Positions 1-64,000 of a stretch of DNA of 64,000 nucleotides are shown in pieces. How positions within the stretch are numbered: the stretch's first letter is position 1; each line of letters starts with the position of its first letter. The position numbers were made by a program, and so were the translations under genes. The notes under the pieces are model-generated. The model had not been told where the DNA came from. It made no database searches and was given only the letters and a program-made list of their open reading frames with translations. Location of the stretch: NCBI RefSeq assembly GCF_964212655.1, contig NZ_OZ156465.1, positions 3,348,001 through 3,412,000 on the forward strand, given 5' to 3'. This DNA comes from Candidatus Thiodiazotropha sp. LNASS1 (GTDB lineage: Bacteria; Pseudomonadota; Gammaproteobacteria; Chromatiales; Chromatiaceae).

Positions 1-212
1 TGAAAGGTCGGGTCAAGGCGCTGGGGCTTACCGGGCCTGGCGGTGTCAGGGTCAATACCGCAGGCTGCCTCGATCGATGCGACAAGGGGCCTGTGCTGGT
101 GGTCTACCCCGAGGCGGTCTGGTATACCTTTGTCGACCACGAAGACCTGGACGAGATCCTGCAATCCCATCTGATCGAGGGCAAGGTGGTCGAACGCCTG
201 CTGGTGGGTTGA
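1..212 (+). CDS. C-terminal end of a thioredoxin-like [2Fe-2S] ferredoxin domain protein (partial)
   Basis: The frame is open from position 3 to a TGA at 210-212, giving about 69 residues; the start lies before the window. The visible part contains a GCLDRC motif followed by KGPVLVVYPE, then a Tyr/Phe-Val-Asp segment and a short helical tail. This is the second half of the small thioredoxin-fold [2Fe-2S] proteins related to the NuoE C-terminal domain, in which the C-x3-C pair supplies the last two cluster ligands. The likely role is electron transfer in the cytoplasm; the partner is unknown. The N-terminal ligand pair is outside the window. Confidence 0.75.
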   Translation, partial: KGRVKALGLTGPGGVRVNTAGCLDRCDKGPVLVVYPEAVWYTFVDHEDLDEILQSHLIEGKVVERLLVG

Positions 213-493
213 TTATCGGCGGTGACCGATATGTGATTCCTGTCAGGATTGTATGATTCATTGCTAAAGAGGCGGGGAGAGCTGCCGCTAGTTTACTGAC
301 GCCGTGGTCGTAGGATCATAGCTGGTTTTTGGTTCCTTGATAAAAGCGTGAAGTGCGTCGGTATCGGGGAGAAAAAACAACCGGGTGATTGCTTATAATC
401 ACTTGCAATACCCGATTGATTGTATACTATTAAGAAATTAGTCTAAGTTTCTGCCCTTAATGGTCTGTTTCCTATGGGATTTTGGAGTTTGCC

Positions 494-2260
494 ATGTCAG
501 GTTTAGCCCGCTTATTAACCGTTCTGTCTCTGATGCTGCTGCTCGCTGCCTGTGGCGGTGGCGACCCCGATGTGCCTTGGGATTCATCCACAACAGGTGA
601 CACGGCTGATGGTGAGACGATTGACGATGCCGGTACTGCCGGGGCTGACATCTTTATCGGCAGCGGTTCAGGGAGTTCTTTCAATGCGGGTACCTTGGAC
701 ATCGCGGTGACCTCACTCGCGGCAGGCGGTCAGACAACGATTACGGCAACCCTCGCCGATTCAGCGGGCAATCTTTACCAGGAGGCTGCCAACGTATCTT
801 TTAACACGGATTGTTTTTCGACAGGATTGGCGACTATAGATACGCCCGTAGCTGCGAATGGTGGAGTGGTGACCGCTACCTATATCGCCCAGGGCTGTTC
901 AGGTGCAGATAGCGTGCGGGCAACAGTTACAGTCAATGGTGATACCACAACAGCATCTGGTACGATCAATGTACAGCCCGCCGAGATCGGTTCAATGGAG
1001 TTTGTATCTGCTGAGCCTTCACTCATCGGCCTCAGAGGTGTTGGCCTGACCGAGGTCTCCCGGGTATCCTTCAGGGTACTGGATCAGAACGGTAATCCGG
1101 TTACTCAGCAACGGGTCAATTTCAGATTGAGTACCGATGTTGGCGGAGCGAGAATTGCTGTAGGGGCGGAGAGCGCAGTCAGTGATGTCAATGGATTGGT
1201 GGGAACGGATGTCAAATCAGGTACGATACCCACGGCGGTTCGAGTCACCGCCTCTTTGGATGCCAATCCACTGATCTCCACCCAGTCAGATGGTTTGATA
1301 ATCTCAACCGGTATTTCCGACCAGAACAGTATGACCCTTGGTCCTGAGATATTTAATCCAGAGACCTGGCAATACAACGGTGTGGAAGTTGCCCTAACTG
1401 TCCATGCTGCCGACCACTTCAACAACCCGGTTCCTGATGGCGCCTCGGTCTATTTCACCACCGAAGGCGGACAGATCCAATCCCAATGCCAGATCGAAAA
1501 TGGTAGATGCAGTGTCAATTGGACGAGTTCAAATCCACGACCGCAAGAGAATGATGTGCCTGACGGTATGGCGGGGCGGATCACTATCCTCGCCAGCATG
1601 TTGGGGGAAGAGAGTTTCATCGACGCCAACGGCAACGGTGTCCTGGATAACGGAGATCCCGCATTCGCTGACATACCCGAGGCATTCCGGGACGATAACG
1701 AGGACGGCGCCAAACATCCATCCCACGAGGAATTTGTGGATTTCAACACCAATGGTATCTATGACGGTGTCGGCAGCGATCCCAACTACAATGGCGTACT
1801 CTGCTGTGATACTGCTGCCGTGGCCGCGGCGGAAGCGGCGGTGGCCTCTGGTGAAGACCCAGGGGTCTGTTTCGGCGTCACGCCAGCCACTTTACCTGCC
1901 TGCAGCAGTGAAAAGAATATCAATGTACGAGAACAAACATTCATGATTATGGCGGAGAGTTTCGCCAGTATTACACTAATCGAGGGTGCGGTGGCTGCAG
2001 GCTCCTCGGCAACATTCGAAATAGTAGGTGCTGAAACTGGACAGATCATGCCTGCGGATACAAGCATTGCGGCCGAACTCGAAGAAGGTGACATAGATGA
2101 CTCGTATTCGGTGCCAAATTCTGCTTTTAATGCCAGGCTAGGCAATCGAGGAGGATCCGATGAGTTCACGTTTAACATACCAGTCGACGCGATAGGTCCT
2201 CTGACGATTTTAGTAACAACACCAAATGGAAACGTCACTCGGCTAGATGTCATTTTTTAA
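494..2260 (+). CDS. Secreted lipoprotein with Ig-like (Big/invasin-type) repeats
   Basis: The protein has 588 residues when started at the ATG at 494; a GGAG six bases upstream supports this over an in-frame TTG at 482. It opens with a lipoprotein signal peptide and a clear lipobox (LLAACGGGD), so it should be acylated and anchored in a membrane. The rest is rich in Thr, Ser, Gly and Val and reads as tandem bacterial Ig-like domains: phrases such as TITATLADSAGN, VSFNTD, VSFRVLDQNGNPVTQQRVNF and VYFTTEGGQI repeat in the order typical of Big_1 folds. An Asp/Asn-rich stretch in the middle (FIDANGNGVLDNGDP and FVDFNTNGIYDG) looks like calcium-binding loops. Function is probably surface adhesion or structure; the substrate is unknown. 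It stands alone with no operon partner. Confidence 0.75.
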   Translation: MSGLARLLTVLSLMLLLAACGGGDPDVPWDSSTTGDTADGETIDDAGTAGADIFIGSGSGSSFNAGTLDIAVTSLAAGGQTTITATLADSAGNLYQEAANVSFNTDCFSTGLATIDTPVAANGGVVTATYIAQGCSGADSVRATVTVNGDTTTASGTINVQPAEIGSMEFVSAEPSLIGLRGVGLTEVSRVSFRVLDQNGNPVTQQRVNFRLSTDVGGARIAVGAESAVSDVNGLVGTDVKSGTIPTAVRVTASLDANPLISTQSDGLIISTGISDQNSMTLGPEIFNPETWQYNGVEVALTVHAADHFNNPVPDGASVYFTTEGGQIQSQCQIENGRCSVNWTSSNPRPQENDVPDGMAGRITILASMLGEESFIDANGNGVLDNGDPAFADIPEAFRDDNEDGAKHPSHEEFVDFNTNGIYDGVGSDPNYNGVLCCDTAAVAAAEAAVASGEDPGVCFGVTPATLPACSSEKNINVREQTFMIMAESFASITLIEGAVAAGSSATFEIVGAETGQIMPADTSIAAELEEGDIDDSYSVPNSAFNARLGNRGGSDEFTFNIPVDAIGPLTILVTTPNGNVTRLDVIF

Positions 2261-2554
2261 TCAATCATTATTTTAACTTTTATTATTTCAATGTTGGGTT
2301 ATGTAGCAAGTAACCTCCGATACAGCATCTACGTGCTCTCCACATGGGATGGGGAGCCGGATTCTTACCCAAGTCTATTTTTAGTTGAGCCTTATTCAAT
2401 TACGAATAGCATTTGGTTTCACCTTCCTGCCTGGTCTGTCTGGTAACTCAGTTATCCTTTGTATCGGCAAGCTACCACTTGACGCTCCTCCATCGCACAG
2501 CCACAATGCCCCGATCTTCAATCATCGGCAGGAACTTCCAGTTATAAGGCTACA

Positions 2555-3370
2555 GTGAACATTAGCGAACCACTGGTCAAAATCCGCAATCTCCACTTCG
2601 CCCATGGCGACAGGGCCATCTTCAACGGGGTGGATATCGATATCCCCCAGGGCAGGGTGACCGCCATCATGGGGCCCAGCGGCACCGGCAAGACTACCCT
2701 GTTGAAACTGATCGGGGGGCAGTTGCGTCCCAGCCGGGGGACGATCGAAGTGGATGGTCAGGATGTGCACAAGCTCTCCCGCAGGGCGCTCTATCGGCTG
2801 CGCATGCGCATGGGGATGCTGTTTCAGAGCGGCGCCCTGCTGACCGACCTGAATGTCTATGACAATGTCGCCTATCCGCTGCGTGAGCATACCGACCTGC
2901 CGGAGTCGATGATCCGGCGACTGGTGCTGATGAAGCTTGAGGCGGTCGGTCTGAGAGGCGCTCGTGAATTGATGCCGTCCGAACTCTCCGGCGGCATGGC
3001 GCGCCGGGTGGCCCTCGCCCGGGCCATCGCCCTCGATCCGATGATGGTGATGTACGACGAGCCTTTTACCGGCCAGGATCCGATCTCCATGGGGGTGCTG
3101 GCGCAGCTGGTGCGGCGCCTCAACGATGCGGCGCGGCTCACCAGCGTCCTGGTCTCCCACGACGTGGAGGAGACCGCCGGCATATCCGATATGATCTATG
3201 TCTTGTCCGGGGGCAAGGTGATCGAGTCCGGTACACCGCAGGCCCTCGGGGTGTCCCAATCGCCGGCGGTCAAGCAGTTCATGGGTGGGCTGCCCGACGG
3301 TCCGGTCCATTTCCACTATGCGGCACCCGCCCTGAACGATGATCTGCTGAGTATGCGGGGGGCGACATAG
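2555..3370 (+). CDS. mlaF: Phospholipid transport ABC ATPase MlaF
   Basis: This 271-residue cytoplasmic ATPase begins at a GTG. It carries Walker A (GPSGTGKTT, near residue 40), signature [14 protein letters not shown], Walker B ([11 protein letters not shown]) and the switch His in LVSHDVEE. MlaF energises the MlaFEDB complex, which moves phospholipids between inner and outer membranes and keeps outer-leaflet asymmetry. Its stop overlaps the GTG of mlaE by one base, so the two are translationally coupled. Family assignment is firm from sequence and neighbours. Confidence 0.93.
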
Positions 3371-4149
3371 TGCTCGATGCATTGGCCCGCTTCGGCCGCC
3401 TGGGACTGGCGGCGATGGAACGTCTCGGACGCGGACATCTGTTGCTGATTCAGATTCTGGCGGGTATCACCAGTCTGCTGCCCAGGCTGGGATTGCTGAT
3501 CACCCAGATCCACAGTATCGGCGTGCGGACCACCACCATCATCGTTGTCTCAGGTCTGTTTGTCGGCATGGTGCTCGGTCTGCAGGGCTATTACGTGCTG
3601 TCCCAATTCGCCGCCGAGGACAGTCTTGGTGTGATGGTCGCCGCTTCCCTGGTGCGGGAGCTCGGCCCGGTGGTCACCGCCCTGCTGTTTGCCGGACGCG
3701 CCGGTTCCGCCCTTACCGCGGAGATCGGTCTGATGAAGGCCACCGAGCAGCTCTCCGGCCTGGAGATGATGGCGGTCGATCCCATTCGTCGAATTCTGTC
3801 ACCGCGGTTTTACGCCGGATTCATCTCGATGCCGTTGCTGGCCGCCTTGTTCAGCGCCGTGGGCATCATCGGCGGCTATTTTGTCAGTGTCGGGCTGCTG
3901 GGGGTCGACGAGGGTGCCTTCTGGAGTCAGATGCAGGCCAAGATCGACTGGAACGAGGATATAATAAACGGGGTGATCAAAAGTCTGGTATTCGGCTTCG
4001 TCTGCACTTGGATCGCTCTTTTTCAGGGGTATGACACCATCCCCACTTCAGCCGGTGTCAGTCAGTCGACCACCCGTACCGTGGTCCATTCCGCATTGGC
4101 GGTGCTGGTACTGGATTTCGTCCTGACGGCACTGATGTTCGGAGATTAG
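3370..4149 (+). CDS. mlaE: Phospholipid transport permease MlaE
   Basis: This 259-residue integral membrane protein has about five hydrophobic segments. It contains the MlaE/YrbE signature around residues 85-130 ([27 protein letters not shown], here split across a helix pair) and the following [15 protein letters not shown] loop that contacts the ATPase. It forms the transmembrane dimer of the MlaFEDB complex. Translation starts at a GTG overlapping the mlaF stop. mlaD follows after two bases. Confidence 0.93.
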
Positions 4150-4151
4150 TC

Positions 4152-4631
4152 ATGAATACAAGAGGATTGGAGATAACCGTTGGCGCCTTCATGGCGGCTG
4201 GACTGGTTGCACTGTTTTTTCTCGCCATGCAGGTCAGCAATCTGGCCAGTATAACCGCCAGCGAAGGTTATGAAGTGAAGGCCAGGTTTGACAATATCGG
4301 CGGGCTCAAGGTGAGATCCCCTGTCTCCATGGCGGGGGTGCGCATCGGCCGGGTGGTCGGTATCAGTTATGATCAGGAGAATTTCGAGGCGGTGGTTACC
4401 ATGTCCATCGATCCGGCGTACAGTCAGATCCCGGATGACAGTATCGCCAAGATCTATACCTCCGGACTGCTGGGTGAGCAATACGTCGGGCTCGATCCCG
4501 GGGGCAGTCTGGAGAGCCTGCAGGGCGGCAGTGAATTGATGATGACCCAGTCCGCATTGGTGTTGGAAGAGATTATTGGTCAATTTCTGTTCAGCAAGGC
4601 GGAAGAAAACGCCATCAAGGATGAGCTTTAA
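4152..4631 (+). CDS. mlaD: Mla substrate-binding MCE protein MlaD
   Basis: This 159-residue protein has one N-terminal membrane anchor (TVGAFMAAGLVALFFLAMQV) followed by a single MCE domain. Typical motifs are ARFDNIGGLKVRSPVSMAGVRIGRV and IYTSGLLGEQYVGLDPGG (each shown partly). MlaD forms the periplasmic hexameric ring of the Mla complex and receives or delivers phospholipid. Start and spacing to mlaE (two bases) indicate one transcript. Length matches the family. Confidence 0.92.
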   Translation: MNTRGLEITVGAFMAAGLVALFFLAMQVSNLASITASEGYEVKARFDNIGGLKVRSPVSMAGVRIGRVVGISYDQENFEAVVTMSIDPAYSQIPDDSIAKIYTSGLLGEQYVGLDPGGSLESLQGGSELMMTQSALVLEEIIGQFLFSKAEENAIKDEL

Positions 4632-4634
4632 CCT

Positions 4635-4937
4635 ATGACTATCACTAAAGTTGAACGGGATGGAGCATTCCGGTTTCATGTCCAGGGTGAGATGACTTTT
4701 TCGAGTGTCAAAGATCTATTGCTGCACTCCAATAAACTCTTCTCCGCGGTCGAGGAGTTGGAGGTCGACCTCTCCCAGGTCGATCATGCCGATAGCGCAG
4801 GATTGGCACTGGTGCTGGAATGGATGGCACAGGCAGCCGAGCGAAATGCCAGAATTGTTTTCACCGGTGTACCGGAATCCATGGTCTCCATTGCCCGCCT
4901 GTGCCAGGTTGAGTCGTTGCTGGAAGAGTGCACTTGA
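4635..4937 (+). CDS. mlaB: STAS-domain protein MlaB
   Basis: This 100-residue cytoplasmic STAS domain contains the core DLSQVDHADSAGLALVLEW, with the Asp-Ser-Ala-Gly loop typical of the family. MlaB binds MlaF and is needed for stability and activity of the transporter. It follows mlaD after three bases. The usual mlaC gene (periplasmic lipid shuttle), which sits between mlaD and mlaB in Escherichia coli, is absent here. Confidence 0.85.
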   Translation: MTITKVERDGAFRFHVQGEMTFSSVKDLLLHSNKLFSAVEELEVDLSQVDHADSAGLALVLEWMAQAAERNARIVFTGVPESMVSIARLCQVESLLEECT

Positions 4938-5161
4938 AGCGTAAAAAACGCGAATAGAGTGGAATGGCCGCCGTTTTTTTATAATTAGGCCTTGAAATAT
5001 GATCAATTTTGGGATTGAATAATCAGTCCTATCCAGATGCCCCCCTCGATTTGTCTTTAAAGCTTGTCTCACGGTGCCGTTCTGGATTCATAGCGAGAAT
5101 TAATGAAGCGGGATGACTCCGCTCAGCAATCCCCGATCATTCAGTTGGAGATCCTCAATCT

Positions 5162-5488
5162 ATGAGTGAGCAGATTGTTCATGTAACAGATGATTCGTTT
5201 GAATCAGAAGTGCTTCAGTCGACGCAGCCGGTGCTGATCGACTACTGGGCGGAATGGTGCGGTCCGTGCAAGATGATTGCGCCGGTGCTGGATGATATTG
5301 CCGATGAGTATGATGGCAAACTAAAAGTGGTCAAATTGAATATTGACGAAAATCCCAACACACCACCCCGCTACGGCATTCGTGGAATTCCTACGTTGAT
5401 GCTGTTTAAAGATGGTGAAGTTGAGGCAACGAAAGTGGGCGCAGTCTCTAAATCGCAGCTCGTGGCATTTATCGATAGTAACCTTTAA
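5162..5488 (+). CDS. trxA: Thioredoxin 1
   Basis: A 108-residue classical thioredoxin with the active site WCGPC at residues 32-36 and the cis-Pro loop [11 protein letters not shown]. It reduces protein disulfides in the cytoplasm, using electrons from thioredoxin reductase. An unusual TPPRYGIRG replaces the common AxxYGIRG loop; this is a minor variation. It lies directly upstream of rho, the same order as in many gammaproteobacteria. A GGAG box precedes the ATG. Confidence 0.97.
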
Positions 5489-5663
5489 AAAAATCTCAGG
5501 CGTCGGACGTGCCGTCGCTGTCTGCCAAACAGAGTTCTCTGTAGACCACCTCGTTTCGTCCGGTAGCGCCTGATTAGTGAATCAACCAATAACCTCAAAC
5601 TGCCCTGTGTGGCCAATCTCCCTTCCAACGGATTTCCCAGAATAGAACAACGCCTGAAAAATT

Positions 5664-6920
5664 ATGAATCTGACTGAACTCAAGAAAAAGCCGGTATCCG
5701 ATCTGGCTAACCTCGCTACCGAGATGAAAATCGAGGGAATGGCACGGACCCGTAAACAGGATCTGATATTTGCGATTCTCAAAGCCCATGCAAAGAAAGG
5801 CGAAAGTATTTTTGGCGACGGGGTATTGGAGATTCTGCAGGATGGGTTTGGTTTTCTGCGATCGGCGGATAGCTCCTATCTTGCGGGACCAGACGATATT
5901 TACGTCTCACCGAGTCAAATCCGGCGCTTCAGTCTGCGCACCGGTGATACCATTTCCGGCAAGATCCGCCCGCCAAAGGATGGTGAGCGTTACTTCGCAC
6001 TGCTCAAGGTCGATGAGATCAACTACGACAAACCGGAAAATGCCAAAAGCAAGATTCTGTTCGAGAACTTCACCCCCCTGTTTGCCAACCAGCGTTTCCA
6101 CCTGGAGATAGGCAACGGCAGTACAGAGGATATCACCGCGCGTACCATCGATCTCTGCGCACCGATCGGTAAAGGACAGCGTGGTCTGATCGTATCGCCG
6201 CCGAAGGCGGGTAAAACCATGATGTTGCAGAACATCGCCCAGTCGATCACCCATAACCATCCCGAATGCTATGTCATGGTGCTACTCATCGACGAACGCC
6301 CGGAAGAGGTTACCGAAATGGCCCGTTCTGTGAGGGGCGAGGTGATATCAAGTACCTTCGACGAGCCTGCTACGAGGCATGTGCAGGTCGCTGAAATGGT
6401 TATCGAAAAGGCCAAGCGGCTGGTTGAGCATAAACATGACGTGGTTATCCTGCTGGATTCGATCACGCGGCTTGCACGGGCCTACAATACCGTCGTCCCC
6501 TCATCCGGCAAGGTGCTGACCGGCGGTGTCGACGCCAATGCGCTGCACCGGCCGAAGCGTTTCTTTGGTGCCGCCCGTAATGTGGAGGAGGGGGGTTCCC
6601 TGACGATCCTTGCCACCGCCCTGGTGGATACCGGATCCCGGATGGATGACGTGATCTACGAAGAATTCAAGGGAACAGGCAATATGGAGGTCCACCTGGA
6701 CCGGCGCATTGCCGAGAAACGTATCTTTCCCGCCATCAATATCAACCGTTCCGGCACACGTCGCGAGGAGTTGCTGATGAAGCCGGATGAGTTGCAGAAG
6801 ATGTGGATTCTGAGAAAGATTCTTCATCCCATGGATGAGCTTGCGGCCATGGAGTTTCTCTACGACAAGTTGAAGGTCAGCAAGACCAACGACGAGTTCT
6901 TCGAGGCGATGAAGGGTTAG
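5664..6920 (+). CDS. rho: Transcription termination factor Rho
   Basis: This 418-residue hexameric RNA helicase has the N-terminal Rho_N helix bundle ([18 protein letters not shown]), a cold-shock-like RNA-binding domain ([33 protein letters not shown]) and a RecA-type ATPase. The ATPase shows Walker A (SPPKAGKT), Walker B ([16 protein letters not shown]) and the R-loop [12 protein letters not shown]. It terminates transcription at C-rich, unstructured RNA. Length matches the E. coli protein (419). The 175-bp leader from trxA holds no clear leader peptide. Confidence 0.98.
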
Positions 6921-7203
6921 CGACTACCGGCGTCTATGGGTCTATTGGCACATATTAAGTCATCACTTTGTCAATCTGTGTCTAATATCGATAAACCCCC
7001 TGTTGTCTCGTGTACAAGCCTTTGCCGCAACGTGTGGCTTGTAAAAAAGGCGAACTAAAGCCATTCACTGGTTTCAATACCCCATATATCATCCAAGGAA
7101 TGCGGGTTGATTTCCTGCCATACCGGGTTGTTGCGTGGACGATTTCCAGACTATTCGGTGCGACAAGCCGCACCCTACACTTCCACTACCCCGTATTTCC
7201 TCG

Positions 7204-7283
7204 TTCCCACGCTCCAGCGTGGGAATGCAGACCTCAGCACAATAGGAAAACTAGGTATGGATTCCCACGGGGGACCGTGGGAA
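7204..7283. repeat. Pair of REP-like hairpins in the rho-murU intergenic region
   Basis: The 614-bp stretch after rho (6921-7534) shows no convincing gene. It holds two hairpins with related stems. One is a perfect 10-bp inverted repeat at 7204-7225 (TTCCCACGCT, 2-nt loop). The other is a 9-bp inverted repeat at 7262-7283 (TTCCCACGG, 4-nt loop). A GC-rich flank at about 7160-7195 resembles dispersed repeats of gammaproteobacteria. A degenerate relative of the first hairpin occurs at 63371-63390, which supports a dispersed family. Neither stem has a U-run, so these are not standard terminators. Confidence 0.65.
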
Positions 7284-7534
7284 CCAGAATATAGCTACTT
7301 GTGGGGGTAAGGGAGAGATGGTATCTACATTGGTTTAGTGGTATCACCCGGATTGCGGCCCACCATCCTTTTGTGCCATTAATCTACCCTGCCGATCTAC
7401 TATTTTTTAAGAACGGATTTTAGTCGTCATGTAGCCGCACTTGGGTCGCAGACACCTGTTCCTGCCACCCGGGGATGCGCATTTAACCAGAACCGGTTAC
7501 ATTGTTAGCAAGCTAACTAGCCACTGAAATAAAA

Positions 7535-8221
7535 ATGAAAGCCATGATATTGGCCGCTGGTCGAGGCGAGCGTATGCGGCCCCTGACCGACAAACTGCCC
7601 AAACCGCTCCTGCCGATCGCCGGCAAGCCCCTGATCGTTCACCATATCGAAAGGCTTGCCGAGGCGGGTTTTAACGAGCTGGTCATCAATCATGCCCACT
7701 TGGGGGAGATGGTCGAAGCTGAACTCGGAGATGGCGCTGCCTGGGGGGTAGAGATACGCTATTCTCCTGAATCCGTGGCATTGGAGACTGGAGGGGGGAT
7801 CTACCATGCGCTTCCCCTGTTGGGAGAGGGACCTTTTTTAGTGTTGAACGGCGATATCTGGTGTGATTTCGATTTTTCAGGCATGGACCTGAAACAGAAA
7901 GATGTGGCGCATCTGGTGTTGGTGCCCAATCCCGACCACCACTCGCAGGGGGATTTCCAGCTGAAACAAGGTCGGGTAAGTCAAGGCGGTGAGAGGCGCC
8001 TGACCTTCAGTGGGATTGGCGTCTATCATCCGCGACTGTTTGCATCCTGCAGGCCTGAAGCATTCCCGCTGGCGCCGTTACTGAGAGTCGCCATGGACAG
8101 GGGACGGGTATCGGGTGAGTGCTTCAGCGGCCTGTGGATGGACATCGGTACACCTCAAAGGCTAACTCGGTTGGAGCAATTGATCATGCAGGACAGGCCT
8201 GACGCCATCAGTGAATCGTGA
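7535..8221 (+). CDS. murU: N-acetylmuramate alpha-1-phosphate uridylyltransferase (MurU-like nucleotidyltransferase)
   Basis: This 228-residue sugar-1-phosphate nucleotidyltransferase has the N-terminal signature MKAMILAAGRGERMRPLTD and KPLLPIAGKPL, then LETGGGIYHALP and FLVLNGDIWCDFDF. This pattern matches MurU, which makes UDP-MurNAc from MurNAc-1-phosphate and UTP in a wall-recycling shortcut that bypasses de novo synthesis. The usual partner kinase amgK is not adjacent, so the assignment within the NTP-transferase family is likely but not certain; a mannose-1-phosphate guanylyltransferase relative is the alternative. Confidence 0.78.
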   Translation: MKAMILAAGRGERMRPLTDKLPKPLLPIAGKPLIVHHIERLAEAGFNELVINHAHLGEMVEAELGDGAAWGVEIRYSPESVALETGGGIYHALPLLGEGPFLVLNGDIWCDFDFSGMDLKQKDVAHLVLVPNPDHHSQGDFQLKQGRVSQGGERRLTFSGIGVYHPRLFASCRPEAFPLAPLLRVAMDRGRVSGECFSGLWMDIGTPQRLTRLEQLIMQDRPDAISES

Positions 8222-8321
8222 TGTCGATGACAACAGGATCCGAACGCATTAGCCTCAACCCCATCGATGGTATGTAAACGGCCGTTGTTCAATACTGGCG
8301 TTTTGGGTCAATGGAGAAACC

Positions 8322-9743
8322 ATGGGACAGGAAATAGAATCGAGTGAATTCTCTGCGCACGATTTCGCCGAGTTTCAGCGCCGTCTCAAGCGAGAGACCG
8401 AACTGCTGGCCGAGTGGTTCGATGCGGGTGTATTCACCTCGGAAGGGGCCGTCGGGGGATTTGAGCTCGAGGCCTGTCTGCTCGACCGAAGGGCGGGACC
8501 GGCACCACTCAATCAACCCTTGTTGGAAAAGCTGGATGAACCTTTGGTGGTCCCTGAACTGGCGACCTTCAACGTCGAAATAAACAGCACGGCCAGGCTG
8601 CTGCAGGGAGATGTGTTTGAAAGAATGGCCGAAGAGTTGCAGCGGGTCTGGGACAAGTGCAATCGTTTGGCGCAACCACTGGGCGCCAGGATGGGCATGA
8701 TCGGTATTATGCCCAGTCTTCAGCAACAGGCACTCACGCTGCATAACATGTCCCCCCTGAATCGCTACCAGGCCCTCAATGAACAGGTATTCAAGCTGCG
8801 ACACGACAGACCATTGTTGGTACATATTGAGGGTAGAGAGACCCTGGATCTGCAACATGATGATGTGATGCTTGAGTCGGCGGCAACGTCGTTTCAGATC
8901 CATTTTCAGGTCGATGAAAAGAGCGCGGCGAAACTCTACAACCTTTCGAAAATAGCCTCAGCGCCGATGGTGGCCGTGAGCGCCAACTCCCCCTATCTGT
9001 TCGGTCACGATCTGTGGGACGAAACCCGAATACCCTTGTTTGAACAATCCATCGCAGTGGGGGCATCCGATTTGACCAAAAGAGTCAGTTTCGGCATCCG
9101 CTATGTTTATGAGTCGATGATGGAGAATTTTCTGGCCAATCTGCAACGCTATCCCGTACTGCTGCCGTTGTTGATGGATGAACCGGCCGAGAAGCTTGCC
9201 CACCTGCGGCTGCATAACGGTACCATCTGGCGATGGAATCGCCCGTTGATCGGTTTTGATGACAGTGGCAGGCCCCATTTGCGGATTGAGCATCGCGTGG
9301 TACCCGCGGGGCCAAGTGTTAGCGACTGCATTGCCAACACCGCCTTCTATTTCGGTCTTGTGAGCGGCCTGGCGAATCGCTACGAATCGCCGGAAAGCGA
9401 CATGGGATTTATCCGTGCGCGAAGCAACTTCTACAATGCGGCACGGGAAGGTCTGCAGGCGGAGCTCTTCTGGTTCAACTGGAAAACATGCCGTGCCAAA
9501 GAGTTGATCAGGGAACAATTGCTGGGGGTGGCAAGAGAGGGATTGACGAGCCTCGGTATTGAAACGGCCTCTATTAATTTCTGGTTGGACATTATTCAGC
9601 AACGGGTCGTTCGTGGCATCAATGGCGCCACATGGCAGCGGCAGTGGGTGTCGCGTCATGGTATGGATTTTCAAGCCTTGATGGAGGCCTATCTCGAACA
9701 GCAGGAGAGCGGCAAACCGGTACATGAGTGGTCGCTGGATTAG
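8322..9743 (+). CDS. GCS2-type glutamate-cysteine ligase family protein
   Basis: This 473-residue protein of the carboxylate-amine/GCS2 superfamily shows GFELEACLLDRR near residue 50 (acidic active-site strand), VPELATFNVEIN and AATSFQIHFQVD. A later LRIEHRVVPAGPSVSDCIANTAFYFGL segment is family-specific. These enzymes ligate an amino acid to a glutamate side chain using ATP. This branch is not GshA of E. coli type and its substrate is unproven. It is followed 66 bp later by an M14 peptidase, suggesting a ligase/hydrolase pair acting on one gamma-linked or acylated amino acid. Confidence 0.72.
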   Translation: MGQEIESSEFSAHDFAEFQRRLKRETELLAEWFDAGVFTSEGAVGGFELEACLLDRRAGPAPLNQPLLEKLDEPLVVPELATFNVEINSTARLLQGDVFERMAEELQRVWDKCNRLAQPLGARMGMIGIMPSLQQQALTLHNMSPLNRYQALNEQVFKLRHDRPLLVHIEGRETLDLQHDDVMLESAATSFQIHFQVDEKSAAKLYNLSKIASAPMVAVSANSPYLFGHDLWDETRIPLFEQSIAVGASDLTKRVSFGIRYVYESMMENFLANLQRYPVLLPLLMDEPAEKLAHLRLHNGTIWRWNRPLIGFDDSGRPHLRIEHRVVPAGPSVSDCIANTAFYFGLVSGLANRYESPESDMGFIRARSNFYNAAREGLQAELFWFNWKTCRAKELIREQLLGVAREGLTSLGIETASINFWLDIIQQRVVRGINGATWQRQWVSRHGMDFQALMEAYLEQQESGKPVHEWSLD

Positions 9744-9809
9744 TCTTATCAGGCCGAGTGGTGGCCCGATATGAGAAACCCGGGCTAGTCTCATCGATTC
9801 AGGTAAACT

Positions 9810-10862
9810 ATGAGTATGCTGCAGGAATTCGATTATCTACCAGACAATCTGTTGGCCCTGGAGGCAAATCAGCTCGCCGCTCACCTTAGCGGTCCAACCC
9901 TGATTCATCTGCCCGGTAGAAGAGCACAACCGTTATTCGTCTCTGTGCTGATGCACGGCAATGAAACAGTCGGCTGGGAGGCTATACGGACCCTGCTGGC
10001 CCGTTATCAGGGAGGGCGGGATCTGCCACGGGCCCTGAGCCTGTTCATCGGCAATGTCAATGCGGCGGCCCGGGGGTTGCGCCTGCTGCCCGGGCAGCCC
10101 GACTACAACAGAATTTGGTGCGGCAGTGAAGTGGCTGAGACGCCTGAACATAAGGTTATGGAGCAGGTTGTTGAACGCATGCGTGAACGCAAGCCGTTTG
10201 CCAGTGTTGATGTGCACAACAACACCGGTCTGAATCCCCATTACGCCTGTATCAATCGATTGGATACCCGTTTTTTTCATTTGGCACTGCTGTTTTCCCG
10301 TACTGTGGTCTACTTTTTACGGCCGAAGGGAGTGCAGTCGATGGCCTTTGCCGATCTCTGCCCCTCGGTGACGCTGGAGTGCGGTAAGGTCGGCAGTGCC
10401 CACGGTGTCGAGCACGCAAGGGATTACCTCGAAGCCTGCCTGCATCTGGCGGAACATCCTCAGCATGCCGTGAGTCACCTCGATATCGATCTGTTTCATA
10501 CCGTGGCTCAGGTCAAGATATCGTCGCTTACCAGCTTTGGTTTTTCACCGGGGGAGAGTGATATCGTTCTGGCTCCCGATATCGATCATTTCAATTTTCG
10601 TGAATTACCTGCGGGAACGCTGTTCGGCTGGATAAATGGCGTAGGTCTGGATGCCCTGGATGTCAGGGATGAACAGGGCGAGGCGGTGGTTGGCGACTAT
10701 TTCTCCATTGAGGATGGTCAGCTCTGTCTGCACCGCTCAGTGATGCCCTCCATGTTGACCAAGGACCTCAATGTCATTCGACAGGATTGTCTCTGCTATC
10801 TGATGGAGCGTTATGATTCCCACCTGGCGCAACCGGTTTCCAATGCGTCAGGCTCTGGTTGA
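9810..10862 (+). CDS. Succinylglutamate desuccinylase/aspartoacylase family (M14) zinc peptidase
   Basis: A 350-residue AstE/AspA-like M14 metallohydrolase. Zinc ligands are visible in VLMHGNETVGWEA (His and Glu, near residue 50) and in SVDVHNNTG (His, near residue 134). The catalytic Glu is likely in SVTLECGKVGS. Family members cleave N-acyl amino acids or amide bonds at small substrates in the cytoplasm. It is codirectional with the GCS2-type ligase and probably cotranscribed. It converges with lipA, separated by 16 bp. The exact substrate cannot be read from sequence. Confidence 0.78.
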   Translation: MSMLQEFDYLPDNLLALEANQLAAHLSGPTLIHLPGRRAQPLFVSVLMHGNETVGWEAIRTLLARYQGGRDLPRALSLFIGNVNAAARGLRLLPGQPDYNRIWCGSEVAETPEHKVMEQVVERMRERKPFASVDVHNNTGLNPHYACINRLDTRFFHLALLFSRTVVYFLRPKGVQSMAFADLCPSVTLECGKVGSAHGVEHARDYLEACLHLAEHPQHAVSHLDIDLFHTVAQVKISSLTSFGFSPGESDIVLAPDIDHFNFRELPAGTLFGWINGVGLDALDVRDEQGEAVVGDYFSIEDGQLCLHRSVMPSMLTKDLNVIRQDCLCYLMERYDSHLAQPVSNASGSG

Positions 10863-10878
10863 TTGTCGAACCTGGCAG

Positions 10879-11853
10879 CTACCCCTGGATCAAGGGATTC
10901 GCCTGCAGATCCGCATGATAGGAGGAGCGCACCATAGGGCCGCTGGCAACACTGGAAAAGCCCATCTCCTGCGCGATCTCGCCCAGTTGCTCGAACTCTT
11001 CCGGCGAGACGAAACGGTCGACAGGCAGATGGTCCTTGCTTGGTTGCAGGTATTGGCCCAGGGTGAGCATCTCACAGCCGTGCTGGCGTAGTGCCTGCAT
11101 GACTTCGAGTACCTCATCCCGCGTTTCCCCCAAACCCAACATCAGCCCTGACTTGGTGGGTAGATCCGGCTGACTCTGCCTGAAACGCTGTAACAGATTG
11201 AGTGAACCCTGATAGTCCGCTCCGGGGCGGGCTTGTTTATAGAGTCGTGGAACCGTCTCCAGATTATGGTTGAAGACGTCGGGCGGATGAGCTGACAATG
11301 CCTCAAGCGCCGGTTCGATGCGACCACGAAAGTCAGGCACCAGGATCTCGATCCTGATCTTGGGTCGTCGTTGGCGCACTGCCGATATGCATTGCGCAAA
11401 ATGATTCCCACCGCCATCGCGCAGGTCGTCACGGTCGACCGAGGTAATGACCACATAGCTGAGTTCCATCGCGGCAATCGCCTCAGCGAGTTGTACCGGT
11501 TCATGCGGATCGAGGGGTTTGGGTTTGCCGTGGGCGACGTCGCAGAAGGGGCAGCGGCGGGTACAGATGTCCCCCATGATCATGAATGTTGCCGTGCCGT
11601 GGTGGAAACATTCGCCGAGGTTGGGGCAGGCGGCCTCTTCACAGACTGAACTCAATCCTCGTTCACGCAGGATGCGGCGAATGCGGCTGACCTCCTTGCC
11701 GAGCGGGGCCTTGGCACGGATCCACTTGGGTTTGCGCGGGAGGGTCTGCTGCGGTTCTACCTTGACCGGGATGCGCGCCAGCTTGGACTTGCCGCGTTGG
11801 TGACTTTCCGGTGTGGTGCGGGATGGCGGCAGGATGTCTTTGTCGAGGCTCAT
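10879..11853 (-). CDS. lipA: Lipoyl synthase
   Basis: A 324-residue radical-SAM enzyme that inserts two sulfurs into octanoyl groups on E2 and H proteins. The auxiliary cluster ligands are in [14 protein letters not shown], the radical-SAM CX3CX2C motif is CTRRCPFC, and the C-terminal RSSYHA motif supplies the serine ligand of the auxiliary cluster. I place the start at the ATG at 11853, which overlaps the lipB stop as ATGA; upstream sequence in the same frame is lipB antisense noise. It is the last gene of the long wall/lipoate cluster. The N-terminal 45 residues before the first Cys are basic and probably flexible. Confidence 0.96.
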
Positions 11854-12548
11854 GGGTCTACTTCTGTATCGATGAAGGTCAGAGTGTAGCCTAAAGTTTG
11901 CGCCAGATGGTGGGGCAATTTTCGGCCGAGTGTGGCCAGGTCCGCATCTATCTGTTGATCGACCAGCTGGGTTACCTTGAGTCCGGGGTAACCGCAGGGA
12001 TTGATGCGCGTGAATGGGGCGAGATCCATGTCCACATTCAGGCTGAGTCCGTGAAAGCTGCAACCCCGTCTTATCCGCAGGCCCAGCGAAGCCACCTTGC
12101 TTTCAGCGATATAGACACCGGGGGCGTCTCGGCGTGCAACCGCCGCGATGCCATACTCGGCCAGGAGTGATATCACCGCCCCTTCCAGATGGCCGACCAG
12201 GGTGCGAACGCCTATGTGGGCGCGTCGCAGATCCAGTAAAAGATAGGCGATAAGCTGTCCGGGACCGTGATAGGTGACCTGGCCGCCCCGGTCTGTCTTG
12301 ATCACAGGGATATTGCCGGGATCGAGGAGATGTTCTGTTTTGCCGGCCTGTCCCAGGGTGAATACAGGTGGATGTTCGACTAACCAGAGTTGATCCGGAC
12401 TCGAGGCATCGCGTGCATTGGTGTAGTCCTGCATGGCCTGCCAAGTCGTTTGGTAGGGCTGCAGCCCGAGTTGCCGGACCAGGAGATGAGAGGACACTTC
12501 AAGCGCTTCCGAGTGTATTGACGGATTATTGATTGGTGCGGTGGGCAC
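11850..12548 (-). CDS. lipB: Octanoyltransferase LipB
   Basis: LipB transfers octanoate from acyl carrier protein to lipoyl domains. It shows [20 protein letters not shown] and the catalytic pair Lys in SKVASLG and Cys in [10 protein letters not shown]. No ATG fits; I chose the GTG at 12548, which overlaps the ybeD stop (TAGTG) and gives 232 residues. A GTG at 12500 ([11 protein letters not shown]) preceded by GGAAG is an alternative and closer to the usual length of about 210. The 3' end overlaps lipA by four bases. Confidence 0.93.
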
Positions 12549-12817
12549 TACAGCGCCATGACCACTTTTTCGTGGGCGCTGAGATCGAGGTAGATGGCAT
12601 CGAGCTGGGCCTTGCTCTCCGCACGCAGGGTGATGGTGACAGAAACCCATTTCCCCCCTTTACTGAGCCGGCTGTTGACCGAGGTTTCCAGGAGCGCCTC
12701 CGTATGACGGCTTACCAGTTCCACAATCATCGCCTCAAATCCCGGCTCCGCCTTGCCCATCACCTTGATCGGGAAGTCACAGGGGAACTCCAGCAGTGTC
12801 TCTTCATCCTGGCTCAT
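12548..12817 (-). CDS. ybeD: DUF493 family protein YbeD
   Basis: An 89-residue ferredoxin-like (ACT-like) small protein of the YbeD/DUF493 family. Motifs are [23 protein letters not shown] and [23 protein letters not shown] (partial). The family is thought to bind small ligands and its biochemical role is unsettled. It sits between dacA and lipB exactly as in E. coli, so a link to lipoate or wall metabolism is contextual only. Confidence 0.9.
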
Positions 12818-12830
12818 GATGATTTGGTCT

Positions 12831-14009
12831 TCACTCCAGCCACAACAGTGCGCTGTCTTTGATCAGCTGCCAGATATTGCCGTCGGCAATACTCTTCAGC
12901 GCCACCAGGGGGGCTTCAGTAACCGGTTCTCCATTCAGGGTGATACTGACATGACCGAGTACCTCTCCCTGTTTGACAGGGGCCATGATTTTCGGTTCGA
13001 TCTCCAAGCGGGCATCGAGATTTTGATACTGGTGACGCGGAATGGTCACATTCAGGTCCTGACCGAGGCCGAGAGGCAGTTTCTCTTTATCCCCCTTCCA
13101 GATGCGCGCCCGGTTGAGCACCTCTCCTGCTGTGTAGAGCTGGTGGGTTTCATAGAAACGAAATCCGTAATTGAGCAGGCTTTGACTAGCCTGGGCTCTG
13201 GCCTCCTCTCCCTTGGTGCCCATCACCACTGAGATGAGGCGCATGCTTTCACGCTGGGCGGATGCCACCAGGCAGTAACCCGCCGCCTCGGTGTGGCCTG
13301 TCTTGATACCGTCGACACTATTGTCCCGCCACAGAAGCTTGTTTCGGTTGTGTTGGGTTATATCATTGAATACATAAGACCTGTCACTATACCAGGGGTA
13401 GTATTCAGGGAAATCGCGGATGGTGGCCGCCGCCACCTTGGCTATATCCGCAGGCGTGGTGTAGTGGTCATCGTCGGGCAGTCCGGTACTGTTGATGAAA
13501 TGGGTGTTCGTCATGCCGAGTTCCCGGGCGATGTTGTTCATCAGTTCCGCAAAGGTGGCTTCGCTGCCGGCGATATGCTCGGCCAGTGCAACGCAGGCAT
13601 CGTTGCCGGATTGAATGATCATTCCCTTGACCAGATCGATGACTTTGACTTTTTTACCGACCTCGATGAACATCCGCGAACCCGGTGTACGCCAGGCCTT
13701 CTCGCTGATCAGTACACTGTCTTCCAGGTTGATATTGCCCTGTTTCAATTCGCGAAATACCGCGTAAGCCGTCATGATTTTGGTCAGGCTCGCAGGCTCA
13801 AGCCGATTGCTTGCACCTTTTTCGGCAAGCACCTTGCCACTGTGAAAATCGACCAATAGATAACCTGAGGCGGCGACATCCGGGGGTGCCGGTGTTGGAA
13901 CGGCGGCATAGGTTGCAAACGTTATCAGGCAGGAGAGCCACAACAGAGCGGTTTTTATGAATCTGGTCGGTGACAGTCGATGCATGGGTAGGGGTAATAT
14001 CGTTGGCAT
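12831..14009 (-). CDS. dacA: D-alanyl-D-alanine carboxypeptidase (PBP5/6 type)
   Basis: A 392-residue serine DD-carboxypeptidase that trims the terminal D-Ala of wall pentapeptides in the periplasm. The three penicillin-binding motifs are present: SLTK (PASLTKIM), SGN (IIQSGNDACVA) and KTG (DGIKTGHTE). A signal peptide spans MHRLSPTRFIKTALLWLSCL and ends near TYAA; the ATG at 13985 is an alternative start to 14009. The C-terminal beta domain and amphipathic membrane-anchoring helix (SIADGNIWQLIKDSALLWLE) are in place. Confidence 0.95.
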   Translation of the reverse strand: MPTILPLPMHRLSPTRFIKTALLWLSCLITFATYAAVPTPAPPDVAASGYLLVDFHSGKVLAEKGASNRLEPASLTKIMTAYAVFRELKQGNINLEDSVLISEKAWRTPGSRMFIEVGKKVKVIDLVKGMIIQSGNDACVALAEHIAGSEATFAELMNNIARELGMTNTHFINSTGLPDDDHYTTPADIAKVAAATIRDFPEYYPWYSDRSYVFNDITQHNRNKLLWRDNSVDGIKTGHTEAAGYCLVASAQRESMRLISVVMGTKGEEARAQASQSLLNYGFRFYETHQLYTAGEVLNRARIWKGDKEKLPLGLGQDLNVTIPRHQYQNLDARLEIEPKIMAPVKQGEVLGHVSITLNGEPVTEAPLVALKSIADGNIWQLIKDSALLWLE

Positions 14010-14034
14010 AGTGATGCGCTATTCTATTTATCCT

Positions 14035-14892
14035 TCAGCGAATGACAACATGCGGGTTGGCAATTCCGAGTTTGCCGAGTTTTTGGCTCAGATGGTCAGC
14101 AAGCTCCACACTGGCAATCGGCCCCACCTGCACCCGATAGACCGGGCGTTCCGGGTGCGCGCTGTCTTCTATGAGTACACCCGCCTGTAAATGTTCCTCC
14201 AGCCTCTTTTTCAGGCGTTGTGCGTTCTCGGAACTGCCGAAGGCGCCAACCTGCAGGAAGAGCTCAGGCAGCATGTTGCCTTTTCTCAGTTTCACCGGTT
14301 TAGTCCTGACCGGCTCTATCTTGCTGCCGGGATCGAGACTGACCACCTCGACCAGGCCTGTTCCCTCACCGGTAATGCCCAGTTTCCAGGCTGCGGTATA
14401 GGAGAGGTCGATCAGGCGATTGTCATGAAATGGGCCGCGGTCGTTGACCTTGACCACCACACTGCGGTTGTTTTTCAAATTGGTGACGCGGACATAGCTT
14501 GGCAGGGGCAAGGTCTTGTGGGCTGCCGTCATGGCATACATATCGTAGGTTTCGCCGCTGCTGGTGCGCTGGCCGTGGAATTTACTGCCGTACCAGGAAG
14601 CGATTCCGCGGGCATTGTATCCCCGGCCATTGGTCATTGTGTAGTAGCGCTTGCCGAATACCTCATAGCTCTCGGGATTGCCATACCGGCTTTTGGGTTC
14701 GTCCTTGGGTACCGCATCGGGAATGGTTGCCATATCGGCGGGAGGGGGGTGGCGGTGACTGATGCCATCCCGGGCTGGGCTGCGTCCAACCTTGCTGGTG
14801 CTGCATGCGCTGATCAAGATCATCCCGCAGAATGCGACCACAATGGTCTTCGTCAAAACCCCGGCAGGCAATTGTATGCTCAAGCTTGTCAT
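14035..14892 (-). CDS. rlpA: RlpA-like septal/peptidoglycan lytic transglycosylase with SPOR domain
   Basis: A 285-residue lipoprotein (lipobox LISAC near residue 30). The central double-psi beta-barrel holds ARGIASWYGSKFHGQRTSSGE and VVKVNDRGPFHDNRLIDLS (partly shown), including the conserved catalytic Asp/His region. A C-terminal SPOR domain (LFLQVGAFGSSENAQRL to VQVGPIAS) binds denuded glycan strands. RlpA cleaves naked glycans in daughter-cell separation. Only three bases separate it from mltB. Confidence 0.93.
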   Translation of the reverse strand: MTSLSIQLPAGVLTKTIVVAFCGMILISACSTSKVGRSPARDGISHRHPPPADMATIPDAVPKDEPKSRYGNPESYEVFGKRYYTMTNGRGYNARGIASWYGSKFHGQRTSSGETYDMYAMTAAHKTLPLPSYVRVTNLKNNRSVVVKVNDRGPFHDNRLIDLSYTAAWKLGITGEGTGLVEVVSLDPGSKIEPVRTKPVKLRKGNMLPELFLQVGAFGSSENAQRLKKRLEEHLQAGVLIEDSAHPERPVYRVQVGPIASVELADHLSQKLGKLGIANPHVVIR

Positions 14893-14895
14893 TAT

Positions 14896-15900
14896 CTACT
14901 TGACTGCATCGGCCGCCTGTTTGGCGGCATTGATCTCCTGACTCAGTTGATAGACGGCCATGGCGTAGAGGTTGCTGTGATTGTAGCGTGTTATGACATA
15001 GAAGTTGTGCAGCCCCAGCCAAAACTCATGTTTCTCACCGGCATCCAGCTTTATCAGGCTGGTCAGTGTCCCGGGGGCGGGTGATTTGCCGTTCACCGGG
15101 CGGACGCCTTTGGCCAGCAGTTTGCCTACCTGGATGCTGGGCTTCATCCCGGCTTCGACAAAGGATTGCAGATCCTCTCCGCCATCGGTGAGCAGGGTAA
15201 CGGGTTGGTTGGGTTTCCAGCCATGGGTTTTGAAATAACTGGCAACGCTGGCGATGATATCGGCATTGCTGTTCCACAGATCACGCCGGCCGTCGGCATC
15301 GTAGTCTACCGCGTATTCGCGATAGCTGCTGGAGATGAATTGGGGCTTGCCCATGGCGCCGGCATAGGATCCCATGGCGCTTTCGAGGTCGACTCGCTCT
15401 TCCCTGGCCAGCAGCAGGAACTCTTCCAGTTCGCGGCGAAAGAATTTCGCCCGTTTCGGATAGCCGAAGGCGAGTGTGGTCAGGGCGTCGATGACCCGGT
15501 AACGACCAGTGTGTTTGCCGTAACGGGTCTCCACACCGATGATGGCGACGATAATCTCGGCCGGTACGCCATAGCGTTCGCTGACGGAGGTCAGCAGGGC
15601 CTCATTCTCCTGCCAGAATCTGACCCCGCCTGCAATCCGGTCCGGCTTGAGAAAGATGGGGCGGTATTCGTGCCATGCCTTGGATTCAGCGGGGCGGGTG
15701 ATTGCCGCGATGATGTCATCCCGAAAGGTTGTGCTGTTCAACAATTGCTCAACCCTTTCTGCGTTGAAGTTATGCTTGTTCGCCATCTCAAGGGCGAATT
15801 TTTTGAATTCTGTCGTCTGCCTCTGGGTGTGGGCGCATGCCTGTGTGGTCAGGATGAGGGTGAACAGGGGCAGAAGAAGGAGTCGGGTAATGAGTTGCAT
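14896..15900 (-). CDS. mltB: Membrane-bound lytic murein transglycosylase B
   Basis: A 334-residue family-3 lytic transglycosylase with an N-terminal signal peptide ending near ACAH. The catalytic Glu lies in IIGVETRYGKHTGRY, followed by VIDALTTLAFGYPKRAKFF and GAMGKPQFISSSYREYAVDYD (partly shown). It cleaves peptidoglycan to 1,6-anhydro ends in the periplasm. Whether the Cys near residue 22 is lipidated is unclear because the lipobox is poor (TTQAC). It lies between rodA and rlpA, which places it with the elongation machinery. Confidence 0.93.
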   Translation of the reverse strand: MQLITRLLLLPLFTLILTTQACAHTQRQTTEFKKFALEMANKHNFNAERVEQLLNSTTFRDDIIAAITRPAESKAWHEYRPIFLKPDRIAGGVRFWQENEALLTSVSERYGVPAEIIVAIIGVETRYGKHTGRYRVIDALTTLAFGYPKRAKFFRRELEEFLLLAREERVDLESAMGSYAGAMGKPQFISSSYREYAVDYDADGRRDLWNSNADIIASVASYFKTHGWKPNQPVTLLTDGGEDLQSFVEAGMKPSIQVGKLLAKGVRPVNGKSPAPGTLTSLIKLDAGEKHEFWLGLHNFYVITRYNHSNLYAMAVYQLSQEINAAKQAADAVK

Positions 15901-15906
15901 GATCGT

Positions 15907-17040
15907 TTATGTCGGTAGTAGTTTTTTATGGGTATGAATAGACATCAGCATACCGAAGCTGGCAAGAATGGTCACCAGGGATGTGCCTCCGTAACTGATC
16001 AGAGGTAAGGGTACACCTACTACCGGCAGTAATCCTGTGACCATTCCGGCATTGACGAAAAGATAGACGAAAAAAACCAGTGATAGTGATCCGGCAAGGA
16101 TTCTGCCGAAGGTGTCCTGGGCCTGAGTGGCGATATAGAGCCCGCGCATAATGATAAAGAGGTAGAGAGAGAGTAGCGCCAGCACGCCCACCAGTCCAAA
16201 CTCCTCGGAGATGACCGCGAAGATGAAATCGGTATGCCGTTCAGGTAGAAACTCCAGGTGCGACTGGGTACCGTTCAGCCAGCCCTTGCCGCTGATGCCG
16301 CCGGAGCCGATGGCGATTTTCGACTGGATGATATGGTATCCGGTACCCAATGGGTCGCTCTCCGGGTTGAGGAAGGTCAATACCCGTTGGCGCTGGTAAT
16401 CGTGCATGAAGTACCAGGCGACTGGTCCGAGCGCAGCCATCAGCAAGCCTATGGCGCTAATCACGCGCCAGCTGATGCCGGCCAGAAAAAGGGCGAACGT
16501 ACCAGCGGTCGCCACCAGGAGCGCGGTGCCCAGGTCGGGCTGTTTTGCGATCAGCAAAACTGGAATCAGGGTGAACAGGCCCGCAATTATCAATCGGGAA
16601 GGATTGGGTGGCAGGCGGTGTTCGGCCAGATACCAGGCGATCAGCATCGGCAGGGTGAGTTTGAACATTTCCGAGGGTTGAAAGCGGAGAAACCCGAGAT
16701 CCAGCCACCGTTGGGCCCCCTTTCCCAGCTCACCGAACAGGATCACCAAAATCAACATGAGGACCCCGGCAGCATACAAAAAGGGAGACCAGCGACGTAA
16801 ATTGGCGGGATGGATCTGGGCAAGTGCGATCATGGCGGTAAAACCGAATCCCAGGCGTATCAACTGCTTTTGCAGCAGTATCATCTCTTTGTCGCCGGCG
16901 CTGTAGAGGATGCTCAAACCAACACCTGACAGGATCAGTAAGCCGGTCAATAGTGGAAGATCGATATGCAACCAAGCCAGCAGTCCGCTGGCCTGCGCCG
17001 GCTGTGATTCGTAGAAGGTGGTGTAGTTCCTACCCCGCAT
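15907..17040 (-). CDS. rodA: SEDS peptidoglycan polymerase RodA
   Basis: A 377-residue, roughly ten-helix SEDS glycosyltransferase that polymerises lipid II during cell elongation. Motifs include AQRWLDLGFLRFQPSE, AKQPDLGTALL (catalytic Asp region), QSKIAIGSGGISGKGW and PERHTDFIFAVISEEFG. The C-terminal GVPLPLISYGGTS is diagnostic. Its start overlaps the end of mrdA by 11 bp, so it is coupled to its transpeptidase partner. Confidence 0.96.
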   Translation of the reverse strand: MRGRNYTTFYESQPAQASGLLAWLHIDLPLLTGLLILSGVGLSILYSAGDKEMILLQKQLIRLGFGFTAMIALAQIHPANLRRWSPFLYAAGVLMLILVILFGELGKGAQRWLDLGFLRFQPSEMFKLTLPMLIAWYLAEHRLPPNPSRLIIAGLFTLIPVLLIAKQPDLGTALLVATAGTFALFLAGISWRVISAIGLLMAALGPVAWYFMHDYQRQRVLTFLNPESDPLGTGYHIIQSKIAIGSGGISGKGWLNGTQSHLEFLPERHTDFIFAVISEEFGLVGVLALLSLYLFIIMRGLYIATQAQDTFGRILAGSLSLVFFVYLFVNAGMVTGLLPVVGVPLPLISYGGTSLVTILASFGMLMSIHTHKKLLPT

Positions 17041-18874
17041 CAGGTGCTCCGATGAGATAACGATCCATCACTTTGCGTGCTATGGGCGCGGCAACTGAAC
17101 CGCCATGGCCGCCATTCTCGACAACCACAGCGATGGCGATACTGGGATCTTCAGCGGGTGCGAAGGCGATGAACAGGGCATGATCGCGTTTGCGTTTTGC
17201 AATCGTCTCTTCGTCATACTCTTCATCCTGTTTTATGCTGAATACCTGAGCCGTTCCGGTTTTGCCGGCAATTCGATAATGGTCGGTATGGATTGAGCGG
17301 GCGGTACCCCGGACGCCTTCGACGACCTGCGACATGGCATGAATGACCTGATTCCAGTGCATCGGGTCGAGCTGATGAAGGTCGTCCACAATCTTCGGAC
17401 TCTCTATCAGTGTACCGTCGGGTTTTTCAATGCTATCAACGACTCTGGGGCGGATATGATGACCGCGATTCGCCAGGGTTGCAGTGGCGGAGGCGAGCTG
17501 CAGCGGGGTCGTCAGAAAATAGCCCTGACCGATACCGACGATCAGGGTCTCGCCTGGATACCAGGGTTCACGTTGTTTCTGCTGCTTCCATTCACGGCTC
17601 GGCATCAGGCCTGATAATTCGCCATCCAGGTCGATATTGGTGGGTTGGCCGAAGCCGAAACCGGTCAGGAATTCATAGAGTCTGTCGATGCCGAGTGTGC
17701 GCGCCAGCTCGTAATAGTAGACATCGCAGGACTCCACGATCGCCCGCTCCAGATCGACCTTGCCATGCCCCCATTTTTTCCAGTCACGATACTTGTGGTC
17801 TTTTCCCGGGAGCTGATAGTACCCGGGACAGTAGTTCTCCTGATGATAACCCACCACGTCGTACTCCAGGCCGGCGAGACCGATGAAAGGTTTAACGGTG
17901 GAACCCGGTGGGTATTGGCCACGGATGGCGCGGTTGAATAGGGGATTGTCGAGGGATTGCTCCAGCTCCCGGTAGGCCTTCGCACTGATACCCTCGACAA
18001 ACAGGTTGGGATCGAATCCCGGTTTGCTGACCAGGGTCAGTACACCGCCGGTTTTGATATCGATGGCGGCGACGGCGCCGTTGTAGTCGCCCAGCGCCTC
18101 CAGGGCCGTAGCCTGCATATCCATATCCAGGAAGAGCCGCAGATTATCCCCGGGTCGCGGAGGTTGATTCTCCAGTACCCGCAATACCCTGCCCTTGGCG
18201 TTGACCTCTACCTGTTGCAGACCGACATTGCCATGCAACATGCTCTCATAACTTTTTTCGACACCATTCTTGCCGATGAAATTGGTGCCCCTGTAGTTGG
18301 AAGTGTCGATGATCTGGAGTTCTTGCTCGTTGATGCGACCGACATATCCCAGTAGATGGGCGGTCTTCATGCCTTGCGGGTAGTCGCGCAACAGGCTTGC
18401 TTTGACATCGACACCTGGAAAACGGTGACGATTGACAGCGATACGGGCAACCTCCTCATCCTCCAGGCGTACCCGAATCGGAATACTGTCGAACCGCCTG
18501 CGCTGTTTGCGCAACTGATGGAATCTGTTGATATCATCTTCATTTATGTCAATGATTTCACTCAGCTTTTGAATCGTGTAATCAAGGTTTTCAGTCCTCT
18601 CAGGGGTGATCTCCAGACTGTAGGCGGGGAGGTTTTGCGCCAGAATGGCGCCATTTCGATCATAGATCAGGCCGCGTGTCGGAGGGAGGGGTTCAAGTTT
18701 TACCCGGTTATCCTGGGACAGGGTGGTGTAGTGATCGTGGTTTTCCACCTGCAGGTAGAAGAGACGCCCAACCAGGATCAGCAGAACCAGAAGGACAAGA
18801 GTGCCTGAGGCGATGGCGCGCCCCAGAAACAACTGGCTCTCATGTAGATAGTCCTTGATCGAGGATTGGGGCAA
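17030..18874 (-). CDS. mrdA: Penicillin-binding protein 2 (elongation transpeptidase)
   Basis: A 614-residue class B PBP with one N-terminal membrane helix (residues 20-40), a pedestal domain and a C-terminal transpeptidase. Motifs are SxxK in PPGSTVKPF, SxN in VESCDVYYYE (SCD variant as in PBP2) and KTGTAQ. It crosslinks new glycan made by RodA in the elongasome. The start is a TTG at 18874 (MPQSSIKDY). About 280 bp separates it from mreD, so it may have its own promoter. Confidence 0.96.
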   Translation of the reverse strand: MPQSSIKDYLHESQLFLGRAIASGTLVLLVLLILVGRLFYLQVENHDHYTTLSQDNRVKLEPLPPTRGLIYDRNGAILAQNLPAYSLEITPERTENLDYTIQKLSEIIDINEDDINRFHQLRKQRRRFDSIPIRVRLEDEEVARIAVNRHRFPGVDVKASLLRDYPQGMKTAHLLGYVGRINEQELQIIDTSNYRGTNFIGKNGVEKSYESMLHGNVGLQQVEVNAKGRVLRVLENQPPRPGDNLRLFLDMDMQATALEALGDYNGAVAAIDIKTGGVLTLVSKPGFDPNLFVEGISAKAYRELEQSLDNPLFNRAIRGQYPPGSTVKPFIGLAGLEYDVVGYHQENYCPGYYQLPGKDHKYRDWKKWGHGKVDLERAIVESCDVYYYELARTLGIDRLYEFLTGFGFGQPTNIDLDGELSGLMPSREWKQQKQREPWYPGETLIVGIGQGYFLTTPLQLASATATLANRGHHIRPRVVDSIEKPDGTLIESPKIVDDLHQLDPMHWNQVIHAMSQVVEGVRGTARSIHTDHYRIAGKTGTAQVFSIKQDEEYDEETIAKRKRDHALFIAFAPAEDPSIAIAVVVENGGHGGSVAAPIARKVMDRYLIGAPDAG

Positions 18875-19153
18875 TCGAACCTCCCAGGGTCTGTCAGTGT
18901 TGATTCAATCGGTTCTGCCGGGGCTGTTTTTTTACCTCCAGCAGGACTGAATGGGCGCTGTGTAGTTATTCTACTATGAGTGAATGATAATGCTGCTGGA
19001 CGCAAAAAACGCCCCAACCCCGCGGGTTTTATCTGAAAAAGCGACACTCAGCGCTACACATCGTTCATTTAGTATCACCAAACCTCTCTCCTCACGCTTT
19101 GTCTGATCCTTTTTTAAGGCACAACAGAGCCGATTGGATCAGCTTTAAAAAAA

Positions 19154-19642
19154 CTAGCTGATGTGGAAACGGCGTCGCATGTCCCGAAGAATAATAAAAA
19201 CCCAGGGCCATAGCAGGGTGCTGATCAAAGGTGTTATCCAGTACCAGAGCGAGGGAGTCGGATAGCCTGCCGCTCCCGTTGACCACAAAGCCAGCAGACG
19301 TTCCACGAGTAGCAGGATAAAAATCGTGAAGACTTGCTGACGCAACGGCATGACACGGACTCGCAGATGCAATTTCAACATAATATAGGCGATTACCGAG
19401 AATCCCAGGGCATGCTGGCCTAGCAGCGTACCGGTGAGTACATCCAGCAACAGGCCTGTTGTCCAGCTGATACCGACGCCAATGCGTTCAGGCACGGCCA
19501 TGCACCAGTAGATCAGGATCAGGGCGACCCATTGCGGACGATAGGCGGTGGCCCACTCGGGCAACGGAATGATGGTCAGGATAAACCCGATCAGCAGGGT
19601 TAAGGTGATGATATAGTTGCGGGATTGCGCTTGATTGATCAC
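19154..19642 (-). CDS. mreD: Rod shape-determining protein MreD
   Basis: A 162-residue membrane protein with about five hydrophobic helices (YIITLTLLIGFILTIIPLP; WVALILIYWCMAVPERIG; LDVLTGTLLGQHALGFSVIAY). I start at the GTG at 19642 because it overlaps the mreC stop as GTGA and matches the family N-terminus. The longer open frame upstream is mreC sequence in another frame. MreD joins MreB, MreC, PBP2 and RodA in the elongasome. Confidence 0.92.
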   Translation of the reverse strand: MINQAQSRNYIITLTLLIGFILTIIPLPEWATAYRPQWVALILIYWCMAVPERIGVGISWTTGLLLDVLTGTLLGQHALGFSVIAYIMLKLHLRVRVMPLRQQVFTIFILLLVERLLALWSTGAAGYPTPSLWYWITPLISTLLWPWVFIILRDMRRRFHIS

Positions 19643-20499
19643 TCGCCCGCCTCCCCGGTCGGTGCAGTTGACGCCGGTAGCGCTTCGTCCTCCTCTGTTG
19701 GCATGGAATCCGCAACGATGTCGGGATCCAGGGTCCATACCAGTAATACTTCGCGTATGCGATCCAGATGGGCGGTCGTTTGTGCGATAACCGAGGCGAA
19801 GGGTTGTCCAGGCTCGCGCCTCACATCAATCACTTCGGCCACGGGATAGCCGGGCGGAAAGCTGCCCCCCATACCTGAGGTGGTCAGCAGGTCGCCTATC
19901 TTGATATCGGCATTGTTAGGAAGATGGGGCAGTTCGAGACGGTTGATCAAGCCGGTACCCAGGGCGATGGTTCGCAGACCGTTGCGGCTGACCTGAACCG
20001 GGAGGGCATGGGCGGCATCGGTGATCAACAGCACACTGGCGCTGAACGGGTTGATATGGGTTACCTGTCCGACTACGGCATTTGCATCGACCACCGGCTG
20101 GCCTACGAACAACCCTGAGGTTTTCCCTTTGTTTATCAATACTTGTTGCCGGAATGGGTCCTGTTCCACGGCGACCAGCTCTGCGATCAACACCCGGTCT
20201 CCAACCTTGAACGAAGAGTCCAAAAGGCCTCTCAGGCGCATGTTTTCCGCTTCCAGGGCTTCGAATTTCTGCTGTCTCGCACGCAGCAGCAGATTTTCCG
20301 CATGCAGCCTGTCGCGCTCTGCCTCGAGTTCGCTGCGACTATTGATGGCGTCACTGGCGGACTCACTTAAAAGTAGGGGCAACGAGGCGAGATATTGCAC
20401 CGGGAAGAGCAGTACCGAGAGTCCGGAGCGTAGTGACTCCAGATGGTTGTAGCGATGATCCAGGACCATGATTGCGATGGACAGCAGCACGGCAGCCAC
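19639..20499 (-). CDS. mreC: Rod shape-determining protein MreC
   Basis: MreC is a periplasmic scaffold with one N-terminal helix, a coiled coil (about residues 50-95, LEAERDRLHAENLLLRARQ) and two beta domains (LINKGKTSGLFVGQPVV; GDLLTTSGMGGSFPPGYPV). The listed start is the GTG at 20499 (286 residues), but this begins inside the membrane helix. The frame stays open and reads KLIFTQGPSITTRL just upstream, which fits a normal MreC N-terminus. The only plausible codon there is ATT at 20544, preceded by GGAG; that would give 301 residues. Confidence 0.93.
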   Translation of the reverse strand: MAAVLLSIAIMVLDHRYNHLESLRSGLSVLLFPVQYLASLPLLLSESASDAINSRSELEAERDRLHAENLLLRARQQKFEALEAENMRLRGLLDSSFKVGDRVLIAELVAVEQDPFRQQVLINKGKTSGLFVGQPVVDANAVVGQVTHINPFSASVLLITDAAHALPVQVSRNGLRTIALGTGLINRLELPHLPNNADIKIGDLLTTSGMGGSFPPGYPVAEVIDVRREPGQPFASVIAQTTAHLDRIREVLLVWTLDPDIVADSMPTEEDEALPASTAPTGEAGE

Positions 20500-20649
20500 C
20501 AGCCTGGTGGTGATCGAGGGACCCTGTGTAAAAATGAGTTTAATGGCTGAATGACTCCACTTTCAATTCACTGGCTCCCTGCATCGTGCTAATGGTGTCG
20601 TTATGGGATTCGGTCTCCATCCAGTTGCAGGGGGGCAGACGCTAAGGCT

Positions 20650-21804
<1,155 letters not shown>

Positions 21805-21979
21805 TTAATCTATCAATGGTACAGGAGTTGGGCAAGAATGGGGATGGTCAATTGAGCACAATTGGCCAAATAAATGGTGACTGTAAATAAGGTCTCTACC
21901 CCGATCAGGCTCGCGTTCCCTTGCAGGCTGAATCACAGCAGGGGTGAGGCCTGAAGCCTCACCCTGCCACCGGAGCCGG

Positions 21980-23368
21980 TCAATCCTTCTCTTCAATGCT
22001 GGTAGCGATCAGCACACCGTTGTCAAAGTTACCTTTCACCTCAATTTGTTGACTGGTGAAGCTGTTGTCATCCACGCCGGAGATATCAATGATGATACCG
22101 AAGATCTCGATTGTCGATGGACCAGCGGAATTGGGCGCGCCTTTGACCTCTGCGTTGTGGTTGGGGGGCACGTTTTCCAATTCCAGTTTGCTCGCTACAA
22201 GCATACCGTTGTCGATATATACCTTTGCCTCCAGATAGTCGGAGGAGATCAGTTGTTCCAGGGTGAAGGAGGAGCTCTCACCGACGTCGCTCTCCATGAT
22301 GGTGGAGCTATCGACCTTGATAGTCTGGCCCAGCAGGGTCACTGTGCCGGCGGCGGTATCGACGTTGCCGATCCCGAGGAGACCACTGATTTCTCCACGC
22401 TCTGATGATGTGGCCTTCAGCTCAATCTCTTCGGCGAGCAGAATATCGCCGTTCATAACGCCTTCAACCTCTGCGATGCGCCCTAGCGCAAGTTGGCTGG
22501 CGGCCCCACTCAGAGAGGTGGCGGATGCGTCCACGACCTGTCCGTTAAGGGAGAAGAGATTATTAGCATCGAGCGCCTGTGTGATCTGGCCTTCAATCTC
22601 AACCTCTTCACCGTCTTCCGCCACCACACGACTGCCGTCACCTTCGATTTCGATGGAATCGGCAACGAACAGGCCACCGCTAAAGCTGTTACCTTCAACC
22701 TCGACAAATGTGCCTGCGGGCGGAATCGACGGGATGCTCGAGGCATCGATGACCAGACTGCCGATCTGGAATTGACTCCCGGAAACCGCACTGATTACTC
22801 CCGAGACCTCCAGTTCGCCACCTGCCCAGGCAAGCGACTTGACCTCTATACGGGTCGCCAACACGGTACCGGTACCATCGGTGAAACCGCTAACCTCCAC
22901 TTCGCTATTGACCGGCAGGTTCTCCAGCGTTGTGGCATCGATCTGATTTTCATAAACCGTATCCCCGTCCACGGTAATGATTTGATCCATGACCTCGAGG
23001 GTGTTGTTATTGGTGATATCGTTGCTGCTGACTACACCCTCTATCAGGCTGTCGTAAGATACCGAGTCCGCAATACCGGATGCATTTGAAGCATCACTGC
23101 TGCCGCTGATGCTGACCACCATGCCGATCGCCAGGTCGTCCTGGGTCGCAGCCATATTGTTGACGGTAAAGCTGGCGTCGTCGGTATTGAATTCGATACC
23201 GTTGACAAAAATGGAACCGAAACTGGTTACTCTGCCCTGGGTGATACCGGTGCCGCCGATGCCGCCATCGGCGACTTGTGGACCACCGCCGCCACCGCAA
23301 CTGGTGAGTCCTGCTACCGCAGCACCCATTGCCACCGAAATCAGGATCTTACGAATAAGACTATTCAT
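21980..23368 (-). CDS. DUF5666-repeat lipoprotein
   Basis: A 462-residue secreted protein. The signal peptide has a lipobox (GLTSCGGGGG), so it is a lipoprotein. The body is a run of DUF5666 repeats: GRVTSFGSIFVNGIEFNTDD, VEVSGFTDGTGTVLATRIEVKS, VEVEGNSFSGGLFVADSIEIEG and VEGVMNGDILLAEEIELK follow the same beta-strand plan. Such OB-like repeats are common in environmental proteobacteria; their function is unknown. It overlaps the preceding DUF6502 gene by eight bases, so the two are coupled. Confidence 0.85.
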   Translation of the reverse strand: MNSLIRKILISVAMGAAVAGLTSCGGGGGPQVADGGIGGTGITQGRVTSFGSIFVNGIEFNTDDASFTVNNMAATQDDLAIGMVVSISGSSDASNASGIADSVSYDSLIEGVVSSNDITNNNTLEVMDQIITVDGDTVYENQIDATTLENLPVNSEVEVSGFTDGTGTVLATRIEVKSLAWAGGELEVSGVISAVSGSQFQIGSLVIDASSIPSIPPAGTFVEVEGNSFSGGLFVADSIEIEGDGSRVVAEDGEEVEIEGQITQALDANNLFSLNGQVVDASATSLSGAASQLALGRIAEVEGVMNGDILLAEEIELKATSSERGEISGLLGIGNVDTAAGTVTLLGQTIKVDSSTIMESDVGESSSFTLEQLISSDYLEAKVYIDNGMLVASKLELENVPPNHNAEVKGAPNSAGPSTIEIFGIIIDISGVDDNSFTSQQIEVKGNFDNGVLIATSIEEKD

Positions 23369-24182
23369 CCTTTATTACATCCTGTTCGAAATAGTAGATG
23401 CCGATTCCGGCCTGTTTACGGCCGGTGCCATCGACATCAGGGTTGAGATCTCGATCGTGTTGAGACAGATACTTGTCGCACTCCACCAACAGGGACTGCG
23501 ACATTTCAGCACTCATATTGCGAAATTCGATAAGCGCCTCTATGGGGAGGTTATCGTAAGCGACCTTGCGCTGAAAATAGGGAGTTCGCGAGCCTTGCTG
23601 TAAATTATGATCGATGGTGTCAATCAATAGTTGCACGTCCGTTCCCAGAATATGCAGTTTTCCTGTCTCACCGGTACGCGGAACATAGCCATCGCTGAGG
23701 AGCGTGATTTTACCGCTCTCATCCTTGGCGATGGTGCCCACCCTGATCAGTTCGTCGTAGATCGCACGGGGCGGTACATCACCGCTGTGTTCCTTGACCA
23801 GTTTACTGAAGCTCGCCTTCCCTTTGTCGAAGTAGAGCGGTGCCGGGGTGCCTTTCTTGGTTTGAAAGCGGGGATCACGCAGCCAACCTGAAATGACCCT
23901 GGCGGCGCGGTTATATTGATGCGCAATGGCGCTATCGTCGGGGGTGTCGATTTTTTGTAATCGGCTTACCTCTTTACGGGTTAGCCCTGTAATGACAGAT
24001 ACTCTGGAAACCGTCTGTTTTCGGCCGGGGATACCAAACTCCTTGGATGCCACGTCCATAAAGGTCCATTTGCTCAGATCGGCAAAATCTCCATAAGTAA
24101 AGCCGTTTCGCAGCATCAGCCTGACCAGCGGTCTGAGCAGCTTGAGAATGGATGCAGTAAGTGTTTTGCGAATCTCGTCCAT
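23361..24182 (-). CDS. DUF6502 family protein
   Basis: A 273-residue cytoplasmic protein with an N-terminal helical region (LLRPLVRLMLRNGFTYGDFADLSK) followed by a winged-helix-like part (VSVITGLTRKEVSRLQ). It matches the DUF6502 family as I recall it. The HTH character suggests DNA binding, but no function is established. Its gene overlaps a DUF5666 lipoprotein gene, a pairing that suggests shared control. Confidence 0.78.
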   Translation of the reverse strand: MDEIRKTLTASILKLLRPLVRLMLRNGFTYGDFADLSKWTFMDVASKEFGIPGRKQTVSRVSVITGLTRKEVSRLQKIDTPDDSAIAHQYNRAARVISGWLRDPRFQTKKGTPAPLYFDKGKASFSKLVKEHSGDVPPRAIYDELIRVGTIAKDESGKITLLSDGYVPRTGETGKLHILGTDVQLLIDTIDHNLQQGSRTPYFQRKVAYDNLPIEALIEFRNMSAEMSQSLLVECDKYLSQHDRDLNPDVDGTGRKQAGIGIYYFEQDVIKDE

Positions 24183-24694
24183 GGGCGTTAATTACCGGGT
24201 GATTCTGTTTATCAATTTATCTGACTACTCTATATCCCAGCTATGTCTGGATGTCGTTGATATTTATCGCCTGTCAGGCTTGTTTTTTTTGTTACTGCAG
24301 TTTCCATCCGAACCGTTCAGCTGAACGCCATGCTGCATTATCGCCAGCAGGGCAGTCAGTGTCTGGTGTTGGGAATTATATCCCAATGCTTTCCTGAATT
24401 GAATTGTAGACCTAGTTGTCACTTTTCAGAAGTTGAATTTGGATCACACTTTAATGTGAGGCATTAACTTCCTGTTTTTTTAACATTTATAAGAATTCCA
24501 CCTAAATTAATGTCCTGCTTGGCCCTGTGGATCTCAGGTATCCGCCAGGGAACGATGATCTGATTCTCAACGGGTATATGCTCGATCCGAAGACCCAACT
24601 ACATCCTTTATTGGGCTATTTCCAGTTCAATCATCATGTATCGGCGCGGAGAATATGGTAGATTTGCCCATTTTTCAGAGCAGGTAGCAGGCGG
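24183..24694. other. Intergenic region between the DUF6502 gene and gatC
   Basis: This 512-bp stretch lies between divergent transcription units and must hold promoters for both. It is AT-rich around 24410-24510. I see a loose inverted repeat near 24445-24460 (CACACTTTAATGTG) but no gene, RNA gene or convincing terminator. Confidence 0.4.
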
Positions 24695-24982
24695 ATGTCT
24701 CTAGATAAGTCCGATGTCGAAAAAATTGCCCATCTGGCACGGATGGCCCTCGATGAGTCGCAGATCGATGCCTATGTCGAGGATCTCAGCAATATCCTCG
24801 ATCTGGTGGAGCAGTTGGAAGCGGCGAATACCGATGCCATCGAGCCGATGTCCCATCCGCTCCACATGGCCCAACGCATGCGGTCGGATGAGGTGACCGA
24901 AGGCGATTGCCGTGAGGCCAACCAGGCTGTAGCGCCCAAGACTGAAAACGGCCTCTATCTGGTACCAAAGGTCATCGAATAA
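24695..24982 (+). CDS. gatC: Aspartyl/glutamyl-tRNA amidotransferase subunit C
   Basis: A 95-residue GatC, the small helical subunit that wraps GatA and GatB in the complex converting Glu-tRNA(Gln) or Asp-tRNA(Asn) to the amide form. Signature: VEKIAHLARMALDE near the N-terminus and VMAPKTENG-like VAPKTENGLYLVPKVIE at the end. It is the first gene of a gatCAB operon, with gatA 66 bp downstream. Confidence 0.95.
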   Translation: MSLDKSDVEKIAHLARMALDESQIDAYVEDLSNILDLVEQLEAANTDAIEPMSHPLHMAQRMRSDEVTEGDCREANQAVAPKTENGLYLVPKVIE

Positions 24983-25048
24983 CGGGCCCCGAGAATATGA
25001 CCGGTCTGACCGTAATCTCTCAGATATTGATTGGACACAAATCATACT

Positions 25049-26503
25049 ATGCATAGTAAAACCATTGCTGAACTGGGCGCCGCAATGCAAGCCGGAGAGT
25101 TCTCCAGCGTTGAACTGACACGCCATTTTATCGAGCGCATCGAGCGGTTGAACGGAGATCTCAATGCCCTGATCACCCCTACCCCGGATCAGGCGCTGGC
25201 GGAGGCCGAAGCCGCTGACAGGGTTATCAGGTCCGGGCAGGCCGGTCCCCTGACCGGGATTCCCCTGGTGCAGAAGGACATCTTCTGTACCAAAGGTGTG
25301 AAGACCAGCTGTGGTTCCAGGATGCTGGATAGTTTCGTCTCACCCTATGATGCGACGGTAGTGGAGAGGCTGAAACAGGCCGGCACGGTCACCCTGGGCA
25401 AGGCCAACATGGATGAGTTCGCCATGGGGTCTTCCAATGAAACCAGTTACTATGGGCCAGTACGCAATCCATGGGACCGGGATAGGGTGCCGGGAGGCTC
25501 GTCAGGGGGATCTGCTGCGGCAGTAGCCGCGAGGCTTGCAGTTGCCGGTACCGGTACCGATACCGGTGGTTCCATTCGCCAGCCGGCGGCACTGTGCGGT
25601 ATTACGGGTCTCAAACCGACCTATGGACGGGTTTCCCGCTTTGGCATGATCGCCTTTGCCTCAAGTCTCGATCAGGCGGGCCCGATGACCCGTAGCGCCG
25701 AGGATGCCGCTATGCTGCTGCAGGCGATGGCGGGATTCGATTCCAGGGATTCAACCTGTGCCGATCAACCCGTGTCTGACTATTCGGCTACGCTGAACGA
25801 CTCTTTGCGGGGACTGAAAATCGGTCTCCCCCGAGAGTATTTCGACGCGGGACTGGACAGCGCCGTTGCGGCATCCATCGATGGTGCGATCGATCTTTAC
25901 AAACAGCTGGGCGCCGAAGTGGTCGACATCAGCCTGCCAAATACGGCCTTGGCGGTGCCGACCTACTACGTGGTTGCGCCGGCGGAGTGCTCATCCAATC
26001 TATCCCGTTTCGACGGCGTACGTTTCGGTTATCGCTGTGAAGACCCAAAGGATCTGGAAGATCTCTATAAGCGTTCCCGGGGAGAGGGCTTCGGCGCAGA
26101 GGTCAAGCGCCGTATCCTGATCGGCACCTACGCCCTTTCCGCCGGTTACTACGATGCCTACTATCTGAAAGCGCAGAAAACCAGACATCTCATATCCGAC
26201 GATTTCAAGCGGGCCTTTGAAACGGTCGACGTAATCATGGGTCCGACCACGCCGACGACCGCCTTTGCCCTGGGCGAAAAGACCGATGACCCGGTGACCA
26301 TGTACCTGAACGATATCTACACCATCGCCACCAATCTGGCCGGGCTGCCGGGGATATCCATTCCGGTGCAGCCGGTCGGCGGATTGCCTGTCGGGTTGCA
26401 GATTATCGGCAACTATTTCACCGAAGGAAAACTACTGAATGTGGCTCACCGGCTTCAGGCGGAGACGAATTGGCACCTTCAGACGGCTGAAGGTTTTGCA
26501 TGA
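25049..26503 (+). CDS. gatA: Aspartyl/glutamyl-tRNA amidotransferase subunit A
   Basis: A 484-residue amidase-signature enzyme that frees ammonia from glutamine for tRNA amidation. The catalytic Ser-cisSer-Lys triad is in [12 protein letters not shown] (Lys), [13 protein letters not shown] (cis-Ser) and [12 protein letters not shown] (nucleophile Ser). The ATG at 25049 (MHSKTIAEL) fits the family better than the TTG at 25031. It is followed by gatB. Confidence 0.96.
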
Positions 26504-26580
26504 GTTTGGGCCGATCGGATGAGTGCTATCGGTCCCTGACTGGTCAAAGGCATCAAATCAAACAGTTTTAGAGAAAAGAT

Positions 26581-28014
26581 ATGCAGTGGGAAACCGTTAT
26601 CGGGCTTGAGATTCATACTCAACTGGCGACCAGGTCAAAGATCTTCTCCGGCGCCTCGACCGCCTATGGTGCGGATCCAAACACCCAGGCCTGTATCATC
26701 GATCTGGGTTTTCCCGGTGTACTGCCGGTGCTGAATGAGTCGGCGGTGGATATGGCGCTCAAGTTCGGTATTGCGGTGAATGCCGAGATTGCGCCTCGAT
26801 CCATATTCGCGCGCAAGAATTACTTCTATCCCGATCTTCCTAAGGGTTACCAGATCAGCCAGTTTGAGCTGCCGATTGTCGGCAAGGGCTCCATCGGCAT
26901 AGATCTGGAGGATGGCACGCATAAAGTGATCGGGATAACCCGTGCACACCTTGAAGAGGATGCGGGAAAGTCATTGCACGAGGATTTCCATGGTATGAGC
27001 GGGATCGATCTCAACCGCACCGGTACTCCGCTGCTGGAGATCGTATCAGAGCCTGACATGCGCTCCATCAGGGAGGCGGTGGCCTACGCCCGCAGGATCC
27101 ATCAACTGGTGGTCTATCTCGGGATCTGTGACGGCAACATGCAGGAGGGCTCATTCAGGGTCGATGCCAATATCTCTATTCGGCCCTACGGCCAGGAGGT
27201 CTTCGGCACGCGTACCGAGCTTAAGAACATCAACTCGTTTCGCTTCATGGAACGTGCCTTGAATTACGAACTGGAGCGCCAGATCGATCTGATCGAGGGT
27301 GGTGGCGAGGTTGTCCAGGAGACCCGGCTCTACGATGCCGATCGGGACGAAACCCGCTCCATGCGCAGCAAGGAGGAGGCCAACGACTACCGTTATTTCC
27401 CCGATCCCGATCTGCTGCCGGTCGAGATCGGCGAGGAGCGACTGCAACGGGCCAGGCAGGGTATGCCTGAATTGCCGGATCAGAAGCGGCAGCGCTTTGA
27501 ATCAGAATACAAGCTGAGTGCAACGGATGCACTGACGCTGACCCTGAGTCGGGCAATGGCCGATTACTATGAAGAGGTGGTTGCAAGCGGTGGAGATGCC
27601 AAGACAGCAGCCAATTGGGTTAACGTTGAACTGGCGGGGGCATTGAACAAGACCGGACTTGATCTGGCGCAATCGCCGGTCAGCCCAAAACAGCTGGGTG
27701 GCTTGCTGCAGCGTATTGCGGATAACACTATTTCGGGGAAGATCGCGAAACAGGTGTTCGAGGCCATCTGGAACGGTGAAGGGGATGCAGATACCGTGAT
27801 CGAGGCAAAGGGTCTTAAGCAGATTACGGATAGTGGTCAGATTGAGAGGATCATCGATGAGGTGATCGCCGCCAATCCCAAGCAGGTGGAACAGTTCAGG
27901 GCGGGTAAGGAGAAACTGCTCGGATTCTTCGTCGGGCAGGTGATGAAGCAGACCCAGGGCAAGGCCAATCCGGGGCAGGTCAACAAGATCTTGATGGCTA
28001 AGTTAAAAGACTGA
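26581..28014 (+). CDS. gatB: Aspartyl/glutamyl-tRNA amidotransferase subunit B
   Basis: A 477-residue kinase-like subunit that phosphorylates the misacylated tRNA and completes amidation. Motifs: [32 protein letters not shown] (partly shown), [25 protein letters not shown] and the C-terminal YqeY-like domain ending in [16 protein letters not shown]. Length and order in gatCAB are normal. Confidence 0.97.
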
Positions 28015-28079
28015 TCGGCGATGGGGCTGCCTGTCATCGATGAAACACTGTGATGATTTAAGGTGAAAAGGTATCCGTG

Positions 28080-30305
28080 ATGCAGGAATCTGTGGCAAGA
28101 CGTATGAGATGGATTCTGGCAACGCTTATTTTACTTTCTCCCGTAATCACAACCGCTGCAATCTGGCAGGACATGGATACATCTGAACTGGCGGCAAAAG
28201 GTCTCGACCTGTCATCCGTTTACTATCGCCGACTGGGGGCGGACAGCTCCGCGTTGAGGCAACGGCTGCTGCAGGCGCCGTTGCAGGATACAAGTTCTTC
28301 CGGCATTGAACTTGAGCTGCCGCTGCCCTATGGATCGATGCAGCGCTACGCCGTTGAGGAGTCACCGGTGATGGCTGAATCGCTGGCTCACCGCTATCCG
28401 GAAATACGCACTTACAGGGTGAGGGGAGTGGACGATGCCGCCAGTAGCGGGCGCCTGGATCTGACACCGCATGGCTTTCATGCCATGCTTACAACGCCGG
28501 CAGGGACTGTGTATATCGATCCGGACGGGGAAGGTGGCTATCGGAGTTATTACAAGCGTGATTATGCGGCTGTACAAGGTGATCGATTATCTCCCTTGGT
28601 CTGTATGCATCGCGATGGTCAACCGGAGAGTGATCATTTGGCCACAGCGTTTTCGCAAACCCTGGCAAGCAGAACTGTCAGTGGCGCACATCGCCGGGTC
28701 TATCGCCTCGCCGTGGCGGCAACAGGTGAATACAGCGCTTTTTTTGGCGGCACTGTCAGTGCCGCCCTGGCGCAAATCGTCACCACGATCAATCGGGTGA
28801 ACCAGATCTATGGCCGTGACCTGGCCGTGCAGTTTCAACTGGTGGGGAATAACGACCGCATAATCTTTACCGATCCAGACTCGGATCCCTATACCCAGAC
28901 CGCTGCCGGTATCGGTTTGATGCTGATCGAGAATCAGCAGCAACTCGATTTCATGCTTGGCGCGGACAGCTATGACATCGGCATTCTGTTCGGCACGGTC
29001 GGTGGCGGATTGGCCAGCGTGGGTTCCCTATGCACAATCTACAAAGCTCAGGCATATACCGGTACGCCTATGCCGGATAGCGACGGCTTCTATATCGACT
29101 TTGTCGCTCATGAACTGGGCCATCAATTGAATGCAACGCACTCATTCAATGGCACTACGGCGAGTTGCGGTGGTGTCAACAGAGTGGCAAGTGCCGCCGT
29201 GGAACCGGGTAGTGGTTCAACCATCATGAGTTATGCCGGCATTTGTGCCGAGGAGAACCTGCAGGCCAATTCTGACGCCACCTTTCATGCCGTCAGCATT
29301 CAGCAGATGAACGAGTTTATCACCCATGGCGAAGGCAATCAGTGCGGTCAGTTGACAGTCACGGGAAACAGCGCCCCGAGTGTCGATGCAGGCCAGGAAG
29401 GCGATGACGGCAGTCTCAGCATACCTGCCGCAACACCTTTCATGCTGAATGGCATGGCAAGTGACGTGGACGGGGACAACCTCTCCTATCAATGGGACGG
29501 GATGGATGCGGGGGGTGTTGCCGGTGCAACGGATGCATCAACCATTGGTACCGATCTGCCCGACGGCAGCAATCCGTTGTTCAGATCATTTCTGCCTAAA
29601 CAAACTGCGGTGCGCTATTTCCCACGATTGAGTCAATTACTGACACGACAGGAGGATATTGGCGAGACCCTGCCTCAATCCGCTCGAACACTCAATTTCA
29701 GACTGACTGTGAGGGATGGTGAAAGTGGTGTCGCCAACGATGATATCACTATTCAGGTGGATGGCGATCAAGGACCCTTCAGGATAACCGGTGGGGATTT
29801 GAACCGTTCGTCTACCTATATGGGTGGTGGCTCGCATACCCTTGAATGGTCAACCGCGGGCACCGAGGCAAGCTGCCCAACCGTACATGTTTCACTCCTT
29901 AGTCTGAGTTCAGGCAATCCACCTGCAACATTCTGCAATATGCACGACAGCGGATTCGACCAGTTGTACCTGGGCGAGTTTTCCAATAGCGGTTCCGCCA
30001 ACATCGTACTGCCGAATGTCTCTGTTGAGTATGCCCGTGTCATGCTCAGTTGCTCGGATAATATATTCTTCGCACTCTCCGATGCCACGCTAAGCATTGC
30101 AAGTGCAGAGGCGGCCCTTGGTAATGACTGTCAGCCGTTGGACGGAGAAGATCTGGAACATGGTGTGATCTTCAACGATGCTGACGGAGCGGAAAAGTTT
30201 GATAGCCCTGGTGGGGGCGGCCAACTGTTCTGGATACTTTTTGTTCTGACCTTTGGCGCTGTCTATCATTCGGCTCACTCAACGAGCAAGCCAGGCCGGA
30301 CTTAG
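28080..30305 (+). CDS. Secreted zinc metalloprotease (reprolysin-like) with C-terminal membrane sorting tail
   Basis: A 741-residue exported protein (signal peptide ending near TTAA). After a propeptide-like region, the metzincin zinc site HELGHQLNATH (HExxHxxxxxH) lies near residue 343, with a Met-turn STIMSYAG further on, so a metzincin peptidase is clear. A PKD/cadherin-like segment (NSAPSVDAGQEG, ASDVDGDNLSYQWDG) follows. The C-terminus is GGGGQLFWILFVLTFGAVY plus a short polar tail, resembling a GlyGly-CTERM rhombosortase signal, although the closing basic cluster is weak. A GTG at 28077 is an alternative start. Substrate is unknown. Confidence 0.82.
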   Translation: MQESVARRMRWILATLILLSPVITTAAIWQDMDTSELAAKGLDLSSVYYRRLGADSSALRQRLLQAPLQDTSSSGIELELPLPYGSMQRYAVEESPVMAESLAHRYPEIRTYRVRGVDDAASSGRLDLTPHGFHAMLTTPAGTVYIDPDGEGGYRSYYKRDYAAVQGDRLSPLVCMHRDGQPESDHLATAFSQTLASRTVSGAHRRVYRLAVAATGEYSAFFGGTVSAALAQIVTTINRVNQIYGRDLAVQFQLVGNNDRIIFTDPDSDPYTQTAAGIGLMLIENQQQLDFMLGADSYDIGILFGTVGGGLASVGSLCTIYKAQAYTGTPMPDSDGFYIDFVAHELGHQLNATHSFNGTTASCGGVNRVASAAVEPGSGSTIMSYAGICAEENLQANSDATFHAVSIQQMNEFITHGEGNQCGQLTVTGNSAPSVDAGQEGDDGSLSIPAATPFMLNGMASDVDGDNLSYQWDGMDAGGVAGATDASTIGTDLPDGSNPLFRSFLPKQTAVRYFPRLSQLLTRQEDIGETLPQSARTLNFRLTVRDGESGVANDDITIQVDGDQGPFRITGGDLNRSSTYMGGGSHTLEWSTAGTEASCPTVHVSLLSLSSGNPPATFCNMHDSGFDQLYLGEFSNSGSANIVLPNVSVEYARVMLSCSDNIFFALSDATLSIASAEAALGNDCQPLDGEDLEHGVIFNDADGAEKFDSPGGGGQLFWILFVLTFGAVYHSAHSTSKPGRT

Positions 30306-30430
30306 TGGAATCCATTGAAGATTGCGGCTGTTTCCATCTTCCCCATAAGCATTGACTATAGATTCAGTTAAGTCTTGCCTGTTTTGTCAGATCGACTGTC
30401 GAGCACTCCTCATTTCAACCCTGCACTTTG

Positions 30431-30495
30431 TATAGTTGTCGCCTATGGTTTCGATCAGAATTTGGTCTTGGACAAGATAGATTGCTTGGTGAATA
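30431..30495 (+). promoter_or_regulatory. Thiocyanate-regulon promoter, copy A (porin)
   Basis: The LysR-type box is at 30431-30448 (ATAG-N7-CTAT core). After 19 nt comes TTGGAC at 30468-30473, then 16 nt and TGAATA at 30490-30495. The box centre lies about 62 bp before the expected start site, the normal place for a LysR recognition site. Flanking bases ATCAGAAT and GGTCTTGGACAA are shared with the other copies. The porin start is about 170 bp downstream. Confidence 0.75.
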
Positions 30496-30666
30496 GTTAA
30501 GCGCATGCGATGTCTGGGGTTGCCGGCGGAAAGTCAAAAGGAAATGTGTTTTCTCTTCCGATGCTCCATGGGAGCCTGCAAGTAGCTCCCTCCTTAACGG
30601 TGGCACACAGGTCGATGTTGCTTGTGGTTGCCAGCCACATCCAATCATAGTCAGAGGAGGAATTGC

Positions 30667-32130
30667 ATGTCTATTATCAAGCCTGCGTCAGGTCTATTTG
30701 CAGTCTCCATACTCATCTTTTCACAAGGCATTGGTGCGGTAGGATTGCCGGCTGTTTCAAATGTTCATCAAGCAAAGGTGTTGCCTGAAACCGGTGAACT
30801 GTCCAGTGCCATTACGACCGGTAAACCTGATGTATGGTTGCGTTTGCGTTACGAGGAGGTGGAGGACGACATTCCCGCCGGCTCTCCACTTGCCGGTACA
30901 GAAGATGCCGACCTGTCGAGCCTGCGGGCGGCGCTTGGCTATACCTCAGCCCGTTTCCACGGCTTCTGGGCGCGGCTGGAGTTGGAACTCAATAGGCGAC
31001 TGGGCAGCGATAGCGCACTAAACGTTGACGATGACCTAACCTTTCCCCCTGGCCCGGCGGGTTCGAGAATTGCCGAAGGTCATGCGCTGATACCGGATAA
31101 TAATTTCGAGGAGATCAACGAGGCCTTCATCGGTTGGCGCAGTGCAACCGGTGGTTGCCCGAATGCACCTGGCGCCTGCAATGGCCACACCTCATTTAAA
31201 CTGGGCCGGCAGTCGATCATTTACGATAATCACCGATGGGTGGGTAACATCGTATGGCGGCAAAATTTTCAGTCATTCGATGCATTTCGTTTTGACAACA
31301 GTTCAATCAACAACCTTACCTTTTCATATGCCTATGTTGATCGTGTAAACAGGCTGTTTGGCGATGACTCCCCGTTCAGGGAGTATGAGATGAATAACTC
31401 CCATCTCATAAATGTCGCGTATAAGTTGCCATTCGGAAAGTTGAGTGGATACGGTTATCTATTGGATTACGATGATAATTCGCGAACGCCTTTTCCTGAA
31501 GGTGTCGGTGTCGGACCCGGAATAACCAATTTCGACTCGGATACCTGGGGTTTGCGATTTACCGGGAAACATAGGCTACATGACAATTTAACCCTGTTGA
31601 CGGAACTTGAGTGGGCAAATCAGGACCCGAGTGGTGATGCAGCTTCTAATCTCGATGATAACGATTACACCAATATCGAAATAGGAGGCGTTTTCGATGT
31701 GGCGGGTAAGCCGGTGGTGTTAAAGGTTGGGCAAGAGGTGCTGGAAGGAAATGGAGTCAATGCCTTGCAGACACCCCTTGCAACAGTACACGCCTTCAAT
31801 GGTTGGACAGATAAATTTGTTGGCGCACCCGGAGGGTCGGCCACGCCGGCAGGGGGACTGGTGGATACCAGTGTCACCTTGGTCCTGAAAGGTTTGATGT
31901 CAAGCGTGATTGGTCCATCAAAGCTGGTTGTCCAATACCACAAATTTGAAGCTGATAATGTTATCGGCGGAGTTGACGATTATGGCGATGAATGGGGGGT
32001 GTTGTTTGCCAAACCCTTTGATAAAAAGTGGTTGGGTCTTATCAAGTTTGCCAGTTTTGAGGATGGCGGAGATGGTTTCAGCTTTGACACCGATAAGATT
32101 TGGTTGATGGGGCAATACCGCATGAAATAG
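30667..32130 (+). CDS. Outer-membrane porin, alginate-export-like beta-barrel
   Basis: A 487-residue protein; the ATG at 30667 is chosen because AGAGGAGG precedes it. A signal peptide runs to about GIGAVG. The mature part is a long beta-barrel with alternating aromatic strands (VWLRLRYEEVED, FHGFWARLELELNRRLG, HTSFKLGRQSIIYDNHRWVG) and ends with strand IWLMGQYRMK. The resemblance is to alginate-export/OprD-like porins with about 16-18 strands. Its promoter carries the same LysR box as the thiocyanate hydrolase operon, so I infer that it admits thiocyanate or a related small anion; the substrate is unproven. Confidence 0.78.
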   Translation: MSIIKPASGLFAVSILIFSQGIGAVGLPAVSNVHQAKVLPETGELSSAITTGKPDVWLRLRYEEVEDDIPAGSPLAGTEDADLSSLRAALGYTSARFHGFWARLELELNRRLGSDSALNVDDDLTFPPGPAGSRIAEGHALIPDNNFEEINEAFIGWRSATGGCPNAPGACNGHTSFKLGRQSIIYDNHRWVGNIVWRQNFQSFDAFRFDNSSINNLTFSYAYVDRVNRLFGDDSPFREYEMNNSHLINVAYKLPFGKLSGYGYLLDYDDNSRTPFPEGVGVGPGITNFDSDTWGLRFTGKHRLHDNLTLLTELEWANQDPSGDAASNLDDNDYTNIEIGGVFDVAGKPVVLKVGQEVLEGNGVNALQTPLATVHAFNGWTDKFVGAPGGSATPAGGLVDTSVTLVLKGLMSSVIGPSKLVVQYHKFEADNVIGGVDDYGDEWGVLFAKPFDKKWLGLIKFASFEDGGDGFSFDTDKIWLMGQYRMK

Positions 32131-32145
32131 ACAAAAGCGTTGTCA

Positions 32146-32172
32146 TCACCAACTGCTGGATGCAGTTGGTGA
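32146..32172 (+). terminator. Hairpin downstream of the porin gene
   Basis: A perfect 11-bp inverted repeat (TCACCAACTGC, 5-nt loop) begins 16 bp after the porin stop. No U-run follows, so it may act as a 3'-end stabiliser or a Rho-assisted end rather than a classical intrinsic terminator. The rest of 32131-32969 holds the copy B promoter, a short run of repeated CGCAAAT words near 32335-32385, and no convincing gene. Confidence 0.5.
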
Positions 32173-32718
32173 CGCAACCATTTCTGATGATGGATTTCTA
32201 TCGACGGTTTAGCGCCACCTTCGGTAGTTTCGCGGTCTTTGGCATAGTAAATGCAAATAATCTCCTGGTTATCCGCCATTCTCAGCTATCTGCCCTCACC
32301 CGACCTCTTCCTCAAGGTGGGTGTTGTAAGTGAAAACCGCAAATAGACGCAAATTTAATAAGTCCGCAAATGAAGGCAGGTTTGGCTTTTTTTGACGGTC
32401 CTGTATGGAGACCTTAGGTAAGGGTTTATGTTACACCTTATACATCTCACTATGGTCAGGTCACTGATTCAGTGGCTGGATACTGTGGGTAATCAGGGCT
32501 AAACGTTAGTGAAGCTGACCGCCCCCTGATTAATCCGCCATTTACAGTATGGAATTACCATTATTGTCAGAAATAGCTGACTGATATTCGACTGCAAAAA
32601 GGCATATCTATTTTTACCGCTTAAGCGCCGTTGGTGCATTTCTGTAACGGATTTTCGTGATGGTGTATTTCCGTGGGATGCCAATAATGACAATGACTTG
32701 CGTAATCATGAGGCTTTC

Positions 32719-32783
32719 TATAGCCAACTCCTATAGCGTTAATCAGATTTAGGTCTTGGACAAATAGTGATGCGTGGTAAATA
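32719..32783 (+). promoter_or_regulatory. Thiocyanate-regulon promoter, copy B (cbiM)
   Basis: LysR-type box at 32719-32736, TTGGAC at 32756-32761, TAAATA at 32778-32783, with the same 19-nt and 16-nt spacings as the other copies. Over about 77 bp it is roughly four-fifths identical to the scnB copy. cbiM starts about 180 bp downstream. Confidence 0.8.
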
Positions 32784-32969
32784 GTTTCATTTAATGGTAG
32801 CTGTCTAGACATTATGAAAGATAGCGTCAAACCATATCGGCGCATGGGAACGGTAATAATGACTAAGCGGCGATAACCTGAATTATTGAATGCGTATGGC
32901 AACGGGTATGGATGTTGCTAATAATCGTTTGACCAGTTGATCCACTAAGCATGAGGAGAGGGGGTACAG

Positions 32970-33650
32970 ATGCATATTGAACCAGGCGTTGTCGAAGGCG
33001 CAAAAATAGCACTTAGCGTTGTAACGGCCGCAGGCGCGATCGGATATGCGGCCAAACTTGCGTTGAGTACCGTTAAGCAGGATGGTATCACTACGATTGC
33101 TATTCGCAGTGTGATCACGACTCTGCTCGTCTTTTGCTTTTTTGAGGTATTGCCGCATTATCCGGTTGGGGTGTCTGAAGTTCACTTCATCCTTGGCGCA
33201 ACACTGTTTTTGATCTTTGGTGCAGGGCCTGCAGCGATAGGGTTGGCAACGGGACTGCTCATCCAAGGGCTTTTGCTGGCGCCGGCTGACTTGCCTCAAT
33301 ACGGTATGAATGTAACCTCTCTACTTGTACCGCTGTTGCTGGTTGATGCCTTGGCGCGTCGTCTGATCCCGGCAAAGACCGCCTATAAAGATGTCAAGTA
33401 TGGGCAGGCACTGGCTCTCTCAACCGCTTATCAGGGTGGTGTTATCGCCTGGGTGGCATTCTGGGCATTCTACGGTAACGGTTTCGGTGCCGAGAACCTG
33501 ATCCAGGTAGGGTCATTCAGTGTTGCATATTTGACGGTCATTGTAATAGAACCGCTGCTGGACCTTGCGATTCTTGCAACTGCAAAGTCACTGCATCAAC
33601 TCAAAGACAGCAAGCTATTTCACTCACGTCTCTATCGTGCAGCTGTATAA
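32970..33650 (+). CDS. cbiM: Stand-alone CbiM-type cobalt uptake permease
   Basis: A 226-residue membrane protein with about six helices. It begins MHIEPGVVEGAK; in the CbiM/NikM family the N-terminal Met-His pair loops into the membrane and coordinates Co2+ or Ni2+, so this start is meaningful. The PHYPVGVSEVHFILGATLFLIFG segment (partly shown) with its His is also family-like. CbiN, CbiQ and CbiO are not encoded nearby. The shared promoter with the cobalt-containing thiocyanate hydrolase points to cobalt supply. Nickel is the alternative metal. An ideal intrinsic terminator follows, so it is a single-gene unit. Confidence 0.85.
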   Translation: MHIEPGVVEGAKIALSVVTAAGAIGYAAKLALSTVKQDGITTIAIRSVITTLLVFCFFEVLPHYPVGVSEVHFILGATLFLIFGAGPAAIGLATGLLIQGLLLAPADLPQYGMNVTSLLVPLLLVDALARRLIPAKTAYKDVKYGQALALSTAYQGGVIAWVAFWAFYGNGFGAENLIQVGSFSVAYLTVIVIEPLLDLAILATAKSLHQLKDSKLFHSRLYRAAV

Positions 33651-33661
33651 CCTGTAGCAGT

Positions 33662-33693
33662 AAGAGGCCTCCTGACTGAGGCCTCTTATTTTT
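33662..33693 (+). terminator. Intrinsic terminator after cbiM
   Basis: A perfect 10-bp stem AAGAGGCCTC with a 6-nt loop (CTGACT) is followed by ATTTTT. It lies 11 bp after the cbiM stop. Confidence 0.9.
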
Positions 33694-33743
33694 GCGTGCC
33701 GGAAATCAACCTTGAGTAGTAATGTCAAGTCAGCTGTGTCGGG

Positions 33744-34577
33744 ATGAGAAACATGATGGCTGCCCGGGATCCCCACAGGTTTGTCAACGATCTTGGTGAC
33801 GAGGCGGTCGAGCGCCTTATAGCCCGTTTGGAAAGTCGGGCAAAGGATAGTGTTTTTACAAGTCTCATTGATAAATACTCATCGCAGTTGATACTTACTG
33901 ACCCTGCAAAGGTGTTGGAGGTTGGTTGTGGTACGGGGGCAATGATTCGGTCTTTCGTGCGCAGTAAAGACTTCAATGGTCATGCTGTCGGCGTTGATCA
34001 AAGCGGTAGCTTCATTAATGCTGCAAAATCATTTGCCCGCTATGAGCATCTTGAGAATAGGCTGCAATTTCAGATTGGCGATGCGCATAATCTTGATTTT
34101 CCATCCGCCAGCTTCGACACCGTTATTGCCAATACCCTGATAAGCCATGTTTCCGATCCTGCACGTGTGCTGGAAGAGATGGCGAGAGTAGTATGGCCTG
34201 GCGGCATAATCGCTGTTTTTGATGGCGACTACGCTTCGCTGACCTATGCATTTCCTGACCACGATTTCGGCCGGCAAATGGATAGTGCGCTGGCAACTGC
34301 TTCGTTCAACAACCCCAGAGTCATGCGTGACTTGCCGAGAATGCTGGATACATATGATCTTCAACTTGTTAGTGCTTGGGGCGATGCGGTGGTTGAGATT
34401 GGAGAGGGAAGCTATTTCAAATCTTTTGCTGAAACCTATGCGCCTTATGTAACGAGTTCAGGGTTGATGGCCGAAGACGATGTCGATAGCTGGTTGTCTG
34501 TACAGCGTGAAGCCATGGAGTCAGGGACATTCTTTGCGTCATGTAACTATTACACATATCTTTTACGTCGCGTATAA
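33744..34577 (+). CDS. Class I SAM-dependent methyltransferase
   Basis: A 277-residue methyltransferase. Motif I is VLEVGCGTGAMIRSF, motif II VGVDQSGSF, then GDAHNLDFPSASFDTVIAN and the post-motif III MARVVWPGGIIAVFD. It belongs to the UbiE/Methyltransf_11 type. The substrate cannot be read. It lies between two units of the thiocyanate regulon but has no box of its own, and the strong cbiM terminator separates it from the upstream promoter. A role on a sulfur or thiocyanate metabolite is speculative. The ATG at 33744 has a weak ribosome site; ATG codons at 33753 and 33756 are alternatives. Confidence 0.78.
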   Translation: MRNMMAARDPHRFVNDLGDEAVERLIARLESRAKDSVFTSLIDKYSSQLILTDPAKVLEVGCGTGAMIRSFVRSKDFNGHAVGVDQSGSFINAAKSFARYEHLENRLQFQIGDAHNLDFPSASFDTVIANTLISHVSDPARVLEEMARVVWPGGIIAVFDGDYASLTYAFPDHDFGRQMDSALATASFNNPRVMRDLPRMLDTYDLQLVSAWGDAVVEIGEGSYFKSFAETYAPYVTSSGLMAEDDVDSWLSVQREAMESGTFFASCNYYTYLLRRV

Positions 34578-34794
34578 GTTGCCACGACCGCATACTTTCT
34601 GCCGTTAATCATCACAAATCAATTGGTTATTCTTTGCTGCCTGACAGGTAATAGGCAGTGCCTTAGTCCTTGGTTGTCTTGTGGTCGACTGTAATAGGGA
34701 CATGAAAAATGATCAGATATATCTGACTGTCGTGAAGTATGTCTGAAATGGTTCCCTGCCAGGTAAGAACAAATGTCAAAACAGGAAATATACT

Positions 34795-34859
34795 ATAGGG
34801 AAAAACTATAGATTCTATATAAATTAGCTCTTTGACAAATAGAAGTATCAGGTAAAAAT
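34795..34859 (+). promoter_or_regulatory. Thiocyanate-regulon promoter, copy E (interrupted porin)
   Basis: The box at 34795-34812 keeps ATAG-N7-CTAT with an A-rich centre. TTTGAC follows at 34832-34837 and TAAAAA at 34854-34859, with identical 19- and 16-nt spacings. The surrounding 445-bp gap (34578-35022) also has a perfect 14-bp palindrome at 34713-34726 (TCAGATATATCTGA) and an inverted repeat TTCCTG-TAA-CAGGAA at 34945-34959 in the leader. Confidence 0.65.
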
Positions 34860-35022
34860 TATTGTTACGGGCTATCCGTTTCTCTGTTGATTCAAGATTG
34901 TCGGGGTCCGGCTCTCATAAGTAAATTAGCATGTTATGCGGTTGTTCCTGTAACAGGAATTGCGCACAAGACAGCATGAAACATGCAGAACAATTCAGAG
35001 AAGTCAGCAAAAATAAAAAAAT

Positions 35023-36420
35023 ATGAAGGTCAAAACTATACTATCCGCTTTTTTTCTGGTATCGGATTTTATAACAATATCTGTTTTTGCTGATGAAGTG
35101 CCGGGTGTGAATGGTTATGTGAGAGTCGGTATTATCGAAACAAAGGATCAGGCAGGTGAAAGTGCGAGAGGTTCGGCGCTGGGTGGCAAGCTGGGCTATA
35201 TCACGCTAGGGCCTGTTAACACTAATCCAATGCGCCCTGTTGTGCCTGAAAAAGCGCCAATCAAGGCGCACCCCAAGGGCACTTCCTTCGGGGCGCGAGG
35301 AGAGAGGTTTGGTTATTCCAAATGAACGACGAGCAACGCCGAGTGGCGCTTTTTTAGGCATACCCCAAGGGCACTTCCTTTGGGGCGCAACCCGAAGGGC
35401 TGGGGCTGTTTTCGCCCCCAGCGGCGTTATCATTCGCTCATGTAGAATAACTACACTACGCTCATTCTGCCTTGCTGGGCACAAAAACAGCCCCAGCAGG
35501 GCGTATTGGATTAGTGTTAACAGGCCCTAGATTGGCGTGGCCTGAGTGCTGGCCTATCCATATACACTACACAGGAACTGGCGGATAATGAAAATGGAGA
35601 TTTCTTTGCCACCGATAATAAAGGGTACACCCTGATAGGCGAAGCCTATGTAAAGGGTGCTTTGCACTATACGACACTCAAGTTGGGACGATTCGAGATC
35701 GATACGCCTCATGCGGATACCGATGACATAAGAATGGTACCGAATACATTTCAGGGTGCGGTGATCAGCAATGAGGATATTGTTGATACTGCAGTTTCTA
35801 TCGTCTTTCTGGATGAGAGGGCGGGTGTCGATGCGGATATACCGGAAAAATTTGAAGACATTAATGGTGACGACGGTTTATTTGCCTTAGGCATCGAGTA
35901 CTATGGAATCGATGATGCTGCATTGCAGGCATGGTTCTATAAAGGCAGAGATCTTGCAAGCCTGATCTATGTCGAAGGCATATATGAAACAGAGCAGGTT
36001 TCCATCGGCTTTCAGTTTGGCTCGCAATCGGATGATACGATGGATGATAGCGGGCCGGACGGTGAAGTCTATGGCGTAATGGCGAGTTACACTGTGGATG
36101 GCATTGTTTTGTCAGCTGCCTACAACGATGTCTCAGGCACTGTGATCGACGGTTTCGGCGGCGGTCCCTATTTTACATCCGCGGATGATCATACCATTGG
36201 TGAGGTTGAAGACCAGCAGGCGGTAACCTTGGGATTTGAATATGTCGGGATACAAGGATTAACCCTGGGGTTGATGTATGCGGATTTCGATAGCGGGTCA
36301 AATGAAACGGATTACTATGCCATCTATGAATCGGTTGAAGATCTTGCGTTTGAATTTATCTATACGGATCTGCATGAAGAGGGTCATTTCGTGCGCCTGA
36401 TGGGCAATTACTATTTTTAG
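35023..36420 (+). pseudogene. Outer-membrane porin gene interrupted by a MITE
   Basis: The first piece starts at the ATG at 35023 with a signal peptide (MKVKTILSAFF to VFADE) and mature N-terminus VNGYVRVGIIETKDQ, then runs into the inserted element and stops at 35325. The remaining frame resumes after 35530 and continues to 36420, ending in the strand FVRLMGNYYF. Deleting 35210-35530 (317-bp element plus one CTAG) joins GGKLGYITL to DWRGLSAGLSIYTTQ in frame and gives about 358 residues, the size of an OprD/Campylobacter-type porin. The copy E promoter puts it in the thiocyanate regulon. Internal starts (for example 35662) could only give a barrel fragment without a signal peptide. Confidence 0.85.
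35210..35526. mobile_element. 317-bp MITE-like element inserted in a porin gene
   Basis: Terminal inverted repeats of 30 bp lie at 35210-35239 and 35497-35526 with one mismatch; each begins GGCCTGTTAACACTAATCC read inwards. The tetranucleotide CTAG flanks both ends (35206-35209 and 35527-35530) as a target duplication. No transposase is encoded. Inside are two copies of a CCCCAAGGGCACTTCCTT word (near 35271 and 35363) and GC-rich palindromic stretches. CTAG is the target of IS5-group elements; a TA duplication inside CTAG, as for IS630/mariner types, is the alternative. Confidence 0.88.
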
Positions 36421-36488
36421 CGGTTTACAAGCAGAGGTTTTCAGTAATCAGATTGCATGCTGGATTAGGGTTTTCTCGCTTTGATAAA

Positions 36489-36504
36489 GCACTCGTACGA
36501 GTGC
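36489..36504. promoter_or_regulatory. Perfect 16-bp palindrome before the Fe-S protein gene
   Basis: GCACTCGTACGAGTGC is a perfect palindrome that ends 13 bp before the proposed ATG at 36518. It could be an operator or a short stem covering the ribosome site, because no good Shine-Dalgarno sequence is visible here. No matching copy was found elsewhere in the window by eye. Confidence 0.45.
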
Positions 36505-36517
36505 ATTGAATTGTCCT

Positions 36518-37819
36518 ATGCAAACTAAATTTACAGACCAGCAGTTATCAGTGCCTGCCATAGCCAGCTCGGATGTGGAATTGCGGGCCTGCCTGCAGTG
36601 TGACTACTGCACACCAAATTGTCCAACATTCAAATTGCTGGGTGATGAATACGACAGTTCGCGTGGACGTGTCTATCTGATAAAGGGGCTATTGGAGAAT
36701 GAGGATAAGCCTGACCAGAGGACGGTTGACTATATTGATCGTTGCCTTTCCTGTCTTGCCTGTATGTCCACATGCCCGTCAAGCGTCCACTATCAGCATC
36801 TTATGGATCATGCAAGGGAGGTGATCGAACGGAAACATCACCGCAAGCCTGTGGACCGGCTTTCACGCTGGTTGTTGGCAAAGATACTACCCTATCCGCA
36901 ACGCTTTCGTCTGGCGATGCGGGCGGCAAGAACGATCAAGCCTGTAGCCTCGGTGCTGCCCGGCCCGATTCGTGGCATGGTTGATTACACCCCAGACCGG
37001 CTTCCGCCACCGAGCCCGAATGATCAACCGCAAGTGTTTCCGGCACAAGGTGAGTGTATTCGACGTGTAGCATTGTTGAACGGTTGTGCGCAACAGGCTT
37101 TGAATACGGATATAAATGACGCGACTATTCGTATTCTTCGCAGGCACGGTTGCGAAGTTGTGATACCACGTGGTGCCGGCTGCTGCGGGGCATTGACGCA
37201 CCATATGGGTAAGACGAATGAGAGTCTTGCGGCAGCTGCAAAAAACATACAGGCATGGATGAAAGAGCTGGAAGGCGACGGGCTGGATGCAATAGTCATT
37301 AACACAAGTGGTTGCGGTACAGTTATCAAGGATTATGGTTTCATGTTTCGAAACGATCCTTTGGCGCAGCAGGCGGCAACTATCGCAGGTTTGGCAAAGG
37401 ATGTAACTGAAGTGCTTTCAGAGATCGAATTAAACTATCTAATCAAACCTGGTCTGCGCATTTCCTATCATGCGACGTGCTCTCTGCAATTTGGTCAAAG
37501 AATAAGATTCACGCCAAGAAAGCTATTGAAATCGGCAGGTTTTACTGTACTTGAGCCAAGGGACTCACATACCTGCTGCGGTGCGGCCGGTACCTACAAT
37601 TTATTGCAACCGGAGATCTCCAGGCAGTTGAAAGAGAGCAAGCTAAAGGAGTTGGAAACAGGATCCCCTGCAGCGATCGCAGCTGGAAATGTCGGCTGTA
37701 TGGTGCACCTGGCATCAAGTACAGGAATTCCTGTTGTACATACGGTGGAACTGCTCGACTGGGTGACAGGAGGGCCAGTGCCCCGATCCTTGAATGATAT
37801 CTGTAGCGAAGCAGGTTAA
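36518..37819 (+). CDS. GlcF-like (Fe-S)-binding oxidoreductase subunit
   Basis: About 433 residues. Two N-terminal 4Fe-4S motifs are present: CLQCDYCTPNCP and CLSCLACMSTCP. Two C-terminal CCG domains follow, with GAGCCGALTHHMG and SHTCCGAAGTYNL. This is the plan of GlcF, the iron-sulfur subunit of glycolate oxidase, which passes electrons from a flavin subunit to quinone. GlcD and GlcE are not nearby, so the donor is unknown. The ATG at 36518 is preferred to the TTG at 36506, which overlaps the upstream palindrome region. It is 98 bp downstream of the broken porin gene and convergent with the CynR-like regulator. Confidence 0.82.
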   Translation: MQTKFTDQQLSVPAIASSDVELRACLQCDYCTPNCPTFKLLGDEYDSSRGRVYLIKGLLENEDKPDQRTVDYIDRCLSCLACMSTCPSSVHYQHLMDHAREVIERKHHRKPVDRLSRWLLAKILPYPQRFRLAMRAARTIKPVASVLPGPIRGMVDYTPDRLPPPSPNDQPQVFPAQGECIRRVALLNGCAQQALNTDINDATIRILRRHGCEVVIPRGAGCCGALTHHMGKTNESLAAAAKNIQAWMKELEGDGLDAIVINTSGCGTVIKDYGFMFRNDPLAQQAATIAGLAKDVTEVLSEIELNYLIKPGLRISYHATCSLQFGQRIRFTPRKLLKSAGFTVLEPRDSHTCCGAAGTYNLLQPEISRQLKESKLKELETGSPAAIAAGNVGCMVHLASSTGIPVVHTVELLDWVTGGPVPRSLNDICSEAG

Positions 37820-37908
37820 GCAGCTGCTTTGGTTTATCAATCAGGAAGTTGTTCCGGGCATCGAGGATTGGCAATCAGTTTGCACAGTGCGTGTATATGC
37901 GATGCTCG

Positions 37909-38877
37909 CTAATTGTGGCTGTTAGGTGTGCATACTTCTGACATCGGGCAAGGGCCGGTCCGTTTTACTGGCGTATCGTGACACCCTTCCACGCCCCATT
38001 CCGCAGCCAGTCCCTTGAACGCCAGAGAAGCAGGACTCTTGTACGAATCCTTACGGCTGATAAGCGTGATTGTGTGGTGCGGGAGTTCTGGAATCAGCAT
38101 AACCGGAAATATCTCATTTTGTTGGCAGGCGATCGTGTTGGGGAGTATGGTCGCGAGCCGGCCTAATCGTAGAACCTCGATAATCGTACTTAGCGAGTTG
38201 GTCTCAATTGCAATCGAAGGTTTGATATCGTGTTCCAGGCAATACAGGTCGATGTGCCTGCGTAATGCAAAATCGCTATTGAGGAGTGCCAGCGGTTCCT
38301 GTTCAAGGGTGTGTTGATCCAAAGGAGTTTCTTGTCCGGCGTATTGGTGGGTCGATCCAACCGCCAAGTTGAGTGGTTCTATGAACAGATGTTGAGTCTC
38401 TATGTATTCATAATTGGCGGCTACGGTAAGTGTATTCGTGAATGCTATGCCGATATCGATATTACCAGCCAGAACGCCGCTCTCAATATCATCTTGCGGC
38501 ATCTCATAAGTGCCTACGGAAATACCGGGATAACGTTTGTTGAATCGATCTATCAGTGGCGCTGCAAGATAATCCGTGATCGGTGTCATGCCAAGGCTCA
38601 GAGATCCGCGGCTCAGGTCCTGCAGCTCCTGAATGGCCCGCTTCCCGGCATCCAGCTCACCTAGCGCTCGACGGGCATAACTGATGTAAACCTCACCCGC
38701 ATCAGTAAGGTGAACGGTACGACCTGTACGATCCAGCAGCTGTGTTTCGAGAGACTCCTCCAGTTGCTTGATTTGTTGCGACAGTGTGGGTTGAGAAACA
38801 AACAGTGTTTCTGCCGCACGGGTAAAACTGTGATGTTCTGCAACCGCCAAAAGATAGCGTAGCGAACGAGGGCACAT
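37909..38877 (-). CDS. CynR-like LysR-type transcriptional regulator
   Basis: 322 residues from the ATG at 38877. The N-terminal winged helix reads RSLRYLLAVAEHHSFTRAAETLF and VSQPTLSQQIKQLEESL (split), then LLDRTGRTVHLTDAGE. Together with ELDAGKRAIQELQDLSRGSLSLG this is closely like CynR, the activator of the cyanate operon. The C-terminal co-inducer domain covers residues 90-295. A TTG at 38898 would add seven residues and is less likely. It is divergent from scnB, and a copy of the regulon box lies 13-30 bp upstream of its start, which suggests autoregulation. I infer that it senses thiocyanate, cyanate or a product. Confidence 0.88.
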   Translation of the reverse strand: MCPRSLRYLLAVAEHHSFTRAAETLFVSQPTLSQQIKQLEESLETQLLDRTGRTVHLTDAGEVYISYARRALGELDAGKRAIQELQDLSRGSLSLGMTPITDYLAAPLIDRFNKRYPGISVGTYEMPQDDIESGVLAGNIDIGIAFTNTLTVAANYEYIETQHLFIEPLNLAVGSTHQYAGQETPLDQHTLEQEPLALLNSDFALRRHIDLYCLEHDIKPSIAIETNSLSTIIEVLRLGRLATILPNTIACQQNEIFPVMLIPELPHHTITLISRKDSYKSPASLAFKGLAAEWGVEGCHDTPVKRTGPCPMSEVCTPNSHN

Positions 38878-38889
38878 GATATTTCTATC

Positions 38890-38907
38890 CATAGCCAACC
38901 CCTATGG
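38890..38907 (-). promoter_or_regulatory. LysR box at the regulator's own start (copy D)
   Basis: CATAGCCAACCCCTATGG keeps the ATAG-N7-CTAT core of the other four copies but lacks the downstream TTGGAC/TAAATA part in either direction. Its position, just before the regulator start codon, suits negative autoregulation, which is known for E. coli CynR. Confidence 0.65.
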
Positions 38908-39060
38908 AAGTTATAAAAAAAGCGGATTTTGCTAATCACTCCATGATGAGTCCTAGTGTAGACCAATTTTAAATTTGTGGTGGGGATCAGCGAATAAATC
39001 TTTGCCTTGCGAAATTAAATTACTTTTTCCATGTAAATCAACGGGGCAATTCGTGATGAC

Positions 39061-39125
39061 CATAGCCATCGCCTATAGAGCTAATCAGAATTAGGTCTTG
39101 GACAATTATTGTGACCTGGTAAATA
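39061..39125 (+). promoter_or_regulatory. Thiocyanate-regulon promoter, copy C (scnB operon)
   Basis: Box at 39061-39078, TTGGAC at 39098-39103, TAAATA at 39120-39125, with the 19- and 16-nt spacings seen in copies A, B and E. The leader to scnB is about 190 nt long. The 443-bp intergenic region 38878-39320 holds this promoter and copy D and no gene. Confidence 0.82.
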
Positions 39126-39320
39126 GTTTGACTTAACACGATTAGAGAATCGCGCACTTCGTGAATTATTAAGAACGACTTAAGTAAGGTGAATTTCCGC
39201 TGTGAAACAGATCATTCATCGATTGCTTAAGTATCAAAACAGTATATGCGAAATATGTAATTAAACATTAGGTAATAAATACAAGCTTTTAAAACCTAAT
39301 CATAAGGAGGTCACGCGACC

Positions 39321-39752
39321 ATGTCATCAGCCATCAGACAAAAAGTGATGAAACATCTGGAGATCGTCAAACAACTCCAGCCGTCTCTACACCAGGAGAC
39401 TCATGCGCCCTCTCCTGATCAGGTCGATAACGAACACTATCGGGCCTATACACGTATGTCGCATGATGTCGGTGGTGAACCGGACGTACCAATCACATGG
39501 GAAGAGAAAGAGGAAGAGGTATGGGAGCACAACACCTTCGTAACATGTGAGGTGTTGGCTTGGCGGGGTATTTGGAATGCCGAGGAGAGGCGCCGCAGGC
39601 AGAATGTGGATGTGGGACAGACAATGTATCTGGGTTTGCCTTATTACGGTCGGTGGTTGTTGACCGCAGCAAGAATATTGGTCGACAAGCAATACATAAC
39701 GCTCACCGAATTGTCCGACAAGATTGATGAGGTCAAAAAACGCTATGAGTAA
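39321..39752 (+). CDS. scnB: Thiocyanate hydrolase beta subunit
   Basis: A 143-residue protein preceded by AAGGAGG. It corresponds to the N-terminal half of nitrile hydratase beta subunits: ENEHYRAYTRMSHDVGGEPD-like text (here VDNEHYRAYTRMSHDVGG), WEHNTFVTCEVLAWRGIWNAEERRR (partly shown), LPYYGRWLLTAARILVD and TELSDKIDEV. In Thiobacillus thioparus the beta subunit of thiocyanate hydrolase has this split architecture (about 157 residues). The enzyme converts thiocyanate and water to carbonyl sulfide and ammonia. Its last codons overlap scnA (ATGAGTAA). Confidence 0.9.
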   Translation: MSSAIRQKVMKHLEIVKQLQPSLHQETHAPSPDQVDNEHYRAYTRMSHDVGGEPDVPITWEEKEEEVWEHNTFVTCEVLAWRGIWNAEERRRRQNVDVGQTMYLGLPYYGRWLLTAARILVDKQYITLTELSDKIDEVKKRYE

Positions 39753-40113
39753 ACCACACTACGATCGAGAGCATCACGTCAAGAAGGCTACGGGTATCGG
39801 TGATCCCCAATGTTTTAAAGGCGAAGCCGGCGCGCCAAAGTTCAAGGTTGGCGACAAGGTAAGGATTCGGGATCTGCCCGATATATTTTATACCCGTACC
39901 CAGGTCTATACCCGCGGTGTACCTGCAACTGTCGCCGAACTGGTGTATGAAAGTCCCGCCCCGGAGGATGAAGCGTGGGACAACACTGACAAGGTGGTTT
40001 GGTTCTACAGTCTGGTGTTCAAGCAAAAGGATCTGTGGCCGGACTATCCGGATGCATTTGCAAATGACACTGTAGAAACCGAATTGCCTGAACGCTGGCT
40101 TGAGCCGCTGTAG
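39745..40113 (+). CDS. scnA: Thiocyanate hydrolase alpha subunit
   Basis: 122 residues from the ATG at 39745, which overlaps the scnB stop by eight bases. It matches the C-terminal SH3-like half of nitrile hydratase beta: PKFKVGDKVRIRDLPDIFYTRT, GVPATVAELVYE and VVWFYSLVFKQKDLWPD (some shown partly). The T. thioparus alpha subunit is 126 residues. Overlap with scnB ensures equal synthesis of the two halves. Confidence 0.9.
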   Translation: MSKPHYDREHHVKKATGIGDPQCFKGEAGAPKFKVGDKVRIRDLPDIFYTRTQVYTRGVPATVAELVYESPAPEDEAWDNTDKVVWFYSLVFKQKDLWPDYPDAFANDTVETELPERWLEPL

Positions 40114-40174
40114 CCGTGCCTGCCGATTGAGCACAAGACGTTTGTTTGGATAAAGAATCAGAGAGGATAGACAA

Positions 40175-40870
40175 ATGGCGGAGAAACATAAACCTGCACC
40201 AATGGTTGATGAGGTCAGTGAATTTGAGGTGCTCGAAATCGCCGTTCGCGAACTCGCTATCGAAAAAGGCCTCTTCACCGCTGAGGACCATCAGCGTTGG
40301 ACTGAATATATGCATACACTCGGGCCACTTCCGGCGGCACGCCTGGTTGCCAAGGCTTGGTTGGATCCGGAATTCAAGAAGCTGGCTGTAGAGGATGGGG
40401 TCAAGGCCAGCCTTGAAGTCGGAATTGACTGGGTCAACAGCATGCCGACCCATTTCGGCACACCCAGTGACTACTGCAATCTGCGTGTACTCGAAGACAC
40501 GCCAAAGTTAAAACATGTGGTCGTATGTACGCTCTGTTCATGCTATCCACGTCCCATCCTCGGGCAATCGCCGGAGTGGTACCGGACACCGAACTATCGC
40601 CGACGCCTGGTGCGCTGGCCGCGACAGGTGCTCGCGGAGTTTGGGCTTCAAGTGCCCGAAGACGTAGAGGTTCGGGTAGAGGACTCGAATCAGAAATCAC
40701 GATTTATCGTGTTGCCCGTACGTCCCGAGGGAACCGAAGGGTGGAGCGAGGACCAGTTGGCAGAGATCGTGACACGGGACTGCCTGATCGGTGTGGCTGT
40801 GCCGAAGCCCGGCAAGACAGCCAATGATCCGCGACCTGTGCGTCCGGCCGTCAATCCATACCACCACTAG
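40175..40870 (+). CDS. scnC: Thiocyanate hydrolase gamma subunit (cobalt-binding catalytic subunit)
   Basis: 231 residues, homologous to nitrile hydratase alpha subunits. The metal claw VCTLCSCYPRP gives Cys118, Cys121 and Cys123; the Thr between the first two Cys is typical of cobalt rather than iron enzymes, and two of the Cys are normally oxidised to sulfinic and sulfenic acids. WYRTPNYRRRLVRWPRQVL and a conserved Arg follow. It hydrolyses thiocyanate to carbonyl sulfide and ammonia in the cytoplasm. Nitrile hydratase itself is less likely because the beta chain is split exactly as in thiocyanate hydrolase. GAGAGGATAG precedes the ATG. Confidence 0.92.
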   Translation: MAEKHKPAPMVDEVSEFEVLEIAVRELAIEKGLFTAEDHQRWTEYMHTLGPLPAARLVAKAWLDPEFKKLAVEDGVKASLEVGIDWVNSMPTHFGTPSDYCNLRVLEDTPKLKHVVVCTLCSCYPRPILGQSPEWYRTPNYRRRLVRWPRQVLAEFGLQVPEDVEVRVEDSNQKSRFIVLPVRPEGTEGWSEDQLAEIVTRDCLIGVAVPKPGKTANDPRPVRPAVNPYHH

Positions 40871-40878
40871 GAAGTCCC

Positions 40879-41334
40879 ATGGCAGAGATCAATCCAAAAT
40901 ATTTCGAACTCGACAAAGAGATGCGCGACCGCAATCTGGATGAGTCGACGCCTGTTTCACTGCTGGAAGATGTCAAAGGCAAGGGGCGGGTCTGGGACGA
41001 TCTGTGTGAGCAGTATGGTGTGGACAATCCCGATCCTCCATGGCGGATCACCCTGGAAGCCACCTGCGATATGCTTGCCGGTGGTTATTGGGAAACCTTC
41101 AATGTCTGCAAGCCCAAGGAGGAACGCAATCCGGAGCAGGAACAGGAACACCTCGACGCCGTTGAAAGACGTTGGGAAGAGGATCAACTGGTCAACAAAT
41201 ACTATGACGAAGTGCCTTTCCCGGAAAGACAGTTGCTGGCGCTGGCGCATACGATGATCCGGCGCGGACTGTTTAATGAGGAAGAGTTGGCGCGCCGCAT
41301 GGAAGAGATCGATCGACGTTTGAACAGCGCCTGA
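40879..41334 (+). CDS. P15K-like thiocyanate hydrolase maturation protein
   Basis: A 151-residue protein, paralogous to the nitrile hydratase beta N-terminal domain: PPWRITLEATCDMLAGGYW, EERNPEQEQEHLDAVERRWEED (partly shown), VPFPERQLLALAHTMIRRGLF and EELARRMEEIDR. In T. thioparus the P15K protein encoded next to the hydrolase genes is a cobalt-insertion chaperone for the gamma subunit; this gene has the same place (eight bases after scnC). I infer the same job. It resembles scnB in pattern but has lost the ordinary beta termini. Confidence 0.83.
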   Translation: MAEINPKYFELDKEMRDRNLDESTPVSLLEDVKGKGRVWDDLCEQYGVDNPDPPWRITLEATCDMLAGGYWETFNVCKPKEERNPEQEQEHLDAVERRWEEDQLVNKYYDEVPFPERQLLALAHTMIRRGLFNEEELARRMEEIDRRLNSA

Positions 41335-41353
41335 TCGTGGAGATGCCGCTTTG

Positions 41354-41415
41354 CAGTCGAGCGACTGTTTCGCTCGATTGTAGTTCACCCGTTCGACACA
41401 GAGGTGAAACGGGTG
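41354..41415 (+). promoter_or_regulatory. Tandem and mutually exclusive hairpins between the scn genes and the ABC importer
   Basis: A first stem of about 11 bp (one G-U pair) spans 41354-41380 with loop CTGTT. A second region can fold two ways: CACCCGTT (41386-41393) with AACGGGTG (41408-41415), or TTCACC (41384-41389) with GGTGAA (41403-41408). There is no U-run. The structures may stabilise the scn mRNA or set the level of read-through into the importer genes, for which I see no regulon box. Confidence 0.5.
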
Positions 41416-41562
41416 GGCTGGAGACAGCATCCAAACGCAACAGTCAATTAAACCATCGGGGTGGCGAGGAGAGATCGATGCAGATCCGCTTGCTGTTTGG
41501 AGTGTGCATGGCCCCGCTGCATATGCAGCAACTATCAACACTTGACACAGAGGATAGATTGA

Positions 41563-42390
41563 ATGTCTATACGCGGAGTCCGCATTAAGATTGAAGACCT
41601 TAGCCATCGCTATACTTCAAAAAGCCCGATCACATTCGACAAGGTCAATCTGGAAGCGAAGCATGGTGAGATCATTGTCATTATCGGGCGTTCCGGTTGC
41701 GGTAAATCGACCTTGTTGCATATTCTTGCAGGGTTGTTGAAACCGACGGATGGCTCTGTTCGTCTTGACGATACCTTGGTGACATCGCCATCGCCGCAAT
41801 GGGTCATGATGTTCCAGGCGCCCCATCTTTTTCCCTGGATGAAGGTGTCGCAAAATGTGGGCATCGGCCTGCACTTTGCGGGTTGGGATGAGCCCAGGAT
41901 GCGTGAAAGGGTTGACGATGCACTCAGCCTTGTCGATCTTCAGGACTATGCCGATAACAACGTGCAGGACCTGTCGGGTGGTCAGCAGCAACGTGTGGCG
42001 CTGGCGCGCTCACTGGTTATGGAGCCCGAACTGTTGCTTCTGGATGAACCCTTCTCGGCGCTCGACGCCTTTACCCGCGCATCTCTGCAACATGATGTTC
42101 GATCGATCGCAAAACGCCTCGGCTTCAATGTGGTGATCGTGACCCACGATATCGACGAGGCGGTCCTGATGGCGGATCGGGCACTGATCATGGCGGGCTC
42201 TCCCGGCAAGATCTACGACGAGCTCGAAGTCAATCTCCCCGATCCACGTGAGCGGCACGACCCGAATGTGCAGGCAATGCGGACACGCCTGATGGAGGCC
42301 TTCAAACAAGCCGCTAATGAGTACCCAAGCGCTTCCGGCAAGGATGCTGGTGACGAATCAAGTCCACACAGCGTCACGCAGCATGCCTGA
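41563..42390 (+). CDS. ABC importer ATPase (nitrate/taurine/sulfonate type)
   Basis: A 275-residue ATPase with Walker A (GRSGCGKST), Q-loop FQAPHLFPWM, signature LSGGQQQRVALARSL, Walker B LLLLDEPFSALD and His switch VTHDIDEA. It is closest to the SsuB/TauB/NrtD group. A 40-residue tail follows the core. It forms one importer with the binding protein and two permeases downstream. Context makes thiocyanate or cyanate the likely substrate; nitrate or sulfonate cannot be excluded. Confidence 0.88.
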   Translation: MSIRGVRIKIEDLSHRYTSKSPITFDKVNLEAKHGEIIVIIGRSGCGKSTLLHILAGLLKPTDGSVRLDDTLVTSPSPQWVMMFQAPHLFPWMKVSQNVGIGLHFAGWDEPRMRERVDDALSLVDLQDYADNNVQDLSGGQQQRVALARSLVMEPELLLLDEPFSALDAFTRASLQHDVRSIAKRLGFNVVIVTHDIDEAVLMADRALIMAGSPGKIYDELEVNLPDPRERHDPNVQAMRTRLMEAFKQAANEYPSASGKDAGDESSPHSVTQHA

Positions 42391-42437
42391 CCCTGCATAA
42401 GTCGGAATATCCGATTACCTAACGGAGGATATCGAAG

Positions 42438-43730
42438 ATGAATGAGCAGAAGCAGCTTATAGATAAGTACGGTGACGGAATCAACGATCCCGATCTCGTC
42501 CTGGAATACGATCCCCTATTCAAGAACGTGTTAGGTAGTGGCGTTGATAGGCGTGATTTTCTGAAAATGGGTAGTCTTGCGGCGATGAGCAGCCTGATTC
42601 CTTCGGCAGCGACCTTTGCCCAGGAGAAGAAATGGGATCCGGTGGTTCGTATAGGTTATATCCCGATCACCGATGCTGCGGCGCTCCTGGTGGCCCATGA
42701 GTTGGGTTATTTCAAGAAAGAGGGTATCGATTCCGTTCGCCCGACCCTGATACGTGGTTGGTCACCCCTGGTGGAGGCGTTTGCCTCGCACCGATTCAAC
42801 CTCACCCACATGTTGATTCCGATTCCGATCTGGATGCGTTACAACAACAAGTATCCGTTGAAGATCACTGCCTGGGATCATACCAATGGCTCCGCAATCA
42901 TCGTGCACAAGGATAGCGGTATAAATACGCCAAAGGATTTCGGCGGTAAGCAGTTTGCCGTGCCCTATTGGTATTCAATTCATAATATCGTCTCGCAAAA
43001 GATCATGAAGGAGGCCGGTATCAAACCTGTGATACGGCCGCAAACCGCAAAACTGGCCCCTGATGAGTGTAATTTCCTGGTGCTCAATCCACCTGAGATG
43101 CCGCCTGCCCTTGCGGCCAAGTCGATTGATGGTTACTGCGTGGCCGAACCCTTCAATGCCCTGGGCGAGATCAAGGCGGGTGGAAAGGTGTTGCGCTTCA
43201 CGGGTGATGTCTGGAAAGGTCATCCATGCTGTGTCGTAGTCATGCATGAGGCCGATGCGATGGATCCTGATCGTGCAGCCTGGGCTCAGGGTGTCCACAA
43301 CGCGATTATCGCTGCGCAAATCCATCTCGGAGAAAACAGAGAGGAGATGGCGCACATGCTCTCCCGTAACGGCAAGAAATATCTGCCGTTCCCGAAGAAA
43401 GTCATCGAGCGGGCAATGCTGTTCTACGATCCCGCCTACTACAGCAACCCGGTGGCGATCAAACATCCGGAATGGGGTATGAACCGAATCAATTTTCAGA
43501 GTTGGCCCTACCGTTCCGCCACTGAACTCGTCGTTTCGGATCTGAAGAATACTGTACTCACCGGCGACGCCAGTTTCCTTGACGGGCTCTCACCGGAGCA
43601 TGTGGCTGATGATCTGGTCAACTACAAATACGTGAAGAACGCCCTCGAAGCCAATCCGAAATGGAAGAATGACCCGAGCGTGCCCAAAACGGGCGACCCC
43701 TACTCCAGAGTAGAGGTGGTTAAACTGTGA
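42438..43730 (+). CDS. Tat-exported NrtA/SsuA-type substrate-binding protein
   Basis: A 430-residue binding protein. A twin-arginine motif DRRDFLKMG (Arg38-Arg39) follows an unusually long 37-residue N-terminal region, then a hydrophobic stretch to about TFAQ. The mature domain shows VRIGYIPITDAAALLVAHELGYFKKEGID (partly shown), typical of the NMT1/NrtA family. GGAGG precedes the ATG. Export in folded form suggests early ligand or cofactor binding. It is the specificity determinant of the importer. Confidence 0.87.
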   Translation: MNEQKQLIDKYGDGINDPDLVLEYDPLFKNVLGSGVDRRDFLKMGSLAAMSSLIPSAATFAQEKKWDPVVRIGYIPITDAAALLVAHELGYFKKEGIDSVRPTLIRGWSPLVEAFASHRFNLTHMLIPIPIWMRYNNKYPLKITAWDHTNGSAIIVHKDSGINTPKDFGGKQFAVPYWYSIHNIVSQKIMKEAGIKPVIRPQTAKLAPDECNFLVLNPPEMPPALAAKSIDGYCVAEPFNALGEIKAGGKVLRFTGDVWKGHPCCVVVMHEADAMDPDRAAWAQGVHNAIIAAQIHLGENREEMAHMLSRNGKKYLPFPKKVIERAMLFYDPAYYSNPVAIKHPEWGMNRINFQSWPYRSATELVVSDLKNTVLTGDASFLDGLSPEHVADDLVNYKYVKNALEANPKWKNDPSVPKTGDPYSRVEVVKL

Positions 43731-44557
43731 GTGAAGATGCCGCATCTTTCAAGGTGGGCGAATCCCGACCGTACCGCGTCCTGAAATCATCAGGGCGCGG
43801 CTTATACAACTTCTTTGGTGGGTTGGCGATCCTGTTCGTCTTCTGGTGGATTGGCGGTTATTTCATATCCATCAATCCAACCACCGAACACTTCGCGGCA
43901 TTCGGGCCGATTCCCACTTTTAAGGCATTTCCCGAATTATGGTCCTCCGGCACGATTCAGAGTGCGATAGCCGCAAGTGGATATCGTTTGGGTTTGGGCC
44001 TGCTGATTGCGATAGTAATTGGTGTGCCGATCGGAATTCTGATGGGCCGAAGCAAGCGCTTCCGCGAAATAAGCAATTCACCGTTTCAGCTGTTGCGCAT
44101 GATCAGTCCGTTGGCTTGGATGCCGCTTGCGGTCATTGTTTTTGCAACCTGGAATCAATCGATCATTTTTCTGATTGCAATTGCATCGGTCTGGCCAGTG
44201 GCCTTTGCCACCGCCGCAGGTCTGGCGAAAATCGATCCGGCCTGGTTCAAAGTGGCGCGCAATCTGGGCGCTACGCCCATACACATGATGACCAAAATCA
44301 TTCTGCCGGCCATCAGTTTCGATGTGTTTACTGGTATCCGGCTGGCGCTGGGTGTGGCGTGGATTGTATTGGTGCCGGCGGAATATCTGGGAGTCACCTC
44401 CGGTCTCGGCTACTCAATAGAAGACGCCAGGGAAACATTGTCATACCACCACCTTACAGCCATCGTGCTGGTGATCGGTGCTCTCGGTTACATCCTCGAC
44501 AGTACCTGTGTGTTACTGATCAAACATTTCAGTTGGCACCGTGGAGATGAATCGTGA
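43727..44557 (+). CDS. ABC importer permease 1
   Basis: A 276-residue permease with six predicted helices and the cytoplasmic EAA-like loop LGATPIHMMTKIILPA. Start is GTG at 43727, overlapping the binding-protein stop (GTGA). It has the core FQLLRMISPLAWMPLAVIVFATW of the nitrate/taurine/sulfonate permease group. It is a close paralogue of the next gene. Confidence 0.88.
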   Translation: MSEDAASFKVGESRPYRVLKSSGRGLYNFFGGLAILFVFWWIGGYFISINPTTEHFAAFGPIPTFKAFPELWSSGTIQSAIAASGYRLGLGLLIAIVIGVPIGILMGRSKRFREISNSPFQLLRMISPLAWMPLAVIVFATWNQSIIFLIAIASVWPVAFATAAGLAKIDPAWFKVARNLGATPIHMMTKIILPAISFDVFTGIRLALGVAWIVLVPAEYLGVTSGLGYSIEDARETLSYHHLTAIVLVIGALGYILDSTCVLLIKHFSWHRGDES

Positions 44558-44615
44558 GCCATCAAAGCGAGGAGATAAAAAAAGCGTGTTCACCCGTTGG
44601 AGAGGTTTTTAAGCA

Positions 44616-45464
44616 ATGAGTAATGATACCGCACCTGCCGGGTTGAATATCATCAACAGCATGATGGGTGAAAACGCATCGCAACGCCTATTAAAATCGT
44701 CCTGGCGGGGATTGTTGAATTTCATTGGCGGGCTCGCGATCCTGTTTGTGGTCTGGTGGTTTGGCATCTACCTGATATCTTCAAATACATCTACTGAACA
44801 TTTCGCTGACTTTGGGCCGATACCTGCAATTCAGGCGATCCCCGTATTATGGGAAGAGAACACGATACAGAGTGCGATTACATCCAGCGGCTACCGTTTG
44901 GGTAGTGGATTGTTGATTGCCATATGCATCGGGGTGCCCATCGGCATTTTGATGGGACGCAGTAAGCGGTTCCGTGAATTGAGCAACTCACCCTTTCAGT
45001 TGCTGCGCATGATCAGTCCTCTCTCTTGGGAACCCATCGCGGTTATAGTTTTCGCAACATGGAATCAGGCGATCATATTCCTGATAGCCATTGCATCGGT
45101 TTGGCCTATTGCGTTTGCAACCGCAGCCGGTCTGGCCAAGGTCGATCCTGCCTGGTTTAAGGTGGCGCGAAATCTTGGCGCCAAACCCTGGCATATCGTG
45201 ACACAGATTATCATACCGGCGATTACATTCGATGTGCTTACAGGTGTACGTCTTGCGCTCGGTGTGGCATGGATCGTTCTCGTTCCTGCAGAATTCCTTG
45301 GTGTTACTTCCGGTCTTGGCTACTCGATTCAAGATGCGCGTGAGGGTCTTTCGTACGACCATCTCATGGCGTGGGTGCTTATCATAGGTGCTATCGGTTA
45401 CATCCTGGATAGCTCCTGTGTGATGCTAATCAAGCGCTTCAGTTGGCATCGTGGAGATCAGTGA
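44616..45464 (+). CDS. ABC importer permease 2 (paralogue of permease 1)
   Basis: A 282-residue permease that aligns with permease 1 almost end to end, with long identical stretches such as FRELSNSPFQLLRMISPL versus FREISNSPFQLLRMISPL. The loop reads LGAKPWHIVTQIIIPA. Most family importers use a homodimer, so two adjacent copies suggest a heterodimer or two alternative transporters. It begins 58 bp after the first copy. Confidence 0.88.
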   Translation: MSNDTAPAGLNIINSMMGENASQRLLKSSWRGLLNFIGGLAILFVVWWFGIYLISSNTSTEHFADFGPIPAIQAIPVLWEENTIQSAITSSGYRLGSGLLIAICIGVPIGILMGRSKRFRELSNSPFQLLRMISPLSWEPIAVIVFATWNQAIIFLIAIASVWPIAFATAAGLAKVDPAWFKVARNLGAKPWHIVTQIIIPAITFDVLTGVRLALGVAWIVLVPAEFLGVTSGLGYSIQDAREGLSYDHLMAWVLIIGAIGYILDSSCVMLIKRFSWHRGDQ

Positions 45465-45552
45465 CATCTCGTAGTCTATGACGCGATAACAGCAACCTGA
45501 AAGGCTTGGTATCAAGCATATGTTGTGTGCTGGCGGATGCGAGGTAAATGTG

Positions 45553-45822
45553 ATGAGCAGATCGAGATTCAGCGAAGAAAAGATCTTGGCTGTATTGAAG
45601 GAAGCAGAGGAGTCGGATGAGAAGATCACTGAAATATGCAGCAAGCATGGGATCTCCGATGCCACATTTTACAAATGGCGGTCGAAGTATGGAGACCAGT
45701 CAGTCAACGACTCAAGGCGCTTGAAGCAGCTCGAGGATGAGAATAAGCGACTTCGAGCGCTCGTTGCCGATCTCGCCTTACGTAATCAGGCGTTAAAGCG
45801 CGTGGTATCGAAGAAGTGGTGA
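45553..45822 (+). mobile_element. Orphan IS3-family OrfA (IS407/IS51-like) remnant
   Basis: An intact 89-residue OrfA with the N-terminal helix-turn-helix (FSEEKILAVLKEAE, ICSKHGISDATFYKWRSKYG) and a leucine-zipper tail (LKQLEDENKRLRALVADLAL). The protein ends at KKW*, the point where OrfA would normally frameshift into OrfB, but no orfB follows and I cannot find IS ends. It separates the importer from the sulfur-carrier genes. It is either a decayed insertion or a retained DNA-binding protein. Confidence 0.8.
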
Positions 45823-45900
45823 ACACCAAAGAGATGAATGTGGCAGGCATATTGTTTGGTTTTGCAGTGACAATGCATTAGAGAGAGAGGCGACAACTTC

Positions 45901-46293
45901 ATGTCACAGAATTATCACATCGTTTGCTTGACTGGAACACGCGAAAAGTTACAGATGGCTGCAATGTTCGCATCGGTGGCGGCTGCCACGGGTGATCAGG
46001 TTACTGTCTTTTTTTCAATGAATGCATTGCCCTTCTTTATCAAGAATTCGGTACAGGATCCACCGGTGGAAGGCCGGTTTGGTGAATTGATGAATAACGA
46101 AGTGGGTGTGCCGCCGTTCAAGCAATTGTTTAAAAGTGCGGCGGAATTGGGCGATGCCAAGCTTTTGCCCTGTTCCATGGCCCTTGATCTGTTGAAGATT
46201 ACCAAAGAGGCTCTTGATCCCGAGTTTGGTCCGCCGACAGGGCTGACCCGCTTTCTTAACGATGCGGAAGGCGGGCAGCTGCTCACATTTTGA
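45901..46293 (+). CDS. DsrE-like sulfur-transfer family protein
   Basis: A 130-residue DsrE/F-fold protein: IVCLTGTREKLQMAAMFASVAAATGDQVTVFF (partly shown) is the family core, and a Cys in LLPCSMALDLL (Cys91) sits where DsrE-type carriers hold the reactive sulfur. Such proteins relay sulfane sulfur together with TusA, the product of the next gene. Subfamily (DsrE2/DsrE3) is not certain. A loose GAGAGAGAGGCGA precedes the ATG. Confidence 0.8.
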   Translation: MSQNYHIVCLTGTREKLQMAAMFASVAAATGDQVTVFFSMNALPFFIKNSVQDPPVEGRFGELMNNEVGVPPFKQLFKSAAELGDAKLLPCSMALDLLKITKEALDPEFGPPTGLTRFLNDAEGGQLLTF

Positions 46294-46335
46294 TTCGATA
46301 GCGGCTCAAACTATTTCAGCAAGAGGATATTGTGA

Positions 46336-46566
46336 ATGAGTGAATTTAAAACCATCGATGCTCGAGACACTTTTTGTCCCGGGCCGCTAATGGAGCTTAT
46401 TACCTATATGAAGCAGGCGGCAGTGGGCGATACCCTCGAACTGTTATCGACCGATAATGGAACGGCATCCGATGTTCCCGAGTGGATCGACAAGGTCGGA
46501 CACGAAATGATCAGTAGTGAGAAGGTCGGGGAGGTCTGGCACCTGAAGGTTCGCAAGCTCAAATAG
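46336..46566 (+). CDS. TusA-family sulfur carrier protein
   Basis: A 76-residue SirA/TusA-fold protein with the active motif FCPGP (Cys14) and the closing VGEVWHLKVRKLK strand. TusA proteins hold persulfide sulfur on this cysteine and pass it to partners such as DsrE proteins, heterodisulfide-reductase-like complexes or tRNA-thiolating enzymes. Adjacent dsrE-like and quinone-reductase genes point to a role in dissimilatory sulfur handling. Confidence 0.88.
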   Translation: MSEFKTIDARDTFCPGPLMELITYMKQAAVGDTLELLSTDNGTASDVPEWIDKVGHEMISSEKVGEVWHLKVRKLK

Positions 46567-46636
46567 CGGTAGGTGAAGAGGAGTGGATTGGTTACTTGTT
46601 AATCAACGGCTCAGCTGGTTTAACAAATGAGATTTG

Positions 46637-46653
46637 TCTGACCAAGGGTCAGA
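46637..46653 (+). terminator. Short perfect hairpin before the SQR-like gene
   Basis: TCTGACC-AAG-GGTCAGA is a perfect 7-bp stem in the 119-bp gap after the TusA-like gene. There is no U-run, so it is a weak terminator, processing or protein-binding candidate. Confidence 0.4.
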
Positions 46654-46685
46654 GATCTCCTGTAATAGTGGATTAGGAGAGTGCA

Positions 46686-47819
46686 ATGAGAATCTTAGTC
46701 GTCGGTGGTGGCTGCGGTGGTACCATATTGGCCAACAACCTTGCGCGGCGGCTGGCCAGCGAGATCCGCAGTCGGAAGGTCAGAATCACACTGCTTTCGG
46801 CCTCGGATAAACACATGTATCAGCCGGGTCTGCTGTATGTGGCGTTTGGACAGATGATGCCTGACGAACTGTATCGCGATCAGGAGAGTCTGCTTGAGCC
46901 CTCGATTGAGTTTCATGTGGATCCGGTCGAGGCGTTCCATCTTGATCAGAACAAGGTCACAACAAAAAGCGGTAAAATACATGAGTATGACGTGATGGTT
47001 ATCGCAACCGGTTCACGTATCGTGCCTGAAGAAGTGCCGGGTCTGGTCGAGGGTTCTGAAACCTTCTATTCCGAGGCGGCTGCCGTGAAGATGTTCAAAC
47101 GTCTCCGTGAGTTTGAGGGTGGCAAGGTTGCGATTGTCGTCGGTGTCCCGCACAAATGTCCGATCGCCCCGGTGGAGGTAACTTTCTCCCTACACGACTA
47201 TTTCAAGACGCGCGGTATCCGCGACAAGGTGCACATCAAGTACCACTATCCGATCGGTCGTATCCATACCATTGAAAATGTCGCCAAATGGGCAAAGCCG
47301 GAATTCGACCGCATTGGCGTCGAATATGAAACCCTGTTCAACGTCAAGGAAGTGGATGTGGAGAATCAGGTGGTAAAGAGCGAAGAGGGTACCGAGACCG
47401 CGTATGATCTGCTTATCTCCATACCGCCGCATAGAGGAATGCCGGTGATTGAACGGGATCAGATGGGCGATGGCGGCTGGATACCCACTGATCGGTACAA
47501 ACTCACCATGGAGGGACATGACAATGTCTATGTATTGGGGGATACCACCAACCTGCCGGTCAGCAAGACCGGTTCTGCGGCGCATTTCGAAGCCGAAGTG
47601 GTGGCCGAGAACATCGCTTCGATTATCAAGATCGGTACACCCGTACGTGATTATGACGGTAAGGTCTACTGTTTTATCGAGGCAGGTCATGATAGGGCGA
47701 CCTATGCCATGTTCAACTATGAGAATCCACCCGACCTGAAGGCGCCCAATAAATCGATGCACTGGTTTAAAATGAGCTATAACAAAATGTATTGGACCAG
47801 CGTCCGCGGTCTACTTTGA
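46686..47819 (+). CDS. Sulfide:quinone oxidoreductase-like flavoprotein
   Basis: A 377-residue two-dinucleotide-binding flavoprotein. The FAD motif ILVVGGGCGGT opens the chain, VIATGSRIVPEEVPG and a C-terminal VYVLGDTTNLP follow. A redox Cys in GVPHKCPIAPVEV (Cys158) matches the first catalytic Cys of SQR/FCSD proteins; Cys329 (KVYCFIEAG) could be the partner. It probably oxidises sulfide or a persulfide to quinone at the membrane surface. DUF1641 follows immediately. It is not a textbook Sqr, so the donor remains open. Confidence 0.8.
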   Translation: MRILVVGGGCGGTILANNLARRLASEIRSRKVRITLLSASDKHMYQPGLLYVAFGQMMPDELYRDQESLLEPSIEFHVDPVEAFHLDQNKVTTKSGKIHEYDVMVIATGSRIVPEEVPGLVEGSETFYSEAAAVKMFKRLREFEGGKVAIVVGVPHKCPIAPVEVTFSLHDYFKTRGIRDKVHIKYHYPIGRIHTIENVAKWAKPEFDRIGVEYETLFNVKEVDVENQVVKSEEGTETAYDLLISIPPHRGMPVIERDQMGDGGWIPTDRYKLTMEGHDNVYVLGDTTNLPVSKTGSAAHFEAEVVAENIASIIKIGTPVRDYDGKVYCFIEAGHDRATYAMFNYENPPDLKAPNKSMHWFKMSYNKMYWTSVRGLL

Positions 47820-47831
47820 GGAGGCGTGGTT

Positions 47832-48275
47832 ATGACTGCTCAGACTGAATCACCTCAACCCGCAAACACCGTTGATCGTGAGGAGCTTGCCCAGGAACTG
47901 GAGCAGCTATCAGAACTTGCGACACTGGTTTTGTCGGCGCGGGATGCCTTGTCGGACGATATAGTTTCCCGTGTCGCTTCGGCATTGAGTGAAGGTATCA
48001 CACTACTTGACCGCCTTACCCGCAATGAGGGTCTTATGCGCTTGTTGCAGGTGCTCGATAAGCCGGAGACTCAGCATCTGCTGCTTGGACTCTCCACTGC
48101 GCTCTCACAAATGAGTCGGGAAATCGCAATCTCACCGCCCGCCAAAGGTGGTCTCGGGGGGGTTGTCAAACTGGCGATGGAACCTGGCACGCAAGAGGGT
48201 CTGCGATCGCTTTCGCTGCTGGGTAAGTATTGGAGTGACAGCATGCGTGAACTACACCGTAAGGGCGGTAATTGA
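47832..48275 (+). CDS. DUF1641 family protein
   Basis: A 147-residue helical protein. GAGGAGG seven bases upstream picks the ATG at 47832 over the GTG at 47826. It has ELATLVLSARDALSDDIVSR, LLDRLTRNEGLMRLLQVLD and the Gly-rich GGLGGVVKLAMEPGTQEGLR (partly shown) that marks DUF1641. These proteins often accompany SQR-like or formate-dehydrogenase-like flavoproteins; a membrane-adaptor role is a guess. Confidence 0.82.
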   Translation: MTAQTESPQPANTVDREELAQELEQLSELATLVLSARDALSDDIVSRVASALSEGITLLDRLTRNEGLMRLLQVLDKPETQHLLLGLSTALSQMSREIAISPPAKGGLGGVVKLAMEPGTQEGLRSLSLLGKYWSDSMRELHRKGGN

Positions 48276-48330
48276 ACGAAAAAAGCTACTGATTGTGATG
48301 GGCTGCCGGATGGTGCTGTCAACGGACGGT

Positions 48331-48774
48331 TTATTCGATAAGCAGCTTGAGAGGCTGCATCTCTTTATACATGATAACGAGAGGCTTTCTGCTGGCAAAG
48401 GTGAGAATACGGGTGCGCGATGGATAAAACAGATGGCTGCACAGGAACATGTGCATCTCCTCTCCACGCAGTAGAAACTCCTTAAGGCGAAGGATGTTCC
48501 TCATATCCACATCATCCTGCAGTGGGTGCTTGTAATGGTTCAATACCAAGCTATCATCGTACAGCGCCAGTTGCGGGATCTCATCGTGATGTCCCAGCAG
48601 CTCGTGTTGTGCCTGTTTGCGCAGGCGGGTGGAGAGGATCAACCCGGCCCGGTCTTCTCCGAATAGCCAGCTGATATCCCTCTCTTCATCGTAGTCGGCA
48701 CTGTGTTCGCCAAAGGCGAGGCACCAGCCCCTGTAGTAGGCGTTGTATCGCTTGACGATCCGTGAGTCATTCAT
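48331..48774 (-). CDS. Hypothetical protein
   Basis: 147 residues. I do not recognise the family. It is rich in charged and aromatic residues, has no signal peptide or membrane helix, and includes RYNAYYRGWCLAFGEHSADYD and LHFLLRGEEMHMF-like text (LRLKEFLLRGEEMHMFLCSH, partly shown). It lies alone between the DUF1641 gene (convergent) and the DASS permease (same strand, 217 bp upstream). Confidence 0.5.
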   Translation of the reverse strand: MNDSRIVKRYNAYYRGWCLAFGEHSADYDEERDISWLFGEDRAGLILSTRLRKQAQHELLGHHDEIPQLALYDDSLVLNHYKHPLQDDVDMRNILRLKEFLLRGEEMHMFLCSHLFYPSRTRILTFASRKPLVIMYKEMQPLKLLIE

Positions 48775-48991
48775 TGTATGATCAGGGTGTTGTTACCGTG
48801 CCATGCATTACCAGGTGGGCTGGGAAGCAAAAAGATATAAAAACAATGAGTAATCTTCGGCTGGCCTTTATAGGTGGAGCAATCTGGCCAGCTCCTCATT
48901 ATGCAATGGATCGATCCTCATACTACTTAAAACGTTCTCTGCATACAATCTTCAAAGAGTGGGCTTACTGCGGCTGCACGCTGAATGTCAT

Positions 48992-50977
48992 CTAAAACAC
49001 CAGGTTCATCACCAGCATCATGACGGTCAGAAACAGTAGTGTCATGATGCCGCCCGCCCGCATAAAATCAGATACGCGATACCCTGCAGGCCCCATGATC
49101 AGTGCATTCACCTGGTGCGTGGGGATCAGGAAGGAGTTGGATGTGGCGATGGCAACGGTGAGCGCGAAAACGGCTGGGTTGCCGCCGGCGCCAATGGCGA
49201 TATTCACTGCCAGCGGAACCAGTAGAACCGTCGCGCCCACATTGGACATGACCAGGGTGAAAAAGGTGGCGAGCACCGCAACCGACAACTGGATAATCCA
49301 GATCGGCATGTCTCCCACTACCCAAAGCACCTGATCCGCAATCCATTTTGCTGTGCCGGTGGTCTCCACTGCGAGACCAAGCGGTATCAGGGAGGCAAGT
49401 AAAAAGACCGTCTTCCAGCTGACCGCTTCATACGCTTCATCGATATTGAGGACGCCGGACAGCACCATCCCAATGGCACCGGTGAGCAGTGCAACCGAAA
49501 GACGGATGTCGGTAAACAGTACCATTGAGAGCGCGATGCTGAAAAACAGCATTGCCCATCCCACCTTGTGTGGGCGCAAATCCTCATGGGGGTATTCAGT
49601 GGTAACGACGACGAAATTTTTATCTTTTTCGATCCTCGGGAGAACATCCCATGGGGTGTGCACCACCAGGGTGTCTCCCGCCATAAAGGGCATGTTACGG
49701 ATATCCTCCCCCTCACGCAGGGTTTCTCCGTTGCGGTGTAATCCGATCATGGCAAGGCCATAGGTCTTCCGCATCCACACATCACGTGCGCTCTTGCCGA
49801 TGAGTGATGAGCCGGGCGGTATGACCACTTCGGCAATACCGGCCTTGTTGGCAGAAAGGTCATTGGAGAATGTACGCAGGGTAGGGCGTCTTTTAAGCTT
49901 GAATACCTCGGCGAAGCTGGCCAGGGAATCCGGATCGGCAACCACTCCCAACACCATGCCGGCTTCAAGATCGACATCCCGGGCCAGGGCTCCCGGACCG
50001 ATTCGGTTCGCCTCGCCCGACAGCTTTGTCGCGATCACCCTGACCCGATAAGCGGTCTCGATATCATCCAGCTGCTTGCCGATCAGGCCGCTCTCATCGG
50101 TGACAACCACCTCTGACAGGCTGTAGCGCAAGCCGTAGACATCCTGGAAATACTGCATCGGATCGGTACCGCTGGTGCTGCTTTCACTCTTGGTTTTCGG
50201 CAGCACGAAACGTCCGGCCAGTAGGAAGTAGATGATCCCGCTGACAATCAGGGCAATCCCGATCGGCGTGACAGAAAAGAGTCCCCAGGTCTCCATCTGT
50301 TGGTCGGCGGGCAACGCCTTGTTTGAGGTGAGGATCAGGTCGTTGAGCAGAATCAGCGGGCTGGAGCCGACCATAGTCATGGTGCCGCCGAGAATAGCGG
50401 TAAAGCCCATCGGCATCAGCAGGCGGGACATGGGCAGGCCGGAACGGGCGGAGATGCGCGATACTACAGGAAGAAACAACGCAGCCGCGCCCACGTTCTG
50501 CATGAAAGAAGAGATGAATCCCACAGTGGCGGATATGATCGGGATAATCCTGCCCTCAGTGGTGCCGCCGGTCTTGAGTATGAATGAAGCGACACTGCCC
50601 ATGATGCCGGTTCTATCCAGGCCGGCACCGATGATCATGACTGCGATGATGGAGATGACGGCATTGGATGAAAAGCCATCGAACAGATGCCTGTTATCGA
50701 CCAGCCCCTGATCGAGTCCCATCAGTGGTGCAAGCAGGGACGAGAGGCCCAACAACACCATAATACTGGCTGCGGCAACATCCACCCCGACGACTTCGAA
50801 GGCAAACAGGTAGATGGTCAGCATCAGGATGGCCCCTACCCAGGCGATCTCGACAGTGGGGGATAGATTGGCCAGCAACAGTGCTGCGATGAGGAAGATG
50901 GCGCTTGCAATGAGCTGTTTAAGTGAGAGGAGCCTGCCTTGGCTGGGCATCGATTGCTGGTTGTTTGATGGTGTCAT
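48992..50977 (-). CDS. DASS/SLC13-type anion permease with two TrkA-C domains
   Basis: A 661-residue membrane protein: an N-terminal half with hairpin motif (SFMQNVGAAALFLPVV), two central RCK-C (TrkA-C) domains (about residues 285-460, LIGKQLDDIETAYRVRVIATK and LIGKSARDVWMRKTYGLAMIG, partly shown) and a C-terminal half with the matching VMSNVGATVLLVPLAVNIA. The family moves sulfate, dicarboxylates or other oxyanions with Na+. Near sulfur genes, sulfate or a sulfur oxyanion is likely. It is divergent from a LysR regulator. Confidence 0.87.
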   Translation of the reverse strand: MTPSNNQQSMPSQGRLLSLKQLIASAIFLIAALLLANLSPTVEIAWVGAILMLTIYLFAFEVVGVDVAAASIMVLLGLSSLLAPLMGLDQGLVDNRHLFDGFSSNAVISIIAVMIIGAGLDRTGIMGSVASFILKTGGTTEGRIIPIISATVGFISSFMQNVGAAALFLPVVSRISARSGLPMSRLLMPMGFTAILGGTMTMVGSSPLILLNDLILTSNKALPADQQMETWGLFSVTPIGIALIVSGIIYFLLAGRFVLPKTKSESSTSGTDPMQYFQDVYGLRYSLSEVVVTDESGLIGKQLDDIETAYRVRVIATKLSGEANRIGPGALARDVDLEAGMVLGVVADPDSLASFAEVFKLKRRPTLRTFSNDLSANKAGIAEVVIPPGSSLIGKSARDVWMRKTYGLAMIGLHRNGETLREGEDIRNMPFMAGDTLVVHTPWDVLPRIEKDKNFVVVTTEYPHEDLRPHKVGWAMLFFSIALSMVLFTDIRLSVALLTGAIGMVLSGVLNIDEAYEAVSWKTVFLLASLIPLGLAVETTGTAKWIADQVLWVVGDMPIWIIQLSVAVLATFFTLVMSNVGATVLLVPLAVNIAIGAGGNPAVFALTVAIATSNSFLIPTHQVNALIMGPAGYRVSDFMRAGGIMTLLFLTVMMLVMNLVF

Positions 50978-51192
50978 GCGATTACTGCTTTAAAAACTAG
51001 GGTTCGTGGGTGCTCGAACTGTCACCATCCCCGTGGCGCAAATGAAAAATAGTGCTGCACTGCACATTCCGATATGGAAATGCATTCGGGTTAGAATGGT
51101 GCGATATCTTGCAATTTCGGCCGATAGATGGCCTGAGAATCGGGGTATCCTGCCTAATGATTCAGATATTTTCAAATAAATAATAATGTCTT

Positions 51193-51213
51193 AATATTCC
51201 TTTATGGAATATT
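51193..51213 (+). promoter_or_regulatory. Inverted repeat at the start of the second LysR gene
   Basis: AATATTCC-TTTAT-GGAATATT has 8-bp arms and covers the ATG at 51204. Its ATTCC-N5-GGAAT core is LysR-box-like (T-N11-A). Like the CynR-like gene, this regulator would carry its operator on its own start codon, which suits autorepression. Confidence 0.55.
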
Positions 51214-52112
51214 CAAATCTACCTGACCTGAAACATCTGGCGACATTGAGAGCGGTCGTCGAACAGGGTGGCGTTTCGGAGGCCGCCCGACTACTGCACA
51301 TCGGCCAGCCTGCGGTGACCAAACGGTTGCGTGCCCTTGACGGTTGTTATGCGGCGAGTTTGATGCAGCGGCAAGGGCGTAATCTACAGCTTACCCCGGC
51401 AGGGGAGCGGGTCTATGCCTTTGCGCGACTGATGTTCGATCATCAGGCCTCCCTTTTGGATGATCTGGAGTATCTGCGGTCGGGTCTGAACAGACTGCGC
51501 CTCGAAGTCACCTTCGCAATCGGCGAACATCTATTGCCGAGCCTGCTGCTGAACTTCTCCGATAATTTTCCTCAGTACAGGATAGAGAGCCGCATGGGTT
51601 ACAGTCGGCATATTCAACGCCGACTCGCTACAGGGCTCTCCGATTTGGCATTACTTGAGCAGGCCCCTGACCATCCCGAGGTCTTGGTGCAGAAGTGGCT
51701 GGACGATGAACTTGTACTGGTTTGCGGTCTGGGGCACCCACTTTGGGGCAGTGGACTGTTGCCGGTAACAGAGTTGGGAGATTTACGCTATGTGCTGCGC
51801 GAGTCCCAGTCGTCCATGCGGATCACCCTGGATAAGGCGCTCAGGGATATCGGCATCGATCAGTTGCCCATTGCCATGGAAGTGGGATCGACGGACACCA
51901 TCGTGGAGATGCTGCAACATGGGGGGCATGTGAGTTTCCTGCCCCGTTTTGCAGTCGACGATGCCCTGAATGCCGGCACCCTCTACCATATAAAAATACA
52001 GGGACTTCGTATCAACCGTACCCTGTGGATTGCCAGAACCCGTTCGAATTTAAAAAATGCCGTGGCTGAAGCGTTTATCCAGTTGCTGCGTAAGAAATCA
52101 TGGAACGGATAG
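51204..52112 (+). CDS. LysR-type transcriptional regulator
   Basis: A 302-residue LysR protein. The HTH is HLATLRAVVEQGGVSEAARLLHIGQPAVTKRL (partly shown), followed by LTPAGERVYAFAR and a co-inducer domain to residue 295. It is divergent from the DASS permease gene (226 bp apart), so control of that transporter is likely. There is no Shine-Dalgarno sequence before the ATG; the start lies inside an inverted repeat. Confidence 0.87.
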   Translation: MEYSNLPDLKHLATLRAVVEQGGVSEAARLLHIGQPAVTKRLRALDGCYAASLMQRQGRNLQLTPAGERVYAFARLMFDHQASLLDDLEYLRSGLNRLRLEVTFAIGEHLLPSLLLNFSDNFPQYRIESRMGYSRHIQRRLATGLSDLALLEQAPDHPEVLVQKWLDDELVLVCGLGHPLWGSGLLPVTELGDLRYVLRESQSSMRITLDKALRDIGIDQLPIAMEVGSTDTIVEMLQHGGHVSFLPRFAVDDALNAGTLYHIKIQGLRINRTLWIARTRSNLKNAVAEAFIQLLRKKSWNG

Positions 52113-52258
52113 ACCGGCGTTTGGTTTCACCGGCCCTGCAAGGCGCAGATGACCACGGCATGAACTTACTACGCCTCCGGGCCGATCTCTATTTCGGTGT
52201 TCGACTGCTCTGTAATGCGCAAAATCTGCAATAGCACCGGTTGTTTCAGAGCGACGCC

Positions 52259-52732
52259 TCAATCTCGAAGTTGACTGAATGTGTAGTCCTGCCCTTTCTG
52301 CGGTTGATGGCAGGCAAAGCAGGCCGATGCGGCTTTATCGCCGACAACGCGATTTGTTGGGTCGCCACCGCCAAACCCCTCGAAGCCCCATCCGCCGGTT
52401 GCTGCGAATTTAGCGGAATCTTTATGCATCACACCCAACACCTTGCGTCTGCTCTCGGTGACGGCATTGTCGGTACGCACCGTATCCAGAAGGTCGAAGA
52501 TGATGACGGCCCCATCAGGGAAGAGTCCTTTCCGGTAGCCCTCAAGCGCCTTGTCGTTGGCATAGATGTGATGAATGCCGCCAAATGCATTGAACAACGG
52601 ATGGCCTTCTTCAATCACCATGCTCTTGACGTGATGCCAGTTACGATAATCTGTCGGGTAGGGGACATTGGATTCTGTCGCCAATGCAACGGATGCCGTT
52701 ACCCATAATGCAGTAAATAAGTGTGCTTTCAT
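52259..52732 (-). CDS. Cytochrome P460 family protein
   Basis: 157 residues from the ATG at 52732, which AAGGAGG precedes; the frame continues upstream but is not needed. A signal peptide (MKAHLFTALWVTASVALA) sends it to the periplasm. A single haem-c site ACFACHQPQ lies at the C-terminus, and FPDGAVIIFDLLDTV plus a WGFEGFGGG segment match the cytochrome P460 fold. Relatives oxidise hydroxylamine or detoxify nitric oxide, or act as cytochrome c'-beta. The gene shares an operator-like site with the neighbouring MarR gene. Confidence 0.85.
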   Translation of the reverse strand: MKAHLFTALWVTASVALATESNVPYPTDYRNWHHVKSMVIEEGHPLFNAFGGIHHIYANDKALEGYRKGLFPDGAVIIFDLLDTVRTDNAVTESRRKVLGVMHKDSAKFAATGGWGFEGFGGGDPTNRVVGDKAASACFACHQPQKGQDYTFSQLRD

Positions 52733-52811
52733 CAATCTATCCTCCTTATGGAGTTGGCGGTTAGCGTAAACGGAACAGCAGATATGTCGAAAATACGGTA
52801 TTTTATATATA

Positions 52812-52826
52812 GTAAGTAGTCCTAAC
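52812..52826 (-). promoter_or_regulatory. MarR operator-like site upstream of the cytochrome P460 gene
   Basis: GTAAGTAGTCCTAAC matches the perfect palindrome before the MarR gene at 12 of 15 positions, with the right half intact. It lies 80 bp before the P460 start, within the expected promoter zone, and points to co-regulation. Confidence 0.6.
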
Positions 52827-52878
52827 ATTTAAGGTTAATACAAACCCTGTCTGTGTTTAGCGCACATTTAAGCCGTCA

Positions 52879-53472
52879 TCATGCGGCAGCTTCATGCTCC
52901 GGGCAGTCTACACGCAGATGCCGTTCCGCCATGGGTGCATCGACGAAGGCACAGAAGTGCGGGGTCTTGGTCCCGGGGGCAACGTTCTTACGGAAGTGGT
53001 GACAGCTTACACAGGTCCGTTGCGGTGCGATCAGCTCGCGCTGCTGAAGCTGGCTGATCATTTTGATGACCAGTCCCAACAGTACTTGCTGCTCGTTCTG
53101 GGTAAGACCCAGAATGATGGGCTCGAAGCTTGCCGGCCACTTCTGTGCGGCCTTTTTACCTTTGGCTGTGACCTTAAGCGTGATCGCCCTGCCATCCGCA
53201 GTGTCTGCGTATTTCCTTACCAGCGCCTTTCTTTCCAGGGCACTGACGGCATCGCTGGCGGTAGCCTTGCGAATCCCGGAATGGGCCGCCGCCGCGGTGA
53301 GTCGTGTGCCCTGCGGCCGGCTGACGACAAAGCGAAGTAGATCGGCCTGGGTCGGAGACAAGCCAGCCGCCTCGGCTGCTTGCCAGTCTAATTGTCGCGC
53401 CACTGATGCCAGTCTTGTGAGCCCGTCGGCGATTCGGCGGGTGAGTGGTTCTGTGATCTCATCGAAGTTCAT
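52879..53472 (-). CDS. MarR-family regulator with a C-terminal four-cysteine domain
   Basis: 197 residues from the ATG at 53472. The winged helix spans about residues 30-120 (AAGLSPTQADLLRFVVSRPQG, GIRKATASDAVSALERKALV). The tail after residue 150 carries TCVSCHHF, HFCAF and RVDCPEH, so Cys154, Cys157, Cys174 and Cys190 could hold zinc or an iron-sulfur cluster; CxxCH also resembles a haem-c site, but the protein has no signal peptide. I infer a redox- or NO-responsive regulator. A TTG at 53490 is an alternative start. It controls itself and probably the cytochrome P460 gene. Confidence 0.83.
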   Translation of the reverse strand: MNFDEITEPLTRRIADGLTRLASVARQLDWQAAEAAGLSPTQADLLRFVVSRPQGTRLTAAAAHSGIRKATASDAVSALERKALVRKYADTADGRAITLKVTAKGKKAAQKWPASFEPIILGLTQNEQQVLLGLVIKMISQLQQRELIAPQRTCVSCHHFRKNVAPGTKTPHFCAFVDAPMAERHLRVDCPEHEAAA

Positions 53473-53473
53473 A

Positions 53474-53488
53474 GTTAGGAATCCTAAC
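53474..53488 (-). promoter_or_regulatory. Perfect palindromic MarR operator
   Basis: GTTAGGAATCCTAAC is a perfect inverted repeat around a central base, immediately before the MarR start codon. A regulator bound here would block both transcription and ribosome access. The related 12/15 site upstream of cytochrome P460 supports function. Confidence 0.75.
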
Positions 53489-53624
53489 AAAATAACCGGG
53501 CTGTGTCAATCTCATATTGCGGTTCCTGCAGTCGGGTGCCCTGGGGCATTGTCATACCTCAACGGTATCAACCGGAAGAGGATAACCACTACCAGGCAGG
53601 CGTAAGATAAATTGATGGTTACCG

Positions 53625-53659
53625 TGACATTCTGTCATTTAGCTATGACTATTTGTCAT
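53625..53659. promoter_or_regulatory. Two adjacent TGAC/GTCA inverted repeats upstream of the AOR operon
   Basis: TGACATTCTGTCA (53625-53637) and ATGACTATTTGTCAT (53645-53659) are two inverted repeats with the same TGAC...GTCA arms, centred 21 bp apart, so about two helix turns. They lie about 315-350 bp before the AOR operon in a 500-bp gap (53473-53972) that otherwise holds no gene. They are candidate operators for an unlinked activator. Confidence 0.5.
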
Positions 53660-53972
53660 TATTGCTCCATATTTTCCGGTATTTTTAAGTTGCCGATTTT
53701 TTTAACCGAATAATTTGATCTATAAAAATTTCCCAACTAACCTTGCATTGTGCGCCCACTGTTTTTCGTTCAAATAGCGGAACCCTTAGTGGGTGATCAA
53801 ACATCTTCTACGCCAATTCGACTCGCCCAAACAGCCTTGGTATCCGATTACCGAGGAGGTGATCATTCGTACCAAGAATAATTACAGCGTCTGTGTTGCC
53901 GGGTTAGTGGTCAGATCCAAGTTAAGTAAAAAATATTTCTAAAACTTAATGTAAGTTGGGAAGGAGAACAAT

Positions 53973-54452
53973 ATGCTCAGGTCCCTTTTGATAGATGCGG
54001 AAAAGTGTACGGGATGCGTGCAATGTGAATTGGCGTGTTCCTATGAAAATGAAGGTGAGTTTAATCCTGCCAAATCACGAATCAGGGTTTTTACATTCCA
54101 CCATGAAGGGCGTTTTGTTCCCTATACATGCACACAATGCGCTGAAGCCTGGTGTATGCAGGCCTGTCCTGTTGACGCCATTACGCTGGATGCCGGTACT
54201 GGGGCGAAGGTTGTCAATGCCTCCGTCTGTGTCGGCTGCAAGGTCTGCACCATCGCCTGCCCCTTTGGCACCGTCAACTACAGCAGTGGCAGTGGAAAGG
54301 TGGTCAAGTGTGATCTCTGTGGCGGAGATCCCGCGTGTGCCAAGGCCTGTCCGACAGCTGCGATCACCTATGTGGACGCGGATCAGACGGGATTTGAAAA
54401 GATGCGTGCCTGGGCGGGTAAAACCGATGCCGGCAATGCTGCAAGTGCGTAA
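53973..54452 (+). CDS. aorA: Four-cluster ferredoxin subunit of aldehyde oxidoreductase
   Basis: A 159-residue protein with four 4Fe-4S motifs: CTGCVQCELAC, CTQCAEAWCMQACP, CVGCKVCTIACP and CDLCGGDPACAKACP. It resembles the AorA/DMSO-reductase-beta type electron-wire subunit. GGGAAGGAGAAC precedes the ATG. It lies 18 bp before the tungsten enzyme gene and should carry electrons between it and the FAD subunit, as in the Aromatoleum aromaticum AOR. Confidence 0.86.
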   Translation: MLRSLLIDAEKCTGCVQCELACSYENEGEFNPAKSRIRVFTFHHEGRFVPYTCTQCAEAWCMQACPVDAITLDAGTGAKVVNASVCVGCKVCTIACPFGTVNYSSGSGKVVKCDLCGGDPACAKACPTAAITYVDADQTGFEKMRAWAGKTDAGNAASA

Positions 54453-54470
54453 TTCTGGAGGTATATAGCT

Positions 54471-56324
54471 ATGTCATGGGCTGGAAAAATTCTTCGCGTC
54501 AACCTGACTCAAGGTACCTGCACCACCGAGGCGCTCAATCGTCAATGGGCACAGGAGTATCTCGGCCAACGCGGCCTGGCATCCAAGTATCTGGTTGAAG
54601 AGATCGACCCGCAAGTCGATCCCCTGAGTCCCGAAAACAAGATGATCATGACCACCGGACCCCTGACCGGGACCATGGCTGCGACCAGTGGTCGCTATTC
54701 GGTGGTTACCAAAGGGCCGCTTACCAACTGTATAGCCTGTTCCAATTCCGGGGGGTTTATCGGTGCCGAGATGCACTTCGCCGGTTGGGACATGATCATC
54801 TTTGAGGGTAAGTCGCCAAAACCGGTTTACCTCTATTTGGTCAACGACAAGGCGGAATTGCTTTCCGCTGAAGAGATATGGGGGACTAGTGTCTGGCACA
54901 CCGATGAGTGGCTGCATGCAAAACACCAGGACCCGATGCTGCGTATCGCAGCTGTCGGACGTTCCGCCGAGGCGGGTTGTCTCTATGCGGCAATTGTCAA
55001 CGACCTGCACCGGGCGGCTGGCAGATCCGGTGTCGGCACCGTCATGGCCTCCAAGAATCTCAAGGCGGTGGCCATCCGCGGGACTAAAGGGGTTGCTAAC
55101 ATTAAGGACCCGTCCAAGTTCATGCAGGCTGTCAACGATGGGAAAAAGGTGCTTGCCGACAACGCGGTTACCGGACAGGGATTGCCTACCTACGGCACCC
55201 AGGTGCTGATGAACGTGATCAACGAGATGGGCGCCCTTCCCACACGCAATATGCGTGAAGTACAGTTCGAGGGGGCGAACAAGGTTTCTGGTGAGGCGAT
55301 GCACGAAAAACGTGCCTCGGATGGCAAGCCCAACCTGACAACCAATGCCGGTTGTTTCGGTTGCACCATCGCCTGCGGGCGTATCTCCACCATCGACAAG
55401 GGTCACTTCTCCATTGAAAACAAACCCGAGTATTGGGGCAGTTCCGGTGGCCTGGAATACGAGGCGGCATGGGCATTGGGGCCGGATACCGGCGTCGATG
55501 ATCTGGATGCATTGACCTATGTTAACTTCATCTGCAACGAGGACGGATTCGATCCGATCTCATTCGGTGCCACCCTCGCGGCGGCTATTGAACTCTTCAA
55601 GATCGGCGCCATCACCACCGAGCATACAGGCGGACAGGAGCTCTCTTTCGGTTCTGCCGAGAACCTGGTTTGGGGTGCTGAGATTCTGGTCAAGGGCGAG
55701 GGCTTCGGCAGGGACCTGGGGCTGGGATCCAAGCGCCTGTGCGAGAAGTATGGACACCCCGAGCTATCCATGACGGTCAAGGGTCAGGAGTTCCCCGCCT
55801 ACGATCCTCGAGGCATACAGGGTATGGGACTCGCGTATGCTACCTCAAACCGCGGTGCGTGCCATCTCAGGGGCTACACGGTGGCTTCCGAGATTCTGGG
55901 AATCCCGGAGAAAACCGATCCGTTGGAGACCGATGGAAAGGCCGGACTAGTGAAGGCCTTTCAGGACGCTACCGCCGCGGTGGATTCCAGTGGACTCTGT
56001 CTGTTTACCACTTTTGCCTGGTCGCTGGAGGATATCGCGCCCCAGGTGAATGGTGCCTGCGAAGGTGACTGGACCGCGGAGCGCATGCTGGAGCTGGGAG
56101 AACGGGTGTGGAACATGGAGCGGGACTTCAATCTGCGGGCCGGCCTGACCGCCGCGGATGATACCCTGCCGCAACGCCTGCTGAAAGAGGCGGCCAAAAC
56201 CGGGCCTGCAGAGGGTCGTGTCAACGACCTGGACAAGATGCTGCCAGAGTATTACGAATTGCGCGGCTGGACGGCGGACGGTGTGCCCACTGATGCTACC
56301 CGTCAGCGGCTTGGCCTGACCTGA
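54471..56324 (+). CDS. aorB: Tungsten-containing aldehyde:ferredoxin oxidoreductase large subunit
   Basis: A 617-residue AOR-family enzyme. N-terminal AGKILRVNLTQGTC and GTMAATSGRYSVVTKGPLT (pterin-contacting) are typical. A 4Fe-4S cluster is ligated by Cys295, Cys298 and Cys302 (GCFGCTIACGR), with the fourth ligand probably Cys510 (DSSGLCLFTT). RGIQGMGLAYATSNRGACHLRG (partly shown) is diagnostic. It oxidises aldehydes to acids, or reverses this, using a tungsten bis-pterin. The linked FAD subunit suggests NAD(P)+ rather than only ferredoxin as acceptor. GGAGG precedes the ATG. Confidence 0.93.
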   Translation: MSWAGKILRVNLTQGTCTTEALNRQWAQEYLGQRGLASKYLVEEIDPQVDPLSPENKMIMTTGPLTGTMAATSGRYSVVTKGPLTNCIACSNSGGFIGAEMHFAGWDMIIFEGKSPKPVYLYLVNDKAELLSAEEIWGTSVWHTDEWLHAKHQDPMLRIAAVGRSAEAGCLYAAIVNDLHRAAGRSGVGTVMASKNLKAVAIRGTKGVANIKDPSKFMQAVNDGKKVLADNAVTGQGLPTYGTQVLMNVINEMGALPTRNMREVQFEGANKVSGEAMHEKRASDGKPNLTTNAGCFGCTIACGRISTIDKGHFSIENKPEYWGSSGGLEYEAAWALGPDTGVDDLDALTYVNFICNEDGFDPISFGATLAAAIELFKIGAITTEHTGGQELSFGSAENLVWGAEILVKGEGFGRDLGLGSKRLCEKYGHPELSMTVKGQEFPAYDPRGIQGMGLAYATSNRGACHLRGYTVASEILGIPEKTDPLETDGKAGLVKAFQDATAAVDSSGLCLFTTFAWSLEDIAPQVNGACEGDWTAERMLELGERVWNMERDFNLRAGLTAADDTLPQRLLKEAAKTGPAEGRVNDLDKMLPEYYELRGWTADGVPTDATRQRLGLT

Positions 56325-56342
56325 CATGGCAGGAGATGTCAG

Positions 56343-57590
56343 ATGCAATATATCGTAATCGGTGCCGGCCCGGCCGGTGTTACGGCCTGTGAAACCCTGA
56401 GGAGCCAGGACCCCGCCGGTCAAATCACTTTGATCGGCGGGGAGCCGGAACCGCCCTATTCACGCATGGCCATACCCTACCTGCTGGTGGAACAGATTGA
56501 TGAACGGGGTACCTACCTGCGAAAGAGCGAGGACCACTATAGCCAAAATCGGATTGAACATATCAGGATGGCGGTGACTCAGGTGCATTCTGAACAGCAT
56601 CGTGTCACCCTGGCCGATGGGAGCAGCCTGGAATACGATCGCCTGCTGATCGCCACCGGCGCCACGCCATTGAAGCCGCCGATCCCCGGTATCGACCTGG
56701 ATGGTATTCATAACTGCTGGACCTTGGAGGACGCCCGCGCCATCGTGGCACGCGCCAAGCCGGGATCGCCTGTGGTGCTGATAGGCGCGGGTTTCATTGG
56801 CTGCATTATTCTCGAAGCCCTGGTTGAGCGCGACGTGAAGCTTACGGTGGTGGAGAAAGGCGACCGGATGGTTCCCCGCATGATGGATAACGTGGCCGGG
56901 AATCTGTTGAAAAACTGGTGCGAGAAGAAAGGGGTGCGTATCCTGACCAGCAGCGGAGTTGTCGGTTTCTCTGAATCAGGCAGTGGTTTGAGTGTCGATC
57001 TGGACAGTGGCGAGAGTCTGGCCGCGGACCTGGTGATAACGGCAATGGGGGTACGCGCGAATATCGACTTCCTGGCCGGATCGGGTATAGAAACCGACCA
57101 GGGTATCCTGGTGAATGACCATCTGCAGACCAGTTGGGAGGATATTTTCGCTGCCGGGGATGTTGCCCAGGGGCGTGATTTTTCCACCGGAGCTGATAGT
57201 GTCCAGGCGATTCAGCCCACCTCGGTTGAACACGGTCGTATCGCGGCAATCAACATGGTCAAGGACCAGGCGATCACGCATCAGGGCAGCCTGAACATGA
57301 ATGTCCTGGATACCCTGGGCCTGATCTCCAGCTCTTTCGGTCAATGGATGGGCGTCGAAGGCGGTGACCAGGCAACCCTGTTGGATGAGGGTGAGTTCCG
57401 TTATCTGCAACTGCAGTTCGACGGAGACTACCTTGTCGGCGCCAGCAGTCTTGGGCATACCCAGCACATCGGTGTGCTCAGGGGATTGATTCGGAGTCGT
57501 GTCCCGTTGGGGGAATGGAAGGATCGCCTGATGAAGGATCCAACCCGCTTGATGGAGGCCTATCTCGGTTCCGTACAGGGTGCAAGTTGA
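56343..57590 (+). CDS. aorC: FAD/NAD(P)-dependent oxidoreductase subunit of AOR
   Basis: A 415-residue flavoprotein of the pyridine-nucleotide-disulfide class without an active-site CxxxxC disulfide. FAD motif YIVIGAGPAGVTACETL; NAD motif VVLIGAGFIGCIILEAL; second FAD motif DIFAAGDVAQG. It matches AorC of Aromatoleum-type AOR, which reduces NAD+ with electrons delivered by the Fe-S subunit. It lies 18 bp after the AOR gene. Confidence 0.87.
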   Translation: MQYIVIGAGPAGVTACETLRSQDPAGQITLIGGEPEPPYSRMAIPYLLVEQIDERGTYLRKSEDHYSQNRIEHIRMAVTQVHSEQHRVTLADGSSLEYDRLLIATGATPLKPPIPGIDLDGIHNCWTLEDARAIVARAKPGSPVVLIGAGFIGCIILEALVERDVKLTVVEKGDRMVPRMMDNVAGNLLKNWCEKKGVRILTSSGVVGFSESGSGLSVDLDSGESLAADLVITAMGVRANIDFLAGSGIETDQGILVNDHLQTSWEDIFAAGDVAQGRDFSTGADSVQAIQPTSVEHGRIAAINMVKDQAITHQGSLNMNVLDTLGLISSSFGQWMGVEGGDQATLLDEGEFRYLQLQFDGDYLVGASSLGHTQHIGVLRGLIRSRVPLGEWKDRLMKDPTRLMEAYLGSVQGAS

Positions 57591-57594
57591 TTGG

Positions 57595-57855
57595 ATGTCC
57601 GAGGTGAACGTCGAATTCAAACTCTATGCAAGCTTAATGACGTACCTGCCGTCTGGTGCGACCGATCATGCTGTCAATGTCACGCTATCCGAAGGCGCAA
57701 CCATCTTTGATTTGATGGAACGCTACCAGGTCCCCCGCGAACAGGCCCACTTGGTTGTGTGTAACGGCCTGTTCGTGCCACCCTCGCAACGTGAGACCTA
57801 TCGGTTACAGGATGGAGATGTCATCGCTCTCTGGCCGCCAGTCGCTGGTGGATAA
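57595..57855 (+). CDS. MoaD/ThiS-like sulfur carrier protein
   Basis: An 86-residue ubiquitin-like protein started at the ATG at 57595. It ends in PPVAGG, the free diglycine needed for adenylation and thiocarboxylate formation. NVEFKLYASLMTYLP and DGDVIALWPPVAGG are typical. MoaD paralogues in AOR operons are believed to serve tungsten-pterin synthesis. It is the fourth gene of the operon, four bases after the flavoprotein stop. Confidence 0.88.
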   Translation: MSEVNVEFKLYASLMTYLPSGATDHAVNVTLSEGATIFDLMERYQVPREQAHLVVCNGLFVPPSQRETYRLQDGDVIALWPPVAGG

Positions 57856-57888
57856 TCCCGACCAGTCCCGCTGACTGGTGCAGAATCC

Positions 57889-58185
57889 ATGGTCAGCCGC
57901 ACCAGCAGTCGGATGATGACAATTGCCCACGCAGAGTTTCTGCGCAGCCTGTCGCCACTCAAGCAACACTACCAGATCGAGATCGATGAAGCCCGAAGAG
58001 AAGTTGAGATCTCCTGCCGGGGGCTAAGAGCTGTTCTACAATTGCATGAAATGGGGCCGGTCAAACTGGGTTCGCTCACCATGCCATCACTGAAAGTTTT
58101 TTTTAGATTTGAAGATTCGGCCGTTGACGAAATATCACAGTTTTGGGCGCGCTTTGACCTTTGTTTCAGGAGAGGAGGAGGTTGA
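57889..58185 (+). CDS. Hypothetical protein at the end of the AOR operon
   Basis: 98 residues from ATG 57889 (or 89-90 from the ATG pair at 57913/57916). I do not recognise a family. It holds one Cys pair-free helix-strand pattern with FLRSLSPLKQHYQIEID, GLRAVLQLHEMGPVKLGSL and VDEISQFWARFDLCF, then a basic Gly tail. The 33-bp spacing to the MoaD-like gene makes cotranscription likely. A role in AOR maturation is plausible from position only. It could equal the fifth gene (aorE) of Aromatoleum-type operons. Confidence 0.6.
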   Translation: MVSRTSSRMMTIAHAEFLRSLSPLKQHYQIEIDEARREVEISCRGLRAVLQLHEMGPVKLGSLTMPSLKVFFRFEDSAVDEISQFWARFDLCFRRGGG

Positions 58186-58241
58186 ACTGGATTAGAATCT
58201 GTTTCGATAAAAAAAGTTCTGCTAACCAAGGAGGATAACAC

Positions 58242-59300
58242 ATGAAAAGAGAACAACAACGCTACGGAATATCGGGCATCTTAATTGTCCTGTTACTGAT
58301 CCCCTGCCTGGTCCTTGCAGGGGATAAACCCTATGAACGTGTAGTCGTATTCGGCGACAGTCTTTCCGATCCCGGCAATGCTTTTTTTCTATCCGGGATC
58401 AACCTCAAACCACCCTATTCGACCCTGGATGAATTATTGATACCGGATGCGCCCTATGCACGAGGCGGTAATCACTTCAGTAACGGTCCCACATGGATTG
58501 AGCGGCTGGCAAAAAAACTCGATGTGGGAGGCAGTGCGAAACCTGCCTTCAAGGGCAAGAATGGCAAAAAACTGAAAATGACCAACTATGCCGTCGGTGG
58601 TGCCCGTGCCCGGGATAACGGTATCGATATCAACCTCAATACACAATTGAGCGCCTTTCTCAGTGATTCCCAGGGAGTGGCATCGATGGATGCGCTCTAT
58701 GTTATCGCACTGGGCGGTAACGATGTAAGGGACGCCGTTGCCGCCCTTTCCGTCGATCCCACAGGCCAGGCCAGTAATGATATTCTGCAGGATGCACTGA
58801 TCGCGCTATCCGATTCGATCATCGCACTGCATGGGGCTGGCGCGACAAAGCTGTTGATTGTCAACTCGCCTGATCTCTCTCTGACCCCGGCGATAAAACG
58901 CCTTGATAGCCTGTTCCCGGGTACCGCCCTGGGGGCGGCCGTGGCATCGCTGCAGTTCAACCTGAATCTTGCCGCGTTACTCGATGATCTCAGCTTGGTA
59001 TTTCCAGCATTGGAGATTGCGCAACTGAATGTTTTTCAGACGCTGCACGAGATCGTGGACGATCCCGATGCATTTGGTTTGAAGAATGTAATTGATGCGT
59101 GCGTGATGCCTAATCTACCCCCTTTCGCCTGTAAAAAACCGAAGCGTTACCTGTTTTGGGATGGCATCCATCCAACCCGGGCCACTCACCGGATCTTTGC
59201 CAGGGAGGCTGCCGAGGTCCTCAATCTGGGCGGGGATGAGGATCGAGACTCCTTCGAGGATCAGGATGGTAAAGAAAGGGGGATGAGAGGCAGAAAATGA
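58242..59300 (+). CDS. Secreted SGNH/GDSL esterase
   Basis: A 352-residue hydrolase with a signal peptide (GILIVLLLIPCLVLAGD). Block I VVFGDSLSDPGN holds the catalytic Ser, block III ALGGNDVRDA the oxyanion Asn, and block V FWDGIHPTRATH the Asp/His pair. This is a GDSL lipase/esterase, outside the cytoplasm. AAGGAGG precedes the ATG. The C-terminal 25 residues are acidic then basic (EDRDSFEDQDGKERGMRGRK) and probably disordered. Confidence 0.88.
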   Translation: MKREQQRYGISGILIVLLLIPCLVLAGDKPYERVVVFGDSLSDPGNAFFLSGINLKPPYSTLDELLIPDAPYARGGNHFSNGPTWIERLAKKLDVGGSAKPAFKGKNGKKLKMTNYAVGGARARDNGIDINLNTQLSAFLSDSQGVASMDALYVIALGGNDVRDAVAALSVDPTGQASNDILQDALIALSDSIIALHGAGATKLLIVNSPDLSLTPAIKRLDSLFPGTALGAAVASLQFNLNLAALLDDLSLVFPALEIAQLNVFQTLHEIVDDPDAFGLKNVIDACVMPNLPPFACKKPKRYLFWDGIHPTRATHRIFAREAAEVLNLGGDEDRDSFEDQDGKERGMRGRK

Positions 59301-59566
59301 TCGCCAATACCCACGGGAATATTCCTGTCAGAAAGTAGCTGTACTGAAAATGAAATGATAACCCTCGGCCATCCCTAAGCTGGACGGAACCCTTGTTGCT
59401 GCCTGTCCGATGAGTCGGTCCCATCAGCTGGGCTGGCGTGGCAACACACGAGTGTCATCTCATCAGATTGGAATTGGATTCATTTGAGGTTATGTTTTTG
59501 TTGTTGTTCAATAGGATCATGCTGATCATCTAATATCGCAATGCATGAAAACCCGGCAAACATATT

Positions 59567-60052
59567 GTGTTGAAGATCGTATCAGGAGCACAGACGGGAG
59601 TGGATAGAGCGGCATTGGATGCCGCCATAGCGTATGGTGTCGAGGCTGGCGGATGGTGCCCCCATGGCCGCCTGGCTGAAGATGGCGTCATACCCGAATG
59701 CTATCCGGTTACGGAACTGGCCAATGCAGGATATACGGAACGCACCCTGCAAAATGTCATCGATAGCGATGCTACACTGATTATCTATTTCGGTTATCTC
59801 TCAGGCGGTACGGAGCAAACGCTCGTCTTCTGCATTGCGCAGAGGAAGCCCTATCTGTTGATCGATGCCGAGGAGCTGAACAGGCGGCGCGCGGCAGAAC
59901 GGATTCAGCAATTCATTGCTGACAAAGGGATTGCTGTCTTAAATGTTGCCGGGCCGCGGGCAAGTGGAGAAGCCTCGGCATATGACTATGCGAGAACGGT
60001 TCTGGAGTCAGTGTTGAGAACCCGCTCCATAAATCCGTCGGATCGATGTTAA
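59567..60052 (+). CDS. Putative molybdenum carrier protein (MoCo-carrier-like, Rossmann/TIR-DprA-like fold)
   Basis: A 161-residue protein starting at GTG. KIVSGAQTGVDRAALDAAI and GGWCPHGRLAEDGVIPE (partly shown) with a later STLIIYF-like DATLIIYFGYLSGGT block match the family annotated as putative molybdenum carrier (PF12694). Members bind nucleotides or cofactor; the Mo role is by annotation only. The AOR operon is about 1.4 kb upstream, which is suggestive because that enzyme needs a pterin cofactor. Confidence 0.8.
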   Translation: MLKIVSGAQTGVDRAALDAAIAYGVEAGGWCPHGRLAEDGVIPECYPVTELANAGYTERTLQNVIDSDATLIIYFGYLSGGTEQTLVFCIAQRKPYLLIDAEELNRRRAAERIQQFIADKGIAVLNVAGPRASGEASAYDYARTVLESVLRTRSINPSDRC

Positions 60053-60097
60053 GTACCACTCAAGCCTTGATTGGTGCAAGGATAATGCGGATTCGGT

Positions 60098-60853
60098 ATG
60101 GATAAGAAAAATGCCTTGATTACAGGTAACAGCAGTGGCCTTGGATTGGGGCTCAGCAAAGTATTGTTGGCCCGTGGTTACAGGATTTTCGGCTGCAGCC
60201 GGCGGGGTTGCGATCTGCCGGGTGAGATCGTCGATGTTCATTGTGACCTTACCGAATTTGACGCCATTGCACAGAAGCTTGAGCAACTGCTGCAAGGGAT
60301 TGAGACGCTGGAGTTGGTGGTGCTCAATGCCGGTATATTGGGTGAGATCAAGTATATCAGCAAGACTTCATTGGATGAGTTGCAACAGATCATGGACATC
60401 AATCTTTGGCCGAATAAGATAATCCTGGATTGGTTGTTGCAATCGCATATCAAAGTCGATCAGATCCTGCTGCTATCATCCGGTGCAGCCATTTTGGGTA
60501 ATAAGGGATGGGGCGGGTATGCGTTATCGAAATGCGCGCTGAACATGCTGGGACGCCTGTATGCGCACGAATTCCCGGCGACCCACATTGCTTCCATTGC
60601 GCCGGGCCTGATCGAATCGGATATGATGGATTATCTGTGTACCCAGGCGGACAGCGAGGAGTATCCCGCATTGCAGCGACTTCAGCAGGCTAGAAGAGAT
60701 GGTGCAGTGCTTTCGCCGGTCCAGGGCGCTGAACGGATCCTGGAAACCTTGTCACGCCTGAAGGAATTTGAAAGCGGTAGTTATATCGATCTCAGGCAGA
60801 TTCTGGCCCCGGATGAGTATCATGCACTGATCGAGGCGAGAAACAGGGTATGA
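60098..60853 (+). CDS. SDR-family oxidoreductase
   Basis: A 251-residue short-chain dehydrogenase with the cofactor loop ITGNSSGLGLGLSK, the VLNAGILGEI motif and the catalytic Ser-Tyr-Lys as LLLSSGAAILG...GYALSKCAL. It reduces or oxidises a small carbonyl or alcohol with NAD(P)(H); the Arg of FGCSRRGCD hints at NADP. It overlaps the next gene by four bases (ATGA). Confidence 0.85.
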   Translation: MDKKNALITGNSSGLGLGLSKVLLARGYRIFGCSRRGCDLPGEIVDVHCDLTEFDAIAQKLEQLLQGIETLELVVLNAGILGEIKYISKTSLDELQQIMDINLWPNKIILDWLLQSHIKVDQILLLSSGAAILGNKGWGGYALSKCALNMLGRLYAHEFPATHIASIAPGLIESDMMDYLCTQADSEEYPALQRLQQARRDGAVLSPVQGAERILETLSRLKEFESGSYIDLRQILAPDEYHALIEARNRV

Positions 60854-61704
60854 CTTTGCCGACCTTTTTGAGGGAGATATTGCTGCTGGCATCCCTGGTA
60901 CTGCTGTTGTTTCTGGCAATTGCACTCTACCTCTATCTTAACCAGACCAACCTGATTCATCTGCCCGATCTTCCGTCGAGACGTGTGGCTGCCACGCCGC
61001 ATCAGGTGGGGTTGGGTTTTGAGTCGGTAGACCTGATGACCGCGGATAACGTGAAGCTGCACGGTTGGTTTATTCCCCATGAGAGACCTCGCGCAACACT
61101 GCTGTTTTTTCACGGCAATGCAGGCAATATCTCCCATCGCATGGAATCCCTGGCACTCTTCAACGCATTGGGGCTGGCGATATTGATCATCGATTATCGC
61201 GGTTATGGCAACAGTGAAGGGAAGCCGTCGGAAAAAGGGCTCTATCGGGATGCGGAGGCGGCATGGCGTTATCTGACTGAGATAAGAGCGCTGCCCGAGA
61301 AGAAGATCCTGCTCTTTGGTCGCTCACTTGGCGGCGCGGTTGCCGCCTACCTTGCGACTCATAATGATCCAATGGGCGTAGTCCTGGAGTCGACCTTCAC
61401 TTCCGTCCCGGACATGGCCGCTGAACTCTATCCCTGGTTGCCTGCCCGCTGGCTGGCGCGCTATCACTACAATACCCTAGAGCGAATGGCCGCCATCGAC
61501 AGCCCGGTGATGATTATTCACAGCCGCCATGATGAGATCATACCTTTCGATCATGGTCGCCTGCTGTTTGAACGCGCCCATCAGCCGAGACGTTTTCTTG
61601 AACTGAGCGGTGACCACAATTACGGTTTCATGCAGGATCTTGATCGATATCGGGATCACTGGGATGATTTTATACGCTTGGCAAGTAAAGAGCAGACCGG
61701 ATGA
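60850..61704 (+). CDS. Membrane-anchored alpha/beta hydrolase
   Basis: A 284-residue hydrolase with one N-terminal membrane helix (LLLASLVLLLFLAIALYLYL). The core shows FFHGNAGNISHR (oxyanion hole), LFGRSLGGAVAAYLA (nucleophile elbow GRSLG), and the His in LSGDHNYGFM. It belongs to the BEM46/YfhR-like family. Substrate is unknown. Overlaps the SDR gene before and the pyk gene after, four bases each. Confidence 0.88.
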   Translation: MTLPTFLREILLLASLVLLLFLAIALYLYLNQTNLIHLPDLPSRRVAATPHQVGLGFESVDLMTADNVKLHGWFIPHERPRATLLFFHGNAGNISHRMESLALFNALGLAILIIDYRGYGNSEGKPSEKGLYRDAEAAWRYLTEIRALPEKKILLFGRSLGGAVAAYLATHNDPMGVVLESTFTSVPDMAAELYPWLPARWLARYHYNTLERMAAIDSPVMIIHSRHDEIIPFDHGRLLFERAHQPRRFLELSGDHNYGFMQDLDRYRDHWDDFIRLASKEQTG

Positions 61705-63149
61705 AGACAATACCAATACGAAAAACCAAAATCGTAGCCACTATCGGCCCTGCCTCCGATTCGGTCAAAATCCTCGAAGAGATGATTGTGGCCGGCATGA
61801 GTGTCGCCCGGCTCAATCTATCCCACGGCAGTTATGCTGAACACAGCCAGCGTATCGGGTGTATCCGTCAGGCATCGGATAATCTGCGGATACCGGTAGC
61901 AATCATGATCGATACACGGGGCGTTGAGATCCGTACCGGAAAGATTCGCCAGGGAAGCGTTGAATTGACTTCGGGTGATACCTTTTCCATCTTCACCGAC
62001 GGCCGTGCCGGTGATCAGCAAGGGGTTTCAGTCACCTACCAGCGTTTGCATCAGGAGGTGAATCCCGGCGATGTGATTCTACTCGATGATGGAGCGATGG
62101 AACTCACCGTGCAATCGATCCTTGATCGGGAGGTTCGCTGCAAGGTTGTATTGGGCGGAGTGCTGAAAGAGAACAAGGGTGTCAATCTACCCAATACCCA
62201 GCTTTCCATGACGGCTGTGGAGCCGGAGCATCGTGACGATATCCTTCAGGAGCTATCCTTCGCGGCGGAGAACGACGTCGACTATATCGCCGCTTCGTTT
62301 ATTCAGGATGCCGATGAAGTCAACCGGATGCGGAAAATCCTGATCGAGAAAGGGGTGGATATCCCGATCATCGCCAAGATCGAAAACCGCGCCGGAATAA
62401 ACAATCTCGAGGCTATCGTGGCGGCGTCGGACGGGATTATGGTGGCGCGGGGCGATATGGGGGTGGAACTGCCGATGGCGGATGTGCCGAGTATGCAGAA
62501 GAAGATCATCCGCATCACGGTGAGTAACGGCAAGCCTGTGATCACCGCCACTCAGATGCTGGCTTCGATGGAGCACAATCCAAAGCCGACCCGTGCCGAG
62601 GCGAGTGATGTGGCAAATGCCATTCTGGATGGTTCCTCCGCAGTGATGTTGTCCGGCGAATCGGCTATGGGCGACTATCCTGTGGAGTCGGTCAGGACCA
62701 TGGAGATGTTGGCGATCCGTACCGAGGCATCGCTGCGTGAGTATGGCTATCTGCAGCATATCATTCCCCACCATTCCAACGTGGTGACCGAAGCGGTCAG
62801 TCATTCGGCCGTCAATATGGCCGATCGATTGAAGGCGGCTGCCATCATCAGTCTGACCGAGACGGGTTTCACCTCGAGGCTGATCTCCAAGCATCGGCCC
62901 GAGTGTCCCATACTGGCAGTCACCCAATCACCGAGAGTGACCCGGCGGCTGTGTATGAACTGGGGGGTAGTACCCATTCTTTTTCAGGAGGAGAGCACGG
63001 ATGAGGCGAAGATCGCCTTTTGCATCGAACAAGCCAGAAAGCGTGGCCTGCTGAACAGTGGCGATATCGCCATTGCCACCAGTGGCTACAGTCAAACCAC
63101 CGGTGGTACGGATCTGATCCGGGTGATGACTGTCGACGGGCCTGAATAG
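61701..63149 (+). CDS. pyk: Pyruvate kinase
   Basis: A 482-residue pyruvate kinase converting phosphoenolpyruvate and ADP to pyruvate and ATP. It shows KTKIVATIGPAS, SVARLNLSHGSY, ARGDMGVELPMADVPSMQK and KPVITATQMLASM, with the catalytic Lys in IIAKIENRAGI. The C-terminal allosteric domain is complete. The ATGA overlap with the hydrolase gene is unusual for pyk. It is closer to the PykA length than PykF. Confidence 0.95.
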   Translation: MKTIPIRKTKIVATIGPASDSVKILEEMIVAGMSVARLNLSHGSYAEHSQRIGCIRQASDNLRIPVAIMIDTRGVEIRTGKIRQGSVELTSGDTFSIFTDGRAGDQQGVSVTYQRLHQEVNPGDVILLDDGAMELTVQSILDREVRCKVVLGGVLKENKGVNLPNTQLSMTAVEPEHRDDILQELSFAAENDVDYIAASFIQDADEVNRMRKILIEKGVDIPIIAKIENRAGINNLEAIVAASDGIMVARGDMGVELPMADVPSMQKKIIRITVSNGKPVITATQMLASMEHNPKPTRAEASDVANAILDGSSAVMLSGESAMGDYPVESVRTMEMLAIRTEASLREYGYLQHIIPHHSNVVTEAVSHSAVNMADRLKAAAIISLTETGFTSRLISKHRPECPILAVTQSPRVTRRLCMNWGVVPILFQEESTDEAKIAFCIEQARKRGLLNSGDIAIATSGYSQTTGGTDLIRVMTVDGPE

Positions 63150-63204
63150 CGGTAGAGGTAAACTAGAACTTGAGTTTGTTCTGAATAGCTGGATAAAAGA
63201 CAGG

Positions 63205-63331
63205 CCGCAAATGGACGCCAATCACCGCAAATTCATGAAAATAGTTTGGTATTAAACCGTGTGTAACCACCATCATGCTGTGTTAATGGATCATTTGTGA
63301 TTTTTTAGCGGTGATTGGCGTTTATTCGCGG
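63205..63331. repeat. Inverted-repeat element downstream of pyk
   Basis: About 32-bp arms at 63205-63236 and 63300-63331 are inverted copies sharing the core CGCCAATCACCGC, with about 25 matching positions. The spacer is 63 bp and codes for nothing. The CCGCAAAT-type words recur at about 32337-32385. It looks like a small non-autonomous repeat. The 343-bp gap 63150-63492 holds only this and the hairpin at 63371-63390. Confidence 0.7.
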
Positions 63332-63370
63332 CTTACTAAGGCCTGGTTCATGCGTTCATCTTCCCCTAAT

Positions 63371-63390
63371 TTCCACGCTCCTGCGTGGAA
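63371..63390. repeat. REP-like hairpin, relative of 7204-7225
   Basis: TTCCACGC, a 4-nt loop, and GCGTGGAA form an 8-bp perfect stem. The stem and flanks resemble the hairpin at 7204-7225, so both probably belong to one dispersed repeat family. Confidence 0.6.
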
Positions 63391-63492
63391 CTCATATCTT
63401 GCCCTGATGCCCTGCCTACCTATGCATTCCCGAGTTGGGGTAGTGTCAATTATCTTGCGCACTTTTTCTTTGGTGATGGCTCCGGTTGCTAC

Positions 63493-64000
63493 TCAGGCTG
63501 CTGAGAAAGCAGCTTCTTGATCCTTCTCTTTCAATAAATCCATATTCATGTACTTACGGGTTCCCCAAGTGGTCGCGGATACATGACGCAATCGTGCAGC
63601 AACCAACATTAGGGCTGAGTGTCCGTCAGGAAAAGCACCCACCACCTTGGTGCGACGCCTGGCTTCCTTGAGTAATCGCTCCATTGGGTTGTTGGTCTTC
63701 AGCTTCAGCCAATGCTGCGGTGGGTAAGCATAGTAGGTCAACGTCTCATGGATCGCTGTCTCTACCTGCTCAGCCGCTGTACCGAGTTTCTTCGCTTTGA
63801 GTTTTTCAACGACGTCCTGAGCCTTGCTTGCTGCCGCCTCTCGGCTCTCCTGCGCATGGATGGCCTTGAGCATCGCCGAAACCTCTCGCATCTTGCTACG
63901 GGGCGTGTGGGAGAATACGTTGCGATAAAAATGCACCACGCAGCGTTGCCAGTCGGCTTCAGGAAAGACCTCGGCTGCCGCTTCACTCAGACCCATGCAG
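63493..64000 (-). mobile_element. IS256-family transposase, 5' part outside the window
   Basis: The last 168 residues of a Mutator/IS256-type transposase, open through the window end. Motifs WQRCVVHFYRNVFSHTPR, KTNNPMERLLKEARRRTKVVGAFPDG (partly shown) and LMLVAARLRHV are family-typical, with the last catalytic Glu in NPMERL. The right end of the element should lie in 63391-63492, but no clear terminal repeat was identified. Confidence 0.9.

Follow-up and report, generated by a model that had tools for sequence, protein, structure and literature searches.

The stretch of DNA analysed here (64,000 nucleotides, hereafter the window) originates from Candidatus Thiodiazotropha sp. LNASS1, a sulfur bacterium closely related to clam symbionts. 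It carries thiocyanate hydrolase genes, a LysR-type regulator gene and genes for transport and outer-membrane proteins, as follows:

30667 to 32130, + strand: porin 1, an outer-membrane channel (Alginate_exp matched weakly at 23 bits, cut-off 25.2)
32970 to 33650, + strand: CbiM-type cobalt permease component (PF01891, 63.1 bits, cut-off 23.1)
33744 to 34577, + strand: class I methyltransferase, behind cbiM
35023 to 36420, + strand: OprD/Opr-family porin gene, interrupted (382-residue relatives in loci L044 and L045)
35206 to 35530, no strand assigned: MITE-like insertion inside this porin gene, with terminal inverted repeats
36506 to 37819, + strand: GlcF-like Fe-S/CCG-domain protein (NF008434, 409.4 bits, cut-off 333)
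37909 to 38892, - strand: CynR-type LysR regulator, ATG at 38892-38890 (NF008416, 370.1 bits, cut-off 277)
39321 to 39752, + strand: thiocyanate hydrolase subunit, NHase beta N-terminal-like, here scnB (PF21006)
39745 to 40113, + strand: thiocyanate hydrolase subunit, NHase beta C-terminal-like, here scnA (PF02211)
40175 to 40870, + strand: thiocyanate hydrolase gamma subunit scnC (TIGR03887, 393.1 bits, cut-off 291.45)
40879 to 41334, + strand: small protein, located where the published P15K activator gene would stand
41563 to 45464, + strand: ABC transporter with ATPase, NMT1-type binding protein (PF13379) and two permeases
45901 to 48275, + strand: DsrE-like protein (DsrE match), sulfide:quinone-reductase-like oxidoreductase and DUF1641-like protein (homologues in locus L077)

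The hydrolase is predicted to be cobalt-type from a gamma subunit scoring over its cut-off together with two separate beta-like subunits, and the metal motif CTLCSC of ScnC (C118-T-L-C121-S-C123) was invariant in 10 of 10 sequences. The ATG start of scnA was picked by eye, the open reading frame being listed from TTG 39724. The protein encoded at 40879 to 41334, a P15K candidate by its position, showed no family match in Pfam or NCBIfam and has a homologue in 78 of the best 80 of 135 related loci. The ABC transporter ATPase and permeases were named by eye and by homology to the Thiobacillus thioparus cluster (L077). The names sulfide:quinone-reductase-like and DUF1641-like are our presumptive labels for two of the genes at 45901 to 48275, and the DUF1641-like protein had no Pfam family match.

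A conserved operon is reportedly to be credited to Kantor et al. (2015). Clusters carrying scnABC were published for Thiobacillus thioparus DSM 505 and Thioalkalivibrio thiocyanodenitrificans, and the passages describing them share with the present genes scn, an ABC transporter, a DsrE-like protein, SQR, cyanase, a methylase and a cobalt transporter subunit; cobalt uptake systems of different kinds are mentioned in a figure legend (Berben et al. 2017, PMC5328954). Unlike the cluster described here, the scn-cluster section of that paper names no operator, porin or GlcF-like member, and the terms LysR, CynR and promoter have a count of zero in its text. Thiocyanate dehydrogenase clusters of the cyanate pathway, as treated in the relevant passages, likewise combine a degradation enzyme with metal genes, in this case for copper (PMC5328954), whereas enzyme, metal and a putative sigma-54-linked regulator differ (PMC5328954, PMC6504805). 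The first-pass annotation of this DNA knew of no description of a combined regulon. Neither regulator nor operator was found in the literature searched; the gene cluster with its cobalt transporter is known from PMC5328954, where its regulation is not treated.

Upstream of four transcription units and at the start of the regulator gene, the following elements were located (IR1 and IR2, first and second palindrome; scores from the element matrix):

30432 to 30446, + strand: promoter 1 box (IR1) ATAGTTGTCGCCTAT, preceding porin 1, 68.3 bits
30454 to 30468, + strand: promoter 1 IR2, degenerate palindrome ATCAGAATTTGGTCT, on conserved columns 23-37
30469 to 30497, + strand: promoter 1 -35 TGGACA, 17 bp, -10 AATAGT (promoter prediction)
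32720 to 32734, + strand: promoter 2 box ATAGCCAACTCCTAT, preceding cbiM, 73.0 bits
32742 to 32785, + strand: promoter 2 IR2 (32742-32756), -35 (32757-32762) and -10 (32780-32785)
34795 to 34809, + strand: promoter 3 box ATAGGGAAAAACTAT, before the broken porin gene and the GlcF-like gene, 35.6 bits
34817 to 34860, + strand: promoter 3 IR2 (34817-34831), -35 TTGACA (34832-34837) and -10 (34855-34860)
38891 to 38905, - strand: predicted operator box ATAGGGGTTGGCTAT, overlapping the regulator start codon
39062 to 39076, + strand: promoter 4 box ATAGCCATCGCCTAT, preceding the scn operon, 79.0 bits
39084 to 39127, + strand: promoter 4 IR2 (39084-39098), -35 (39099-39104) and -10 (39122-39127)

The four promoters had been proposed to share an ATAG-N7-CTAT box, and exact boxes were found at all four; the position given for the third was right, while the other three (30431, 32719 and 39061) lay one base early. 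The proposed 19 nt between box and -35 had to be replaced by 21 nt from box to TTGG, a distance found in all four promoters and in 88 of 270 box orientations among the best 80 of 135 related loci. The next commonest distance in that set, offset 15, occurred in 12 of 270, and 11 of the 13 listed offset-15 sites, window included, also have TTGG at +21. TTGGAC-N16-TAAATA is present as proposed; TGGACA-N17-AATAGT is closer to the sigma-70 consensus and falls on conserved element columns 38-43 and 61-66. The degenerate IR2 lies 22 bp downstream of IR1. Scores of the four promoters ranged from +35.6 to +79.0 bits, promoter 3 being a divergent, degenerate element for which the promoter prediction lists a 16-bp spacer variant.

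The window contains 8 matches to ATAG-N7-CTAT (0.48 expected). Those at 14008, 21016 and 35635 were rejected as chance matches with the rest of the element absent; read on the + strand they score -46.6, -41.4 and -52.1 bits, and on the opposite strand -37.7, -20.6 and -8.5 bits. As the four promoters share a strand and span less than 9 kb, and promoter-like sites are in no excess (21 versus a shuffled mean of 20.4), they might be recent paralogous copies or AT-rich sequences similar by chance, without common regulation. Comparison of four promoter pairs revealed identity at 41-55 of 66 bases over positions 1-66 and at only 13-22 of 60 bases in the 60-bp flanks, which argues against recent duplication. 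The same element also accompanies the same partner genes in other genera. A further test used a matrix built only from elements of the window and of loci L039-L046; it is fairer than the main matrix, whose training sites came from the very loci being scanned. This cross-clade matrix detected 93 sites of at least 15 bits in 43 of 72 other loci, and no sites in their reversed sequence. The probability of paralogy or chance is therefore practically negligible.

The genome-wide motif search suggested by the first-pass annotation recovered, in the complete 4.75-Mb genome with 3 mismatches allowed, exactly four sites, namely the four promoters, and zero sites with the reversed pattern. Among the best 80 of 135 related loci, 77 remained after omission of 3 lacking ScnB or 350 bp of upstream sequence; the element lies upstream of the scn operon in 66 of these 77, Thiobacillus included, and is absent at 11, of which 7 have a LysR gene. 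Of 369 genomes of the class, 10 encode a thiocyanate hydrolase over cut-off (scn genomes), and the strict motif occurred in 8 of these 10 versus 0 of the 359 others (Fisher 5.7e-15). The element is conserved, nearly confined to the cluster and associated with both hydrolase and regulator.

The LysR gene between the promoters encodes a helix-turn-helix (PF00126) and a substrate domain (PF03466). Its designation as CynR-like held, as it exceeds the CynR model cut-off and is 45% identical to E. coli CynR over 292 residues. The CynR model was over cut-off in 10 of 369 genomes, exactly the ten scn genomes, a tally that may miss genes since six candidates were scored per genome; the E. coli control matched under cut-off, although K-12 has cynR. 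E. coli CynR binds palindromes at -66 and -44, 22 bp apart, including the reported site R1 ATAAGTAAA, according to the portion consulted of PMC5002191. The best matrix match in the E. coli cyn region coincides with R1, at a score weak in absolute terms (-6.2 bits; best of 60 shuffles -6.3). Both systems share 15-bp palindromes (ATAA-n7-TTAT in E. coli, ATAG-N7-CTAT here), the 22-bp distance and an IR1 near -65, counted here from a predicted start. They differ in that E. coli has a single divergent cyanate operon, whereas several units (hydrolase, cobalt uptake, channel and Fe-S protein) carry the element here, and in that the regulator start codon overlaps a box only here.

The OxyR consensus also contains ATAG-N7-CTAT. 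If OxyR or a different protein of the LysR type bound the boxes, this would explain the common half-sites, and the regulator does match the OxyR model at 122.8 bits; this score is far under the cut-off of 329, the genomes exceeding the CynR cut-off are exactly those with scn, and the strict element is missing from all 359 genomes without scnC over cut-off. We consider this explanation very unlikely. The four sites found in the whole genome, the element before 66 of 77 scn operons among the best 80 of 135 loci, its strict form occurring only with scn, the CynR model in the same ten genomes and the E. coli CynR spacing together make it very probable that a thiocyanate regulon is governed by the neighbouring CynR-type protein.

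A fifth box had been placed at the LysR gene start. It is present and overlaps the start codon, its TAG forming an in-frame stop just upstream; the promoter element read on the + strand at 38891 is only vestigial (-1.6 bits), the divergent promoter being lost in the window. Accordingly, no target promoter divergent from the regulator with a common operator was found there. Relatives were compared in 71 LysR rows (window plus best 80 of 135 loci, one L048 gene counted twice, matches below 35% identity or with less than 40 bp upstream left out): the opposing element occurs in 53 of 71, and the start codon lies inside the box in 65 of 71 with one mismatch allowed. The box might have a C-rich centre because this also serves as ribosome-binding site of the regulator gene; this was rejected as the main cause because boxes away from the regulator have much of the same centre.

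The promoters had been assigned to a porin, a cobalt permease, a second porin and the hydrolase. Gene order agrees with this, except that the second porin gene is broken by the MITE-like insertion, which has terminal inverted repeats of 62 nt (81% complementary) and at least 28 near-full-length matches in its own genome, itself included. Two genes had been overlooked: the methyltransferase, probably co-transcribed with cbiM, and the GlcF-like gene, the likely target of promoter 3. Taking as the gene behind an element the nearest recognised one 30-700 bp downstream, with unrecognised genes between allowed, GlcF-like genes were found in this position in 22 loci and porin 1 homologues in other loci; porin is a label given to porin 1 by the first-pass annotation and by us, its family match being below cut-off.

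CbiM appears alone, no CbiQ or CbiO being seen next to it, and it scored far below the cut-offs of the NCBIfam CbiM models. Homologues of CbiM, HupE/UreJ or CbtA (matches below 25% identity dropped) occur in 59 of the best 80 of 135 loci, with the element directly upstream in 33 of these 59; none was found in the other 21, and two cobalt/nickel transporter families never occur together in one locus of this set. Cobalamin or metal riboswitches often control cobalt uptake. The long leaders predicted here would suit such control of the permease, with the promoter element incidental; an Rfam search of window positions 30000-46500 gave no match up to E = 0.1, and we regard this possibility as extremely remote. 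As judged from the sequences, cobalt supply is a predicted member of the thiocyanate regulon.

The combined regulon first proposed, comprising enzyme, cobalt permease and outer-membrane channel, is where the comparative evidence from many genera points: one regulator appears to serve hydrolase, cobalt pump and channel here and in relatives as far as Thiobacillus. We are largely confident that the four promoters and the regulator-gene box are operators through which the CynR-type protein would switch one thiocyanate programme. A dimer would bind IR1, the stronger palindrome, whose centre lies about 64 bp upstream of the predicted start; in the presence of inducer, a second dimer would occupy IR2, adjoining the -35, and recruit RNA polymerase. 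This activation would co-induce the hydrolase, the transporter and sulfide-handling genes that accompany it, a permease presumably carrying cobalt for the enzyme metal site, the outer-membrane channel and, from promoter 3, the GlcF-like protein. The box over the regulator start codon may limit the regulator's own expression.

The inducer is most likely thiocyanate, which we hold with reasonable confidence. Alternatively, the same regulon and regulator might respond to cyanate as does E. coli CynR, thiocyanate genes having been added to a cyanate switch. The identity to CynR and the common operator spacing are compatible with this, as is the occurrence of cynS in 50 of the best 80 of 135 loci, in 4 of them as the nearest recognised gene behind the element. 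The cynS gene found in this genome lies about 0.38 Mb from the cluster without the element, and this hydrolase type yields COS and ammonia rather than cyanate, as stated in the relevant passage of PMC5328954. Cyanate as inducer is possible, if rather unlikely.

With thiocyanate as the favoured inducer, we lean slightly towards a wider reading, taken jointly, in which, among sulfur oxidisers of the beta- and gammaproteobacteria, a CynR-family regulator became a thiocyanate sensor that ties the hydrolase to its cobalt supply and to entry through the outer membrane, the cobalt slot being filled by CbiM, HupE/UreJ or CbtA according to lineage and the start codon built from an operator acting as a compact autoregulatory lock. 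Enzyme and probable metal supply would then stand under one operator, with cobalt transporters exchanged between lineages. Thiocyanate hydrolase clusters are relevant to the clean-up of mine waste water, and no named switch for them was found in the literature searched; the specific regulator, operator and gene list proposed here are testable in cultivated Thiobacillus or Thiohalophilus.

The element could also mark the thiocyanate pathway in genomes. In the nine other scn genomes, the 3-mismatch search yielded 19 sites, of which 3 lie on contigs that carry neither scn genes nor regulator. Among these off-cluster sites, G350 C27:53949 (46.5 bits) lies upstream of two proteins without Pfam or NCBIfam match, G299 C185:7155 (29.4 bits) precedes an ORF resembling, by eye, an ATP synthase subunit, and the third is G042 C39:6277. 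The site G290 C71:4215 (37.0 bits) is on an scn contig.

The first-pass annotation had read the thiocyanate cluster of this complete 4.75-Mb genome as a thiocyanate regulon with four promoters of common architecture and a CynR-like regulator. Comparative evidence supports this reading as a predicted regulon: the four-promoter finding is genuine, and the element and its associations extend far beyond the window. The cluster is organised as follows, some gene labels having been assigned by eye:

30.4-48.3 kb, whole thiocyanate cluster
First part: porin 1, cbiM, methyltransferase gene, interrupted Opr-type porin gene, gene of a GlcF-like Fe-S protein
37909-38892, opposite strand, after the GlcF-like gene: CynR-type regulator
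Last part: thiocyanate hydrolase genes, small protein (P15K position), ABC transporter, DsrE-like protein, SQR-like oxidoreductase

The annotated ATAG-N7-CTAT boxes are present, three of them one base later than first placed, while the proposed 19-nt spacing had to be corrected to 21 nt from box to TTGG. In promoters 1, 2 and 4 (preceding porin 1, cbiM and the scn operon) a 7-nt gap separates the box from a second palindrome, ATCAGAATTNGGTCT (promoter 2 has T in place of one A), after which come the -35 hexamer TGGACA, 17 bp and the -10 hexamer AATAGT. Promoter 3 carries the second palindrome ATATAAATTAGCTCT with TTGACA and AAAATT. A sigma-70 scan revealed the same -35/-10 pairs at promoters 1, 2 and 4 and a 16-bp variant at promoter 3; promoter-like sites overall were no commoner than in shuffled sequence. 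The genome-wide motif search proposed earlier, with 3 mismatches allowed, yielded exactly four sites, all in this cluster, and the reversed pattern yielded 0.

The scn locus of the window matches records of Candidatus Thiodiazotropha and lucinid symbionts; among the matching loci, L039 (Ca. T. endolucinida) and L040 (symbiont of Ctena orbiculata) have an identical gamma subunit. The comparison covered the window plus the 80 best of 135 related loci, and a profile was built from their 87 distinct exact elements. Its conserved columns correspond to the box (1-15), the second palindrome (23-37), the -35 (38-43) and the -10 [CA]ATAGT (61-66), with weaker conservation elsewhere. The weight matrix detected 164 sites of at least 15 bits in this set and 0 sites of at least 8 bits in reversed sequence. 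A cross-clade matrix trained on only 18 elements, from the window and L039-L046, still detected 93 sites of at least 15 bits in 43 of the 72 other loci, with 0 in the reversed control. Across these 80 loci, scnB was preceded by the element in 66 of 77 testable cases. It lacked the element in L059, L075, L092, L103, L109, L111 and L114, where a LysR gene is present, and in L102 and the mycobacterial loci L116-L118, where no LysR gene was found in the locus.

Among 369 genomes of the class, scnC scored above its cut-off in 10, and the strict element occurred in 8 of these vs 0 of the 359 others. Of the two scnC genomes without the strict element, G311 carries a site close to scn that differs at one position, and G042 has no site near scn in the 3-mismatch search; locus L051, a contig as long as the scn contig of G042, carries a 24.4-bit site before scnB. 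The same search in the nine other scn genomes gave 19 sites, 16 on contigs with scn or the regulator and 3 elsewhere. In a same-genus relative (G350), an off-cluster element at C27:53949 (L147:1501-2818) precedes two proteins with no Pfam or NCBIfam match. The CynR model scored above cut-off in exactly the 10 scnC genomes of the 369, a tally which CynR genes may escape because scoring was limited to six candidates in each genome and the E. coli control was detected under the cut-off, although K-12 has cynR.

The regulator shares 45% identity with E. coli CynR. When the E. coli cyn region was scored for the element, the top site, at -6.2 bits, fell in the cynR-cynT intergenic region; maxima of 60 shuffles averaged -25.9 (sd 5.0), the largest being -6.3. 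This score by itself would be weak; its location and the 22-bp spacing agree with the CynR operator, for which palindromes at -66, -44 and -34 are described with footprinting cited from others (PMC5002191), the first two lying 22 bp apart as here. On the regulator strand, the box at 38891-38905 has the sequence ATAG-N7-CTATG. Its second half-site and the G that follows supply the regulator's ATG, while the first half-site contains an in-frame TAG stop, so translation has to start within or downstream of the box. If one mismatch is tolerated in the remaining six half-site bases, this arrangement recurs in 65 of 71 LysR rows (45 exact) from the window and the 80 compared loci, and was seen in L039-L115. 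The overlap suggests CynR-like autorepression, by analogy with E. coli, where repression of cynR by CynR does not depend on cyanate (PMC5002191). The divergent promoter at the 38891 box is decayed (-1.6 bits); an opposing element, followed by scnB, cbiM, hupE-like or other genes, accompanies the LysR gene in 53 of 71 rows.

Judged from sequence, scn regulation here is a variant of a known regulation type, of which binding, induction and inducer are only predicted. No scn regulator or operator was found described in the non-subscription literature searched, nor in a search on thiocyanate in Thiodiazotropha. A single paper in that literature, PMC4617892 on Mycobacterium smegmatis, contains both 'thiocyanate hydrolase' and 'LysR'. 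As inducer, the evidence favours thiocyanate over cyanate, because a hydrolase of this type yields COS and ammonia (PMC5328954) and the sole cyanase gene found in this genome (G000:C1:3000048-3000470, L130) is located away from the cluster and has no element. Cyanate may yet be the inducer, since 50 of the 80 compared relatives have cynS within the locus.

Predicted targets were assigned as the nearest recognised gene 30-700 bp downstream of each of the 164 sites:

ScnB: 75 sites in 67 loci
CbiM: 26 sites
GlcF-like: 22 sites
Porin-1-type channels: 11 sites
HupE/UreJ: 5 sites
CynS: 4 sites
CbtA: 3 sites
Formate/nitrite-type transporter: 3 sites
Opr porin: 2 sites
Single others: 4 sites
None recognised: 9 sites

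Of the 80 compared loci, 59 encode a cobalt/nickel transporter homologue (CbtA 27, CbiM 26, HupE/UreJ 6, never two families together), 33 directly behind the element, 18 after scnC in the same orientation and 8 elsewhere in the locus; none was found in the other 21, some of them short contigs. Where members were scanned, Pfam backs each of the three families. The metal carried is putatively cobalt; thiocyanate hydrolase is described as a cobalt-containing enzyme (PMC5744179, PMC6504805). Berben et al. 2017 reported the gene cluster, including its cyanase, methylase and cobalt transporter, and pointed out that the cobalt systems differ (PMC5328954). In L073, L076 and L080 a formate/nitrite-family transporter lies behind the element and no ABC transporter gene was recognised in the locus; it is perhaps a substitute uptake route. 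A gene for a GlcF-like Fe-S protein repeatedly stands next to the element, at 36506-37819 in the window and in 22 loci.

The Opr-family porin gene behind promoter 3 is split by a 325-bp MITE-like element with inverted ends (35206-35530), for which, counting this copy, at least 28 near-full-length matches exist in the genome, with 40 of 161 candidates scored. Longer relatives of this porin occur in L044 and L045; no such porin was found in L039, L041 and L042, where the distance from the element to the start of the GlcF-like gene is 254, 188 and 81 bp, respectively. Because these three loci have the element and the GlcF-like gene without the porin, promoter 3 may have been retained for the GlcF-like gene.
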